A DNA stretch of 64,000 bases from Sarcomyxa edulis (Eukaryota > Basidiomycota > Agaricomycetes > Agaricales > Mycenaceae), in the NCBI GenBank assembly GCA_009761415.1, contig QUOL01000029.1:79543-143542 (forward strand), in the 5' to 3' direction. Positions 1-64,000 of this stretch are shown one piece after another. The notes under the pieces were generated by a model. That model was not told where the DNA came from and did not search any database. It saw only the letters and a list, made by a program, of their open reading frames with translations. Each line of letters opens with the position of its first letter. Positions within the stretch are counted from its first letter, which is position 1. A program made the position numbers and the translations under genes.

Positions 1-875
1 CCTTCTTGGTGTCCTCGGAGAAGTATATGTGGGAGTATACGGGTATGGAATAGACGATGCGCAGTCGTTGCGCCCTGGGAGCAAGAAAAAAATGAGACGA
101 AGAGGAGAGAAGGAGCGTGAAAAGACGACATACAAAATGATGAAACACCCCACCCACTACAGCTATCACTCCGTCTCCTTGGATCTTATATAATCCAACG
201 TTCTTTAGCAGAGTGGAATTATCTGGAATCGTCTTGAGTCTCTCTGCAGGAATGGAGGGTGTCCAGCGCATCTGTCGTCCGAGACCCCAGAGAGAGCCGA
301 CATGTTCACCGAGGACGTAAGTGTTGAGAGCGAGTGAGTTAATAGCTTCGAAATCGTGAGAGGGAGTCAAAGCGGAACTGGAATTGAGAAAGAGAGCGAG
401 ATAGGCTTCTAGGGCGCGTCGACCTTTGAAGCAAAGTTTTAGCCCTAGTCAATCCGAGATCGCGTATATAACTCACCCAGGAAAACGAGACGACCGTTAT
501 GACCGTGTCTTCCAGTTGGATGACTTTTGTGTGTCAAGATTCGTTTTGCGAGGTCTGGGGGGAATTGCAGAGGTGGAAATAAGCCGTTAAGGTGTACAGA
601 GAACTGGTCGTTTGAGCTGTCCACGGATGAGGCATCCGCTTTCGAGATGCTCATTTCTTGTTTCCATGATTGTCTAGAAGCATCTTCTTCATCCCGGATG
701 GGCTCTAGTGATTCCTGGTCGTGGTCGTGCTCTATATCCATCCACTGGTCATCGTCCTTCGTCGCCAGTCTGTGTGCAAGCCGCTGGGGTATATTCGTAC
801 TAGATATTCGCGTCTGAGCCGATATTGGGATAGATTTTGGCCTTCTCGTCAGTGAATAATGAATATATCTCCGTG
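1..875 (-). CDS. Mitochondrial large-subunit ribosomal protein mL57 (MRPL15-like, RNase III fold), partial
   Basis: The product is a structural protein of the mitochondrial 54S ribosomal subunit with an RNase III-like fold. Three exons are readable on the minus strand: about 875-477, 423-134 and 74-1. The C-terminus runs off the window edge. Exon 1 carries LFPPLQFPPDLAKRILTHKS, the family hallmark. Exon 2 contains the ALNTYVLGEHV helix and exon 3 the TAHRLFHTRILPH segment. Introns 476-424 (GTGAGT..AAAG) and 133-75 (GTATGT..CCAG) keep the frame. An ATG exists at 741, but the frame stays open upstream to a CTGCAG acceptor near 876 and reads as an Arg-rich, presequence-like stretch without an ATG. 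A further 5' exon is therefore likely. The family assignment rests on the FPPLQFPPDLA..LTH motif. The true start is uncertain. Confidence 0.85.
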
Positions 876-2381
876 CTGCAGAGTATTCAGTGCTCGTTCA
901 AAATAGACCTAGATTGCCCCGTTTTTTCTGGCATACCTGTAGTTGTCCGTGGGGGTACGAGAGCCGATGCTGTTGGTATTGACCGCAATGAAGTGTTCAA
1001 ACAGCGGATAGAATGGGTCATTTTGGATAGATGCTCGTCGTCGACCACCGCGAGCAAGCTCAAGAAAAATTCGTACGGGGTGACCGTGGGAATGTCTCCT
1101 GCTCCGCCCATCTCCCCAGAAAAACCTCAGAGTCCCGACGGCTATGTACCTGCTCGACAAACGACAAGACTTCGATGGTCTCTGAGATATACACCGCATA
1201 CTCTACACTAAAGACCCTCTTTTTGGGCTAGTTCCTCATATTGGGTATCACATTTGCAGTCATTCCGAGTCGCCACAAGGACCCTCGTAACGCGTACCGG
1301 CGTGTCTAGCGGCGTGCCTAGTCTCACAATCGTGATGTTTTCTCCTCATCGAGAAAAAAATTGGATCACCTTTCAAGATTTCACGCCGAAAACCAGAATA
1401 AGACTGATGGACACTCGGTCCATACTCGCAATCTTCTATACGTCTTCGGCGCTTATTGGCGCTCACACGACCATGCAGGACTTCGGGTAACTCGAAATTC
1501 AACGTACCGCAGATCAGGCATGCAGCATTGTGAGTTCTTTTGACTTTTGAACACGTCTGAAATGTATATTGATAGATACAAATCATAGGTTCTCGCGATA
1601 AACGGGCCAAGTCTGGCGACATTTCAGCCATTATTCTGTTACTCTCCATACACCGCACCGTGCCCAGCAACAGACCTTTGCCTTAAGGTCTGACGCTTAC
1701 TGCATACCGCTCGACAGTGCCTCCCACAGTATCAGGTTCGTGGAAAATACCCTTGTTTCTCCTCTTGTCTTCAAAGTCTACTGAGCTCTTCAATGGCCTC
1801 ACAACGTAGTACCCTTGTCTTAGGATTCGAACCCTTATTTATTAATGTGTACATAGGTAGGCGTATAGGTGTGCGAGCGAGTTCCGCAAAGCGAATCTCG
1901 ACTCTCGAGAATTAAAGAATATCACACTCAGATTAAATTCAATAGCCGTGCCTCTTAAGCTTAATTCAAATACCCTTTCTCCAGTCATATTCAGCCAATA
2001 TTCAGCATATTCCTTTCAAGCATCGACTGTTCAGGCCTTCCCATCTGTGTAGCTGATTGTCTGCGACGGAGAGGTGGAATCCAGACGCGTACGCTGCGGA
2101 CCTTTCTCGAAAGGACGGTCCGATCGCGCCCTTCGCCTGTTATTCCGCCCAGATCTCAGACATTTATTCCGTCGATACTCGAGCCTCTCTCGATTGCCCA
2201 TCGGACACATGCATCTATCCATCCGGCGATTCCATGGGTGAAAAATTTCCTCTTCCGTTTGCCTTTCCATGTTCGCGTGGCTGTTATGATTATCACATTT
2301 AATCAGAACTTCTTTCCACGTCCCCCACCCAATTGCGCGATTCTGGGGGACAAGCTCAACGCACTTTCATAGCCAGCGATC
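876..2381. other. Unresolved 1.5-kb interval
   Basis: I cannot support a recognisable gene here. The missing 5' exon of the mL57 gene may lie at the left end. On the plus strand a frame from about 1361 joins, through a possible GTGAGT..CATAG intron at about 1530-1588, to a second exon ending in a TAA near 1685. The product resembles nothing I know. The remainder, about 1690-2381, shows no convincing coding structure. Confidence 0.3.
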
Positions 2382-2534
2382 ATGGTACCATTACCAAACA
2401 ACCAAGTCGCCGGTCAAATTCGGATTCGAAATGAGGTGCGATCCTGTTATTTGCTCGCTTAGATAACCCTAACATGCATTTCGAAGGGCGACGTTCTTTT
2501 CGAAGTCAAACAACAGCGCTCGAATGGTACTTAA
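2382..2534 (+). CDS. Candidate 33-aa spliced microprotein
   Basis: An ATG at 2382 opens an 18-codon exon (2382-2435). A 51-nt intron follows (2436-2486, GTGCGA..CGAAG) with a good CTAAC branch site. A 15-codon second exon (2487-2534) ends in TAA. The product starts MVPLPNNQVAGQ and ends KQQRSNGT. It lies 166 nt upstream of the FHA gene on the same strand, so it could instead be a 5' exon set or an upstream ORF of that gene. No homologue is recognised. The evidence is only the consistent splice signals and reading frame. Confidence 0.25.
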
Positions 2535-2700
2535 ATTTAGTGCGGTCCAATCTCTTCCTTTAACCACCAAGTCTTCCCTGGCATAAGTTTTCCCCCCTTC
2601 CAGCAATTCTCCCCCACTCTCTCGCGACATTTTAAGCTGTGACACTTGAATACATCCTCTTCTATCATACCCCACATCATACCTTTATATCACTATAGCC

Positions 2701-3293
2701 ATGATTAGCCTCACCGCAGAGCCTGGAAGTTTCCCCTTCCAAGAAAAGCACATCGTCCTCACGGGCGCCACAAAAATCACACTTGGGCTTGAGGACCTCG
2801 CGTCCTCCGCGATACCACGAGATCGCGTTGGCGAGTCATCCAATGGATGGTTTGGTGCTAAGCACTCTGCGGACACCGAGGTAGTACCGCTGCCTCTCAG
2901 CGAACTCCACGCAGAGATCTGGCTACAAGGAAACCAAGTGAGTCTGCTCACCACACCCTGCCACCTCCAAGATGCCCCATGCACACTCGTTTCCACTCCT
3001 CGTCTCATCACTGACATTCTCGCCGTGCCTGAAACCCCAGGTATTCATTCGCGATCTCGACTCTGCATTCGGGACGTTCGTAAACGATGTTCGCATCCAA
3101 CAGTCCACCAGTCTTCTAGATGGCGATATCATTGTGCGTCGTCTATATTTTGACTGATGCAACCTTAACACTAATGTGTTCTCACCAGAGCCTAGGCAGA
3201 CATGTCCCTCGAAACAGTGCTACCCCGAGCTACATCACCGACGACCATCTAAAACCCATCATCGCCAAGATCCACTTCGCCTTGTCGTCGTGA
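2701..3293 (+). CDS. Small FHA-domain protein, phosphopeptide-binding residues degenerate
   Basis: FHA domains normally bind phosphothreonine. Three exons (2701-2937, 3041-3133, 3189-3293) give 144 aa, almost all of it one FHA-like domain. Exon 1 contains HIVLTGATKITLG and the SELHAEIW strand, exon 2 VFIRDLDSAFGTFVND, and exon 3 SLGRHVPRNSATPSYITDD. Introns are GTGAGT..CCAG and GTGCGT..CCAG and preserve frame exactly. The FHA positions usually occupied by GR, SxxH with an Arg, and NG read GL, SELH and FG. The conserved Arg and Asn that contact phosphothreonine are therefore missing. The protein is also shorter than typical fungal FHA proteins. It may be a partial duplicate or a domain kept for its fold only. 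Confidence 0.7.
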
Positions 3294-5188
3294 ACGCACC
3301 CTCATTCTTCGTATTGAGGAACGTGAACCCTCACCTGATATCCATCGACTGATTTACGACGCTACGACCTTCTCGTGCTTTTCTTTTTCTTTTTGGATTC
3401 TGGTGTTATGTTAGTACTATCCCTTCATGATCATGGTTCATGCCATTCAACTCCTCCGAGTCGTATATCCTTTCTTTTTCACACACAGCCCACTTGTATA
3501 CGGATACATATGCCATACAATCTATGTACATCATGCCCATCATACTGTATCTTTCACATCAGTCACTCATCGAGATAATCCCTTCCAAGTTTTAATTTGG
3601 CCAAATGCATACGTTCGTCGCACAAAAATAGCCCAACACAGCGAGGGCCAGAGCAGATTAAAATCTGTATTAGCGAACGAAGAGAACCAACCCACTCTTC
3701 TGTTCATCCGACTTCTGCGTGTACATACTCCGAGCGTCAAGGGCTCAATTTCAATTCCTTTAAAATCGGATTTACTTACGCCTTTGTTTTTTCACGAACT
3801 ACCGACGCCGTGGATCTGCAAAAGGCGCTCGCAGAGTAATCAAGCTTGGGGGTAATTATTATGTATCCCGTGTCCAGTAAAATTGAATGATAGTCCCAAA
3901 AGTTCCAAAAATGATAAGAACCGACTTGAGCTAGTCATCGATACAAACCGGGTCCTACAAATGGGCCGCCAAATTCAGCAAGACCTATGGAAAGGAAGGG
4001 AAAAGACGGAACATATTTCCTTGGAACGGTCAGATTCGTGCCTCGCAGTGCTGGAAGCCCAAGACAAAGCACAAGACCAGGAGAGAGAAACGGACAAGCT
4101 CCAGTAGTCCGGTCGCTTGTGAGCGACTCGGCGGCTAGGGTCCTAAGTGGTAAACTAGCTCCTGCGCCTATGATACAGAACTGGAGGGCGGTATGTACAC
4201 AAATAGCCTTCAAGAGTGGTGGCGGAGGACGGGGAACCGCTGAATGTAGCGGGAATTACAGTCTTTCCCTCCAGTAATATAGTCAAAATTCTGGGGATAG
4301 GAGAACAGGTCCAAAGAGCCGTGATTATGGTTCATCTGGTGTGACGGACCGGGCATAAAGATGATGGATTCCCTAAGCGAGATTGATACGTAGTGTGAAC
4401 AAGATGGACCTCTCCGCGAGGATGTACAGGCCCAGAACTCCATTGAGAAATTCCAAGGACCTGAACATGTTATGCCGTCACACGTATCTGCGTATTGGCC
4501 GATCGGGTCCGTACTGGCAAGCAGCGAATGTGAGCCTTAAGGAATCACATCAACACGGTCAATTGGATGATCATATCAGCCATGGACATATGTGCGCACC
4601 CTAATCATTTTTTAAGGAAAACACCGTTGGAAAGGAAAATCGATCATCGTAAGCCCCGTCCGAGGAGGGTTCTATAGGATGCGAGTTGACATTCAGGTCG
4701 CATTACAACATCCATCCAGTACATGATACAAGAACGTGAAGCAAGGACGAAGACCCACGTTATGAGGGGAATGTGAAGGAGATTGACGGGTCCGGTTATC
4801 CCCATCAGAGTCCCATTGTGGCGTTGAGGAGATTATAACTCCGGAATACGGACTTTCCACGTCGATGTCGACAACAGGCGAACAGGCTCTCTGGAAAAAT
4901 ATTCGAAATATCCGCAGCGCCAACGCCGACCTAGCGCTTGTACACTGGCTTCGAATTGCTGACACGCATCTGAATTTCATTCGGTGTACGAGAGGCCTGT
5001 ACGAAGTGCGGAGACGTAAGCCAGCTTGACGACGTTGGATATACCATGAAGTTTATAGGGAGGAACCAGAAACAGTTCGAAAAGGTTCCGAGGTATGTGT
5101 TATACAACTTGAAACATAGTAAGACAGGTTCACGCTAGATCCAAACGAAACAATGACACGAAGAAGCACTTATCGTGTTGACGGAGAT
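3294..5188. other. Intergenic, no supported gene
   Basis: I find only short unrelated open frames on both strands, with no recognisable motif or chain of splice sites. A pyrimidine-rich stretch near 3380-3480 probably includes the 3' UTR of the FHA gene. Confidence 0.4.
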
Positions 5189-7486
5189 TTATCGTCCATA
5201 ATTTCCATCTAACACGACTCGCGCCCTCGTCTCACCCGCCTCCAACCTGATCCAGGTCTCGATTCCTTGAGCTGGGTTTGGGGAAGAAAAGACGATGTTG
5301 CGAACCCCATGACCCCAGGTAGGCTCGCTGTATCCTCCATAGCTAAACAATTCAGCTGTCCGTCAGTAGGTGACGACATAGGTCGGAGCGAACCGAAGCA
5401 CACCCTGAATGTTTATCGAAGCAAAATATAACGTCCTTGGTAGGTTCACGCGCACACCATTCGTTTCCATGATCTAAGACGCGTAAACTCAATAAAAACC
5501 GCGAATAGTAGATGCCAGAGGAAGGTTTACCATGTCCCGAGATGACAGCATGCAGATTCTTGACGTACGTATTCAGAGCATTCCAGAATGGGTTATCATT
5601 TCCTACTGACTGGGACGACGTAGTCGCCTGGGTAGATCCTGACCCCAAGAGGTCGTCTACGGATTTTCAGGGAAGTCGTTCTTTGTAGTTTTATTAAATG
5701 TAACACGTACCGTCAAGACCCGGGTCGGTGGTATTATCGAGCGTCATTTGAACGGATTGTATCTCATGTCTACGAAAATAGGTCTGTGTGAGGTTCGATG
5801 ACGTTCCAAAACTTAGTATTGCTTACGGAGGGATGTGGACAAAAGCTAGGGCGGCCCTGCCACCGGTCTTGCTATCAGCGGGTCCCCAAGCAGCGTCCAT
5901 TGTATCTGTCTCAGATTTGATCCAACCTGCTACTGATTGGTCGACCCAGTCAGGGACTGCCGTTGAGTTCGATCCAGGAGTAAATCCGCCTGAAAGGTCA
6001 GAATCTGGATCAGAGGACGGAGTGGCAATGAAAGGAGGAATATACTACTTACTACGAGAATCGAAGAACCACAGGATGAGGATTGGAGACTTGTCTAAAG
6101 TTGTATCAATGAAATGTTTCTGAAGTGTAAGGAGACTCGGTGTACCGGATGTATGATTGTACACCTAATAGTGCGATACAAAGTCTAGTGTCGTGGGCAG
6201 AATTATTTTGGTCCTCTTCTGCCGGCAGAATGGCAGAATGGCAATTGCCAGGGGTGGCAAAATTTGGCAAAATGAAATAAGGCTATTTTCTGACTACAAA
6301 ACCCGTCTAGATAAGGAGCATTCACCAGGCAATCCGTGAAATAAACCTTTCCAAAAATGGTTAATCTTACTATATTTAGTATTTCTGTCACTCATCCGTG
6401 ACAAATGTGACATTCTGACGAGCCAAATTTAGCTGATTGCTGGCAATTTGCTGCTAATTCTCATCTATCGTTTACCTCTCTGAACAAGATTTGTTGGATC
6501 CCTAAGACGTTGCCACTTTGGCCTGGAGATCCTCTCAACATAGGGCTATCCCCTCACAGCCACTGAAATTCTGCCAAATTCTGCCCCAGACATTCTGCCA
6601 TCTGCCGGCAATTGCCATTTTGCCACGGCGAATTGGCGAACTGGCAGAATTTTGCCAACAACACTAACAAAGTCATTGCTCTAAGAAGACATGCCAGAGG
6701 AGTCATGACACTTACTGGAACCCAATAGGTCCCGGGCCCTTCCTCTCCGCCAATCCCAGGAGGGGCTTTGCGCGTACGTGTAAGAGGAGCCACCTTTAAC
6801 TCTCGGTCGATCTCTTCCAGATGAGTGATGTTGGCTTGATTATCGTGATTCTGTTCAGGGTATTGAAGCGGTCCAGATATAAGCTGCAGTCCAGAGCACG
6901 TACACCGTGTGTAGACGAGAATGGGACTTTGATTTCGTTGAGCGGCTTCACAATCTCGTCGATAAGCAAAGTAGCGTTCTCGCGGAAAGTGTCTGTAGAA
7001 ATAAGGTTCAGTCTCATGACAGAACAACACCCAATGCGCGCTTACTTTCTCCGGTGATAAGATCGCCATTGAGGACACTGAGCTGGCCTCAAAGACAGGT
7101 CTCGGGTTATGGAGTTTCACGGAGCTCACACATAATCTGGCTTCTCATCCGCCAATACCCGTCTCATCAACGCAGTGCTATTCACGTCCTGCTGAGGGCC
7201 CCAAGCATCCCAGGGATTTTCGCCGAAATGCAGATCAGAGAATACAGTGATTTTGAAGGTGCCATTGGATTTAAAAGCGAGCCTCTCGAGATGAGGATAT
7301 GGATCCAATGTTCCGGGTATGATGAGTTCTTTGATTCGACAGCACCCAGATATCTGTGAGTGTGGTGAGCAAATGGCTGACAATAATGCAAGACATACGA
7401 GGAGATGGAGCTGCTCGAACCAAGGCACACAATCGAAAAACAGGCACTACAACAGCAAAAAGTGCGACATATTGAAACCTGAACAT
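5189..7486 (-). CDS. Secreted calcineurin-like metallophosphoesterase (Dcr2/SIA1-like)
   Basis: This is a binuclear metallophosphoesterase of the Dcr2/purple-acid-phosphatase-like fungal group, predicted to hydrolyse phosphoesters outside the cell or in the secretory pathway. Eleven exons give 393 aa: 7486-7399, 7328-7130, 7077-7046, 6992-6904, 6850-6716, 6119-6053, 5989-5827, 5769-5711, 5656-5531, 5473-5404 and 5342-5189. All metal-binding blocks are present: SDLHFGE (about 60-66), NGDLITGE (99-106), GNHDN (136-140), HIPPH (255-259) and GHDHGNEW (about 317-324). The first 25 residues form a hydrophobic signal peptide (MFRFQYVALFAVVVP...) ending at an Ala-rich site, which decided the start. 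The intron between exons 5 and 6 is about 600 nt, far longer than the rest, because a MITE sits in it. All junctions keep frame and the catalytic set is intact, so the gene looks functional. Confidence 0.9.
6186..6666. mobile_element. hAT-type MITE with 8-bp target duplication
   Basis: This 481-bp element lies inside the long intron of the metallophosphoesterase gene. The left end reads TAGTGTCGTGGGCAGAATT and the right end, reverse-complemented, TAGTGTTGTTGGCAAAATT. These are imperfect terminal inverted repeats of the hAT style. Both ends continue into subterminal runs built of GGCAGAATGGCAATTGCC-like words. Perfect 8-bp direct repeats ACAAAGTC flank it at 6178-6185 and 6667-6674, the size expected for hAT transposases. 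No transposase frame is present, so it is non-autonomous. Confidence 0.88.
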
Positions 7487-7950
7487 CGCGGTCGTAGTAG
7501 TGACTAGGAGAGCTGAAGCTGAAAAGCGCCGAATGCGCACGTTGGTCATATGGACCCGGAGCCTTCGGATTCTACGAAGTTACGCTAGATCAAATCGGTC
7601 AGAAGAATACATATATAGCATCTGTATATGATTCGGAAAACATAGAGACCCTCAAGATGTAGATTGTGGATGGAGCTGCAGCTGTGTCTGTCGTGGTGAA
7701 GACAAGGTGAACTTGGAGACCAACTTGAAAAGGTTTTCGACACAGCCACAATAAAGATTAGATTAGATTCAATCCTCTCAGTACCAAATGGCAAAATCAG
7801 CATCTTCTCAAGGATTCATGAAGATAACTCTACCATGTTGATGTACAGACCAATTACTGGTGGCAGAAGACATCCCGACGTCCAAGACTAGATTTTCGTG
7901 GGCTTCGCGCTATATGATACAAGTACAGGTCGACGTAGAAAAACAAGCTG
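7487..7950. other. Intergenic
   Basis: This is the upstream region of the metallophosphoesterase gene and the downstream region of the first SET-domain gene. No coding signal is seen. Confidence 0.5.
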
Positions 7951-9126
7951 TCAAGACTTCGATGGTCGTTCCCTTAAACACTTGGGACACTCGCATACAA
8001 ATCCATACGGCATCAACGCTTCTTGCCTTTCTGCATACGGGAGCTTGTTGGTATATGCCACTGTAAGCGCCTCTCCTTTGCGAATATCTCTGAAGGCCCA
8101 AGCGCACATCGCAAGTGACATAGGCTCGAAGTTCAGCCTCATGTTAGGTTCACAACTTCAAGGAAGGTCAGAAAAGGTTGCACGAGTGGTGGGAAAGACA
8201 ATTCACCTATGGTTGGCACGCGACAATGTTCTGGTTACGACTGTATAACGGCCAAACAGGCCTCCTTTGAGTCTTTCTTCAGGAAGTTTGTAGCAATCAA
8301 TGCCAAACCCATTCGTTCTGTCACAACATCACTAAATAATACTATAGCTTTCATGGCGCGAAGAACTCACGGAATGATACCCACAAGAGGTGGGCCGTCA
8401 TCGTCAAGAAAGGTATTCGCTAGAGCCATGAACGCCGTCTGATCTTCAGGCAACATACGTTCAAAGGCCCCGCGCACTTCTCGTTCCCACTCTGTCAGCA
8501 GTTGTCGCTTCAACTGCTCGAAAGTCGTCGTCGCGGGGTCGAACCCTTTCCCACTTTTGAGTCCCAGCATAGACGACGTGAGTACAAGAGGCCTTTCGGC
8601 AATGATAAGCTCCCCAGATCTGAGTTCCCGTGTGGCATAGAGTCCGAGACCCATGCCTGGAGCAGCTCGTATCTCGTAAGGGAGGGGCAGTATGGGACGC
8701 GGTAATCTCGCAGGGAATCCGGGATGTGTGACGATCAAGTCTTTGACTAGAGCTAGTGTAGGGCCATCGTGAGTTGACTTGGACTCGACGATAAAAAGGG
8801 CTGTACTTACGTGAGATCGCACACTCAGTCCAACCATCTGGATAGTCTACATAATTTCGATTCAAGGGAACAGGTGGGATAGTCTCGTAGATAATCTTGT
8901 ACGGTCTTGTTCGGAAAGCCTAGGAGCGAGATGAACGAACACCAGGATTTTGCACTACGCCAAATACCGGTTCCGATAGGCCATCCGCGTCGAATTTTGC
9001 TGTAGGGTCATTCAGAGGGGATGTTCGTCGATCGCGTTGATCGACAGACTACTTACGTTTGGCAGCAGGAGTGAGTGATAGGAGGGCCGACTGGGCCTTA
9101 TTGGAGTTGAGAAACCCGCGTTTCAT
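7951..9126 (-). CDS. SET-domain protein, paralogue 1
   Basis: Probable protein-lysine methyltransferase of the SMYD-like fungal type without a visible MYND finger. Six exons (9126-9057, 8999-8968, 8919-8811, 8752-8371, 8317-8207, 8155-7951) give 302 aa. The SET landmarks are GMGLGLYATRELRSGE (about residue 103 on), TNGFGIDCY, the AdoMet-pocket motif NHSCEPN (233-239), the RKGEALTVAY block and a post-SET Cys cluster, CECPKC. The start MKRGFLNSNKAQ is shared with the other two paralogues and fixes the ATG. Compared with them it lacks the segment corresponding to GYKLNKLAIVEADP. A 48-nt intron ending CTCCTAG restores the frame around that deletion. Paralogues lie at 12.5-13.8 and 17.5-18.9 kb. 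The substrate is unknown. Confidence 0.82.
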
Positions 9127-10370
9127 GGCTTCAAACTGTATATGGAGGAAAGAAAGGAACTCGAACCGTGTAGGTTCGCTTCTTTCTACCTTCTTAGATA
9201 GACCTGCTACCCAAACAGGAAGTCCAGAGGACTACCCTCTAAATTGTGCGGATTGTAGAATCCATCCAGTAGGATCAAGTCGGGATAACGATCGCAAGAA
9301 CACTGAGCAGCTTCTTTCGGTAGCGATGCAGATCAAAGAGCAAGATAGTAGAACCACTGGCAGAAAGACTCGAGCGCGCCCATGCCAGTGAGCAAACGTC
9401 TAAGAGTCTGTTTTCAAGCGCCGTCCGAACCCTCAGACTTCTAGTCGGACTGGCAACTTCGAATTCGACGCTTTCTCTCCATTGTTTCCAATTCTCAGCG
9501 TGAAGCAAACGTATACTTACCCTCCTACAAGTCCTTCGCGCCGATCAGCCATCTCAGCGCCCTATTTCGTAGCCATTCGCGGTCCCCGAGTCAGGACAAA
9601 AGTACGTTCCACAAGTTTCCCTCGATTCGCTCCTGTCATTCTTCTAAAGTCAGGCACGTAGGACCGCGAAGACATCGCGCTTTGATTACCTCTGAATAAG
9701 GCTCATCTACAGCCTGCAGGTATTGACCTCCTCTCTAGCTAGTGAGTTCTCGAGCTTTCCAATTGCTCGTCAGTAATCTCGAGATGAATTGTCTTTCTTC
9801 AAGTTTGTGTCAGACTTTGTGTCAGACTTCTCGGATGAAAGCCTTCTCAAGAACTATCATAGATGCATAAGATGTGCTCATGTGCCCCAATGACTTGATA
9901 AAAGACGCTTCGTCAGTCTTGTCTACTTCTCCTGTATTGACTACGCTTGTCTGACTGTTTTTCAGGCTCATTATCGCTCGAAAACTTCTCCGAGTGTGAA
10001 TCTGACAAGCGGCGTTATCTATCATTGCTTGTCATAATATCCAGGCGATACATAGGACCTCGCATTCAAGTCGCATCGCTACTGGCAGATCGCTCTAGGG
10101 TTGACGAGACGAAACCATCAACCGCCAATTTGAATCGAATACTCCATGCAACCATTGTGAGCCGCTAATCTATGCAATCCTGAAGGGCTCATCCTTGTAC
10201 TAAAGTCCTCCGATATCGCTACAGTATTTGTGAGGCTCATCTTGCTTATGGAGGTCTCGAACAATGCTCGGATGCGCGAAACAATTTATGATGCAAAGCA
10301 AAAAAGATACAACAATGCTAATTCTCGAAGGTACGCCTGTACTGGCTCCGATACTTCTCTTCTCGGTTCT
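9127..10370. other. Intergenic, no supported gene
   Basis: Only short incoherent frames were found on either strand. It contains the upstream region of SET paralogue 1. Confidence 0.4.
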
Positions 10371-10716
10371 CTATATCCTCGTGCTTCCTCTTTTGTGTCT
10401 TCCTGGGAGACTCATCGCTGTCTGCTTGGGTGTTTCCAATTTGTCGTGATGACGAGCTTGGATGTGATTGTCCACTGCCACAGGAAACCATCAGCGTTGT
10501 CCGATCATGAACAGTGGAATGGGGTGGTGACTTACGCGCTGTCCAAGCCCCGGTGTCACCCCCTTCGATGCCATTTCCCGTCTTCTTAGGTCGTGATTCT
10601 AAGGGCAATCTCAGAAGTGCTCGGTCTCTTTGGGTCTTGGCAGTATCTCGTGTCATTTGCTTTTTGCGAGCGGCCTCCGCCTTAGCGTCGGTCTGCTGTT
10701 GTTGTGGGGTTGCCAT
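10371..10716 (-). CDS. Small basic hypothetical protein
   Basis: An ATG at 10716 starts MATPQQQQTDAKAEAARKKQ, and an R/K/Q-rich 60-codon exon runs to 10536. A 61-nt GTAAGT..GGCAG intron leads to a second exon (10474-10371) ending in TAG, for 94 aa. If the intron is retained the frame also stays open to about 10318, giving 132 aa with a charged tail. The splice signals are strong enough to favour the shorter form. The N-terminal half looks like a charged helix. I do not recognise the family. Confidence 0.5.
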
Positions 10717-12014
10717 TGTCGAGAGAAATAATTTGCTGAATGAGACTGTGTGGTCGGAGAGTAATAGCTGTGGAAGCTACGAGAGAGAGAGATGTGTGGA
10801 GGGAAGAAAGAGAAACAAAGGTGGCTTTTATGTTGGTTTCGGGGTGTCAACACGGCACAACATGATGTCGGCATGTGTCCTGCTTGAGCCACCATCGACG
10901 CTTTGATAGTGGATTTTGCTTGGGCTCAGGGACCTGATTTGGTCCACCCCGAAGCTCTGGCCGCTTTGCATGCTGATCCCACCGTGTTTATCTTCCAGTC
11001 AGGTCTCACTAGACCAGGTCCTCCTTGTACATTATAGAGTGCGTATTATCACCTCACCTTACGCGTCAAACGACCTCACTGTGCCCAAGGTGTACTGTGG
11101 CAGACGCGTGGCGGGCTTGGGCCGCCTCGCGCCGACCGATCATTCATACTAGGAATTCCCAAATTTGGGCAGTGCACCTTCGAGCACTCGCTATTTCACG
11201 AAAATCACTACATACTGCGGTGATTGCAACCATCATTTCTCTTGGAGATCGAAACCTCCTTTGTCTGGTTTGGACTTCCTCGCTTCCCAGACAGCACGCA
11301 CTCTGGCGCGTGAGCGAGTGAAGGTCAACAAAGATTGTCTATACAAGCATGCGACCTGCAGTCGTTCCTGCGTTCGCCGCTACGCCTCTATTCTGGTACA
11401 TCGAACATCTTCCTCACAAGAAGCGCACGCGTCCGAGCATCCTCGATGGACCAGTGGAACGCAAATGAACTGGTTCGTGTTTATATGCTGCCACTCACTG
11501 ATTGTCTTGGGTTTTCTAGGGAATTAGACCCATAAACGCGTCACCTCACATTTTATCCTTCAGTACAACCAGCGGAAGCTCAATATGTACAAAAGTAATG
11601 CCCTTGCTGATCCTGTAGATTCCCCGAACAGGAATATGGATCGTCGGACTTGAGACTTGTGGGGAATACGAGAGAAGCTGATAATGAATTTCATCAGCCA
11701 TCGATAAGTATTGATAAAGAATCAGATCATCTATTGCTTCTACATTTTATCCCATCCGTCACCATATCTCTTCGTGTCTACTGGAAACGCTCGAAATGCC
11801 TCGAACTCGGAGAAAATCCCAGCAAGGCGGCACACGAACCTCAAATTATGTCCGTGTACGGGAGATAGAGTCAACGAAGCAGTGTTATCTAGCTCTGAGA
11901 TCATAGAAGGAGAGTGGTGACCTCGTAGGGGTTGATGACGATACGACGAATGAAAGTGAGCTCGAGACCATATCGCCCTCGAGCCGCTAACGACAATGTG
12001 ATCCAGTCTCTGAA
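10717..12014. other. Mostly unannotated interval with one small ORF
   Basis: Nothing here is recognisable apart from the small frame at 11349-11468. A plus-strand stretch around 10910-11040 reads as a coherent short peptide (VDFAWAQGPDLVHPEAL...) but is not anchored by a start or splice chain. Confidence 0.3.
11349..11468 (+). CDS. Candidate 39-aa small protein
   Basis: ATG to TGA without introns. It begins MRPAVVPAFAATPLFWYIEH and ends in a basic stretch followed by PSILDGPVERK. One hydrophobic segment at residues 4-17 followed by a basic tail resembles very small single-span mitochondrial inner-membrane proteins, but I cannot name a family. It is too short to support by length alone. Confidence 0.3.
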   Translation: MRPAVVPAFAATPLFWYIEHLPHKKRTRPSILDGPVERK

Positions 12015-12350
12015 TTGATGAATGCTGTCAGCGAGACCAACAAGAGGCTGAACGACAAGTTTGAAGGACTTCATAGAAATCATTCAGCTTTGGAAGAAAG
12101 GCTCCAGGTTTTTGAGGAACGTCAGGATACTTCAAGATGGGAATTCGTCCATGCTCTGAAACAGGCTGACGGTTATAGGTTTTCGAGTCGAGAGCTGAGG
12201 GTCCTGGAAAGAATGGTCAAGACGAGAGAGGAGAGAGGAGACCGCAACTCTTGGGAAGAAAGCAGAGATTTTGAGGGCTCAGATGATCGGGGAGACGGTG
12301 ACGACTATTGGGAAGACTTTAGCTTCGGACGAAGACTTCAAGTTGCCTAA
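12015..12350 (+). CDS. Coiled-coil hypothetical protein
   Basis: A 111-codon frame starts MMNAVSETNKRLNDKFEGLH. Residues 1-75 have heptad-like spacing and many charged residues, so they probably form a coiled coil. Residues 76-105 are very acidic with Gly (EGSDDRGDGDDYWEDF). The frame is open for several codons upstream of the ATG (DPVSEL...), so a 5' exon may exist. It lies between the two minus-strand SET genes. The function is unknown. Confidence 0.4.
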   Translation: MMNAVSETNKRLNDKFEGLHRNHSALEERLQVFEERQDTSRWEFVHALKQADGYRFSSRELRVLERMVKTREERGDRNSWEESRDFEGSDDRGDGDDYWEDFSFGRRLQVA

Positions 12351-12531
12351 GAATGCCGCGATGTCGAGTGGTTTATAATCGTGATTGGTACAAATACCAA
12401 ACGTAATCTCTAAACGTCATCTTTTTGTTTCCAGGCCTGAAGTATTCGAACATAATAGCCTATTCAATATGAGTTTCGCACTACAAGATACAAGTACAAG
12501 TTTCAGAGCGCATGACGCCAAACCTTCGCTT

Positions 12532-13800
12532 TCAAAACTTGGAAGGTCGTTCCCTCCGACATTTAGTACATTCGCACGCAAATCCATAGCGCGCCAGCTC
12601 TGCTTGCCTTTCATCATATGATGTATTGGTATCGCAGTATGTTACCGTAAGCGCCTCCCCTTTGCGAATATATCTTGCCGCCCAGGCCTGCATCGAAAAA
12701 GTAACAGGATCAAACTCGCGATCTACGGTGGGCTCGCAGCTTCAAGGTAGTAAGGTCAGAGAGGAGGGGACTCGCGACACGGAGGAAAAATGACCTTACC
12801 TATGGTTGGCACGCGATAATATTCTGGTTACAACTGAGTAATAGCCAAACAGCTCTCCTTTCTGTTTTTCCTCCGGTAGTTGATAGCAGTCGATTCCAAA
12901 CCCGTTCGTTCTGCCGCAATATGAGTACACAGATAGTACAGCCTTGAAAGCACGGAATGGCCCACCGAATAATGCCCATGATAGGCCCGCTACCATCGTG
13001 GAGATGGTCATTAGCTAGAGCCATGAACGTCGCTTGGTCCTCAGGTAGCATACGGTCGAACATGATACGGACTTCCTGTTCTTTCTCTGCCAGTAGGACT
13101 TGCTTGTACTGCTCGAGGGTCGTCGTTTCAGGATTATAGCCCCTCCCATCGTGTCCCATCATACGCGAAACGAGCACGAGAGGGCGTTCGGCGATGATGA
13201 GCTCTCCGGACATAATATTCCGCGTGGCATAAAGTCCGAGACCCATGCCTGGAGCAACTCGTATCTCGTAAGGGAGGGGTAGTATGGGACGTGGTGGTTT
13301 CCCAGGGAATCCGGGATGTGTGATGATCAAGTGTTTTACTGGGGCTGGTGTAGAATCATCGTGAGTTAACTTGATCTCTACGATTACAAGGGTCACACAC
13401 TCAGTCCAACCATCGGGATAGTCTACATAGTTTCTGTCTTTGGGAACAGATGGGAGTGTGGTGTAGATGATTCTGTACGGTGAAACGATACTGGGATCAT
13501 AAGATTGATGAGGGTCTGCTTCCACAATGGCAAGTTTGTTGAGTTTATATCCTTCGGGATGCCTAGAAGTAAGATAAACTTGTGATCCGCCGATTAGAGG
13601 ACATGATAGATTTTGCTTACCAGGATTTTCTACTACGCCATACGCTAGTCTCACTATGCCATCCGTCTCCAGTTTGGCTGTAGACTCAGTCAGTGGAGAT
13701 ATCGATCGCGCCGATCGATGGACTACTTACGTTTGGCGGCAGGAGTGAGTGAGAGGAGGGCAGACTGAGCCTTGTTGGATTTCAGGAAACCGCGCTTCAT
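12532..13800 (-). CDS. SET-domain protein, paralogue 2
   Basis: Probable protein-lysine methyltransferase, paralogous to the genes at 8-9 and 17.5-18.9 kb. Five exons (13800-13731, 13677-13621, 13551-12966, 12910-12800, 12739-12532) give 343 aa. SET motifs are GMGLGLYATRNIMSGE, TNGFGIDCY, NHSCEPT, RKGEALTVTY and post-SET CECTKC. The Asn that ends NHSCEPN in paralogue 1 is Thr here. There are two structural oddities. The acceptor region of exon 3 is one base shorter than in paralogue 3, so the frame is kept only if the AG at CCCGAAG is used. The intron that paralogues 1 and 3 have after TEC has lost its donor and is read through in frame, adding about 15 residues. It is still open throughout, so it may be functional. 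Confidence 0.78.
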
Positions 13801-14603
13801 GGCTTCAAACGGGTATGGATGAAAGAAAGAAAGCAGCTTGGGAATATGGGAAGTTCAGCGCGCTTCTAAGAATTACTTGAATAGGCGCCTAAGCAAGTAA
13901 GCCAGGTGACCATCGCCCAAGTTGTAGAACGATACACTAAGGAAGCGTACCGCAAGGAAATCGGATTCCCGTTCCGATATCGATGTAGAAGCAAGAGCAA
14001 CTTGAAGAGAAAACCAGAAAGACGCGTGTGCATGGTAGACCAATGACCTGTCCGTAGGGTTGTGAGCAATTTTGAGTGGCAGGTTGACCCGGATATTTGG
14101 AATTCTACCAAAGGACAATGGCTCGAGCTGGTGGAAGAGATACATAGATCTGGAGTCGAGTTCGAAAACACCGAAAGCCTCAAAATAGATCACTGGCACA
14201 GTGAAAAAACACAGCCACAGTAGAGATTACTTAGATTAGATTCATATCTTCCCGGAAGCAGGATCAGCTTTTTCTTGTCTGCAAAGATTTGGCATGTCCG
14301 GATTGGTTTCCAGAGGTCAAAGACAGAATTTCAGGGACGCGACGTGTCACACGCGCATGACGGTGACGACAATGTAGACTTGTAACAAGGGTATTCATGA
14401 TTGCATGACTGCATGGACGGGCAAGCTGACTTGGATTTTGATCTGGAGCATCATCAGAATATGCTCGAGTTCTATGAAAAAGGTCCTATCTTGAGACAGG
14501 TCCTTCGAGAGTAGGGTATATAAGTCACTACTAGTATTACATGACGCAAATGCAAATGCCTATAGGCGTCCTTCCAGAAAGTGTCACAGATCGCACCGTA
14601 CAC
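13801..14603. other. Intergenic
   Basis: Upstream of SET paralogue 2 and downstream of the dioxygenase gene. A minus-strand open frame of about 105 codons (13873-14199) has no recognisable feature and I do not call it. Confidence 0.4.
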
Positions 14604-15896
14604 CTAGGTATCCGAGACGATGGGAACAGGAACTTCCGCCATCGCAGCCAACCTGAATATATGACGAGGCTGTGCCCCATTCTCCTCGTCGAAATAATCC
14701 ACGATAGCTGAATCTAATCAAACGAAGGGGCTTCACTATCTGAGCTTTTCAATGACGATAAAAACAGATGACTCACGCAAAGTAGAACGATTATCGAATA
14801 AAACAACCGTCTCCGGACTCCACTTGACTCTAGCTTGGAAATCGTGTCCGGTGACGATGTGTTGCAACAAGAAATCCGAAATGGCTTTATACTCTGTGTC
14901 TTTCATACCTTCGTATCCTGTGCCAGCATGGGAAGCTCGACCGAACCCAGTGATGAATTCGCCGTTGATGAAGATGGATCGTTCTTTAGTCACTGGGTGA
15001 ACGCGGACGAGCGGGTGAATCGATTGTACGGGGTCTTTGCGTACGAGACCGCCTGCAAGACGCGTGTGGGCGATCATAGCAGAAGAAGAATGCACGGCTT
15101 TGAGAGGCTCTAAAAGGGAGCGAAAGGTGGGTGATAAACGTCTTTTCAATAGCGATTAGTGTATAGATTTTACAACTCAGAGAAAGGAGAGCGCCACATA
15201 CTTATACGCCTCTGCAGTATCCGCAAACACCGTATCTCCACCCGTCTCAGGCCCCTGAAGAAGCCCAAGCATCACATACCCAGGCGGCTGTCTCTCATAA
15301 CTGACATCCTGATGCCAAAGCGTCGAGGTTGTCTTCCTCTCGAAAAACCTGTCCAACTCTTCCTTATTCCCATCGCGGTGGATGATATGAAACCCCGGAT
15401 GTCCTTTGATCGAGCCAGATACAGGCTGATAATTGGGCTTCCCGAAAAAGTTCATCCATTCTTGCTGCTCACCGGGTGAGAGGTGGAAGAATGGGCGTTG
15501 GGATGGTAAGACGACGATTTTGCGGGTGCTGGTGAGGAGGGCGAGGTCGGATTTGGCGGCGTCAGTTAGAGTGGAGATGTCAATGTTTTCGAGGATGGTT
15601 CCCATTCGAGGGGTGATTTCTGTGGTCTTGATCTGTCCTTTTCCGTCCACTGCGTTGGGGGCAGAGGAGGAGCCGAAGAGGTTAGACATGTTAGGGTCCG
15701 CACGGAGAGCGGGGTCGGAGAAATCAAATGGGGGGAGGGGATCGAACCATATCTTGTCCCAGGTTGGGAGGTACTCAGGGTACGGGGTGCCCTGTGAGAT
15801 ACGAGCCTGTTCTTCGTCGGATACTTTGGTATACGGGATATTGATGTCGTAGCTTATGGGCTCTTCCTGCACGGCCGAGAGAAGTGTAGTGCTCAT
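14604..15896 (-). CDS. TauD/TfdA-family Fe(II)/2-oxoglutarate dioxygenase
   Basis: Members of this family couple 2-oxoglutarate decarboxylation to hydroxylation of small substrates, often sulfonates such as taurine. Three exons (15896-15202, 15141-14777, 14713-14604) give 389 aa, normal for fungal members. The iron ligands are visible: HQD at 195-197 in STLWHQDVSYE, and a distal His at 354 in NRSTLHSAIVDY. A conserved Arg follows (QPRHIFRLA), together with GGDTVFADT and the end PVPIVSDT. The introns are GTATGT..AAAAG and GTGAGT..ATTAG. The start is the first ATG of a continuous N-terminal exon, MSTTLLSAVQEEP. The substrate cannot be told from sequence. A role in sulfur or xenobiotic use is an inference. 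Confidence 0.9.
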
Positions 15897-17501
15897 ACTG
15901 TGAGGTTGATGAGGTTATTAGGGAGATAATTGCTGTGAAGGCAGTGGCAACATACCTATATATATTTGAAAGAATCCCAAAGCGGCGACATAGTATCCTG
16001 TGGGTATTTCGATATTAAACAGCATCATACAGGATCTATATCACCGTGGAATACGACTCTGATTGCTGACTGGGCGAGGGAACAAGAATCGCACGAAGGG
16101 TTAGCGGCAAGCATAATGAAAAGCGCGTCCCCCTGATCATAGCGCTCATTAGTCATCACAAAAAGGAGAGCAAAATGCGATAACAGGCTCACGAAGATTC
16201 CTTGCAAGCATAAGCATGCTAATCTCTTAGGCTCATGTCATCTCGTTTCTTACCACTGATATTCGAATGCCAGAGAAATGACGATTAAACAGCATCCAGG
16301 GAGAGCTTGAGATGAGAATGCATCCGGAGTGATCTTGATCAACATCAGAAAGTGGATGAAGACCTAGGCGAGGACAAACGAACCTCTTGCTTCCGCCCAC
16401 AAGGGGGACCAGAGATGGGCCAAGAGAGTATTGGCGCGTCCCTGTCCACGTATGATGAAAGGAATCTCGAAGAAGGCGAATTTCGACGACTAGTTCTCTC
16501 ATCAAGGCCGGTGAGTGCCCATCGAGCTCGAGACGCGACGAAAAGATGCATCAAGATCTAAATTCCATCAGGTACGTGAGACAGAGGTTTGAGCGGGAAA
16601 TCCAATTGTGTTGAGCTCAAGAAGTAACTTCGACTTTGACATTCCTCAAGATGGTCAGCAGGAGACTGAGCGTGATGAAAGACGGATATGCTTACTGTAA
16701 CTGGTACCGGGCGCGTTACTGTTCACGTCTGATGCACAAAATCCTGAGAGGAGGAATTCTCCATGAACTGCTTTCTCATCAAGGCCGGTAGGTGCCCACC
16801 GAACTCCACACGCGAGGAGAGAATCCATCATGATTGAGATGCCCGTAGATTAAATACGTGGAACCATTAGATGGGCAACAAGTCGACCTGCGTTGCGCCT
16901 GAGAAGTAGCCTTATCGACTCTGACATCGAACCTGACCAGGAAAAGAACGAGCATCGTTGCAATCGAAAATTGACCTGGACCCAACCTGGACCAGTAAAA
17001 TTGCGCATGTTGGGTCAATTCAGAGCCCTCCCATCTTTGCGATCAATATATAAGGGGAGAAGTCTAAGTGCATTCTCGATCGAGGACAGGATCCGAATAC
17101 AAGGTGATCGTACGGCAGAAAACTTGAAGACTTGGGAAAGACCTGGAAAGACGCGTTCGGTCAGGTGGACGTGCCATATCTATCCCGGCAGTTCCCGGTG
17201 GGAAATATCACTGCCGATGAATTATCCTGCAGACTCGGACAGCGACTTGAAGGTAAGTACTTGACTTCTATCATGCTCGTATCCACCCTAACCAACCAAG
17301 CATCCCGTCCTATCTCTGGTAGCAGTGCAATAACTTACAATAGCCTCCCGTGGGTCCTGCATATCGTAATCGCGTCTGCTAAATCGAAGTGGTAAGTATC
17401 AGAAAGTTTCGAAAAGTGTTGTACGATCTGCGTCCGGATTTCCTGGTCAGCTTATTCAAGAAGAAGCTCGCCAGGCTTTTCTTTTCTATCAATCTTCAGT
17501 C
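15897..17501. other. Intergenic with a degenerate direct duplication
   Basis: No gene is supported. Two related blocks occur at about 16430-16570 and 16710-16850. Both contain CTCATCAAGGCCGGT followed by GTGCCCA and an ending close to ATCCATCA or ATGCATCA. They look like an old tandem duplication of about 290 bp spacing. Short fragments of open frame in these blocks do not form a consistent gene. Confidence 0.4.
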
Positions 17502-18876
17502 ATGCTCGATGTAAAACGCGGTTTTCTCAACTCGAAAAAGGCTCAGTCGGCCTTCTCCCTGACTTCTGCTCTCAAGGGTGAGTAATATTGGGTTCTCGTC
17601 GCGATCGACGAACATTATTTCTAGCCGAAATGACTAACAGCTGCACAGAGACAGAGGAAGAGGAACGTAGAGTACTGAGAACGACGTATGGCGTCGTGGA
17701 AAAGACTGGTAAGCGTTGCCTATACTGATGATTATCAATGTCCATCCGAGTCTGATTCTGACAACGGCCACATGTCCAATAGGTCCCCCCGAAGGCTACG
17801 AACTCACCCAGCTGTCCGTAGTGGACACAGACCCTAATCTATCCAGTTCGCGTACAGATGTACCATACAACCTCATTTTCACCACACTGCCACCCGTTCC
17901 TATGGAGAGGAACTATGTCGATTTTCCAGATGGCTTCACTGAATGTGCGGTTCCACGTAAGTCCACATTGCAATTGCTGAGCTTTCAGTCAAAGAACCAA
18001 TAGACCACTTACCTATTTCATTGACAGCCGCAACCAAACATCTGATGATCACATACCCCGGATTTCCTGCAAGTCTTCCTCGACCAACGAATCCGATCCC
18101 CTACGAAGTACGTGCTGCTCCAGGGATGGGTCTCGGACTTTATGCCACACGGAATATCAGATCTGGGGAACTCGTCATCGCTGAACGACCTCTCCTGCTC
18201 GTATCGCCTATGATGGGCCTTGAAGGGAGAGGACACATACCCGCTACGGCGAGCCTCGAGGAGTACAAGCAAGTCTTGTTAGCGGAGAAGGAACAAGTAC
18301 TCCGCTTTTTGTTCGATCGCATGTTGCCGGAAGACCAGACGGCGTTCATGGCTCTAGCTAATGACCATCTACATGATGGTAGTGGACCTATCATGGGAGT
18401 CATTCGGTGAGTTCTCCAATTGGATGAAATGGTCATGTTTACTGATGTCGTGACAGAACGAATGGATTCGGAATTGACTGCTACAGACTTCCCGAAGAAA
18501 AACGTAAAGGCGAAATGTTTGGCCACTACACAGTCGTCACCAGAATTCTGTCGCGTGCCAACCATAGGCAAGTCGTCCCTTCCATTCCCTTCCTTCTTCT
18601 TTGGCTCATGAATCGAATCCCTCTCCGACTCTGATTTTGATCTACCTACTTTTCCATTGAAGCTGCGAACCAACTCTATCCCGAGATTTCAATCCCGCTA
18701 CATTTTCGATGAACGCTTGGGCGAGCAGATTCATCCGCAAAGGAGAAGCACTCACAGTGACGTACTGCGCTACCCGTGTGCCGTATGCAGAACGGCAGGC
18801 AGAGTTGGCTCCGTATGGTTTTATGTGCGAATGTACCAAGTGTCTAAGGGAACGTCCCGGTTCCGCAAGGTCTTGA
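17502..18876 (+). CDS. SET-domain protein, paralogue 3
   Basis: Probable protein-lysine methyltransferase, the most regularly organised of the three paralogues. Six exons (17502-17577, 17649-17708, 17783-17956, 18028-18406, 18457-18567, 18663-18876) give 337 aa. Landmarks are KRGFLNSKKAQSAF near the start, GPPEGYELTQL, NYVDFPDGFTEC, GMGLGLYATRNIRSGE, TNGFGIDCY, NHSCEPT, RKGEALTVTY and CECTKC. Intron positions match the other two genes. The last intron begins GCAAGT after the codon for NH, so it is a GC-AG intron where paralogues 1 and 2 have GT-AG. It is on the opposite strand to the other two copies. No disabling change is seen. Confidence 0.85.
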
Positions 18877-19514
18877 AGGCTTGACTCGGACTCACCTCTG
18901 TACTTGGTACTCCAAAACGCAATCTGGTTTCGAGGACTTCAACCTGTATACCTGTGTCAATTGACTCCAATTTTTTTTATTTTACTGTCATATCAAGCGC
19001 TCAGTGTCTCAAAATTGAACGTGGTAATGTGCTCTCACGGTGATGTATCACCTCTACTACGAGTCCATACGATACAGCATGGTTGATATCCCAGATTCTT
19101 ACAAGTACGTGTCAGTTCGAAGAGATCATCGACATCGCTGATGCCATGGACTCTAGATCTCACATTCCTGACCAGATGAATCACCCAGAAAGTTCGTATG
19201 AAACGAGTGCGACGTACGTGCCGCGACTGCACAGGTGGCTAGGCCCAATGCTGAACATCCACTGATTGTTGTGCTAGAGATCGTGATGTAGAATCTAGCC
19301 ACCCGGTCCAAGATTCGACTGTTCTGCGAGAGTAGGTCTGCCATACCAGTCACGATTGTAAGAACTCACGGCATGTGCATTCAGAATTATCAGATATGTA
19401 TTCTTCGGACGCTAGCTGAGCAAAAAATGGCAACTGGTAGGTGATACATTTCCACTGTGTCCAGACCACAGCCCAGCGCTAAACGTTCTGACGTGTATAT
19501 ATCTAGAGAATGCC
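18877..19514. other. Intergenic
   Basis: No supported gene. It may hold the lost or unrecognised 5' part of the decayed DUF6535-like gene, for example an ATG at 19080 followed by a short frame. Confidence 0.35.
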
Positions 19515-22145
19515 ATGGGTGCCGCAGTTGAGAAGATGAATGAGATCCTGCGTCGAATGGATGAACGGCAAACTACGGCCGGTATGTCTTCAGAGCTTTT
19601 ATCTGTACACATTCAAGTGACACGAATTTTTTTCCAGATGTTCTTCGTCAACCGATTATCGAGGTTGAACCTCGGAGTAGTAGCGTGTGGAATCCGTTGC
19701 TAACCTCGACTCTCAATCGTATCAATCCAGTGATCGATCGATGGAAAGGTAGTCTTGATGTGATACTCGTCTTCGTAAGTATAGATCTCTTCACGCTCGC
19801 AACCCTTCTGAAGTTCCATGCTCTTTGAAAAAGATTGGTCTCTTTTCCGGGATCATCACCTCCTTTTTCGTGGACTCTGTTCAGCGCGAACAAACGAGAT
19901 ACTGTCTAATCTGACGGAGATCGTGGTACAGCTTAGTAGCGGTGTGAGACCAGCACATCTCAATTTCTCGCTTCCCGAACCATTTGTGCCACAGAGGCGT
20001 CGGATGTTCGAGTCAATGTGTATTGGTCACTCGCTCTCATTCTCAGCGTGAGTCGCTTAGATCAATATGTCGTCTTCGTTCACTATATGTTCTTCGTCAA
20101 GATATCCACAGCTACGCTCGCCGTGTCTGGTCGAGGCTTCCTCTCGATGATTACTTATGCTTCCGGGAAAGCTCATTTGAAACTTCGTGACATACATTCG
20201 CGCTTCGAGAGCGCTGAGAAGATACTAGGTCCTATCATCGACTCACTCCCAGTCTTTCTCACTATCCCAGTCATCCTGTTTGTCATCGGACTTCTCGATG
20301 AAATCATTTCTTGTGCTTCACAGCTTTCGCATTTCGCAGGGACCGTCCGGACCGCTGCCTTCGTATCAATCTCGACCATTTTTCTGGTCGGCGCACTTCT
20401 GTCTTGTGCTCTAATGCACGCTTGTATCTATCCGCGAACATCCCCATTTCGAAGCACAGTGTCTCAGTTTGTGCACTACTGTCTACAACAAATGTTCCAG
20501 AGGACCGCCTTTAGCTCAATAAGCGCACTCCTAGTGTATACGTCGCGTAAATACGAAGTCTTTTCTCGTGTTGCTGCTCTCCGATATCCCAGAGGCTACT
20601 TCAGATTTCTATATCCCAGTCCGCTCGCTCATGGGCAGGTCGCATTGCATTCCACATCGTACGGATTCTTGGACTTGATCCGTCCTGCGGCCAATTCCTC
20701 CATGATGATAACACGTTGCTTGAAAGAATCTACCACAAAGTTATCAAAGAGACGTACGATGATGAACTCCTTGACCGAGCATCTGCTGCGTTACCTTCGA
20801 TGCTCCGGAGTAACAGTAACAACGTATACTCGCACTCTTGTAACATACTCTCCGATCCAGAGATTCAAACTCTACTTCACTTGCTCTCTCCCGAGACGAG
20901 CTATCGTGCGAATCGAGGGGCTGCAGAGGCCATCGTGATGGTTGGGAAGTTGTGCATGACTAGGTGTCCGTTTCTTATCAGCTGTATGCCCATCTGGACG
21001 CTAAATTTCGATCCGTAGATCATCTATGTAACAACAAGGAAAGAGCTGACCTCTTGAAAGCACTGTTGGATGCCGCTCAGCGCGAATATTTCCAGCGTCT
21101 CGGTAGTGTTGACCTTTGGAACTCTGCATTCGTTCGAGCCATTAGAATTTTAATTACCTCTCGGCGAGAAGGTCTTCTGGGTCACGGACACTTTCTGTTC
21201 TTTATGGAGATGTTCACGGACGAAAGTTACTTCATTAACTCTGCTGAGACGCAAGGTTCAAGGAGGCACGGCATTGACTTACCCACACTCACGCTTAGCT
21301 ATATTTTTTTGACCTTATTCGAGACAATCCAAAGCCGGTGTCAAACCAAGTCACAGTCTCTGGAAACCGCTCCGACCGACTTTATCGACAATATCGTCGG
21401 AGATGTACTTGGTCGGCCAAATCATCATGATAGCTCCCCGGAGCTGGCCATAAACGCTGTCATATGCTCGTGCAAGTGGGATACACGTACCGACGAACGG
21501 ATTCCTTGGCTAGCTCGCAGATCGTTCAACTTGGCTATCATCCGTTGGTTATGGAGTGATAGGCATCCTTCCGATTCTCGAGAAGACATTCGTCTACTAG
21601 TCGAGGCGAGTCACTACATCAGCCAGGATTCATCTTTCGAATCAATATTTCCTCTCGGACATGTGCTCGTAGACTTGATTATTCTACCTGGCCACGAGAA
21701 CTGGAGCCTGGACGATTTCGTTTTTGCTCTGCATAGAATTCTATGTTCCACGGTAGGCATTTTGCTTATCCACTATGCTAACAACACAGTCAAAGAAATG
21801 CTCGATGCTTTTGTATTCGTTGCCGAACGAAATCGGGAGCAATTCGAAGAGAGCCATGCTCACAAGCTCGGGGGTATCTATGAATACATCCCAGTTTCTC
21901 GTTCCACAGTCCCTCAAGCTGGGGTACATGACGTCCTGCTCCGAGTGTGGAATATTCTCTGTGGTGAATCTACAGGCTCAGGCCATCGTATTGATCATCT
22001 AACGTAATCTTTGTTAGGCCCAGGATTCATCTCATCAGATGGAGATCTGGTGATGCCTAGCGTATTCGCGGTCAAACGCTCAAAGTCCTACGAATCAGAG
22101 GAGAAGGCTGTCCGAAAAAAGTACAGCAAGACGTATAAGCACTAG
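19515..22145 (+). pseudogene. Decayed DUF6535-like multi-pass membrane protein gene
   Basis: Agaricomycete DUF6535 proteins have a coiled N-terminus, a KGSLDVILVF-type first transmembrane segment, further hydrophobic helices and a long soluble tail. All of these are here. The MGAAVEKMNEILRRMDER coiled start is at 19515, RWKGSLDVILVF and IGLFSGIITSFFVDS lie near 19740-19880, VRVNVYWSLALILS near 20010, ATLAVSGRGFLSMI after an intron, and a helical tail runs to 22007. The reading frame changes without a plausible intron near 19892, 19990, about 20650 and about 20965. A TAA at 22005-22007 precedes a further in-frame 45 codons ending at 22145. Several independent frame breaks argue for a pseudogene. 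Assembly or sequencing errors are the alternative. Confidence 0.65.
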
Positions 22146-22769
22146 CATCGAACACACCCTGTTTGTAGGTAAGTCCATGACTCCTGAAAGCTTTCTGTCC
22201 TCGTCGTGAAATTGACTCTCTACAATCGGAAAACGTAGTGCAGCAGGAAATCGGTGGCCATCGACTTGGACGATGCTGTGAATGATTATTGTACCTTCTG
22301 GAATATCTTACTTGTCTCCCTTCGATACCAGGCCCTACAATGCACGAATAGTTTTCGTTCACGAAAGATATTTGCGTGACGACGTCTACACCATCTGTAT
22401 TTGTCTCAAAACTTCTCGAGGGCGCGAGAGACCCAATATTCCATTGTACGAACGGTATTGATTACTATTCGAGCCGTAAGTACGTTACTCGTGAGAACGT
22501 GTTGGATCTTAGGCCTTAGGAATAGTACCGAGGACGAGTGGGTACTTAATCAGAACCACCATGGGCTACGGCCTCTATCCGTCTCCAGAATCGACCTCCT
22601 TCCCGAGAACGAAGGTCAATATACACTCAAGAATGGGAATACTGAATTCCTAGGGAGTTGGGACGGTATTAACGCAAAATCAAGGTCTTGATGGTGCGAA
22701 GTGCCACTGCTCGTGCTACTTGAAGGGTACATATACAGCACATTGAGACCATAGATATCGTCTGTGTCG
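22146..22769. other. Intergenic
   Basis: No supported gene. Short plus-strand open frames (for example 22401-22691) lack recognisable motifs. Confidence 0.4.
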
Positions 22770-22863
22770 ATTAGTGGTCAAATCATCTGTTTGTGGATTC
22801 AAACCTAATGGGTTGTGTAATACATGCCCACAGAAGCCGGGAGCTCGAATCTCCTCACGGACA
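22770..22863 (+). tRNA. tRNA-His (GTG) with a 32-nt intron
   Basis: A full cloverleaf can be folded by eye. The acceptor stem GTCTGTG pairs with CACGGAC (one G-T). The D-arm is GAT..ATC with GG in the loop. The anticodon stem TCTGT pairs with ACAGA around the loop TTGTGGC, which is also the yeast tRNA-His loop. The intron is 22797-22828, immediately 3' of position 37 as in eukaryotic nuclear tRNAs. The T-arm GGGAG-CTCGAAT-CTCCT has C instead of T at the first loop position. The discriminator is A (22863), and an ATCTTTTTG Pol III terminator follows. The anticodon 22793-22795 is GTG. The unusual T-loop base is the only doubt about function. Confidence 0.8.
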
Positions 22864-23841
22864 AATCTTTTTGATTTTTGATTCTTTTTCACGCTGCGCT
22901 TTGTACGTAAGCAATCTGATCATTCGAAATGTGTTTCTGACTTGTTCTGACTCCAAGATTCTCACAATCTCGAACCTTGATGCTTGGCTTTACCAGGTCT
23001 ACTTCAGTCCGAGTATTCATGGTCAGTTTACGCTGCTTGGACAGACTATATCATCGGTATGTCTGTGCATCTCGGACGCTCCTGCTCCTCTTCCTCGCCA
23101 CTTTCTTCCCATCGGGTTCGCTACAATCCCTCTGGCACTTCGCCGCTATTTCGTTCTTCGCGGGATCTTCAACCTCGGACAAACGTAACGTAGGACGACT
23201 GCTCACTCAGCTTCTCTACACAACAGAATCGAATCCTTCAAGTCTGGCGGTGACCTGTCACCAACGCGAGGCATTTTGTTGCGATTCTGTTGTACATGTC
23301 CTTATGATTGTAGCGTGTATCATCCATGTAGCTTTCCCGGCTTCCGTCTTTAAGCTGTGGTATACGCTCAACTCATGATCCGTTGTTCAAAAGTACCTCA
23401 AGGAGCTAAAATGTCGCCCCAACTGTTCTTCTGATCTCTTCTTCGGTTCCTGTGGCTTCACTCCATACTATCTGCCCTTCCCTTGGGACGACCGGCCTAC
23501 TTCCACCTCCTCTTCGTTCCGGCTCTCCACCCCACCTACCTGTCGACATGTCCTGCAATTCTCCACTTTCGGAGTGACGCGATATCAAATCTCGTGCAAG
23601 CTCTTGCTGCTTTCTTGATCACAGGATCGATATCCATCGAGGCTTCTCGTTATCGCAGATTATGTCACTTGTGTGGCAAACGGAAGCTCAGAACCTCCCT
23701 ATCCCAATGACCGAGATAGCGGAAATAGAAGGGGTTTCTATATTTATTTATCAGCATCGAGGATTTTGTTATCAAGAGCACCGAATTTGAAGGGAACTAC
23801 TTCTTACTTCAAGAGGCCTACCTCTCTTCCTTTATATCGAG
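22864..23841. other. Intergenic
   Basis: Upstream region of the permease gene. Open frames at 22977-23378 and neighbours are hydrophobic but match nothing I recognise and have no consistent gene model. Confidence 0.35.
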
Positions 23842-26398
23842 ATGTCGACGAAACAGAACTCCACAGCGTCGGTTATCCCTGCCGACGATATGGTTGGAAA
23901 GGACAAGGATGAAGCGCTTCTAGCGTCCTTAGGCTACAAGCAGGAGCTCCGTCGCGAATTCTCTCCCATCGAGATATTCGGCATAGGATTTTCCATCATT
24001 GGCCTTTTTCCAAGCATCGCGTACGTGCAATCGTTTTCTCTCAACGTTGTATATACGTACTGATGTCTCATTCTCGCTACGTAGCTCTGTCCTGGTGTTC
24101 GCTATCCCAAGTGGAGCACCCTCGATGGTCTGGGGTGTACGTCTCGTCCCAATATCCTGCCAATCCCATTTCCATTGAAGCGCAATTGAATAGTGGGCCA
24201 CATGCGCGTTCTTCCTCACATGCATCTCTCTAGCGCTCGCCGAACTTGCTTCCGCAGCGCCGACATCAGGCGGACTCTACTACTGGACCTTCAAATACTC
24301 TTCTCCTAGATGGCGGAACCTACTATCATGGATCGTTGGCTGTAAGTCTCATCCCCTCATACATCCCTCCCTCCCTCAATCAATCAACGAGAGCCCTCAT
24401 ACTCAATGCCGTTCCGTTTTAAATAAAGATGCCAACACCGTCGGAAACATCTCCGGCATCGCCTCTGTAGACTACGCCTGCGCCCAACAAATAATGGCCG
24501 CAGTCAGTATAGGCTCAGACCTAACCTTCACACCCACAACCCCACAAATATTCGGTCTATACTGCGCGCTACTGCTATCCCACGCCGGTATCTGCAGTCT
24601 CGCACCAAGGTATATAGCGAGGTTGCAGACGCTTTACGTCATCGTGAATGTCTTGTCAGTAAAGTCCTTTCCTCCTCTCTTTGTGAAAACCGACACCGTG
24701 ACGCCCTAACGGGGAGCTGACGTATGGATGTTGATTAGGCTCTGTTTGGTGATCATCATCGGCTTGCCTGCGGCTACTCCCAAAGAATTCATGAACGATG
24801 CGAACTTCGCACTTGGGGATTTCAAGAATTGTTAGTTTCATCACGCTCTTCATCACGCATCCCCATTCAAAGACTGATATCTCATCCTTATCATCACTGA
24901 CACTAGTGACGCTATGGCCCAACGGATTCGCATTCATCGTAAGCTTCCTAGCTCCGCTATGGACAATCGGTACGCCTCTGTCTGTCTCTTCCTTTCCTAT
25001 ATACGTATCCCTCGACTCCAACTTCATCGACTGACTCGTCATAGGTGGATTCGACGGAAGCATTCACCTAAGCGAAGAGGCGACAAACGCCTCCGTAGCC
25101 GTTCCCTGGGCGATGATATGTGCGACTACTATAGGAAGCGTACTTGGATGGGGTATGTTATGTCACACAATTCCTACTCCTCATATCGCATCGCTCGCAC
25201 TTATCTTATCTCAACTAAACTATGCACTGCGATCGTCTTAGGTATCAACGTAGCACTGGTATTCTGTATGGGCACCGACCTAGAAAAAATACTGGATAGT
25301 CCGACTGCCCAGCCCATGGCCACAGTATGTCGTTTTCTCATCTCGTCTCCATCTCATTGTTATCATCATTTCGTGACCTCCATGCAATACGCTCAGATTT
25401 TATTCAACTCCTTCGGAAAACGAGGGACTCTGGCGATTTGGTCCTTCGTGATCGTTATACAGTGAGTTATATCCTCGAGATTCACGTCTCCTTCCTTCCT
25501 TTTCCTTCAGTGAGACCGCTCTTCTAAAAAACAAAATGATCATCCATCCAGATTCATGATGGGCTCGAGTATCGTAAGGCCTCACATTCCTACTTGCATG
25601 AACCCTCATCTCATCTGAATCCCGACGGTATATACAGGTGACTGCATGTTCAAGGTCCGTACATCGAACAACTCCTTTCCCCCCCTTTCATCTGCCTTTC
25701 ATTCATCCATCCATCCAAACCCTAACCTCATCCCCACCCCACCCTCAGACAAGTATTCGCATTCTCCCGTGACGGTGCCCTCCCCCTCTCCGCATGGCTC
25801 TACCACCTCACCAACACCGGCGCACCCGCACCCACACACGCCGTCTACTTCTCCTGCACCCTAGCCCTCCTCCTCGGTCTACTCTCATTCGCCGGCTCAA
25901 CAGCCATAAGCGCTGTATTCTCATCATCCGTCGCTGCGTCGTACATAGCTTACTGTATACCGATCTGTGCGAGGTTTTTAGGTGGGCAGGGGTTTGTGAA
26001 GGGGCCGTTTGGACTTGGGGTATTTGTATGTACATGTATCCCCTTCATTATCACTCAACCAATCCTTTCATTCATTCTACTAACACTAACATCCCCTCCC
26101 CCCCTCCCCTCACAAACAGAGCCTCCCAATAGCCATCACATCCGTCTCATGGATGCTCTTCACCATCATCGTATTTACATTCCCCTCGACGCCGAACCCG
26201 GGCGCTAACGGGATGAATTACACCGTCGTCGTACTAGGTGGGACGATTGCGTTGTCGGTTGTTTATTATTATTTCCCGGGGTATGGGGGGGTGTATTGGT
26301 TTAGGGGGCCTGTGGCGAATGTTGGTGTTGGGGATTTGAGTAGCAGATGGGGTGATAGCTACGGCGTGGAAGAGAAGGAGACACGGCTCGTTGGATGA
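23842..26398 (+). CDS. APC-superfamily amino acid/GABA-type permease
   Basis: Plasma-membrane or vacuolar importer of amino acids, GABA or choline-like amines (UGA4/HNM1 group). Thirteen exons (23842-24020, 24085-24136, 24194-24341, 24429-24654, 24739-24830, 24907-24969, 25045-25152, 25242-25324, 25397-25461, 25552-25573, 25638-25654, 25749-26025, 26120-26398) give 536 aa in a single frame. Typical features are FSPIEIFGIGFSIIGLFPSI (helix 1), GAPSMVWGW, LAELASAAPTSGGLYYW (helix 2/3 signature), DGSIHLSEEATNAS and SRQVFAFSRDGALP. About 12 hydrophobic helices are present. Two very short exons (22 and 17 nt) are required to keep SSIVTACSRQVF intact, which supports the model. The exact substrate is undetermined. 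Confidence 0.9.
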
Positions 26399-27412
26399 TC
26401 ATCGCACTATGATTATCGGAGCTGTTACTGTTACACCTATCGCTATCGTACCTCATCTGAATTGTATACATACAGGCTTTCTCTCTGTTCTCCAAGACTC
26501 TTAGGCAATGCACGGTCGGTCGAGATTCGAGGATACTCATTCCCATTCTATTCGCCTACCTCATACATACAGTAAGTGATACACACGGACAGCTCTCGAG
26601 TTGTGTTCGAGTTCGTCATCGGAACCGCACCGGGAGGTGACAGCACATTAACATTCCTGGCTCTGGCCGTGGAGACAACCAACTATCAGTATTAATATTA
26701 ATATTGTCACGCGTACGGTTCTTCCTTGGGCCTTTGGTCTGCCAGTGCGAACGAGGAGACCCCAGTGGCAGTGGTAGTAGTCTCGCGCCCACTGGCAAGA
26801 ACCGATGTGGATGTGGAGACTGTCCTAACGTCTCCATCACTGTCCATCTGCACATGCACAGCCCTTGACAAGTTCTAGACAACTTAGAGCACCATGGTCA
26901 TTGTCATTGTCATTGTATGTCCTGCCCTGGGACATACCTCATCGTCTGTGAATTCCCATTCCTTCTCTGAGACAAACGAGGGAACGCTGGATGGTGCCAC
27001 CAGCTCCACGATGGCAGGTCGTGCGTCCAAGTCACTGCCGGAGTCGAATTCGGTGCAAAGTTCTGGGCAATACAGAGACAGAGCGCCATTGTCATTGTGG
27101 GCGGCTCACCGTCTGCAGCTGTGCATTCCTATCCTTGTCTGAGATGAGATAAACGAGCGTGCCACCAGGTAGCTGATGCCCTAGCCATGTCACGGTCCTC
27201 CATCCCAATCAATCCACCTCGTCCCAATCACTCAAAAATCAAAACCCGAATCCCGACATCTCATCGCCGATCCAGATTCCAGATGGTCCGCTCGCTCGGT
27301 AAACTCCGGGTTCCTTTTAACAGCACCCCCAAAACGCTCAATCAAATCAATTCCTTCCCCTTCTTTCTCTTTCTCTTCCACATCCACCATCACAACACAA
27401 ATCGATTTTACA
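26399..27412. other. Intergenic, promoter side of cyclophilin A
   Basis: No gene. It contains a short (CATTGT)n run near 26898-26915 and an AT-rich TATTAATATTAATATT stretch near 26688-26705. CT-rich tracts just before the cyclophilin ATG (27355-27400) resemble fungal housekeeping promoters. Confidence 0.5.
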
Positions 27413-28135
27413 ATGGCTAACGTATTCGTAAGTCCCCCAATCCCTTTTTCCCATCGTCTCGTGTATACACTGGAACATGATGGTATGAGCTGTACTAAAA
27501 TCGTCGCCTCTCGCAGTTCGACATCAACATCGACAACAAACCCGCCGGACGCATCACATTCAAACTCTTCGACGAAAAAGTCCCCAAAACCGCACGCAAC
27601 TTCCGCGAACTCGCGACCGGGGAACACGGGTTTGGGTACGAAGGGTCGAGCTTCCATCGGATTATTCCCAACTTTATGCTTCAGGGGGGGGATTTTACGA
27701 AGCATAATGGGACTGGGGGGAAGTCGATTTATGGGGAGAAGTTTGAAGGTGCGTTCGGGGTGGTTGATTGGCGTTTGTTGAGTTGCGATGGTTTCTGATC
27801 TCTTTTTTTTCGTGGTGAATAGATGAGAACTTCAGCCTCAAGCACACCAAGCCCGGTATCCTCTCCATGGCCAACGCCGGAAAGAACACCAACGGATCTC
27901 AATTCTTCATCACCACCGTCACCACTTCTTGGCTCGATGGTGCTCACGTCGTCTTCGGTACGAGCAAATCTGCCCACTGATCTGTCATTGATCGTTCGTT
28001 ATGCTGACTGTTCACCTTTCTCTGATAGGCGAAGTGGTAGACGGAATGGACCTGGTCAAGTCTATCGAGGCTCTCGGCACTGCATCTGGTACTCCTAAAA
28101 AGAAGGTTACCATCGCCAAGTCGGGTGCTTTGTAG
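27413..28135 (+). CDS. Cyclophilin A-type peptidyl-prolyl cis-trans isomerase
   Basis: Cytosolic prolyl isomerase. Four exons (27413-27427, 27517-27748, 27823-27957, 28029-28135) encode 162 aa, close to the standard length for the family. The catalytic and cyclosporin-binding residues are visible in [32 protein letters not shown] and [11 protein letters not shown], including the Trp equivalent to human W121, so the enzyme should be cyclosporin-sensitive. It ends [11 protein letters not shown]. The very short first exon (MANVF) is normal for fungal cyclophilin genes. All introns are GT-AG and in frame. Confidence 0.96.
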
Positions 28136-28504
28136 ATCAGGGATGCGCTAGCACAGAGTTGCAGATGAAAGAGAAGAGAGAAGTTGAAGAAATAACATTA
28201 TACATTCAGATTACAATGGACTCAGAGGTGGTGTAGGTTGCGTTGCAGTACGAAGAAGAAATTGATAATGATATTGAATTCATGCACTTGTGTACGACGA
28301 CTGGACTGGAGTAGGTACTTGCCAGGAAAGGACGCGCAAAAGATGTGAAAACAGAATTAGCGCTGGAGTGGAGTCGCGTCATGGCTGAATCGAACCGGCA
28401 TGACGCAGTTGAACCGGTCCGGTAATAGCCTTCCTCGTGACTCGTCGCCTCGCCCTCTGTGTTCCGTTCATCGAGGACCGTTGACTGTGGCTGCTAGGGT
28501 TGGA
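28136..28504. other. Intergenic
   Basis: 3' UTR of the cyclophilin gene and promoter of the next permease. An in-frame upstream ATG at 28400 would extend that permease by 35 residues. Confidence 0.5.
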
Positions 28505-31293
28505 ATGACAGGTACGGAATTCGAAACGGAGGAGGACCCACTCTTGCCTGCTACAACAAACTACGGATCAACTACCACTACCACTGGGCCACCACTCGAA
28601 GGGGCGGCACTTCATCACAACCAAGGAGATTGTAAGAATCAACTATCCATCTTCACATTCATCATAGTACCCTGGTTCACTAAGTAGCTATACTATCTAG
28701 TGAGACACGGTGAATCTTTCGATAATGTCCCACATGCAAAACGACAACTTGGTGCGTCGCGGTTCTCTTATCATGGCTATCGACCGTTGGTTGAGCCAGC
28801 ACTGGCAGGCGTCCTCAGCGCGATGCTCCTCATCTTCAATCGCGTTATCGGCACTGGGTAATCATCTCAAGTCATGGCAATCCCTCTAGAACTCATGTGT
28901 GTACCTGCAGCATATACGCTACACCAAGCATCATCCTCCGTTCATCCGGCAGCGTCGGCGTTGCGCTCTTAATGTGGCTACTCGGCGCTCTCATCGCTGC
29001 GGCAGGTACTTGTGTCTACATCGAATTAGGAACAGTGAGCTTTCCGCTTCCGTCTGTCCCCAATCCATAAACGCAATGTGGTATGTGTATGTGGTATGCG
29101 GTTAACACGAAGAACCATGACAGGGCCTACCGCGTAGCGGCGGCGAGAAGAATTACCTCGAATACATGTATCGCAAGCCGAAATACCTGACCACTTGTTC
29201 GTTTGCTGTGTATGCCGTTATCACCGTCAGTCCCTCCCTCCCTTCTCCTTCCTTCTCTTCTCTTCTCTTCGCATCTAACCACACCGCCCATACCCATGCC
29301 CATACCCATCTCATCTCCCTAATATACGTATGTATGTATCCTCGAACACGGACACGGACACGGACAGGGCTCAGCAGCAGCCAACAGCGTCGTCTTCGGA
29401 GAATGTGCGTACAGTCCCATCTCCATCCAACCCAACCCATCCCTTCTAACCAACCAATCCATCCATCCACACCACAGACACAATCCACGCCCTATCCCCA
29501 TCCCCATCCCCATCCAACCCCCCATCCCACCCCCCATCCAACCCCCCAACCCCAACCCCCTCCCCAACCCCCTCCCCAACCCCACCCCGCCTCATCGCCC
29601 TCCTCTGCCTCACATCCTGCTTCCTCATCCACGGCCTCCTCCCCCACTTCGGGCTGCACCTCCAAAACGCCCTAGGGCTCCTCAAACTCCTCATCTTATC
29701 CGCCATCTCTCTCTGTGGGATCTTCTGCCTGATGGGCGTAAGGGGGTTTAGTGTGAGGCCGGGGTATGAGGTTCCGCATAATTTTAGGTGGGGGGAGATG
29801 TGGGAGGGGAGTGGGGGTGGGGGGGTTAATGCGTTTGTGACGGGGTTGTATAATGTTATTTGGTGTGTATCCCGTTCCACCCATTATATCTCATCTCTTA
29901 TCTTATCTTACCCTCCCCCCCCCCATCCCCACCTTTTTATAGGTCATTCATAGGCTACTCCAACGCAAACTACGCCCTCTCCGAAATAAAAAACCCCGTC
30001 CGAACCATCAAACGCGCCGCTCCACTCGCCATGCTCGCCATAACCACAGTATACATGTTAGTGAACGTATCGTACTTCGCTGTAGTATCAAAAAGGGATA
30101 TTATGGGTAGTCGGAGGATAGTAGCTGCTCTCTTCTTCCGCAACCTCTTTGGATCTACTATGGAGCGGGTGAGTGTTGCGCATGACGTTGATTGAATGAA
30201 TGAAGAGTTGTTGACGTCAGGATGTGGATGTGGATGTGATGTGGTGGTCGCTAATTTGAATTGAATAGGTTTTGAGCGCAGTGGTTGCGTTGTCGACGCT
30301 GGGGAATTTACTCGCTGGGCAGTTCTCTCAGGGAAGAGGTACGTACGATTCTCTTCTTCCCTTTTCCTTCCCTTCCCATTTTCTTCCCTTCCCATCCCAC
30401 CCCCCCCAATCCCCCGCACTTGTCCAACACTAACACCTACACCCCCCCCCCCCCCCACCCCCCACACAGTAATCCAAGAACTAGGCCGCGAAGGCATCCT
30501 CCCCTACCCCTCCTTCTTCTCCAGCACCAGACCCTTCAACGCACCCCTAGCAGGCCTATTCACGCAATACGTCGTTTCGTGTGCGTTCATGCTGCTACCG
30601 CCGCCGGGGGATGCGTATTTGTTTATGATTAGCTGTGAGTGGTATTATTTCTCCGTGTCAACTCATACTCAAACATTTACGGATACACGCAGTGTCATCA
30701 TACTCAACAGCAATAATAAACACACTCGTCTCCCTCGGCCTCCTACTCCTCTACACACCATGGCCATCCTACCGCAACCGCAACTGGGACCCACCCTTCC
30801 ACGCACCAAAACCCATCATCATAGCCTTCTTCCTCTCGAATGTCTTTCTTGTCGTCGTTCCGCTGATTCCACCAAGTTCGGGGAAGGGAGGGGGTGGGGG
30901 AGGGGGAGGAGGGGGGTATGAGAGGATTCCTTATTGGGTGAGTGGCGTTGATGTTGATGTTGAGGTTTGGCTCCTCTTATGATTCTTACGATTGTTCTTC
31001 ACCTCTTCCCTTCCTCTTCCCCCTACGATTCCTCCCCTCCTGTCCTATTCTAACTCCCTTTTGGAATCAAAATCCTGATTCTCAATTCCATACAGCTCCA
31101 CCCCCTAGTAGCAATCTCCATATCCCTCATCGGCGTCGTCTATTGGTACGTCTGGTCTATCTTCCTACCACGTCGGAGGGGGTACACTTTGGAGCGGGAG
31201 TTGGTTGTCCAAGGTGGGGGTGGTGGGCAGGGTGGTGGGCAGGGTGGGGATGGGGTGTCGAGGTTTGTTTTTCGGAAGGTGGCGATTAGGTGA
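28505..31293 (+). CDS. MUP1/LAT-type amino acid (probably methionine) permease
   Basis: APC-superfamily importer of the high-affinity methionine permease type. Eleven exons (28505-28631, 28701-28857, 28911-29034, 29124-29225, 29368-29404, 29478-29862, 29943-30168, 30269-30338, 30470-30634, 30693-30937, 31096-31293) give 611 aa in one frame. Key segments are FNRVIGTGIYATPSIILRS (unwound helix 1), LPRSGGEKNYLEY, SFIGYSNANYALSEIKNPVR and IQELGREGILPYPSFFSSTR. The start at 28505 gives an acidic N-terminus, and 28400 is an in-frame alternative. There are two odd insertions. A Ser/Pro-rich run of about 35 residues after FGEYTIHAL is encoded by a CCCCAT/CCCCAAC microsatellite. A run of ten Gly before YERIPYW comes from a poly-G tract. 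Both are in predicted loops. Confidence 0.9.
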
Positions 31294-32450
31294 TAGTGAT
31301 GATACCGACTAGGGAAGTACCGCTTGCGCTTGCTTGCTAGTACTTGTCATTGGAATCCTCTGGAGAACTTTCTGATTTTTTCTTGTAGATTTGGAATGCG
31401 CATCCTTTGTCCCGTTAGAGTAGTGCCTAAGAGAACACGCTGCTTGTCATACCGTTCGTGCTATCAATATCCGCTTGGGTCAGTACAACTACAACTCGAG
31501 TCCAAGGCTTAAGTATACTCAATGCTAGACGCGTCTGAATCGATACACTGGTTTCGAAGATGCACTCGAACCTTTGGACGCGTCGCGACGCCATTGGGAC
31601 TTCCTCATAAGCAGTCGACTCGACTCTCCTGCTCTGCAAGAAGAACACCTGTACAAGTCGTTCCTTGCAGCATTACGTCGGGGCACACTTTTGACAGTGA
31701 CTGTTTGACTGTTGCCAGATGCAAGCAAGGTGATGTGCCTCCATGGTCAAGCCTTAATCTAATGGAGATGAGACCCCTATCAATATCAGTATTAGGGCGT
31801 GGACTCGGAGCTCCGAGTCAAGTTGACAAGTTCCGTATTTTGAGTATAAGTTTTCGAGTTGATGTCAATTAGATCGATCGCGGAATGGAATATACATTAT
31901 TGTGACTTGAAGACGGAGATGGCTGTCAATCAGCTTTGGAACGATCATGTTATCGATATCGATGTTATGCGGAGGAAACGACAATAGATGTAATGCGGAG
32001 GAGAGGACAATAGGCAAGACGTATGAGTAATGGAGTAATGGAGTGTATACGTATGTACGGTAAACTAGCTGATGATTTAGATTTAGACGTATGTATGGGA
32101 GTTAGGAGTTGTGGTGTGGGGTGTGGTCATAAAAGTCGTGAATCGTAAATCGAAGGTTGGAAGTGGAGTGGAGGAAGGAATCGGTGAATCGAAGGTGGTG
32201 GAGCAAGGAATTGGTCAACGAAACGAAGAAAGGGATGGGATGGGATGGGATGAATGATAGATAGAACGGAACAGAGTCCAATGACATTCAGTAAATAAAG
32301 CTACAGCGACCATGGCATGAAGAACGAAGAACGAACAAAAAAAAATCAAAAAATGGAAGGCATGCATGCAATCATTTTGGCGCGTCGTCGAGCACTGAGT
32401 CGAGCATTGACTCGCTCATGGAGACGCGTTAAGCATTGAATCGCTAACGC
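31294..32450. other. Intergenic, 1.2 kb
   Basis: 3' flanks of two convergent genes. No coding signal. It contains a perfect 18-bp palindrome (31802-31819) and, near 32390-32460, two imperfect copies of a GAGCATTGACTCGCTCATGGAGA-like word. Confidence 0.5.
31802..31819. repeat. Perfect 18-bp palindrome
   Basis: GACTCGGAGCTCCGAGTC equals its own reverse complement. It has no spacer and no T-run, so it is not a simple terminator. It could be a symmetric protein-binding site or chance. Confidence 0.7.
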
Positions 32451-33513
32451 TCATGGAGAATAATTCTTCGGCATGATCCCACAGTCGTCAATGCGTATAT
32501 CCTTCTTCGGAGCACCTGCGACGAGGAATGGATGCATGTGTCCAGGTGGTGACGCCTTTTTGTTGTTGGTGTCGTAAATGGGAGTACTATCCACAACTTG
32601 GATTTTTTCCAGTACTTCCCAGTTCCCGTTCGGAGCGAGGACTTCACCGAAGATGGTGTGCTGTGGGCAATCGAATTGTCAGAAACGGAAAGGGACGGAC
32701 GGAGAGAATGAGTCGATTACGCACGTGATTTGTCAGCCATGTAGCACGACTCATGGTGATGAAGAACTGACAAAAGAGAGATGGCGCATGTCAGTATCTC
32801 CTCATCAGACACGATGCTGCCAGACATGGTAGGTACCTGAGATGTATTGGTGCTGGGGCCGTTATTAGCCATCGCAATGACTCCACGCCTGTCAAATTTA
32901 TAGGTATAATTCTCGTCTAGCGAATAGTATGACGTCAAGACAAGACACGATGTATTGCGGTGTGCACGCACCATGAAATGGACCGTTGTAGATAGATTGG
33001 CCACCCTTGCCGTCAATATCGCCGGCTTGGACAAGGAACTGCACGCAGACCATGTAAGAATAGATATTCTATTTCTATACAAAGACTGCAAAAACTCACA
33101 GAACGAAGCGCGCGATGGAAAGAGCAGCCTTGGTAGGACAACTTCGTACCCGTTTTATCCTTCAGCTGACCCTTGCAGAGCTCCCGAAAGTTCCTTGCTG
33201 TCTTTGGGGTAACGTCGTCGTAGAGCCGCATGATAAGGGTTCCTATGGCTTTGCCATCTATCGAAATGTCCATCTGCGGGCGACGAAGGATCAACAAAGG
33301 GAGGGGTAGGGGTGATGATCAGATAGATAGATGGATAGATGAACATACCCAAACATCACGCGTCCAAATGTCTGCAATCCATTTGCGTGCAGTTGTACAA
33401 GTAGAGCCGATGCTCAAGGCGGTGAGCGTGTCTTCCTCTGCAGCGCCGACAAAGATTTTGTGGACTAGTTCCACTGGGAGATCTATAAGAGGAACATGAT
33501 CAGAGGAGAACAT
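32451..33513 (-). CDS. Cyclophilin-type PPIase with an F-box-like N-terminal exon
   Basis: Six exons (33513-33349, 33273-33100, 33038-32972, 32916-32837, 32766-32725, 32660-32451) give 245 aa. Exon 1 (55 aa) reads as an F-box-like helix set: HVPLIDLPVELVHKIF, TALSIGSTCTTARKWI. A phase-0 intron (GTATGT..CGCAG, with a CTAT repeat) joins it to MDISIDGKAIGTL, the first strand of a divergent cyclophilin domain. That domain continues with [43 protein letters not shown] and ATWLTNHHTIFGEV, then an extended C-terminus. Active-site Arg, Phe and the Trp are kept. The ATG of exon 2 could be an alternative start giving a 190-aa cyclophilin. F-box proteins recruit SCF ubiquitin ligases, so if the fusion is real it would pair recruitment with prolyl isomerisation. 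That function is an inference. Confidence 0.72.
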
Positions 33514-34671
33514 CAGAAAGATGACTTTGATAGATGATGCGAACTTTGGAAAGGGCTGGATGTCGCCATGAGTGAAGGAGGAGGAGAAGGATGAGAAGAA
33601 TAAGAGACATGGGGGTGGCTTTAAGTATTCTTTGTACACACGCGCCACGGAACTGCCGTCAGGGATCAATATGAACCGTATATGAAGCACCACGATGAGA
33701 CTGGTCGAGTCAGTTCAAACTATCAAAACACAAAAAGGACAAATCTCCCACCAGATCGGGTGCTGTGCGTGTTTAGAGATCGCACGTGATGGGCTTTCCT
33801 TCTCGGCGACCCAACGCGTCGCAGATTTTGCATTGTTCAGACCAAGAGATCTAGACATACCGACCTTCGAATTCTGAAACAAAAAGACAGGAGGACAATA
33901 AGAAGAATCATAGCCATCTTGTCATATGCATCGGACACCGGCTGGGTCACCCGGTGCATATCGATCCCAATCGATCCCGTACAAATACGTCTATCAGCCT
34001 GCCAGGTTCTACACATTGTGTTCGAAAAAGGACATCCGGAATAGACGCCACTGACTGAAAGGTTATGTGCCGATAGAAACGCTGTGCTAAGAACCCCTTC
34101 TTCCGCGATCCCTGACTCACGTAATGCAGAGGTATGGCAGCAAATTCGGGTCCGTTACAGTCTGCTGTGGCAGCTGTGCGTACTTGGACTGCCTGGTACA
34201 TGCATAGGCGGATTGGTATGTAACGTCGCGTCGTCGCGGGGATCGCCGACTTGTCTTGAAATACGTTGATCGTATCATCTTGTGTGAAAGACAAACTGCG
34301 GTGGGTTCCGGGCTCCAAGAAAGTCCAAGACCGGTCGTAGACGGAGGTAGTGAGTCAGCACTTGGAATGAAGCTCAGAAGCTGCAGTGGTAGCCAAAGCG
34401 CCGACGCAGAGTCAGAGATATATATGAAGAACCCGACCGTGAGTGGACCGCACTGCTGAGTGAATGGCAAAAATAGACGCTCGAGTCAAGGCAGGTCAAG
34501 GCCGGTGAAACGGAGTTGGAAACTCGAAACTCCGTTCCGCCTTCCGCTTGCCTGACAGCTGCACGTGATTCACGGACAACCCTTCCCGTCGGCGTCTTCA
34601 GACTCTTCTTGTCTCCATTCACTGTTGAGATGCGCGTTCACAAACGCTCACTACAGTTCACAACGTCGACG
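33514..34671. other. Intergenic
   Basis: No supported gene. Several open frames of 60-120 codons occur on both strands without motifs or splice chains. Confidence 0.4.
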
Positions 34672-35624
34672 ATGTCCATCACATCGCTGTCTGTTTCTCG
34701 ATCCAACGAAATGATGGATCTGCAATCACTCTCGGAGCATCAATTTGTTCCTGAGGTATCAGTGGGAATTTTGTAATGATCTGCCAACTTGTACGACTCG
34801 ATTCCCTTGTTTTTCGACTGTCAAGTCTCCTTCATGTTCAGCGATAGTAATGTCACCAGCAGCCTGGACTACACCGCTGTAGTACAGTCCGTGTAAGTGA
34901 TATGTTGACCAATCTCTTTCTTTTCTCTACCTGACGTCTTGCGATAGACGCCTGCATAATCACCTGGCGCTTGCAGCGGGATGTGCGTATCATCCACTAG
35001 TCCTCATATAGCTCATGAATGACTCGACACGTCAAAGCGTTCTTATTCTTCGATCATATATTGACCTTCGGGCAGGAACTTGCCTACATCTGGAAGCGGC
35101 CAAAGACCGCCAGCGCGTGGTTGTTTTGTTTGAACCGCTACTTCGCTTTGTTTGCCAACATCTCAGCTCTAGTCTTGGTGTTTCAGAAGATAACCCCCGA
35201 GGTGTGTCGTCGCATTCTTTTCATCTTGATACATTCAACAACGTACATCCTACAGAGGTGTGGAACTATATACTCATATCCGTTTTCGTGACGTTGATAG
35301 CCGCTTCCTTAGTTGCAAGAAATCGTCATTTTTCCGCCAGTCCTTATTGGTAATCAATCAGGTCATCGTCTGCGGTGAGTAGGACGAACTCTAGTAACCG
35401 ACGAACTGTACGCTCATATCCCCAAAGCGCTTCTAACATTACGAATATACGCGTTGTATGGCCGTGACATCCGGGCTCTTCTTCTAATGCTTATCAGTGC
35501 TGCAGTGCTGCTAATAATATCTATTGTGCGCCCATGTCTTGCTTCATCACGGTCTAAATTTATAGTCTTTGCATTACACAGGAAGGTCGCACTATCAAAC
35601 CCAACTGAAGTTGACGTGGCTTAG
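34672..35624 (+). pseudogene. Truncated DUF6533-like multi-pass membrane protein gene
   Basis: Agaricomycete DUF6533 proteins have about seven hydrophobic helices. Matching segments here are LHNHLALAAGSFLFFDHILT, FGQELAYIWKRPKTASAWLF with LNRYFALFANISALV, and TLRIYALYGRDIRALLLMLI with SAAVLLIISIV. They are joined by plausible introns (for example GTAAGT..GATAG and GTGCGT..CAAAG). The frame ends in TAG at 35622-35624, shortly after the helix that normally lies mid-protein. The C-terminal half is therefore missing. The 5' exons around 34672-34770 do not join cleanly. A partial or decayed copy is more likely than a complete gene. Confidence 0.5.
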
Positions 35625-36513
35625 ACAGAGTTTGATATAAACATCGCCCCAGCGGGAAATCGGAGTGGTCAAATTTTACGCATAATTTGTCGACTCCACC
35701 CGGGCACATACCAATATGGCCCTGGGCCATGCCACGATTAGACTCGCACTTCAGCGGTCATTTTTTCGGTGCCTTGGAATATTTCTTTTGCTTCGAGTTT
35801 CTCATGGTTCTCAAGGCAGAAAATAAGATGATGGGAACGAAGTATATTATAGAGCAGTAACAGATAACGAAGTATGAAGAAAGATGTTAACCGTACAGTG
35901 ATCACTTGCCTGACATGGAATCCCATAATCTGTCCCTATGCCGTGCAATCAAAACTAGAGGTTCAGGGAGAGGACCTGCAATAAAGATGGGAGTGAGAAT
36001 ACAGGGAGAAGAACAGATACAAGGAGAGGGAACAGAGGGAATTGAGGAGCAACAGGCTGCATCAACTCAGCCCACCAAAATGATGCCCGAGCACATGCCA
36101 GGAACAATGGCAGACAGGGTACAGGAGAGAACATAGAGACCCACAGACAGGGATATATGACATCTGACAACCAACAAGGTGTCCATCGAACGAGCAGCAC
36201 GGCAAAGAGGACGAAAACAAAGAGGACCGACGAAGGTGGAGAGAAAATTGACGCGCCAGCCAAACACAACCAAATTTGAATGAGGCGCGTCGCCCCAAGT
36301 CCTCGTCAATTATCGCAATTCATTTTCTACTCATCGGGGCTCCAGGATCTAAGGTTAGATTGATGTATTTCCTGGTTTATTATATCCATGAGAGTGCCTC
36401 GTTTTTTTTCCTAATATTCCAGACCACGTATCGACTCATCAAGCAGATCAAGTTCTGCTGTAACTCGTATTTCAGAGACCAACAACTAACAAACAACATA
36501 CAAGTATATTAAA
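35625..36513. other. Intergenic
   Basis: No supported gene. About 35960-36140 is purine-rich on the plus strand (repeated GGGAGA/ACAGAG words), and a run of Ts lies near 36402. Confidence 0.4.
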
Positions 36514-37150
36514 TTAAGCAAATACATTCAAGAGACGTGACCCTTGTGCTGCTGGAGCTGCGCCCATGGTAGAAGTTGTGTTGGAGTCAAAAGAAGACCC
36601 TACACTTGGCCCTGCTGCAACTGAGGCGGATGCCGATGTCGACTCGGAGGCTGGTGAGCTATGAGCTGTGCTTTCGCTTGACCCCTCAGCACCTGTGTCG
36701 AAGCGAGCGTTGTCTTGTTGAACGAGTTGATCAACAAAGCTTGAAAACAATGAGTATATTGGCACAGATTATAATGAAGGAGAGACGAACTATTTCCACT
36801 TGCTCCCCGTCAATTTACGCGATCCAAATTCCTCCGATTTCTTGATGAAATACGCATCAACAGACCCCCAGAAGTCGAGACCGTTAGCAATGCGACCACC
36901 ACCACGTCTTCGCTTTTTTGGTGCAGGTGTTGCAGCGGCCGTCGTGCTATCCTGGGAGGCTTCCTCTTCGTCTATTCCCACCAGGATCGCATTATCTAGA
37001 GCAAAGCGTCGCTATAGAATCCTATGTCAGCATCATAGAAGCAACTGAAAGAGGATGCTAACGCACCAGAAGAGCGTTGTGGATTGTAAATCCAGTATCT
37101 ATTGTCGCACCAACACCACCATGCTTGTACTTTTGCATCGACTGGTACGT
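36514..37150 (-). pseudogene. Small hypothetical gene split by the gypsy insertion
   Basis: Three minus-strand exons are readable. The first, from the LTR border to about 37072, contains YQSMQKYKHGGVGATIDTGF. The second spans about 37015-36790 and contains RRFALDNAILVGIDEEEASQ, a PKKRRRGGG basic patch and DFWGSVDAYFIKKSEEFGSR. The third, about 36752-36514, contains FVDQLVQQDNARFD and a Ser/Ala-rich tail. I have seen DFWxxVDxYF-type proteins in Agaricomycetes but cannot name a function. The retroelement begins at 37151 inside the first exon. The missing 5' part continues beyond the element at 49040 on the same strand (frame reading ..GACSLTKFT). The gene is interrupted by 11.9 kb. Confidence 0.5.
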
Positions 37151-38053
37151 TGTCATACCTCCAAAATGTTTGGAGTAAAGACATGGTTAAGGGTTAGCAT
37201 GCTGCGTTTCAGAATTCTAGTGGATTCTCCAGAGAAAGCCACATACTACCAAACGCGACTCGGGGATTCGAGAATTTAGATTTGGGTCAGATTATAAGGA
37301 ATTTGTCTTGACAGTCTTATCAGGACTTCAGACGGCTTACGATGGGTTAGCAGTTTCTTTTCCTTTCATTTTACTTTTACTATAGTTATTCTTAGTGCAA
37401 GGAGGCTGTGACTACACAGCCTTGCACAGCTTCAAAAGATCCGGTAACCACACAGCCTTGCATAGCCTCGCACAGGTTTTGCATAGCCTTTCCGCTGACT
37501 AAACGCCAGATTTGGAGCAGTATATAAAGGGACTCTTTTGATAACTTTTGGTCGTCCAACTTTCTACCCCCAAATAGTTAGTTACCTGCTAGTAGTAACC
37601 AGTGCTCCAATAACACTCTTATCTACTACCTTTTGCGCTATAAGCTAAGTTTGCTGTCTCCGTGACTATAGGTACTTAAGGAAAGTGCCTCTTGTTTGTT
37701 TCCCATCGTACTCAAGTTGATCCGAATATCAACTATCGCTCCGTGCATCCGATCAGCCCCGGACGACTGATCCTCCGTTATCGATTTCCGTTCAGGACCG
37801 TGTGCCTGATACTCCGTGAAGCTCTCCGTGACTTAGTCCTCCGTGGACTCTCAGAAGTACCAAGTTCAAGACTTGGTCTAGTTTTGTTGATTTCCGAAGG
37901 TTTGTTTCTTGGCGGTTGTCGTACTGACCATTTGTTGTTCTTCAGAGAATTACACACATTTGGTGATTCAAGTACACTCTCCCTCCAAATTCAAATAGTC
38001 CGAATAACGTATATTCCGACTGCGCTTATATTCAACTGAATATTTGTGTGACA
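37151..38053 (+). repeat. 5' LTR of the gypsy element
   Basis: 903 bp, TG..CA ends, direct copy of 48137-49039. It contains several CACAGCCTTGCA words near 37410-37480, which may be enhancer repeats, and a TATA box. Confidence 0.95.
37521..37528 (+). promoter_or_regulatory. TATA box in the 5' LTR
   Basis: TATATAAAGG at 370 nt into the LTR is the expected start of the U3/R boundary region. The same site is in the 3' LTR. Confidence 0.7.
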
Positions 38054-38057
38054 TAAC

Positions 38058-38074
38058 TGGAGCCCACCGCGAGG
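38058..38074 (+). other. Primer binding site
   Basis: TGGAGCCCACCGCGAGG lies 4 nt after the 5' LTR. Its complement ends GGTGGGCTCCA. A U73 discriminator before CCA is a feature of eukaryotic tRNA-Cys, so tRNA-Cys is the probable primer. The same 17 nt follow the LTR at 50965. Confidence 0.7.
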
Positions 38075-38171
38075 GAGGTTGCTTCAATCATCATACAGTT
38101 GCGTCAGTCCGATCACCTCCCGATCTATTGAATAGCCGATTTCCCCCATACCCTTTCCCTAGTATCCTATC

Positions 38172-41100
38172 ATGACGACATCTACGACTCCCCGATCGGT
38201 AATTGATATGCCGGTTGCGGGAACCAAATATGCACCGAAGAAGTTTACCGGTAAATACACCGAGATCAAGAAATTCATTCAGCACTATGAACGGCTCTTG
38301 GGTCAGAACCAAGTCACCGACGAAAAGGAAAAGTGCGAAAGCATCATTCCTTACTGTTCTACCAAGGTCGGATCCTTCATTGAAGCTCTGGAGCACTATA
38401 ACACTCCAAATTGGGCAGAGTTGAAGAAAGATATTCTGAAATACTATGACGAGGATCGCGCAAAGCAGAGATATCGACCACGTGATCTCAAAGCTCACAC
38501 CCGAAAGACCAAGCAAGGCTCGATCCGAAATCTTACACAATGGAAAAAGTACTGCAGGCGATTCATTCGCATTGGAGGCTTTTTGCTGTCAAAGAAACAG
38601 ATATCGGAAACGGAGTATCTACTTAGCTTCTGGCAGGGAATCCCGAGAGAGTTACGGGAGACCTTGAAAGACAAGCTAGCCATTGCGCTCCCAAAGCACG
38701 ACATTACCAAACCATACTCCTATATTGAAGTGAACTCAGCCGCCGAAAGACTCTTTCAAAGAAACGACTTTATGACAATGGCACTTGATCCGGACGACTC
38801 AAGCGACGAGGACTCATCCGATGAATCGGAAGATACTGAAAGTTCAAGTAGTGATTCGGATAGTGACAGCGACAGTGACAGTAAACGAAAGAAACACAAG
38901 AAGAAGAAGGCGTCGAAGAAAGAGAAAGGAAAGCGCAAGCATACCAAAGACAAGGACGAAGTCAGTGATGATGAAGAAACTAAAGGTACAAAGGGAATTT
39001 CGGAGCTGGAAGGACTGATGCATCAGATGGGTATGCTCTCGGTCAACGATGTGGAATACGGACTTGCCTATTTCAAAGCCATTTCACTTGATCCCAAATT
39101 GGCTCAGTGCATTCGGAGCCCGGTTCTAGCTAATTCAGTTCAACCTTCAAGTTTACCTCCACAACCCACTTATAACGCCACACAATACCCTCGACCTGCA
39201 GCTGTAAGCGTGCCGCGCGAAGAAAAACGGTGTTATGGATGTAGCGAAGTAGGGCATACGGTTCCCTTCTGCCCCAAACTGCTCGAATATATCGCTGCCG
39301 GAATTATAAAGAATGACCCTGTTACTCGACGAATGATCATGGTAGATGGGACGGACATACCAAGGATGCGAGGAGAAAATATGGTCCAGGCATTGGCTCG
39401 CGTCGCTCCTCCAAAGACAAATTTCTTGACGGTTAAACAGCTGGTTTCAGGGTTTTATAGTCGAGCGGGAAAAGAAGTGGACTTACAGGAAAGTTTCTGC
39501 GAAGAGATCGACGACGAAAGTGATAGTGACGGCGAAGAAGAAGTTGAGAAGGAAGAAAGCGATGATGCAGACGAGGTATACGTGGTGAATGCGCTGAATT
39601 CCGAAGATGAGTATTCGGACACTCTTGTGCGAGTCATGCCAGCTGAACGTACCGTTAAGTCAACGACCACCGCAAGAAGGAAGATTTTTGATGGGGTCCA
39701 CTTGCCGCCCTTGGATAAGGGAAATGGAAAGGTGAAAAGACCTCCTCCTGATGCGGTATTTCGACCAACAGCAAGAGGAAATGTGAAGGGAAAGCCAGGA
39801 AGGGCATCCGAGCCCTCAACCCAAGGTTCCGGACCTGCAAGAATTGACGAAGCATCTAGGACCCTTCCGGCGGAAGAAATGGCCAGTCCAGAACTTATTC
39901 CGGTAGACGTGAGGCGAGAACGAGTTACGGTACGAGATTTGGTGGACCAGGACGTTACAATGCGAGAAATCAAAAAGGATCGACCGAGTGCGCAGCGAAA
40001 TTCCAGAAAAGAGACTAAAGAACCGCGACAAGAAGACAGGGCGCAGGGGAAGCAAGAGGAGGCGAAAGAAAAGCCTAAAGTAACGGGACGGCAATCCGCT
40101 GTGTCAGCAAAGGTCCAAAGCTCCAAAGTCCTGGATCAAATTCTCGACTTACCGATTTCGTTGCCGTTACGAGATGTCTTAGGGACGTCCAAAGAGCTAA
40201 GCGTAGAATTGGCTGAGCAGCTGAAGCCTCGAAATTCCAAGACATTGATGGAGAACGCAAAGGTGGAGAGGCTATCGGTGATGGCGATTACCCACCAGAC
40301 ACGAACAAGAGGCGTGTTAATCGAACTTCGAATGGAATGTGATAATAGGCCAGTTTCGGCTTTCATTGACACGGGTTCCCAGCTGAACGTTGTGAGTGCA
40401 AGACTTGTACACTCGACAATTCGAAGACCTATTGACAGAACCAAGGAGATTAGTATGGGAGATGCGAACGGCGGCGAAGGAACTTTGATCGGCTTGATAG
40501 AAAACGTACCTTTGTCGTGCGGTGCCGTGCACACTAAGGCCAACATGTTTGTGGGAGAGAACGTCCCCTTTGATCTGCTATTAGGAAGGCCGTGGCAGCG
40601 TGGTAACTTGGTATCAATTGACGAAAGGCTCGATGGAACGTACCTTTTGTTCAAAGATCCTAGCACCCTGATGCCTAGGTACGAGATTCTGGCCCAACCT
40701 GACGGATTATCTTCAATGTTCCAGCCTCGAAGAGACACTCGAGTGTCTGCCGCGACCTTTTTCATGCGAACGTGGAACAACGAGAGTAAGGAAGAAGAGG
40801 GGAATGAGAACGCCAAGGAACATTTCGGAATGATTGTGCTCCGGCAATTAAAAAGAATTATTTTTAATTTTGGAAACACGATCGGATCCATGATTGGGGC
40901 CTTTGGCGCTCGCCACTTATCTCCAATCCTATCGGCTATCTCCGCAAAATTTTCTTCAATGCAGAACTTACAAAGTTCAGATACTCATGTAACGCCAAGG
41001 TCCCCTACGCCCAGTAGTCCAGACACTATGGGCAGGATTCTCGATATCGTATCTATAAGACAGTTGTCCCTTCAAGGCAGGGGGAGATATAAAGCCGAAG

Positions 41101-42872
41101 TCTCCGTCTTCAACCAGCCATCAATCATTTCTTCAATGTATCATCAATCCGACGTCCGTTCTCACTTACCTCCCAACCAAATTCTTACTCGCTCTCGGAT
41201 CCATGACCCGGGTCCGTTCGATATTCCGTTTGTCAACGAGTCACCTTTCCGTACACTTCACCACGTTGCTCAGAGTCAGCTTGACGCGTTCTTCGATCAT
41301 GTACCTCTTCGACGTCGAACCATTTTCATGGCTACCGAGCAGGGTGCAGTTCTCGAGCCAGCGTACGACGAGCACGGACACTTTGTGCGTGAATTTGCTT
41401 TGCCAAACGCCTGTGTCGTGGTCAGCAACACAGAAACTGGCTTGCCCAGTCAGATGACAGGCCACCTCCTTGCACGACTCTACGAGACACCTCCTCAAGG
41501 CCCTACTAGGTGGCCTCTTGAGTCAGTCACTCACGCCAGTCCATTCATTGCTAATATCATCACCCACGTCTCCGCGTGTCATGCTGCCGCCGAAGCTGCG
41601 AATCCTCCTCCTCCCCATAATCCCGTAAATCCGCCTTCCAGTGTAGAATCTCCGCTTCGTGCTCCCACTCCGCCGTCCACGCCAGCTTTCATCAGGTTTC
41701 CGATTGTGCCAATAACGTTGCCGCGTGAGTTTGTGAATGGTCGGATTCCGGGCGGGCTTCCCTCCTTCCTAGACCTTAGTTCCCCATCTCCACCTCCTCT
41801 CGTATCTCCAATAATACAATCTCCACGCCCTCAGGTTGCAGCGCTACCCACCCGGGAGCTCGAACGAAGCCTAGAGCGTGCTTCCGAACGCAGTGTTGCG
41901 AGCGACTCCGCCACTACAGAGATTCCTCGAGCAGCTACAGCGCCTGTTTCTATTCATGAACTGTACGTCGAACGCTTACGGCTCGCTTTCAAACTCCGTT
42001 TGTTCATCAATTCTCCCCTCCAAAGAACACGCAGTGTCCCCAACCTGAAACGCTCAGCGTCCGCAATGGGTTCCAGTTCAGAAACCGACTCCGACGAGGG
42101 TTTTAACCGATACGTTCGCCATGTACGCCGTAACCTTCGAGTCACGGAATGGTTGCTCAACACGGATTCATCGGAGGAAGGACCTCCACCTTCAGAATCA
42201 GAAGAAGACATTGCGCCATACGACTCCCCCATTCACCTTCCACATTCGTCGTCTATCGCAGTGCAGCTTGTACCCACTGTTTTATCCCCCGGCTCGGCTA
42301 TGTCCGAAGATAGAAGTATCAGCCCTGAGTCGTTGGCCCCCGTATCGTCCGCGTCCCAGTCGTCAAATGCTTCCAGCTCATCGTCTCTTGAGTTCGTTCA
42401 GTCGATTGCGGCGGAAGCCGCCGCGGTTGGCTCGGAAACAGACTCTGGGCTTGAGCAGAAGACAAGTCATCGCTCGCCCTCTCGTCAACGCCATATTGAT
42501 TTTTCGTCAGACGATTCAGAGCTTTCAACCGAAGAAATTAAGGCGATAGTACACGAGGACATTCCCAACGATCCTAGCGCGCTCTACCACGGAAAACACG
42601 ACATCGTCATCATCTATTACTTCCGCAACGCCAACAAGATTGCTTATTCGGAAATGTTTCGCGACTTACAGGAGCGCCTGCCGGGTTCCTTCGAGGACGA
42701 AACCCTGGTCGAGCAAACTCTGGATCTCGACAGGTGCTTTGACAGTCTTCCGAGGGACGAGTGGGAGGGAGGTTTCTGTGCGTACGAGCCAGTTGTACCC
42801 GCCGACCTTGCGTGGAGGACGACTTTTGAGCCGTTCGAGCAAGAGCGTATGAAGAAAGAGTACGGTGTGTAG
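38172..42872 (+). CDS. Gag-protease polyprotein with a long C-terminal extension
   Basis: A 1566-codon frame. Residues 1-210 form a helical capsid-like Gag (KKFTGKYTEIKKFIQHYERL). An acidic Ser/Asp run and a Lys-rich patch follow (about 205-270). A CCHC zinc knuckle, CYGCSEVGHTVPFC, lies near 354-367. Next comes a charged linker and then an aspartic protease domain with the active site FIDTGSQLNVV (about 733) and the second motif LLLGRPW. The last 700 residues are unusual. They are Pro/Ser-rich, low in known motifs, and end with a compact segment (HDIVIIYYFRNANKIAY.., FEPFEQERMKKEYGV). Most gypsy elements end this ORF near the protease. The start ATG lies 97 nt after the PBS. Pol follows in the +1 frame 22 nt after the stop, so it needs reinitiation or splicing. 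Confidence 0.9.
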   Translation: MTTSTTPRSVIDMPVAGTKYAPKKFTGKYTEIKKFIQHYERLLGQNQVTDEKEKCESIIPYCSTKVGSFIEALEHYNTPNWAELKKDILKYYDEDRAKQRYRPRDLKAHTRKTKQGSIRNLTQWKKYCRRFIRIGGFLLSKKQISETEYLLSFWQGIPRELRETLKDKLAIALPKHDITKPYSYIEVNSAAERLFQRNDFMTMALDPDDSSDEDSSDESEDTESSSSDSDSDSDSDSKRKKHKKKKASKKEKGKRKHTKDKDEVSDDEETKGTKGISELEGLMHQMGMLSVNDVEYGLAYFKAISLDPKLAQCIRSPVLANSVQPSSLPPQPTYNATQYPRPAAVSVPREEKRCYGCSEVGHTVPFCPKLLEYIAAGIIKNDPVTRRMIMVDGTDIPRMRGENMVQALARVAPPKTNFLTVKQLVSGFYSRAGKEVDLQESFCEEIDDESDSDGEEEVEKEESDDADEVYVVNALNSEDEYSDTLVRVMPAERTVKSTTTARRKIFDGVHLPPLDKGNGKVKRPPPDAVFRPTARGNVKGKPGRASEPSTQGSGPARIDEASRTLPAEEMASPELIPVDVRRERVTVRDLVDQDVTMREIKKDRPSAQRNSRKETKEPRQEDRAQGKQEEAKEKPKVTGRQSAVSAKVQSSKVLDQILDLPISLPLRDVLGTSKELSVELAEQLKPRNSKTLMENAKVERLSVMAITHQTRTRGVLIELRMECDNRPVSAFIDTGSQLNVVSARLVHSTIRRPIDRTKEISMGDANGGEGTLIGLIENVPLSCGAVHTKANMFVGENVPFDLLLGRPWQRGNLVSIDERLDGTYLLFKDPSTLMPRYEILAQPDGLSSMFQPRRDTRVSAATFFMRTWNNESKEEEGNENAKEHFGMIVLRQLKRIIFNFGNTIGSMIGAFGARHLSPILSAISAKFSSMQNLQSSDTHVTPRSPTPSSPDTMGRILDIVSIRQLSLQGRGRYKAEVSVFNQPSIISSMYHQSDVRSHLPPNQILTRSRIHDPGPFDIPFVNESPFRTLHHVAQSQLDAFFDHVPLRRRTIFMATEQGAVLEPAYDEHGHFVREFALPNACVVVSNTETGLPSQMTGHLLARLYETPPQGPTRWPLESVTHASPFIANIITHVSACHAAAEAANPPPPHNPVNPPSSVESPLRAPTPPSTPAFIRFPIVPITLPREFVNGRIPGGLPSFLDLSSPSPPPLVSPIIQSPRPQVAALPTRELERSLERASERSVASDSATTEIPRAATAPVSIHELYVERLRLAFKLRLFINSPLQRTRSVPNLKRSASAMGSSSETDSDEGFNRYVRHVRRNLRVTEWLLNTDSSEEGPPPSESEEDIAPYDSPIHLPHSSSIAVQLVPTVLSPGSAMSEDRSISPESLAPVSSASQSSNASSSSSLEFVQSIAAEAAAVGSETDSGLEQKTSHRSPSRQRHIDFSSDDSELSTEEIKAIVHEDIPNDPSALYHGKHDIVIIYYFRNANKIAYSEMFRDLQERLPGSFEDETLVEQTLDLDRCFDSLPRDEWEGGFCAYEPVVPADLAWRTTFEPFEQERMKKEYGV

Positions 42873-42894
42873 GCGGGACGTCTTACCGAGTTGA

Positions 42895-45800
42895 TTGCGA
42901 TCCGAGAAGAACTCCAGCACGGAATCTGCTACCTTTTGGAGATCTTATGCGGACGAAACCTCGGGGATGAAGTCGAGAGACGACGAATTTATCCCGGTAG
43001 CTTCCTTCATGACTTTCCCGTCAATCGTTCCGGCATCGTCACCGAGCATGAGTTTCGCTTTCTTGTTTCCCTCGTCGACCTCTTCCGAAAGCAAGGCTGC
43101 AATCGCGTGGCGGACGAAATATATAACACTCTTCGCATCTGCTTTCATGACTTCACAGCCATCCGGGCCATGTTGGACGATAAAGTATTCGACGCAGAAC
43201 ACACCAAATGGATGGGATTCGGTCTTGAACGCATTGACTAGAGGAGGGGTATCCAAAAGTACGTTTTGTAAATCTAAAAGGTCTTCGAGCGCTTACATCC
43301 CCTCATGGACGTCAAGCTCGTCAGGATTATCCCCCTCCCCACAGTTGTCATCTCCCTGGCCTTCCTCCATTTTCAAACCTCGTATTTGTCACTACCATGT
43401 ACAACAAACTCTGCCGACACCCACTGAGGCTCGAACTTCATCGTTCCCCGCGGACCCGGCAAAGACGACCGACAACCATTGCCGACTCGTAGTCTCGATG
43501 TCATCCTACTTACGCTTTACTCGTTCAAGCCTCTCTAACAATGTTACCTCATGTTGGCCATTGCGGTTCAGCTCGTACCTATATGCTTCCATTTCTTCCG
43601 GGTTTTCAAGTCTGCATACTGTCCTTACAAGTTGGGATTTAGCTTCTCGTAGCTCATTTTGTGTACCGAACCAATTTTCATTGAGTTCAACTAATTCGGT
43701 GCCCAGTTTGACTTCGAAGAATTCTTTCGGTCCCAATATTTGGCGCTGTTTTTCCGTAAGGCTATCGGACTCTGAATCGGAGTGTCCTCAGCTCGCAGAA
43801 GAGTCAGAGTCGGATGACAAAGAGGATACGGATGCCGAGGAAGAGGATGAAAGTGACCTTTACTTCTTATGCCCCGAGGATAACACAGCTGATGCTCAAG
43901 CATTCACCATGTACAAGAGAGTAGACAAGAAGGTCCACCCTGTATCAGGAACGTTCCCTCAGGAGGCGCAAGTTCGAAGAACTATTCCCGAAGATCCGTT
44001 ACTGTCACTTCCGTACTTAACAAAGACTCCTCCCGAGTTTGTGCCGACGGCCAAGTTGACTGAGGAACGACTTGCACAGTTAAACGTCAACGGAGATAAC
44101 TTTCTTTGGCCAGAGGAAGAGAAGCTGTTCAAACACATTATGTTGCTAAACGAAGAAGCAATCGCCTTCGAAGAGAAGGATCGAGGAACATTGAAAGAAT
44201 CTTATTTTTCCCCGTATATAATTCCGACAGTCCCACATACGCCTTGGGAATACAAAAACATTCCGATTCCGCCAGGAATAAAAGAGAAGGTACTTGACCT
44301 GTTGAAATCCAAGATAGAAGCGGGAGTCTATGAGCCAAGCCAGTCAGCCTATCGATCGAGATGGTTTTGCGTGTTGAAGAAGAATGGGAAGTTGAGAATT
44401 GTCCATGACCTTCAGCCATTAAACAAGGTCACAATCCGAGATGCAGGGCTACCACCAATTGTGGATGACTTTGTAGAAGGATTTGGTGGCCGACAATGCT
44501 ATACCGTCTTCGACCTATTCTGGGGATTTGATGCTCGAAAGACGCATCCTGATAGTCGTGATCTGACTGCATTCCTCACACCGCTTGGACTTCTTCGCAT
44601 CACATCATTGCCAATGGGATTTACGAACTCTCCTGCCGAATTTCAGAAATGTATGGTCTTTATTCTACAAGACGAAATCCCCCACATTGCACATATTTTC
44701 ATTGACGACTTACCTATCAAGGGACCCAAGACCCAATACCTAGACAATGAAGGAAAGCCGGAGACGCTAAAGGAGAATCCAGGAATCAGGCGCTTCATTT
44801 GGGAACACGCAGTTGATGTACACCGCATTATGCACAGAATCAAGTGTGCCGGTGCTACTTTTGCCCCCAAGAAAGCCCAGATTTGTCGCCCTGAAGTACT
44901 CATTGTTGGTCAGAAGTGCACACCTATGGGAAGGCTTCCAGATGATGATAAAGTTGAGAAGATTTTGAAATGGGGTCCGTTGACAAATCCACGAGAAGTC
45001 AGACGCTTTTTGGGATTATGCGGAACTGTGAGAATCTGGATCAAGGATTACTCGCTTCTGGTCAAACCTCTAACGGAACTGTATCGACAAGGATTCGAGT
45101 TTGAATGGAATGAGCGCCGGCAGAAAGCCTTTGACCACATCAAAACTTTGGTCGCGTCTGCACCAGCTCTTCGTGCCATTGACTATGAATCAGACCTTCC
45201 AGCATTTCTGTCGGTGGATTCAAGCTTCAAAGCTGTAGGCTTAATTCTGTCCCAGCTAGACGAACAAGGAAGAAGGCGACCAGCTAGATATGGATCAATT
45301 CCCATGAGCGAGCGAGAGTCCCGCTATTCTCAGCCAAAGCTAGAATTGTTTGGACTTTATCGAGCACTCCGACACTGGAGGCTATATCTGATTGGTCTCA
45401 AGAATTTCAATGTGGAAGTAGACGCGCAGTACATCAAGGGAATGCTCAATGAACCAGATCTTCAACCGAATGCGGCCATCAATCGCTGGATTCAAGGAAT
45501 CTTAATGTTTGATTTCAAACTCATTCATGTTCCTGCCACGCGGTTTAAAGGGCCTGATGCTTTATCTCGTAGAGAACCAACCTCTGATGAAGAAGTAGTT
45601 AGCGATGACGACTCTTGGCTTGACGACATTGCATTGCTTACTTTCATTCCCGATCACAAATTACCACCTTTTGATCTGTCAGCATCTCAAAGTCTCCCCT
45701 ATTCACCGCAGAGCCTTCCATCATGCCAAGTGAATGCCGCACGGATAGCTCAAGAACGATCTTTGCTGGACATCCAGAAATTTCTCAAGACTTTGGAAAC

Positions 45801-47127
45801 ACCAAAGTTCGACTCTCCCCAGAAAGCCCGCCGCTTCACTGCCAAAGCTACTCAGTTTTTCACCAAGGGAGATCAAATGTTCAAAAGAAACAAAGGAAAG
45901 CCTCCCCTTCTTGTCATATTCAAACCAGAAACACGTCTTGCTATTCTCACGCAAGCACACGAGAACCTCGGTCACCGTGGAGTGCAATCAGTTTTCAATA
46001 CCCTTCGACTTCGCTTCTATTGGCCCCATCTCAGAGCCGACGTCATGCATCATGTTCAGTCCTGTCTCGAATGCCAACGCCGAAGCCTTAAGCGAATGGA
46101 AATTCCCATCACTGTATCGGTCCCCGTAACTCTCTTCGCAAAGATTTATATCGACATCATGCACATGCCATTAGCGCAAGGATACACATGCATTGTCGCA
46201 GCAAGAGACGACCTGTCTGGAACATGCGAAGCCAAGGCTCTTAAAAAGCATACCTCTCGCAATCTAGCAAACTTCTTTTGGGAATATATTTACTGTCGCT
46301 ATGGAGCCCCACAACGAGTCGTAACAGATAATGGACCAGAGGTCAAGGGTGCATTTGCTAAATTGCTGGACAGAATGAAACTGCCACAAGTCAGGATTTC
46401 AGCCTACAACAAACATGCAAACGGAGTGGTGGAACGAGGTCATTTCACACTAAGAGAAGCTATAATTAAAACCTGCAAGGGCAAGATCTCAGATTGGCCA
46501 AACTACGTTCCAGATGCAGTATTCGCTGATCGTGTCACCATCAACCGATCGACCGGCTTCTCACCCTTCCAACTTCTACATGCGACTGATCCGGTACTAC
46601 CGTTTGATTTGACGGAAGCCACCTTTTTGGTCGAAGGATTTCGAGCCGGAATCTCTACCTCTGAATTGCTAGCCCTTCGAATTCGTCAGCTTCACAAACA
46701 TGAAGAAGACCTGGCGCGCGCTGCTGAAACTCTTCGCAAGTCTCGATTCAAATCTAAGGCACAGTTTGAAAAACGATTCCATCGCAAGCTTCAAAAGGAT
46801 CTGTATAAAGCTGGAGAACTTGTGCTGATACGCAACACTGCAGTCGAAGTCCAGATGAATCGCAAAGACAAGCCAAGATACTTGGGACCCTATCAAGTTA
46901 TTCGGAAAACCACTGGGGGAGCTTATGTTCTAGCAGAAGTGGACGGAGCCGTCCTCCACGAACGCGTCGCGGCATTCCGACTAATTCCCTACATCACACG
47001 GCACCACGAATTCATGAAGTCTGGATGGTTAGATGTCAGTGATTCTGATAAGAGTCTTACGACCTCCAGTGAATCTAGCTCCGACGATAGCCTGGACAGT
47101 GAATCCTCAGGAACAGAATCCGAGTAA
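42895..47127 (+). CDS. Pol polyprotein: reverse transcriptase, RNase H, integrase
   Basis: Open for 1410 codons from ATG 42895. The first 280 residues are Ser/Thr-rich and look like the antisense shadow of another frame, so the functional start may be nearer 43770 (acidic SDSESECPQL). RT occupies about 380-700 with YRSRWFCVLKKNGKLRIVHD, DLFWGFDARK, LPMGFTNSPAEFQ and the catalytic box IFIDDL. RNase H starts at FLSVDSSFKAVG and keeps the LE..LYRALRHWR and DA..GML blocks. Integrase has the HHCC finger (HENLGHRG..CLECQ), catalytic Asp in YIDIMH, Asp in VVTDNGPE and Glu in VVERGH, then a GPY/F module (YLGPYQVIRK). No break is seen, so the enzyme set looks competent. Confidence 0.92.
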   Translation: MRSEKNSSTESATFWRSYADETSGMKSRDDEFIPVASFMTFPSIVPASSPSMSFAFLFPSSTSSESKAAIAWRTKYITLFASAFMTSQPSGPCWTIKYSTQNTPNGWDSVLNALTRGGVSKSTFCKSKRSSSAYIPSWTSSSSGLSPSPQLSSPWPSSIFKPRICHYHVQQTLPTPTEARTSSFPADPAKTTDNHCRLVVSMSSYLRFTRSSLSNNVTSCWPLRFSSYLYASISSGFSSLHTVLTSWDLASRSSFCVPNQFSLSSTNSVPSLTSKNSFGPNIWRCFSVRLSDSESECPQLAEESESDDKEDTDAEEEDESDLYFLCPEDNTADAQAFTMYKRVDKKVHPVSGTFPQEAQVRRTIPEDPLLSLPYLTKTPPEFVPTAKLTEERLAQLNVNGDNFLWPEEEKLFKHIMLLNEEAIAFEEKDRGTLKESYFSPYIIPTVPHTPWEYKNIPIPPGIKEKVLDLLKSKIEAGVYEPSQSAYRSRWFCVLKKNGKLRIVHDLQPLNKVTIRDAGLPPIVDDFVEGFGGRQCYTVFDLFWGFDARKTHPDSRDLTAFLTPLGLLRITSLPMGFTNSPAEFQKCMVFILQDEIPHIAHIFIDDLPIKGPKTQYLDNEGKPETLKENPGIRRFIWEHAVDVHRIMHRIKCAGATFAPKKAQICRPEVLIVGQKCTPMGRLPDDDKVEKILKWGPLTNPREVRRFLGLCGTVRIWIKDYSLLVKPLTELYRQGFEFEWNERRQKAFDHIKTLVASAPALRAIDYESDLPAFLSVDSSFKAVGLILSQLDEQGRRRPARYGSIPMSERESRYSQPKLELFGLYRALRHWRLYLIGLKNFNVEVDAQYIKGMLNEPDLQPNAAINRWIQGILMFDFKLIHVPATRFKGPDALSRREPTSDEEVVSDDDSWLDDIALLTFIPDHKLPPFDLSASQSLPYSPQSLPSCQVNAARIAQERSLLDIQKFLKTLETPKFDSPQKARRFTAKATQFFTKGDQMFKRNKGKPPLLVIFKPETRLAILTQAHENLGHRGVQSVFNTLRLRFYWPHLRADVMHHVQSCLECQRRSLKRMEIPITVSVPVTLFAKIYIDIMHMPLAQGYTCIVAARDDLSGTCEAKALKKHTSRNLANFFWEYIYCRYGAPQRVVTDNGPEVKGAFAKLLDRMKLPQVRISAYNKHANGVVERGHFTLREAIIKTCKGKISDWPNYVPDAVFADRVTINRSTGFSPFQLLHATDPVLPFDLTEATFLVEGFRAGISTSELLALRIRQLHKHEEDLARAAETLRKSRFKSKAQFEKRFHRKLQKDLYKAGELVLIRNTAVEVQMNRKDKPRYLGPYQVIRKTTGGAYVLAEVDGAVLHERVAAFRLIPYITRHHEFMKSGWLDVSDSDKSLTTSSESSSDDSLDSESSGTESE
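42942..43760 (-). other. Antisense spliced-looking reading frame inside the gypsy element
   Basis: On the minus strand the gag-pol junction reads like protein better than the plus strand does. Segment 43760-43504 gives LTEKQRQILGPKEFFEVKLG, LNENWFGTQNELREAKSQLV, a CRLENPEEMEAYRYEL block and LLERLERVKRK, with a GTAAGT donor immediately at its end. Segment about 43292-42942 gives ALEDLLDLQNVLLDTPPLVN, FKTESHPFGVFCVEYFIV and ends DFIPEVSSA before a TAA. A middle part with WVSAEFVVHGSDKYE lies near 43360-43420. The joins between the three are not certain. The composition is helical and charged, like Gag-associated or accessory proteins. I cannot name a family. Confidence 0.45.
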
Positions 47128-47318
47128 CTGGGTCTCTTGAATTCAGTCGGCTAGCACAAACCTCACTAGGTCCCCGGCTGCAAACAATGTCTTCTATCAA
47201 TCGCTCTCCCAATAAAGTTTAAGGGATCAGCACTCACCCTGTATAAAAACAAGTGCCTACGTGCAAAAGTTCGTCCCAGAAAACACCCTCTGTATCTAGT
47301 CTGGCAACGTTCCTTACC

Positions 47319-48032
47319 ATGAATTCTTCTGCTTTCATTAAAAAATCACTCGACCTGGGCGAGCATATCGAATTCGATCAGATCTCAATTTCGTCCACAC
47401 AGTACGAAGGATCGCTTCGCGACGACATCCCATACCCTGATCCCACTTTGCGATTGCCGTCCCCTGTATTTAACTGTGCAGGACGCGAACCAGGCGAGCT
47501 CCCAACTCACTTTATCATTTCCCATACACCTATCTCCGGCACAGAGCTTTTGCCCTTCACCATTTCCGTCAAATCCGCACGTCAACCCTCCTTCGTTTCC
47601 TACCGCTGTTCGACATACATACTTCAAGCAAGACTGGAGTCGCCATTGCTTCTTGGAGAATGGGTTCGTTTAGCAGAAACTCATGACATTGTTCAACTGG
47701 GAAGGATTGTGCATTACGGGATGGGAAAAGTTGTTGTCGAAGGACGTTCACATGGGGAGACAGGTCCGCCCAAAATCCTACTCATCTTTTCCAAAGACTG
47801 TATCTCCCTTCCTCGTCACGAATGGCTACGCCTTCGATACAAGCGCGCTTTGTGGTTGATGGGAAGGAAGATCCATCAAATCGGATCGGGAGAGTGGTTT
47901 ATGGAAACGGGGCAGCATATCAGGATAACGTACGTTCGGCATAGCATCAGGGTGAAGTTTATCTTTTGGGACTGGTTGCAGCGTATTCAGCAGCTTGTCG
48001 GAGGGAGAACTGGAAGCGCCGAGACAGTTTAG
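47319..48032 (+). CDS. Extra ORF between pol and the 3' LTR
   Basis: The ATG at 47319 in the context TTACCATGAATTC opens 237 aa ending in TAG just before the 3' LTR region. The position is that of env in errantiviruses, but no signal peptide or convincing transmembrane helix is seen, so it is not an evident envelope protein. Segments include NSSAFIKKSLDLGEHIEFDQ, TYILQARLESPLLLGEWVRL, VQLGRIVHYGMGKVVVEGRS and a basic-aromatic C-terminus (LRLRYKRALWLMGRKI, WDWLQRIQQLVGG). It is open and undamaged in a young element, which suggests it is used. The frame could be read 22 codons upstream from 47253. Confidence 0.6.
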   Translation: MNSSAFIKKSLDLGEHIEFDQISISSTQYEGSLRDDIPYPDPTLRLPSPVFNCAGREPGELPTHFIISHTPISGTELLPFTISVKSARQPSFVSYRCSTYILQARLESPLLLGEWVRLAETHDIVQLGRIVHYGMGKVVVEGRSHGETGPPKILLIFSKDCISLPRHEWLRLRYKRALWLMGRKIHQIGSGEWFMETGQHIRITYVRHSIRVKFIFWDWLQRIQQLVGGRTGSAETV

Positions 48033-48136
48033 GTGGCAGTGCATTTCCGCTTTGTAATTCGAAACTCGCAATTATTTCTTTCACCCCCGCTCCCATACTT
48101 GCAACTGGGGACAGTTGATTTATCGTTCCCCGCGGA

Positions 48137-49039
48137 TGTCATACCTCCAAAATGTTTGGAGTAAAGACATGGTTAAGGGTTAGCATGCTGCGTTTCAGAA
48201 TTCTAGTGGATTCTCCAGAGAAAGCCACATACTACCAAACGCGACTCGGGGATTCGAGAATTTAGATTTGGGTCAGATTATAAGGAATTTGTCTTGACAG
48301 TCTTATCAGGACTTCAGACGGCTTACGATGGGTTAGCAGTTTCTTTTCCTTTCATTTTACTTTTACTATAGTTATTCTTAGTGCAAGGAGGCTGTGACTA
48401 CACAGCCTTGCACAGCTTCAAAAGATCCGGTAACCACACAGCCTTGCATAGCCTCGCACAGGTTTTGCATAGCCTTTCCGCTGACTAAACGCCAGATTTG
48501 GAGCAGTATATAAAGGGACTCTTTTGATAACTTTTGGTCGTCCAACTTTCTACCCCCAAATAGTTAGTTACCTGCTAGTAGTAACCAGTGCTCCAATAAC
48601 ACTCTTATCTACTACCTTTTGCGCTATAAGCTAAGTTTGCTGTCTCCGTGACTATAGGTACTTAAGGAAAGTGCCTCTTGTTTGTTTCCCATCGTACTCA
48701 AGTTGATCCGAATATCAACTATCGCTCCGTGCATCCGATCAGCCCCGGACGACTGATCCTCCGTTATCTATTTCCGTTCAGGACCGTGTGCCTGATACTC
48801 CGTGAAGCTCTCCGTGACTTAGTCCTCCGTGGACTCTCAGAAGTACCAAGTTCAAGACTTGGTCTAGTTTTGTTGATTTCCGAAGGTTTGTTTCTTGGCG
48901 GTTGTCGTACTGACCATTTGTTGTTCTTCAGAGAATTACACACATTTGGTGATTCAAGTACACTCTCCCTCCAAATTCAAATAGTCCGAATAACGTATAT
49001 TCCGACTGCGCTTATATTCAACTGAATATTTGTGTGACA
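48137..49039 (+). repeat. 3' LTR of the gypsy element
   Basis: 903 bp. I found one difference from the 5' LTR (T at 48769 for G at 37783). It is followed by the target duplication ACGT. Confidence 0.95.
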
Positions 49040-50206
49040 ACGTGAATTTTGTGAGAGAACAGGCCCCCGCACCAAAGACACTGTCTCGAATCTGTCATCT
49101 CAGATGTTAACAACAGAAGCTACAAAGATAATGTAGTTCAACGTACATCTTGTCGAAATGCGTTGCGAATGCTCGAGCAGATTATTCTCAGAGTCGAAGC
49201 TAACATCTTCTCGCGGTGTGAGGATGCCAGCATCCCCAGCCAAGGAATCGACAACTATACAACAACCTACTCTTATGCGACTCCTCAGACATAGCTAACT
49301 ACAGAGATACTGGTGGCATCACCACAAACGACTTACTTTTCGAATGACCGGACACTGAAAGACACCAAGTACCCGCTACTTGACGGTTTCTCCCCGAAAG
49401 CGGCCTCTTCATCCACTCACCAAACGCTAACCCGCCTTCGGTCACGTCTCAGAACGTTTCGGAATACTTGAAATCACACACGAACAACTTCTCCGAAGGA
49501 AATCTACCGCCAGAACCCAATTCCCTATCGTTGTTTCACCTGACCGAAGGCCCAATGTACTCGATCACCTCTCCGCAGCCCCCTAGATCCTTCGGACAGA
49601 TCCCAAATCGTTTCAGCAGGTTCCCTTTCACCTCTAGAAGACCTCATCGAGAGATACTTCACCGACAAAACATTGCCACCAGTCGACATACCGCCAATGT
49701 GATGCTTGCTGCCCTGAGCTGTTCTTCCTATCAAATCGGACATATTCCCTTTACATTGTGATCTCAATTCACACCTTTCCATGCATCTGGACGCCTCGTT
49801 AAGACCTCCGTCCACCCTGACCAAGTGGTGCTACGGAATATTCTTCCCTCTGTGTTTATCACATGACACAGCACTTGTAAGCGAGGTATCGCCCGCTAAC
49901 AAAGACACTACAGGTCTCCGCCTAGCAACCCACATCAAATTCACTCTTCTCGGACAACTTTGGCCGTCGCATCTTGGAAAAATCTATCGGAAGCTCCCCA
50001 TCATCCTGCTCACTCGGACATGTTTCATCCCTTCACAAATTCACCTTGCAACGCTTTCAGAGAACACCTCAGGCCCTAACCTTTCACACTGAGCGAGGTT
50101 CGGACACATCAAAACCAATACCGGATCTGTTTCATCATTGGAGATCTCGGGGACCTTGGGATGGCACTCGGGGTGAAGAATTAGGCAAGGACAGGGAAGG
50201 AATTCA

Positions 50207-50215
50207 TATATAAAG
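50207..50215 (+). promoter_or_regulatory. TATA box in the left LTR
   Basis: TATATAAAG within the LTR, about 990 nt from its start. The mirror copy is in the right LTR near 53321-53329. Confidence 0.6.
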
Positions 50216-50427
50216 TAGGATAGGACATGGAGAACGGTAGATAGAACCAGTGTGGACGAGAACCAGAGGAACATACCCGAATCGACCAACTACCCAGTCA
50301 CTCTCTATAGGAATTCTATCTCTTTCTCATACTTCTGAAACCGAGACAAGGAACGATTACAGGAGTCGGTCAAAACAAGAGAAAAAGGACTTGATTCAGT
50401 CGGCAGTACCACTCCCGGAACAAAGGA

Positions 50428-50775
50428 AGCTCTCCGAAATCAGTCCAGAACTGTCCGAAACCCTCGAAGCTCTCCGAAATCAGTTCAAGAGCTGTCCGAA
50501 ACCTTCGATAGCTCTCCGAAGACGTTTTTCAGCTATACAAAGCATCGGTCGGCTCACCAAAAGCTGTCCGAGGCCCTCGTAGGTTCTCCAAGAACGAACT
50601 TATAGCTGTCCGAAGCCCTCGATAGCTCTCCGAAGACGTTTTATAAGCCGTCCAAAACATCGATCAGCTCTCCGAAAGCTGTCCGAGGCCTTCGTAGGTC
50701 TTCCAAGAACGAACCTATAGCTGTCCGAAGCCTCTAAACGGCCTACCGAGAACGAACCTACAAGTCCGAAGCTTA
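50428..50775 (+). repeat. Degenerate minisatellite in the LTR
   Basis: Repeated words AGCTCTCCGAA and AGCTGTCCGAA alternate with CCCTCGATAG- and AGACGTTTT-like spacers, forming a higher-order unit of roughly 40-45 nt or multiples. The mirror copy is at about 52758-53110. Confidence 0.75.
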
Positions 50776-50967
50776 CCTCACACCTCATCATCTCATACCC
50801 ACCTCACCACCGTTTTACGGACACATTATCCAAACACAAGTCATTGGGCATTAGGATTTCTCGCTACGTAAAATCCCCTCCGAGAAAACGTCACCTTACC
50901 CCCTAGAGGCGAACTATAGTTAGGAGTCTAGCACATCTACTCCTAGCGCCGCAGTCCTCATCACAAC

Positions 50968-50984
50968 TGGAGCCCACCGCGAGG
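50968..50984 (+). other. Primer binding site
   Basis: TGGAGCCCACCGCGAGG, 2 nt after the left LTR. It is the same 17 nt as at 38058, so both elements use the same tRNA primer, probably tRNA-Cys. Confidence 0.75.
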
Positions 50985-50995
50985 GGATTTAAAAG

Positions 50996-52633
50996 GTGTC
51001 TACTAGACGAGTTACCCGAGCCCAAACTCGTTTAGCTGAAGCAGAGCTTCAAGCCTTCTCTCAAACTTCCCGTATACCACATTTATCCGTCGAATATCCA
51101 CAAAGCGACCTTTCCGAAGAAACGACTCCGCCCGAATCGTCACCGCTATCGGACGTACCATCAATAAATCTTGATTGGTTGCCATCCCAAACACCTCCTT
51201 CCAACATAGATACCTCAGACGAAGAATTGCTCCCGCGTTCCGTTGAATCGGACACTATTTCAACAGAGGCCTCCCTTACGCCCTCAGAAGACTCGGTTAG
51301 CCTAGCCCAGGGAAACGAACCGTCAAACAGTTTACCAGCTGAACCCTTATCTCACCTCCAATTGGAGTCTCGAATCCTATCCATCCCTTCCCGCCAAACT
51401 TCAACACAAGACCAAACGCAGACTCAGCCGCCTCCTCCGTCTCAGATACCGTTACCATCGAATCGCATAACCCCTCGAATATCCCAACCCCGAATACAGA
51501 AAAACCTTCCAACAATGACGTCAAGACCACCGCCCACCCGGACCAGCAGGGACGCTCCAAAATTTGATGGTCTCGACGAATCTGTTACAAGGTATTTCGA
51601 AGACATAGACCAAGTATGCACGGCGGCTGGGAAAGCGTCGGATAAAGAGAAAATCGACATGGCTAGGTACTACCTTGGGGCGGAAGACGAATCGCTTTGG
51701 AAGGTGGTTACCGCAAAAGACTGGGACGCCTTCAAATCCGAAGTCCGGAAGCTTTATCCCGGATCAGACGAGAAAAAGAAATATACGCTCAATGATCTAG
51801 AGGTCTTGCTTGCAAAAGAAGCAGCAATACCGATTAACACCAAATCGGACTTTGGAAAATACCATCGATCTTTCACCAGGATATCGCATCATCTCAAAGA
51901 CCAAAACAAGATCTCTGCGAAAGAAGAGAATCGTCTCTACGTAAAAGGACTCCACCCGCAGTTCCTGGTCCAGCTAATGGCCCGACTAAAAATCAAGAAG
52001 CCCGACCAGGAACTCGACGAACCATATATGATCGATGACCTCTACAAGGAAGGCCAACATATCCTAGGAGGACAGGTTCTTTACAGCGGAACACAGACGA
52101 CTGGAATGGATCCGGTAGTTAAACAAGAAATAGACGAAATGTCGAGGGAAATAAAGGCGCTTAATAGGGAGTTGGCAGCAAGCATGAGTACGTTGGCAGC
52201 CACGTTATCAAACATGGGGGCAAACCAGGCCATGTCGTACAATAACCGTTACCAAGGCTATGTCCCGGCGCAGGGAAGGGCACCTAACCCATTCCTCGAT
52301 CGATCCCCTGTCCGAAGAACTCAAAACGGTCCAGGAAACGGCTCGGTTTGTGCGTTCTGTTCGGACACGTCTCACTTCATTCGAGATTGTCCGAAGGTCG
52401 CCGAATTTATCAGAGATGGGAAATGCATGCGAAACATGAACGGAAAAGTCGTACTTCCGAACGGAGCATGGGTTCCTTCAAATATAGAAGGAATCAACTT
52501 GGCTGCCAGAATCAACAGGTACCATGAAATGTATCCGGGGTCAATTATAAATGGCGTCAACTTTGTACGCTGTGATGAGGACTGCGGCGCTAGGAGTAGA
52601 TGGGCTAGACTCCTAACTATAGTTCGCCTCTAG
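50996..52633 (+). pseudogene. Truncated gag of the inverted-LTR element
   Basis: The frame runs from GTG TCT ACT at 50996, where an ATG would be expected at the start of STRRVTRAQTRLAEAE. The first true ATG is at 51514. It has a disordered Ser/Pro/Thr-rich N-terminus, then a capsid-like domain (DAPKFDGLDESVTRYFEDID, WDAFKSEVRKLYPGSDEKKK) and a CCHC knuckle, CAFCSDTSHFIRDC, near the end. After NGVNFVR at 52570 the frame passes into the inverted LTR and stops at 52633. The start is probably lost and the C-terminus and pol are missing. It belongs to the same broad gypsy Gag type as the neighbouring element but is clearly a different family. Confidence 0.82.
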
Positions 52634-54319
52634 GGGGTAAGGTGACGTTTTCTCGGAGGGGATTTTACGTAGCGAGAAATCCTAATGCCCAGTGACTTGT
52701 GTTTGGATAATGTGTTCGTATGGTGGTGAGGTGGGTATGAGATGATGAGGTGTAAGGTAAGCTTCGGACTTGTAGGATCGTTCTCGGTAGGCCGTTTAGA
52801 GGCTTCGGACAGCTATAGGTTCGATCTTGGAAAACCTACGAAGGCCTCGGACAGCTTTCGGAGAGCTGATCGATGCTTCGGACGGCTTATAATACGTCTT
52901 CGGAGAGCTATCGGGGGCTTCGGACAGCTATAAGTTCGATCTTGGAGAACCTACGAGGGCCTCGGACAGCTTTTGGTGAGCTGACCGATGCTTTGTATAG
53001 TTATAAAACGTCTTCGGAGAGCTATCGAAGGTTTCGGACAGCTCTGAACTGATTTCGGAGAGCTTTAAGGGTTTCGGACAGCTCTGGACTGATTTCGGAG
53101 AGCTTCCTTTGTTCCGGGAGTGGTACTGCCGACTGAATCAAGTCCTTTTTTTTCTCTTGTTTTGACCGACTCCTGTAATCGTTCCTTGTCTCGGTTTCAG
53201 AAGTATGAGAAAGAGATAGAATTCCTATAGAGAGTGACTGGGTAGTTGGTCGATTCGGGTATGTTCCTCTGGTTCTCGTCCACACTGGTTCTATCTACCG
53301 TTCTCCACGTCCTATCCTACTTTATATATGAATTCCTTCCCTGTCCTTGCCTAATTCTTCACCCCGAGTGCCATCCCAAGGTCCCCGAGATCTCCAATGA
53401 TGAAACAGATCCGGTATTGGTTTAGATGTGTCCGAACCTCGCTCAGTGTGAAAGGTTAGGGCCTGAGGTGTTTTCTGAAAGCGTTGCAAGGTGAATTTTG
53501 CGAAGGGATGAAACATGTCCGAGTGAGCAGGATGATGGGGAGCTTCCGATAGATTTTTCCAAGATGCGACGGCCAAAGTTGTCCGAGAAGAGTGAATTTG
53601 ATGTGGGTTGCTAGGCGGAGACCTGTAGTGTCTTTGTTAGCGGGCGATACCTCGCTTACAAGTGCTGTGTCATGTGATAAACACAAAGGGAAGAATATTC
53701 CGTAGCACCACTTGGTCAGGGTGGACGGAGGTCTTAACGAGGCGTCCAGACGCATGGAAAGGTGTGAATTGAGATCACAATGTAAAGGGAATATGTCCGA
53801 TTTGATAGGAAGAACAGCTCAGGGCAGCAAGCATCACATTGGCGGTATGTCGACTGGTGGCAATGTTTTATCGGTGAAGTATCTCTCGATGAGGTCTTCT
53901 AGAGGTGAAAGGGAGCCTGCTGAAACGATTTGGGATCTGTCCGAAGGATCTAGGGGGCTGCGGAGAGGTGATCGAGTACATTGGGCCTTCGGTCAGGTGA
54001 AACGACGATAGGGAATTGGGTTCTGGCGGTAGATTTCCTTCGGAGAAGTTGTTCGTGTGTGATTTCAGGTATTCCAAAACGTTCTGAGACGTGACCGAAG
54101 GCGGGTTAGCGTTTCGTGAGTGGATGAAGAGGCCGCTTTCGGGGAGGAACCGTCAAGTAGCGGGTACTTGGTGTCTTTCAGTGTCCGGTCATTCGAAAAG
54201 TAAGTCGTTTGTGGTAATACCACCAGTGTCTCTGTAGTTAGCTATGTCTGGGGAGTCGCATAAGAGTAGGTTGTTGTATAGTTGTCGATTCCTTGGCTGG
54301 GGATGCTGGCATCCTCACA
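52571..54319 (-). repeat. Right LTR (reverse) of the inverted pair
   Basis: Reverse complement of the left LTR, the same 1749-bp length, with a small number of differences (for example one extra Lys-codon-sized insertion in a poly-A tract at about 53151, balanced elsewhere). Confidence 0.88.
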
Positions 54320-54339
54320 CTTCCTCCTAACTTTTAAAT

Positions 54340-54359
54340 ATCGACCGTCCCCGGTCGAT
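54340..54359. repeat. 8-bp hairpin upstream of the paralogue array
   Basis: ATCGACCG, a 4-nt TCCC loop, then CGGTCGAT. It lies 87 nt before the TATA box of the first array gene. It could be a symmetric binding site. Confidence 0.55.
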
Positions 54360-54426
54360 CATCCGGAGGGCAAACACAACAACGTGCCCGTGACCAAAAC
54401 AGGGCAAGGACGACCGGCCAAGGACC

Positions 54427-54433
54427 TATAAAT
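54427..54433 (+). promoter_or_regulatory. TATA box of array gene 1
   Basis: TATAAAT, 52 nt before the ATG at 54479. Confidence 0.55.
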
Positions 54434-54478
54434 TCCAAGGTTAAGACGGCCAGAGCTTTCCTGAAAGCAACAAGCCAA

Positions 54479-55417
54479 ATGGATCCCATAGCAAAAGAAC
54501 TCTTCTTTACGCGCTGCCTCGATCTAGACGGGATAGATGGCGATATTACGATGGCAACTTTCCTCGGATACCTGCGTAACAATATCCGTCCCATGGTTCA
54601 CCTAGTTGTTAGCTGCATTTTTCAGGATGCAGTGGCGGACGTTCTCCTTCCGGAGTTCTCGAGTCACGGTGTATACACGTTGAGAAAGCACGTTAAAATC
54701 TTGTGCCAGCACATGGTGAGTGCGTGTGCGCCTTTCAGGGGGCCCGTGCTAATTGCGAAGGTCAAGGTATTCATGCTCAGACTTAGATGGGTACTGAAGG
54801 GGAGGTGCATGGACGATACCACGGAGCCGTTTCCCAAGGAAGCAGTGACCGCCGTTTACCAGGTGCAGCGGTGCGTCCACGTCGTAGGGTTTTCCGGGGA
54901 TCAGGACGAGGACGAGGCACATAAGATCGACGTTATCTTGTACTTCATAGAAGAATACGCCCGCCGATCGACATTCGGCGTCGCTTTCGATTACATCGAG
55001 GCGGACCCGCGTGGTCGGTTCCATGCGCATGCCGTGTTGAAGAAGCATCCATACAGCGGTCCCAGGGTACATCGAGATGGTACGATTAGTACGGACAGGG
55101 GCAACAGCCTCGAGGGGGAAGAAAATCCGGCTAACAACGAAGACGAAGGCATATCCGTCATAAGTATTGCAACGGACGACGGGGACGAAGAAATGGAGGT
55201 GGCCGAGGTAGAAAGGGCCTTGTCCGGTAAGAATTCTGACACTTTAGCGGTGCGGCAACGAGCTGATCGGAGAGGTACAGTCCAGCCACTCGCAAGCTTG
55301 GCAACACACGGGGCATTTCGCCTGCTTTTGGAGATGTTATCCGAAGAGGAGAGGAACGGTTTGATTGGCGGGGCGGCGATTATCGAACAGGGACTAAACA
55401 ATTTGTCGGGGGCATGA
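54479..55417 (+). CDS. Array gene 1: novel paralogous family, 297 aa
   Basis: Not a family I recognise. Exon 1 (54479-54715, 79 codons) ends LCQHM. A 45-nt GTGAGT..CGAAG intron follows. It is in frame and stop-free, so a 312-aa retained form is possible. Exon 2 is 54761-55417. The family features are FLGYLRNNIRPMV (28-40), the phase-0 intron, then VKVFMLRLRWV and EPFPKEAV about 22 residues downstream. The copy-specific C-terminus is acidic (GEENPANNEDEG..GDEEMEVAEVE) and ends with a helical LLLEMLSEEERNGLIGG segment. It has no signal peptide and no long transmembrane helix. It is the longest member and sits first after the inverted-LTR structure. Confidence 0.65.
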   Translation: MDPIAKELFFTRCLDLDGIDGDITMATFLGYLRNNIRPMVHLVVSCIFQDAVADVLLPEFSSHGVYTLRKHVKILCQHMVSACAPFRGPVLIAKVKVFMLRLRWVLKGRCMDDTTEPFPKEAVTAVYQVQRCVHVVGFSGDQDEDEAHKIDVILYFIEEYARRSTFGVAFDYIEADPRGRFHAHAVLKKHPYSGPRVHRDGTISTDRGNSLEGEENPANNEDEGISVISIATDDGDEEMEVAEVERALSGKNSDTLAVRQRADRRGTVQPLASLATHGAFRLLLEMLSEEERNGLIGGAAIIEQGLNNLSGA

Positions 55418-55477
55418 GGCGGCAAGAAGAGGGAAGGGTTCGGAGAGGTGATCGAGGGCATGCAGTCATCATGTACA

Positions 55478-55483
55478 TATAAA
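55478..55483 (+). promoter_or_regulatory. TATA box of array gene 2
   Basis: CATATAAACG, 35 nt before the ATG at 55513. Confidence 0.55.
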
Positions 55484-55512
55484 CGACGAGTCCTTTCGTG
55501 TTGAAAATCGAA

Positions 55513-56098
55513 ATGCCTGCCCGCAGTATGCAAATGGCTCGCGAGAGACTCTGCGACTACTTCATGACGCTGAACGTCCCGTCCTTCATTCGACCCGTCT
55601 TCTATCCGCACGAGGGCTTCGATGGATTCTTCCGCAAACGCCTTCGTATGATGTTCGGTGTCATCCAGGCGACGCTTCCCCATAGGGTGACAGCATTTCC
55701 CGATGACACCGATAGCGTTATCGGGCAGTATACGCTGTCGAGGCGGCTTATGCGGTTTTTCGTCGAGAACGTTGTACGGGCTTCCACCGTTTTTCAGCGG
55801 GGCAACGCAGAGATACTAAAAAAATCCTTCTGCGCAGGAACTCATCGTTGCATACCGTCAGCGGGCCAGGACCGATGCCAACGCCGCCGAATTTAAAATT
55901 CCTTCAGAGGTATCCCGTATGATGGAGTTCAGTCTTATCGTTTATGACAAGGTCGGATTTCACGGGGACTGGGCCCTCAGCAGCGTCGGTCAGAGGAGGG
56001 AAATGCTTCAGTCACTAAAAGATGAGGCCGACGTTAACGCTTCATTGACTGGCGGGGCAAAGGAGTATCCCGAATTTGAGGACCTGGTGTTCTGGTAA
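55513..56098 (+). CDS. Array gene 2: novel paralogous family, 173 aa
   Basis: Exon 1 (55513-55773, 87 codons) contains EGFDGFFRKRLRMMFGV at 34-50 and ends FFVENV. The intron is 55774-55837 (GTACGG..GCGCAG, 64 nt, phase 0). Exon 2 (55838-56098) begins ELIVAYRQRARTD and has KIPSEVSRMMEF about 20 residues in, matching gene 3 (VVPSEALRLASM) over some 70 residues by eye. It ends PEFEDLVFW. The stop TAA overlaps a possible GTAAGC donor, but splicing there to the next acceptor would create TGA at once. Function unknown. Confidence 0.68.
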
Positions 56099-56342
56099 GC
56101 AGGCGCCGTCGGTCTCGTTCTTTGGGCCCCTCAGAGGGATACTAATAGTCGGAAATTCGCATTTCAGAACGCACGCGTAGCGGGGAAGCTTTCCTGGATG
56201 TGACCGAGGGGGTTTTTGTCGTCGTTGGTACTTTAACGGATAAACACTCCTTTCGCGTGCCGCGTTTGAATATCTTGTAGTTTATGGAATGCACTGTCGG
56301 TTCGGAGGGCAACGACGGTCTCGGGCAGCCTCCCAACCTCCT
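56099..56342. other. Spacer
   Basis: Nothing recognisable apart from the promoter of the following small gene. Confidence 0.5.
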
Positions 56343-56349
56343 TTATAAA
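56343..56349 (+). promoter_or_regulatory. TATA box of the small gene in the array
   Basis: TTTATAAAGGG, only 16-22 nt before the possible ATGs at 56358 and 56365. Confidence 0.45.
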
Positions 56350-56364
56350 GGGTACCGATGTCCG

Positions 56365-56726
56365 ATGATTCCACCCGCTGTGCGCAGACATTTGAATCGC
56401 GGACAGTTCGTAACTCCGTCAGCGGCTCTTGATGAGAGGAAAGTTCAGAGGGGAGGCGAGTGAGATGAGAACGGAGAGAGGTTATTAATGCTTTCAGAGC
56501 TTTTCTCCTTTACAATTTCGCTATATCGCTCAGTGGCCTGGTCATCATTTCGTTCTTCCGTAGCCTCGCCGATATGCGATGTCAGGATGATCTTCTCGTC
56601 CCGTTCAATAACTCGGCCGGCGCAAGATGCTGTTCTCTTCTTCAAGATGATGCAGTTGCATTTCTACAGCGCTCAAAGCCGACAGCCGTCAAGCGCCAGT
56701 GGCTTCATGAAGTCATGGCCGTTTAG
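56365..56726 (+). CDS. Small possible relic or cassette gene in the array, 107 aa
   Basis: An ATG at 56365, then a 38-nt intron (56460-56497, GTGAGA..TTTCAG, short for a fungus), then an exon to TAG at 56724-56726. The protein starts MIPPAVRRHLNRGQFVTPSA and continues AFLLYNFAISLSGLVIISFF (hydrophobic, perhaps a membrane helix) and ends KRQWLHEVMAV. The VTPSAAL word recalls the IPSE block of the array genes, but the upstream LRPMM exon is absent. It could be a decayed member or an unrelated small gene. Confidence 0.35.
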
Positions 56727-57111
56727 ATCGAGGTGGCTTGCGTCCTGATCGTCGTTGTTCTTACGGCGCAGTTGAGACTGTGCGGGTTAATACTTGTGCG
56801 GGTGATGTGACCGCGATCTTGCGAAATCTTTGCGAAGGAACGAGACACGGCGAAGTGTATCAGGTGAGGCAAGGACCTGCGACAATAGTCGAAAAGATGG
56901 TCCCAGGGTAGCGGCGCGACGTGGCGGCCAGCTCGTGTTCTTTTGCATGTGGCATTCGCAATCGTTCCGTGAGCATCTATACCGAAGAACATGCGTCTTT
57001 ACTGCTTCTGATAAGGCACGGTCCGGAAAATCCAACGGTTAACAGTGGCTGCACGGAGTCCGTTCGGACACCTCTTATCGGTCCGAGACGTCAGTCCTAA
57101 GTCCGATGAGG
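56727..57111. other. Spacer
   Basis: No supported gene. Short frames only. Confidence 0.45.
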
Positions 57112-57117
57112 TATAAA
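57112..57117 (+). promoter_or_regulatory. TATA box of array gene 3
   Basis: GGTATAAAGAA, 49 nt before the ATG at 57161. Confidence 0.6.
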
Positions 57118-57160
57118 GAACGCCAGCTGGCGCAGGATAGCCATCGTTATTCCAGCCAAA

Positions 57161-57756
57161 ATGTCGCATGTCGTTAGTTCATCGTTTACTCAAGCTCTCC
57201 GAGACGAGTTTTTGTCGTACGCTCATCCTCCTGAAGTTCTTGCCGGGGATTTCGCTCCTACCGAGGGCTTTACAAATTTCCTTCGGTTTCGCCTCCGCCC
57301 TATGATGGAGATCGTCGAGCGGGGGTACGCGGCTTATCTTATAACGAGTTCCCCGAGAGACACCGTTGAACCAATCATATGGAGCGAGACGAAAGGCTGG
57401 TTCCGCATCGTGTTGGATCATTTGGTAGGCGTCCGTGGTTCACTCGGTGAGCTTCGGAGTGTTAACCTTACGTCTTCTAGGATGCCATTCTACGGTTTAG
57501 GGATAGGGTGACGGCAATTGGCCGAGGAGACGAGGCCGTGGTTCCGTCAGAAGCGTTGCGCCTCGCAAGCATGGTGCAGCTATTCCTTATCCATCACGGA
57601 GTTGAGCTCGGGTACGATGAGGATGTACTTGTGAAGAGGAAGGATTTAACGAAGGAGTTCCTTTGGTCTATCGTCCCTGTAATGCACCGAGAGGCAGTTG
57701 CCGTGGAATTTCCGGAGTTCGTGATACGGTTGGCAGGGGAGGGTACGGGCAAGTAG
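57161..57756 (+). CDS. Array gene 3: novel paralogous family, 179 aa
   Basis: Exon 1 (57161-57424, 88 codons) has EGFTNFLRFRLRPMMEIV at 35-52 and ends WFRIVLDHL. The intron is 57425-57480 (GTAGGC..TTCTAG, 56 nt, phase 0). Exon 2 (57481-57756) starts DAILRFRDRVTAI, then VVPSEALRLASM about 20 residues in, and ends RLAGEGTGK. Without splicing the frame stops at 57511, so the intron is needed. This copy gives the clearest alignment to gene 2 in both exons (EGF..F.R.RLR.M, and PSE..R). No known domain is recognised. Confidence 0.7.
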
Positions 57757-57794
57757 AAGGGGTGTCCGATAGCTGAATAGCGCGATATTTTTAG

Positions 57795-57800
57795 TATAAA
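57795..57800 (+). promoter_or_regulatory. TATA box of array gene 4
   Basis: AGTATAAAGAG, 47 nt before the ATG at 57842. Confidence 0.6.
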
Positions 57801-57841
57801 GAGGGTGAATCAATTCCTCCGTACAGGTCACCGCAGAGCCC

Positions 57842-58559
57842 ATGAAAATTATGGAACCCCTACACCAAGTCCTTTTGAACACTCTTGCCCAAGAGGCAGC
57901 AACGTTCGATATCCTTGATCGTGACGGAATGATTCACTATCTCAGGTGCCTCCTGCGCCCCGCTGTCGGCCTCGTTGCCGATTTTATATTCCGTGAACTC
58001 GGGCCCGATGGCTACTTCGTAGCTTTAACTGGTCGCGAGAGGGTTCCCTACTACTGCAATGCGCAAATCGTGTTGCTCCTCGCGGTACGTTGGTCTAAAC
58101 TCGACCCTTAGCGATCTCATTGTTAACGGGTTTTCACTTGATCGGTAAAAGGTCCATTTCCACAGCCAGTGGCAGGAGCTGAACAAGCAGGACAGGCGTT
58201 TATACATGATTCCGTCCGAGATGAATAGAACGATTAGCCATTTGCGCTTGATTTGTCGGGCTGTCCGAATTCAGCCAGCAAGCCCCATTCATTGGGAGGT
58301 CGAAGCCGTCCGAGCTCTTACCGAGCTTAGCATACGCGCCCTGGCGGCTTACGCGTCGGCTGAAGATGCCTTCGATTGGCCGGAGTACGAGAAGCCCGGG
58401 GATGCCGCGTTGGAAAGCGCGATGACCAGATCGATCCGTCTCGATCTCCTCGAAAGGGTCGTACCTAAGCGCGTTGTCGTAGTCGAGGGGGAGTCCGAAG
58501 GTGCAGGATATAGCGACGCGGAGGACTGGCCAGGGTCGGAGGAGGAAACGACGGAGTAA
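57842..58559 (+). CDS. Array gene 4: novel paralogous family, 216 aa
   Basis: Exon 1 (57842-58084, 81 codons) has GMIHYLRCLLRPAVGLV at 29-45 and ends IVLLLA. The intron is 58085-58151 (GTACGT..TAAAAG, 67 nt, phase 0). Exon 2 (58152-58559) begins VHFHSQWQELNKQ, carries MIPSEMNRTISH about 19 residues in, and ends in an acidic tail (YSDAEDWPGSEEETTE). The acidic C-terminus resembles that of gene 1. No signal peptide. Function unknown. Confidence 0.7.
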
Positions 58560-58603
58560 AGTAACGCTCCCAGAATCATATGCCACTTATTGTAGTCTGC
58601 ATA

Positions 58604-58609
58604 TATAAA
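58604..58609 (+). promoter_or_regulatory. TATA box of array gene 5
   Basis: CATATATAAACC, 57 nt before the ATG at 58661. Confidence 0.6.
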
Positions 58610-58660
58610 CCTCCCCGAATCGTTTGCTCTGATCCTTAAGTCAGTAAAGTTCCATCAACG

Positions 58661-59596
58661 ATGTCCTTTATTCTCCGTTTGTCTGCAAATCGCTTTCCCG
58701 AAAATCCCCAGGATCCCGACCTCGAAAATGAGAGGTCTCCGACCACCATCTGGTCTCGGTCAATTCGTAGCCTCCTAGGCATCGTTCATCTCTCCGTAAA
58801 TGGGAGGTGTCCGACGGACGTTCCTCTCGAGGAAAGGCTCTGGGTCAGGACCCTCCTCACCCGGATCGTCAATTACGTAGTAAGCGGCTCGCTTGTTTTT
58901 CCTTCATCGTTCCTCTTTCAACATCGTCCGTCCAGCATCAAGCTATGAAGCTCCGAGCCTCCGAAGCCATTAAATCAGGTTCTTGGGATACCATTCCGAT
59001 TCCCGCTCAAGCCACTACTACCGTCGCCATGCTCGAGTTCTTTCTGAAGAACTTTGGTTTCGAGGGGGACTACGTTGCGGTCAACGTTAGGAACGTTGGG
59101 TATCTTTTATCGTCGGTGAAGAGCGAGATGGTTGCCCAGGCGCGTTTTACTTATTTCTTGGTTCTCATCCTTCGTTGATTTATCTCTTTTCGTCCTTTTC
59201 TAGGTCGGATACGTCGGAACCGCCCTGGATTTCGATGGATTTGAGTCGTCCGATGCGTACAACGTGTACGGCGTGCTTCCCGAAATGAAGCAGCAGCAAG
59301 TTAATGACCTGCTCAGATTGCGGGCGGCTTTCGTTCCCAATCCTATTCTTCCTGCTCCTCAATATCCTCTTGTCCCCTTCGTCGCAAGGTTTCCCGTGAA
59401 AGAGGGCTTTGAAGAGGTCCGTCTTCACGGAGACGTTCCCGATCCTCGTCTCGGAGGTCTCCACCAAGTTCATTTCGGCCCTGGAGCTTTCGGACAGGTA
59501 GACCCTCGGAACGCTGCGACGCGTGGGAGAGGTCGCGGAGGGGCAAGGGCTAATCGTCGAGGAGCTGGAGCGGTGCCTGATACTACCATTCTGTAG
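58661..59596 (+). CDS. Array gene 5: novel paralogous family with an RG-rich tail, about 258 aa
   Basis: Exon 1 (58661-58879, 73 codons) has TTIWSRSIRSLLGIV at 28-42 and ends RIVNYV. Intron 1 (58880-58950, GTAAGC..ATGAAG, phase 0) is at the family position. Exon 2 (58951-59115) has TIPIPAQATTTVAMLEFF. A second intron (59116-59203, GTGAAG..TTCTAG) is specific to this member. Its donor could instead be the GTTGCC at 59131. Exon 3 (59204-59596) starts VGYVGTALDFDGFESSD and ends with RGRGRGGARANRRGAG, an RGG-like basic tail often used in nucleic-acid binding. That tail makes this member different from the acidic-tailed genes 1 and 4. Confidence 0.62.
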
Positions 59597-60296
59597 ACCG
59601 TCCGATGAGTTTCCGATTCCTTGTCTCTTGTAAAATAAATGCCTGATAACAGGCGCATAATTCGTTCATAATTTTGCATAGTGTGAGACCCAGCGTCTCG
59701 GTCTCCTTGTAAATCTGTAAAACGTCGTGAGTTGCATACTTTTATCATATCAGCGCATAATTGGGTTCGGTCTGCGTCAGTAGATCCGCTGGCCAGCCAG
59801 ATCTACCGTCTCCGAACCCCGCATAGTCGTTTTCTTCCAATTTCTTTCGATCGTTTGTCGTCCGTGGTCTTTTCGCAGTATTTCGTCACTGTGTACAGGA
59901 AAGCCGTCGCTCTCTATCCGTTCCGTTACGAGGTTATAAGCCCCATGCGCCAACCATACTATTCTTTCTTGCTTGTCTCGTATTTCGGTTCTTCGTATTT
60001 CTTCCTTTCGTGTTCTTCCAATTTAACGTTCGTATTTTGACTTCCAGGTTTTTTTTTTTTTTTTTTTTTTTTGCTATTAGTGCGTAGCAGCATCCTTTTC
60101 CTCTTCTCCTCATAGACCGCCATCCTTCTTTTTGTGAGCGGTTGTTTACCAAAGACCTTATCGTTTCGGCAATCGATTCGGCTTCTTTTCCACGTGGCTG
60201 GAGATACCCGGGCTGAGATTCTTTCTAGGAGAGGTCTTTTATTCTCGAAACCTCTTTTATTGACGGTATCTTCTTCGTCCATCAGGGTTCTTAGAT
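59597..60296. other. Spacer with a poly-T tract
   Basis: No supported gene. A T run of about 24 nt lies at about 60050-60072. Confidence 0.5.
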
Positions 60297-61783
60297 ATGT
60301 CGTCCACCACTGGTGCCTTTTCAGGGAAGTTTAATAGGTCGATCACGGGTTCGCGATATTCCTTCATCGTCCATAGTTAGTTTGATAACAAGCTTTTTGT
60401 TCAGATATTCTGGATGGCACCGTCGCACAGCCTCTCTTGTCCGCCCTTTCTGGTGATACTGATTTGCGAACCCTCTCCGCTGCTCAGCGAAGCGCCCTTA
60501 TATCGACTAGACGAATTCCCGGTTCGCTTTTCGGTGTTTACAGGCAATTAATGCCTGATCGTATCACGAAGTCGTCGAAAGAATTGAGGTCCATGATGTT
60601 CACCCTTTTATCGATCGGTTATCCTAGGGCTCCGCCAGCCTATTTCCACAATTTTCCGGAATTGAATTCGTCCGTTATAAAGTTCATTAATAACTTTCCC
60701 TACGTTCCCGACTTTCTTCTCGAGGCCATTTCGTATAATCTTCCGCGCACCGTGGCCGTTGCTAATTTCGATCCTGAGTTTTCGAGCGACGAGTTGGCCG
60801 ATTCTTGTAAGTACTCTTCTCGCGCCCGTAAGCCGGTCATTTAAAGTTGCCCGCGTCCGAATGGTCGTAGCTGCTAGCGATGTCGAGCCCCAAAGTGACT
60901 CTCCGGGGAGGGAACGGACCAGCCAACCTACCCATCGGTTGAGAAAAGTTACCGGCTTCCCCGTACCCAAAATCACCGTCCTCCCAGCAGTTGAAGCCTA
61001 TCGAACACTTTCTTCAGCGAAACAGGATAGAGCATCCAGAAAGAACCGCCTCTTTTTTATCCGAGCCAGAGTCAGTCTTTCCCCGTATCTCATCCTATGT
61101 TTTTCAAGTCATTGACCCCATCTTTTACCCTCTTCAAGGACTACCGATGTTCCGAATGTATTCGCAATGACGTTTCTTGCCCCGGTTTCAGGTCTCAAGC
61201 ATGCGACTTCTGTGAAGGGAAGCAGTCCGCATGCAATCTCGTAGGTGGAGAGGATAACCTCAGTGAGCCTTCTCCCTGTAGTGACGGACACAACTGCAAC
61301 CATAGAAATTCTTTCCCCTTTGTAGGCGAATTAATGGCTCGCGCTACCGGCTGCATCAAGGTCCTAAAAAGGCCCGAAGTCGTTTCCAGCGAGGCGTCCG
61401 GTGAGATTAAGACGTCGGCGAACCCGACTGCTAGTTCGTCAGCCCTCCCCCTCCTTCGTAACGTGGCTTCTGGCTCCCTTTCGCGTATCGACCCCAGACG
61501 TCCAGTCATTCGCCTGTCTCCGGAGCACCATCCTCGGCCACGATCTGATTCCAGTATCGCACGCAGCGAGAAAATGGATGCCATCGTTCGCAATTCTAGG
61601 TCCCGTCTTCTCGACGGTGCCAGTGATTCGTCCGCTTTTGGCGTGCTAAGCCCCGTTGTCGTTGATCATATGACCCCGATTATTGATCAAGTAATGAAGG
61701 AAATTGGTTTGGCGTATCGCGTCTTGATCGAGGATGCTATCGATGAGGCGGACGAGGAGGAGATTGCTATGGCGTTCTTGTAG
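60297..61783 (+). CDS. Spliced gene with a Zn2Cys6-like cysteine cluster, convergent to a gypsy pol
   Basis: Three exons are firm: about 60406-60806, 60847-61070 and 61139-61783. They are joined by GTAAGT..TAAAG and GTCAGT..TCAAG introns in frame. A short first exon with ATG at 60297 (MSSTT) is tentative. Exon A carries LRTLSAAQRSALISTRRIPG, SKELRSMMFTLLSIG and a hydrophobic FLLEAISYNLP. Exon C begins DYRCSECIRNDVSCPGF and continues ACDFCEGKQSAC, spacing C-x2-C-x6-C-x7-C-x2-C-x6-C. This is the arrangement of fungal binuclear zinc clusters, although only Gly-Lys-Gln rather than many basic residues follows. The C-terminus is acidic (DEADEEEIAMAFL). It faces the truncated gypsy pol and probably lies inside that element, antisense to it. 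Confidence 0.6.
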
Positions 61784-61973
61784 CACAAGTCCACCTTCTC
61801 GTATTTTCTTGTTTGTTTTTGATAACCCGTCGCAGATTTCCGACTTTGTACGCCCCCCCCCTTTTCTCGGTGGACACCACCTTTAATGTAGAAATATGAA
61901 TCGATTTCTTGTTAAATAAGCCAGATGAATATAAGGTGAAATTTAAGAAGTCTTTATCGTTGCCTCGCCGGCC

Positions 61974-64000
61974 CTACGTCCTCTTTTGCCCCGTTTGTTC
62001 TGGCGTTAACGTCGTCCCTTCGTGTTCCGGTTTCCTGGGGAACTGCCAAAGTCTCGTCCTGTATGTTCCTGGTAGCGAGTCGTCCCCTGGCTCCACCAAG
62101 CTGTATTCGTCTGGTGTATCGTCGTCCGCCATCTCGTTCAGCTGTTTCGTAGTTTTACCTACTAAAGTTGTGACTTGGATAGTGATTTCGTTCCTCCTGA
62201 AATATGGTACCAGTCGGTGCGCCGCAAATCGATGTTCCGCGATCGCACCATTGACTTCGGAGAGTATATAACTTCCCGATTTCGTTTGCCGGACAACAAC
62301 CATCGGACCTATATATCGGGGCTTCATCTTGTTATTCAGTTCCTTCTCGATCCTTGTGTTTCTGATGAGTACGAGCCTCCCCGGGGCGAACTTGAAATCG
62401 TAAATCTGTCCTTCATACTTCTTCAGGAATTGCTCTGCCAACTCGAGCCTAGCCTTGTACTTGTCTCTCTGTATTTTCGATAGCTCCTTTTCCCGTCTTT
62501 GAAGCTTCATCGCTCTTCGCGTTATGAGTTCTCCGAAGTCCATTTCTTCGTCGATAAACGGGTGCATGTATGTTGACTGTTCCAAATCAAACGGATGTAT
62601 CGCCTGGACACCGTGCGCTATGTAATATGGCGAATACCCCGTGGATTTCTGAATTGTAATCCGCTCGGCCCAAAATATGGCATGCGCTGCTTTCGGCCAA
62701 ATTGATTGATTCCCATCGCACGACTTAATGAGCGATTCTCGGACATCGTAGTGCTTTCGCTCGATGACCCCCTGCGCTTGCGAATTATAACCCGAAATTC
62801 GTATATGATTGATTCCATATTGCTTTTTGAGGTGATCGACCGCTTTGACCCAAGGTTTCCCATTATCCGTGACGATTTCCATTATACTTCCCCATCTGCA
62901 TAGGACATCTTCGAAGATGAAACTGGCCAGATTAACAGCGCTTTCATTTTTCAGCATTCTCCACTCCGGATATGAGCTGAGCGAACATCGTCCATGAGCA
63001 ATCACATGAAAGCCATCGACTGTAGGAAGGTGCATTGTGTCCATGTAGATTTTCCCAAATAGCGGAAACGGAACCGCCACAGTCGGAGGAATGTGGATCT
63101 TCGAACTGTTTCTGAGTTGACATTGGTGACACGTCCTGACGAACCAGGACACATCTCTGCTCATGCTTGGCCACCAAAACCTATCCATCAGCCTGACCTT
63201 CGTTGTCCACGTTGCTTTATGCCCGAATTTATCATGAAGTTCGGCCATTATTTGAATCCTCTTTTCCGGGTGGGAGTACGACTTTGTGTTTCAGCTGCCT
63301 GTCCTTTCTCCATAATTGCCCATTTAGGACAAAGAAGTGAGCTGCTTTCTTCATAAACGCTTTGAATTGTTTATCGGACAATCCTTCGGGCCTGTTTGCC
63401 GTTTCAAGGTACTCCGTTATTTGTACGAGTTCTTCGTCTTGTTTGATGGCGAGAGTCGACTGAGGAATAACCACGTTCGGGACAACTTCGCCAATAAGGA
63501 CTGCCGATACTTCTCTTCTTCGGCCAGGTAACGAGGCGAAATATGCCTTTGCTATGGCTTCGGGAAAATCGCGGTCATTTATCATTAATCGATGAGGCGG
63601 CACCGTATCCAATATTGACCGAGCTCTGTTTTCGTTCCAGTTTAGCATTTCGACCGAAAATCCGCATGCCCTATCGATCCATTCTTCGACGTCGTCTTCT
63701 TCTTCCGAGTCTTCCGGGGCCTTTCGTCGTCTAGATAGACCGTCCGCCGGCCCATCGCCGTTCCTGGAATGTGCTCTAGTTTGAACGTGAACAGCTGGAT
63801 ACTGCTATCCATTCTATTGATAGCCGCATTAGGTTGTATATCCGGATTATTTAGCATCCCCTTTGATATATTTCGCATCTGTTCGGACCGTCAGGTTTTT
63901 TAACCCGACTATGTATAACCTATAAGCCCTGAGGGCCCTGAATAAGCCATAGAGTTCGATTTTTGCCTGGGAGTATCCTTGCTCGCGTTCATTCCATGTA
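61974..64000 (-). mobile_element. Ty3/gypsy pol fragment (RNase H-integrase), frameshifted, runs off the window
   Basis: Reading on the minus strand from the right edge. RNase H end: QGYSQAKIELYGLFRALRAY, then DAKYIKGMLNNPDIQPNAAI. An integrase finger follows (LHDKFGHK..CHQC) and a core with Asp in YMDTMHLP, Asp in VTDNGKPW and Glu in GVIERKHYD. It ends with a GPY/F module (YIGPMVVVRQTKSGSYILSE) and a tail stopping at 61974. The frame shifts near 63735 (HIPGTAM to GPADGLSRR) and near 63280 (VVLPP to EKRIQIMAELHD), each by one base. It is therefore inactive as it stands. The reverse transcriptase and 5' LTR lie beyond the window. No 3' LTR could be recognised without its partner. Confidence 0.85.

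What the first reader, a model, noticed from the sequence alone, without database searches (positions are those of the whole stretch)
54427..59596. Five-gene tandem array of a novel family with a fixed intron and strong TATA boxes
Seen in sequence: five plus-strand genes in 5.2 kb, each with a TATA box 35-57 nt before the ATG, a first exon of 79, 87, 88, 81 and 73 codons, and a phase-0 intron at the equivalent place. Before the intron each has an F/Y-LRxxLRPMM-like motif (YLRNNIRPMV, FFRKRLRMMF, FLRFRLRPMM, YLRCLLRPAV, IWSRSIRSLL). At 15-22 residues after it each has PFPKEAV, IPSEV, VPSEA, IPSEM or IPAQA. C-termini differ: acidic in 1 and 4, RGG-like in 5. Sequence identity is low, so the family is old or fast-evolving, yet gene structure is rigid. 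I do not know such a family. The flanking retroelements suggest element-borne accessory genes or a rapidly diversifying host cluster.
Basis: partly seen in the sequence, partly recalled or inferred. Interest (0 to 1): 0.88.

Follow-up and report, generated by a model that had tools for sequence, protein, structure and literature searches.

The report
Retrotransposon carrying a backward gene array
The five odd intron-bearing genes are not a host gene cluster but cargo written backwards inside a recently active, high-copy fungal retrotransposon, and they are kept by selection, also in a shortened form that has lost the genes for copying itself; what the proteins do is unknown.

Summary
In detail: five plus-strand genes, exon-1 lengths, TATA boxes, motifs and an intron at one equivalent position are there. 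The array lies between pol and the 3' LTR, antisense to gag-pol, in an LTR retrotransposon of about 17.5 kb with Gypsy gene order and about 30 array copies in this 35.6-Mb genome; four of seven copies seen whole have LTR pairs without a mismatch. A sixth antisense gene (zinc-cluster-like) follows. A shorter form (11.7 kb) keeps LTRs, array and a sixth gene but no gag-pol. Segregating sites among 10 copies fall 14:12:90 on codon positions 1:2:3 (omega about 0.15; gag and pol 0.07-0.08), so these are translated genes under selection. A second array family has the same five genes in the same order at 27-54% identity, beside pol that is 80-91% identical. Antisense genes at this place are known in plants and Botrytis (brtn); a five-paralogue, intron-bearing array kept in a gag-pol-less form was not met in what I searched. 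Antisense orientation explains how introns survive reverse transcription. Function is inferred: trans-acting, probably nuclear, regulation or anti-silencing. Verdict: real; new variant of a known kind.

The parts
52571..54319 (-). 3' LTR of the element that carries the array (4-bp flank ACGC at 52567-52570)
   Evidence: LTR borders in the window and 11 fetched regions
54427..54432 (+). TATA box of g1
   Evidence: 11 of 11 aligned copies
54479..55417 (+). g1, exons 54479-54715 and 54767-55417, 295 aa, acidic stretch towards the C-terminus
55478..55483 (+). TATA box of g2
   Evidence: 11 of 11 aligned copies
55513..56098 (+). g2, exons 55513-55773 and 55838-56098, 173 aa; intron 63-68 nt among copies
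56099..57160 (+). 1.06-kb spacer between g2 and g3, with an orphan TATA at 56344; no coding periodicity seen
   Evidence: similar spacing in family B
57112..57117 (+). TATA box of g3
   Evidence: 11 of 11 aligned copies
57161..57756 (+). g3, exons 57161-57424 and 57481-57756, 179 aa
57795..57800 (+). TATA box of g4
   Evidence: 11 of 11 aligned copies
57842..58559 (+). g4, exons 57842-58084 and 58152-58559, 216 aa, acidic C-terminus; intron 67-68 nt among copies
58602..58609 (+). TATA box of g5
   Evidence: 11 of 11 aligned copies
58661..59596 (+). g5, exons 58661-58879, 58936-about 59130, 59204-59596, about 268 aa, RGG-like C-terminus; donor of intron 2 uncertain
60297..61783 (+). gene 6 (approximate limits, exons not settled): Cys pattern C-x2-C-x6-C-x7-C-x2-C-x6-C, antisense to pol
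61974..64000 (-). pol of the element (integrase part and upstream), running off the contig end
   Evidence: Integrase_H2C2 E 2.4e-17; full copies
49216..50965 (+). 5' LTR of another, plus-oriented copy into whose gag the array-bearing copy is inserted
50993..52570 (+). gag of that other copy (CCHC-like knuckle, below Pfam's cut-off), interrupted at 52570

Best explanation
The array is the accessory gene cluster of an LTR retrotransposon with Gypsy gene order. Shown from sequence: element order (its own sense) is 5' LTR, gag, pol, then, on the opposite strand, gene 6, g5, g4, g3, g2, g1, then 3' LTR; copies are recent, most have target-site duplications, and the genes are under purifying selection like gag and pol. 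Inferred: each gene is transcribed by Pol II from its own TATA promoter, antisense to the genomic RNA. The introns are then spliced only from these mRNAs; in the genomic RNA they lie backwards, are not recognised, and so survive reverse transcription. The proteins act in trans for the element family, most likely in the nucleus, controlling element expression or countering host silencing. Likelihood of this functional step is about 0.35; of the structural statement about 0.95.
For: Array internal to 7 of 7 copies seen with both LTRs; LTR pairs without a mismatch in 4 of 7 and with one mismatch in a fifth; exact 4-bp TSDs in 5 of 7. An LTR directly beside the array in 22 of the 29 full-length array matches (20 by places, where only 40 of 89 LTR candidates were scored, 2 more). 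LTR-gag-pol-array-LTR in 4 of 4 long copies, pol frames of 1270-1280 aa open and on the other strand. Omega on the 4 long copies: gag 0.074, pol 0.082, g1 0.08, g2 0, g3 0.09, g4 0.23, g5 0.11; array 0.146 on 10 copies, no premature stop in those 10. Omega 0.157 on 4 copies with the short-type gene 6, two of them seen with both LTRs. TATA boxes 11 of 11. Intron length varies in g2 and g4 while exon frames hold. Family B keeps the five genes in order in 8 of 8 arrays.
Against: No RNA or protein data. Splicing of g1 is not required by the frame; introns of g1, g3 and g5 show no length change among copies; in family B the frame is open through the intron place in g1 and, in most copies, g4. Some copies outside the 10 are damaged: g1 of two copies reads one TGA, and C25 and C12 copies are broken. 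Function has no direct support: no Pfam match above cut-off, no NCBIfam match, best PDB sequence match E 0.06, AlphaFold models at pLDDT 43 and 52 only, no Foldseek match at E <= 0.001. Gene 6's zinc-cluster match is below Pfam's cut-off. Arrays of short and long type show 0 fixed differences, so recombination with long copies, not selection within short ones, could keep short-form arrays intact.
Confidence: 0.8

Rival explanations
1. A captured host gene cluster: the element picked up five host genes with their introns and now carries them passively.
For: Introns and separate promoters look like ordinary nuclear genes; paralogous tandem arrays are common in hosts (general knowledge).
Against: No host-like copy listed in the own genome at E <= 1 for any of the five genes; the one lone locus, g5-like on C5, lies beside a related pol. 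Same order in a second family at 27-54% identity, so not a recent capture. Selection as on gag and pol.
Confidence: 0.1
2. The proteins are structural or particle parts of the element (an env-like or capsid-like set) rather than regulators.
For: Position between pol and 3' LTR is where env-like genes sit; models are all-helical (low confidence).
Against: Antisense orientation with own promoters is unlike env; no match to known structural families; the short form would have dropped gag but kept other particle genes.
Confidence: 0.2
3. The antisense transcripts, not the proteins, are the point: antisense RNA regulates or masks the genomic RNA.
For: Antisense transcription itself is proposed as regulatory for plant elements (PMC7264820, passages).
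Against: Codon-position counts 14:12:90 and omega about 0.15 show selection on the proteins.
Confidence: 0.07
4. The array is a separate mobile element nested in the retrotransposon.
For: The array occurs with and without gag-pol.
Against: In the window and the fetched copies its borders are the 3' LTR on one side and gene 6 on the other unless another insertion cuts it; whole copies end at LTRs. I saw no array-only insertion, but 12 copies were read and for 7 of 29 full-length matches no LTR neighbour was listed (capped).
Confidence: 0.03

Closest known systems
Boty / BcGypsy1 of Botrytis cinerea with antisense gene brtn (Zhao et al. 2011, not read; seen cited in passages of PMC7264820 and PMC8365987)
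   Same: Fungal LTR retrotransposon with an additional gene antisense to gag-pol between pol and 3' LTR.
   Different: One gene is reported there; here six, five of them paralogues with introns and own TATA boxes. Homology to brtn was not tested (no sequence held).
Plant antisense additional ORFs (Grande gene23, RIRE2, Retand, PvRetro13; PMC7264820, sections 5 and 7 and passages read)
   Same: Position, orientation, conservation comparable to other element proteins; unknown function; nuclear localisation in some.
   Different: Retand carries a TRP28 domain (PMC11963269, passages read); no Pfam domain above cut-off here. The word 'intron' occurs 0 times in the main text of either paper.
Retand non-autonomous elements (PMC11963269, passages)
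   Same: Recently active copies lacking some coding domains.
   Different: Here the short form shows no gag or pol yet keeps the whole antisense array.
VANDAL elements with VANC anti-silencing proteins in Arabidopsis (PMC10398659 abstract read; PMC5735166 listing and start of abstract only)
   Same: A model for what element-borne, diversifying trans-acting proteins can do.
   Different: VANDALs are DNA transposons (recalled); no sequence relation tested.

Membership tests
LTR retrotransposon with Gypsy gene order | Paired LTRs beginning TG and ending CA, with target-site duplication | tested here: met
   7 copies with both LTRs, 5 with exact 4-bp TSD, one differing at one base, one not matching
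LTR retrotransposon with Gypsy gene order | Protease, then RNase H, then integrase | tested here: met
   gag-asp_proteas, RT_RNaseH, Integrase_H2C2 above cut-off in this order in one copy
LTR retrotransposon with Gypsy gene order | Reverse transcriptase domain and integrase catalytic core by profile | tested here: inconclusive
   No RVT or rve match at E 0.01 in the two pol pieces, which were cut where two fetched stretches meet; no RT phylogeny was made
[quoted passage not shown]
   4 long copies
Antisense additional ORF between pol and 3' LTR (aORF-3R) | Present in most copies, conserved like other element proteins | tested here: met
   29 full-length and 1 partial array match; omega close to gag and pol. 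The share of element copies without array was not counted
Antisense additional ORF between pol and 3' LTR (aORF-3R) | Homology to a known member (TRP28, SMC, brtn) | tested here: not met
   No Pfam match for g1-g5 above cut-off; brtn itself not tested. Not a defining requirement
Zn(2)-Cys(6) binuclear cluster proteins (gene 6) | C-x2-C-x6-C-x5-12-C-x2-C-x6-8-C spacing (pattern recalled) | tested here: met
   Read: C-x2-C-x6-C-x7-C-x2-C-x6-C in both versions
Zn(2)-Cys(6) binuclear cluster proteins (gene 6) | PF00172 above its cut-off | tested here: not met
   13 bits against a cut-off of 21, in 1 of 2 versions
Host tandem gene family | Copies at host loci outside mobile elements | tested here: not met
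   (best candidates only are scored)

The most novel reading that the evidence does not exclude
An LTR retrotransposon lineage carries a six-gene antisense regulatory cassette, five of whose genes arose by repeated duplication of one founder, that manages the element family in trans and countermands host silencing. The cassette has become selfish in its own right: a gag-pol-less form consists of LTRs and cassette only and spreads on the gag and pol of full elements, while gene 6 exists in many sequence versions that may mark or discriminate sub-lineages or escape homology-dependent silencing.
Probability: 0.3. Interest if true: 0.88.

Novelty: new variant of a known kind. Interest (0 to 1): 0.74.

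Why it matters
Antisense accessory genes of retrotransposons have been known for years without a function. Here is an extreme case: five paralogues plus a sixth gene, with promoters, introns and clear selection, and a natural deletion form that dispenses with gag-pol but not with these genes. That separates 'needed for copying' from 'needed by the family' and makes the role testable gene by gene. It also shows how intron-bearing genes can persist in a retroelement.

Tried and rejected
Host cluster, nested transposon and antisense-RNA-only readings: see rivals. A shared fold could not be settled: two AlphaFold jobs reached pLDDT 43 (8 rows) and 52 (12 rows); Foldseek against PDB gave 42 matches with E <= 10 and none with E <= 0.001. 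Searches of 5.8 billion proteins: A1 gave 6 matches among 7998 scored candidates (capped), g1 gave 1 of 1008, gene 6 gave none of 7995 (capped); the 7 matches are relatives or pieces of g1, g2, g4 and g5, none of g3, none named. One frame error of my own: pol omega was computed out of frame (3.7) and is replaced (0.082). Dropped rows: the array alignment of 11 leaves out the split array of C38_1734 and the first, cut array of C8_23m; one search drops the old copy C12_2616m, which holds all three coding indels seen; with it short-type omega is 0.148 instead of 0.157; one search leaves out C38_1734's gene 6 (99.8% identical to that of C12_2616m). Of the four copies called short, C40_1097 and C8_23m are so called by their gene 6, not by a second LTR. 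One search counted one gap and one stop in pol of C36 and C1 when read on C40's coordinates; one search gives open frames of 1280 aa there, so I take it as an alignment effect. A guess that gene 6 is under positive selection was rejected: omega 0.0-0.20 between short-form versions, 0.21 and 0.36 between the long-form versions.

Literature: eight searches were answered (61 aimed at brtn, 86 at VANC). I saw only listings, capped at 6-15 rows where more papers matched (for example 12 of 331), and passages or sections of PMC8365987, PMC7264820, PMC5408684, PMC11963269, PMC12129025 and PMC3248453 and the abstract of PMC10398659. None of what I saw describes a multi-gene, intron-bearing antisense array in a fungal retrotransposon. 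The library holds only open-licence papers, so this is no proof of absence.
Full report
What was checked. The window is the last 64 kb of a 143,542-base contig of a 35.65-Mb genome in 40 contigs, given without name.

The array is a repeat. A 1,001-base piece around g1 has 30 matches in the genome, 29 of them full length or nearly so, at 97-100% identity. Twelve array copies were read at length: the window's and 11 fetched regions; 11 intact arrays, the window's included, were aligned.

The array is inside a retrotransposon. In the copies read, each array start lies directly at an LTR in the opposite orientation (window 52571-54319). Seven copies show both LTRs. Four long copies (17,254 to 17,514 bases) have, in element sense, LTR, gag with protease, pol with RNase H and integrase, then the array backwards, then LTR. 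Three short copies (11,674 to 11,708 bases) have LTR, a 2.6-kb block with a gene-6-like gene, the array backwards, LTR, and no match to the gag and 3' pol probes. LTR pairs (identical over aligned bases): 1747/1747 (C40_1076m), 1748/1748 with 2 gap positions (C1_2006, C34_398 and C6_871), 1635/1636 (C36_2245m), 1621/1628 with 115 gap positions (C11_671), 1706/1747 (C12_2616m). Four of seven pairs have no mismatch, so transposition was recent. TSDs of 4 bp are exact in 5 of 7; C12_2616m differs at one base and C11_671 does not match. By places alone, 20 of the 29 full-length arrays have an LTR match 80 bases from the query start (40 of 89 candidates scored), and 2 more have it.

The window copy itself lies inside the gag of another, plus-oriented copy and runs off the contig end in pol, so the window shows only its 3' part. 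The large inverted repeat at 49216-54320 is the two copies' LTRs facing each other.

The genes are translated and selected. Among 10 copies (old copy C12_2616m dropped) segregating sites fall 14, 12 and 90 on codon positions 1, 2 and 3 of the spliced models; there are 28 nonsynonymous and 89 synonymous changes, against 80 and 37 expected from the same mutation spectrum, omega 0.15. In each of the 11 exons position 3 holds at least half of the changes. On the four long copies gag has 0.074, pol 0.082 (the pol line was out of frame), the array genes 0.0 to 0.23. Intron length varies among copies in g2 (63, 64, 65, 66, 68 nt) and g4 (67, 68), not in g1, g3 and g5. Against a picture of uniform intactness: in the whole genome two g1 copies read one TGA and copies on C12 and C25 are broken.

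A sixth gene. Between array and pol, on the same strand as the array, lies a multi-exon gene with the cysteine spacing of a fungal zinc cluster. Pfam's Zn_clus match is below its cut-off. The long form has two versions, 77-83% identical as DNA in 500-base windows, while pol beside it is 93-97%, gag 97-99% and the array 97-99.6% identical. In the short form this block is 83-87% identical between versions (70-71% for C40_1097, whose far end departs), while the arrays of the same copies are 97.7-98.7% identical; the fall begins within about 20 bases of the start codon. A genome search with one version listed 17 matches at 77-100% identity, two covering under half of the query. Synonymous divergence is 0.36-1.10 in the first exon with omega 0.02-0.09, so the versions are old or have diverged fast at silent sites; they are not under positive selection on the protein as a whole. 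Two readings remain: recombination homogenises the flanks but stops at the diverged gene, or silent divergence is favoured, for instance to escape homology-dependent silencing.

A second family. Each of g1 to g5 also finds eight further loci (g5 nine) at 27-54% identity; at all eight the five genes lie in the same order on one strand, with a gap of about 40-75 nt at the intron 1 place in g1, g2, g4 and g5 (the g3 matches do not reach it), and with about 1.1 kb between the g2 and g3 matches. In g1 and, in most copies, g4 one open frame runs through that gap, so splicing there is open. An RNase H query of 216 aa finds pol at 80-91% identity on the opposite strand about 6.5 kb beyond g5 for 3 of these 8 (C12, C16 at 312 kb, C23) and for the g5-only locus on C5; for 3 more (C2, C4, C34) such a pol lies 13-29 kb away in the same relative orientation; the last 2 (C9, C16 at 6 kb) are cut by the contig start. 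Two more pols of this class (C15, C16 at 14 kb) have no array on the expected side in the lists. Letters of these loci could not be fetched, so LTRs of family B are unseen. If pol and array have descended together, the array proteins evolve much faster than pol; module exchange between lineages, as gene 6 suggests, is the alternative. A more distant element in the window itself (gag-pol about 38163-47127, RNase H 52% identical) has no such array by a profile search.

How it most likely works. Shown: position, orientation, selection, recent mobility, a form without gag-pol that keeps the array. Inferred: five or more independent antisense transcription units; splicing of their introns in the mRNAs only. 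In a retroelement, introns in the sense of the genomic RNA would be lost in its cycle; introns of backward genes are invisible to the spliceosome there and persist (established knowledge, applied here). This makes the 'rigid' introns an expected consequence of orientation. The protein role is not shown. Trans-acting regulation or anti-silencing is preferred because published antisense genes of plant elements are in some cases nuclear (PMC7264820, section 7) and because an element-borne anti-silencing protein family with rapid diversification is known (VANC; PMC10398659, abstract). Against: no domain, no fold, no expression data.

Relatives. The protein collection holds only close relatives: a 188-aa g2 relative (78-79% identical over the exons; sources ncbi and lgn), a g1 relative of 74% identity, and pieces of g2, g4 and g5. 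So related genomes or strains carry such genes, but the family is otherwise an orphan in the collections searched.

Known kinds. [quoted passage not shown] PMC11963269, passages; PMC8365987, passages citing the brtn paper). This case belongs there by position and orientation and departs by number, paralogy, introns, promoters and by the gag-pol-less form that keeps them.

Noticed in passing
LTR ends in the window and loci L009-L036: The 4 bases flanking the outer LTR ends read NCGN in element sense at 17 of 17 insertions I could tell apart (for example GCGT, ACGG, ACGC, CCGT): the integrase seems to prefer a CpG centre.
   Followed up: partly
window 56099-57160: A 1.06-kb spacer of the array has an orphan TATA box (56344, 10 of 11 copies) and a low-diversity stretch at about 56340-56700, but no coding periodicity; family B has a gap of similar length.
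   Followed up: partly
window 59923-61900 and the 2.6-kb block of short copies: Gene 6 exists in many DNA versions (77-87% identical) between near-identical flanks, with the break close to the start codon and omega below 0.1 in the first exon.
   Followed up: partly
window 37680-49025: Another gypsy-type element with long gag and pol frames (38163-42872, 42895-47127) and a repeated 119-aa frame at 37680 and 48666 that probably marks its LTRs; a sense frame of 261 aa follows pol at 47247; no antisense array found.
   Followed up: partly
G000 contigs C7, C8, C11, C22, C25, C34: At least 8 of 30 array matches lie within 25 kb of a contig end, and several are nested or paired; centromeric, subtelomeric or merely assembly breaks at repeats, not resolved.
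   Followed up: no
L030:6087-8717: The gag frame of a long copy carries a weak DUF4100 match (E 3e-5, below the family cut-off) before the protease.
   Followed up: no
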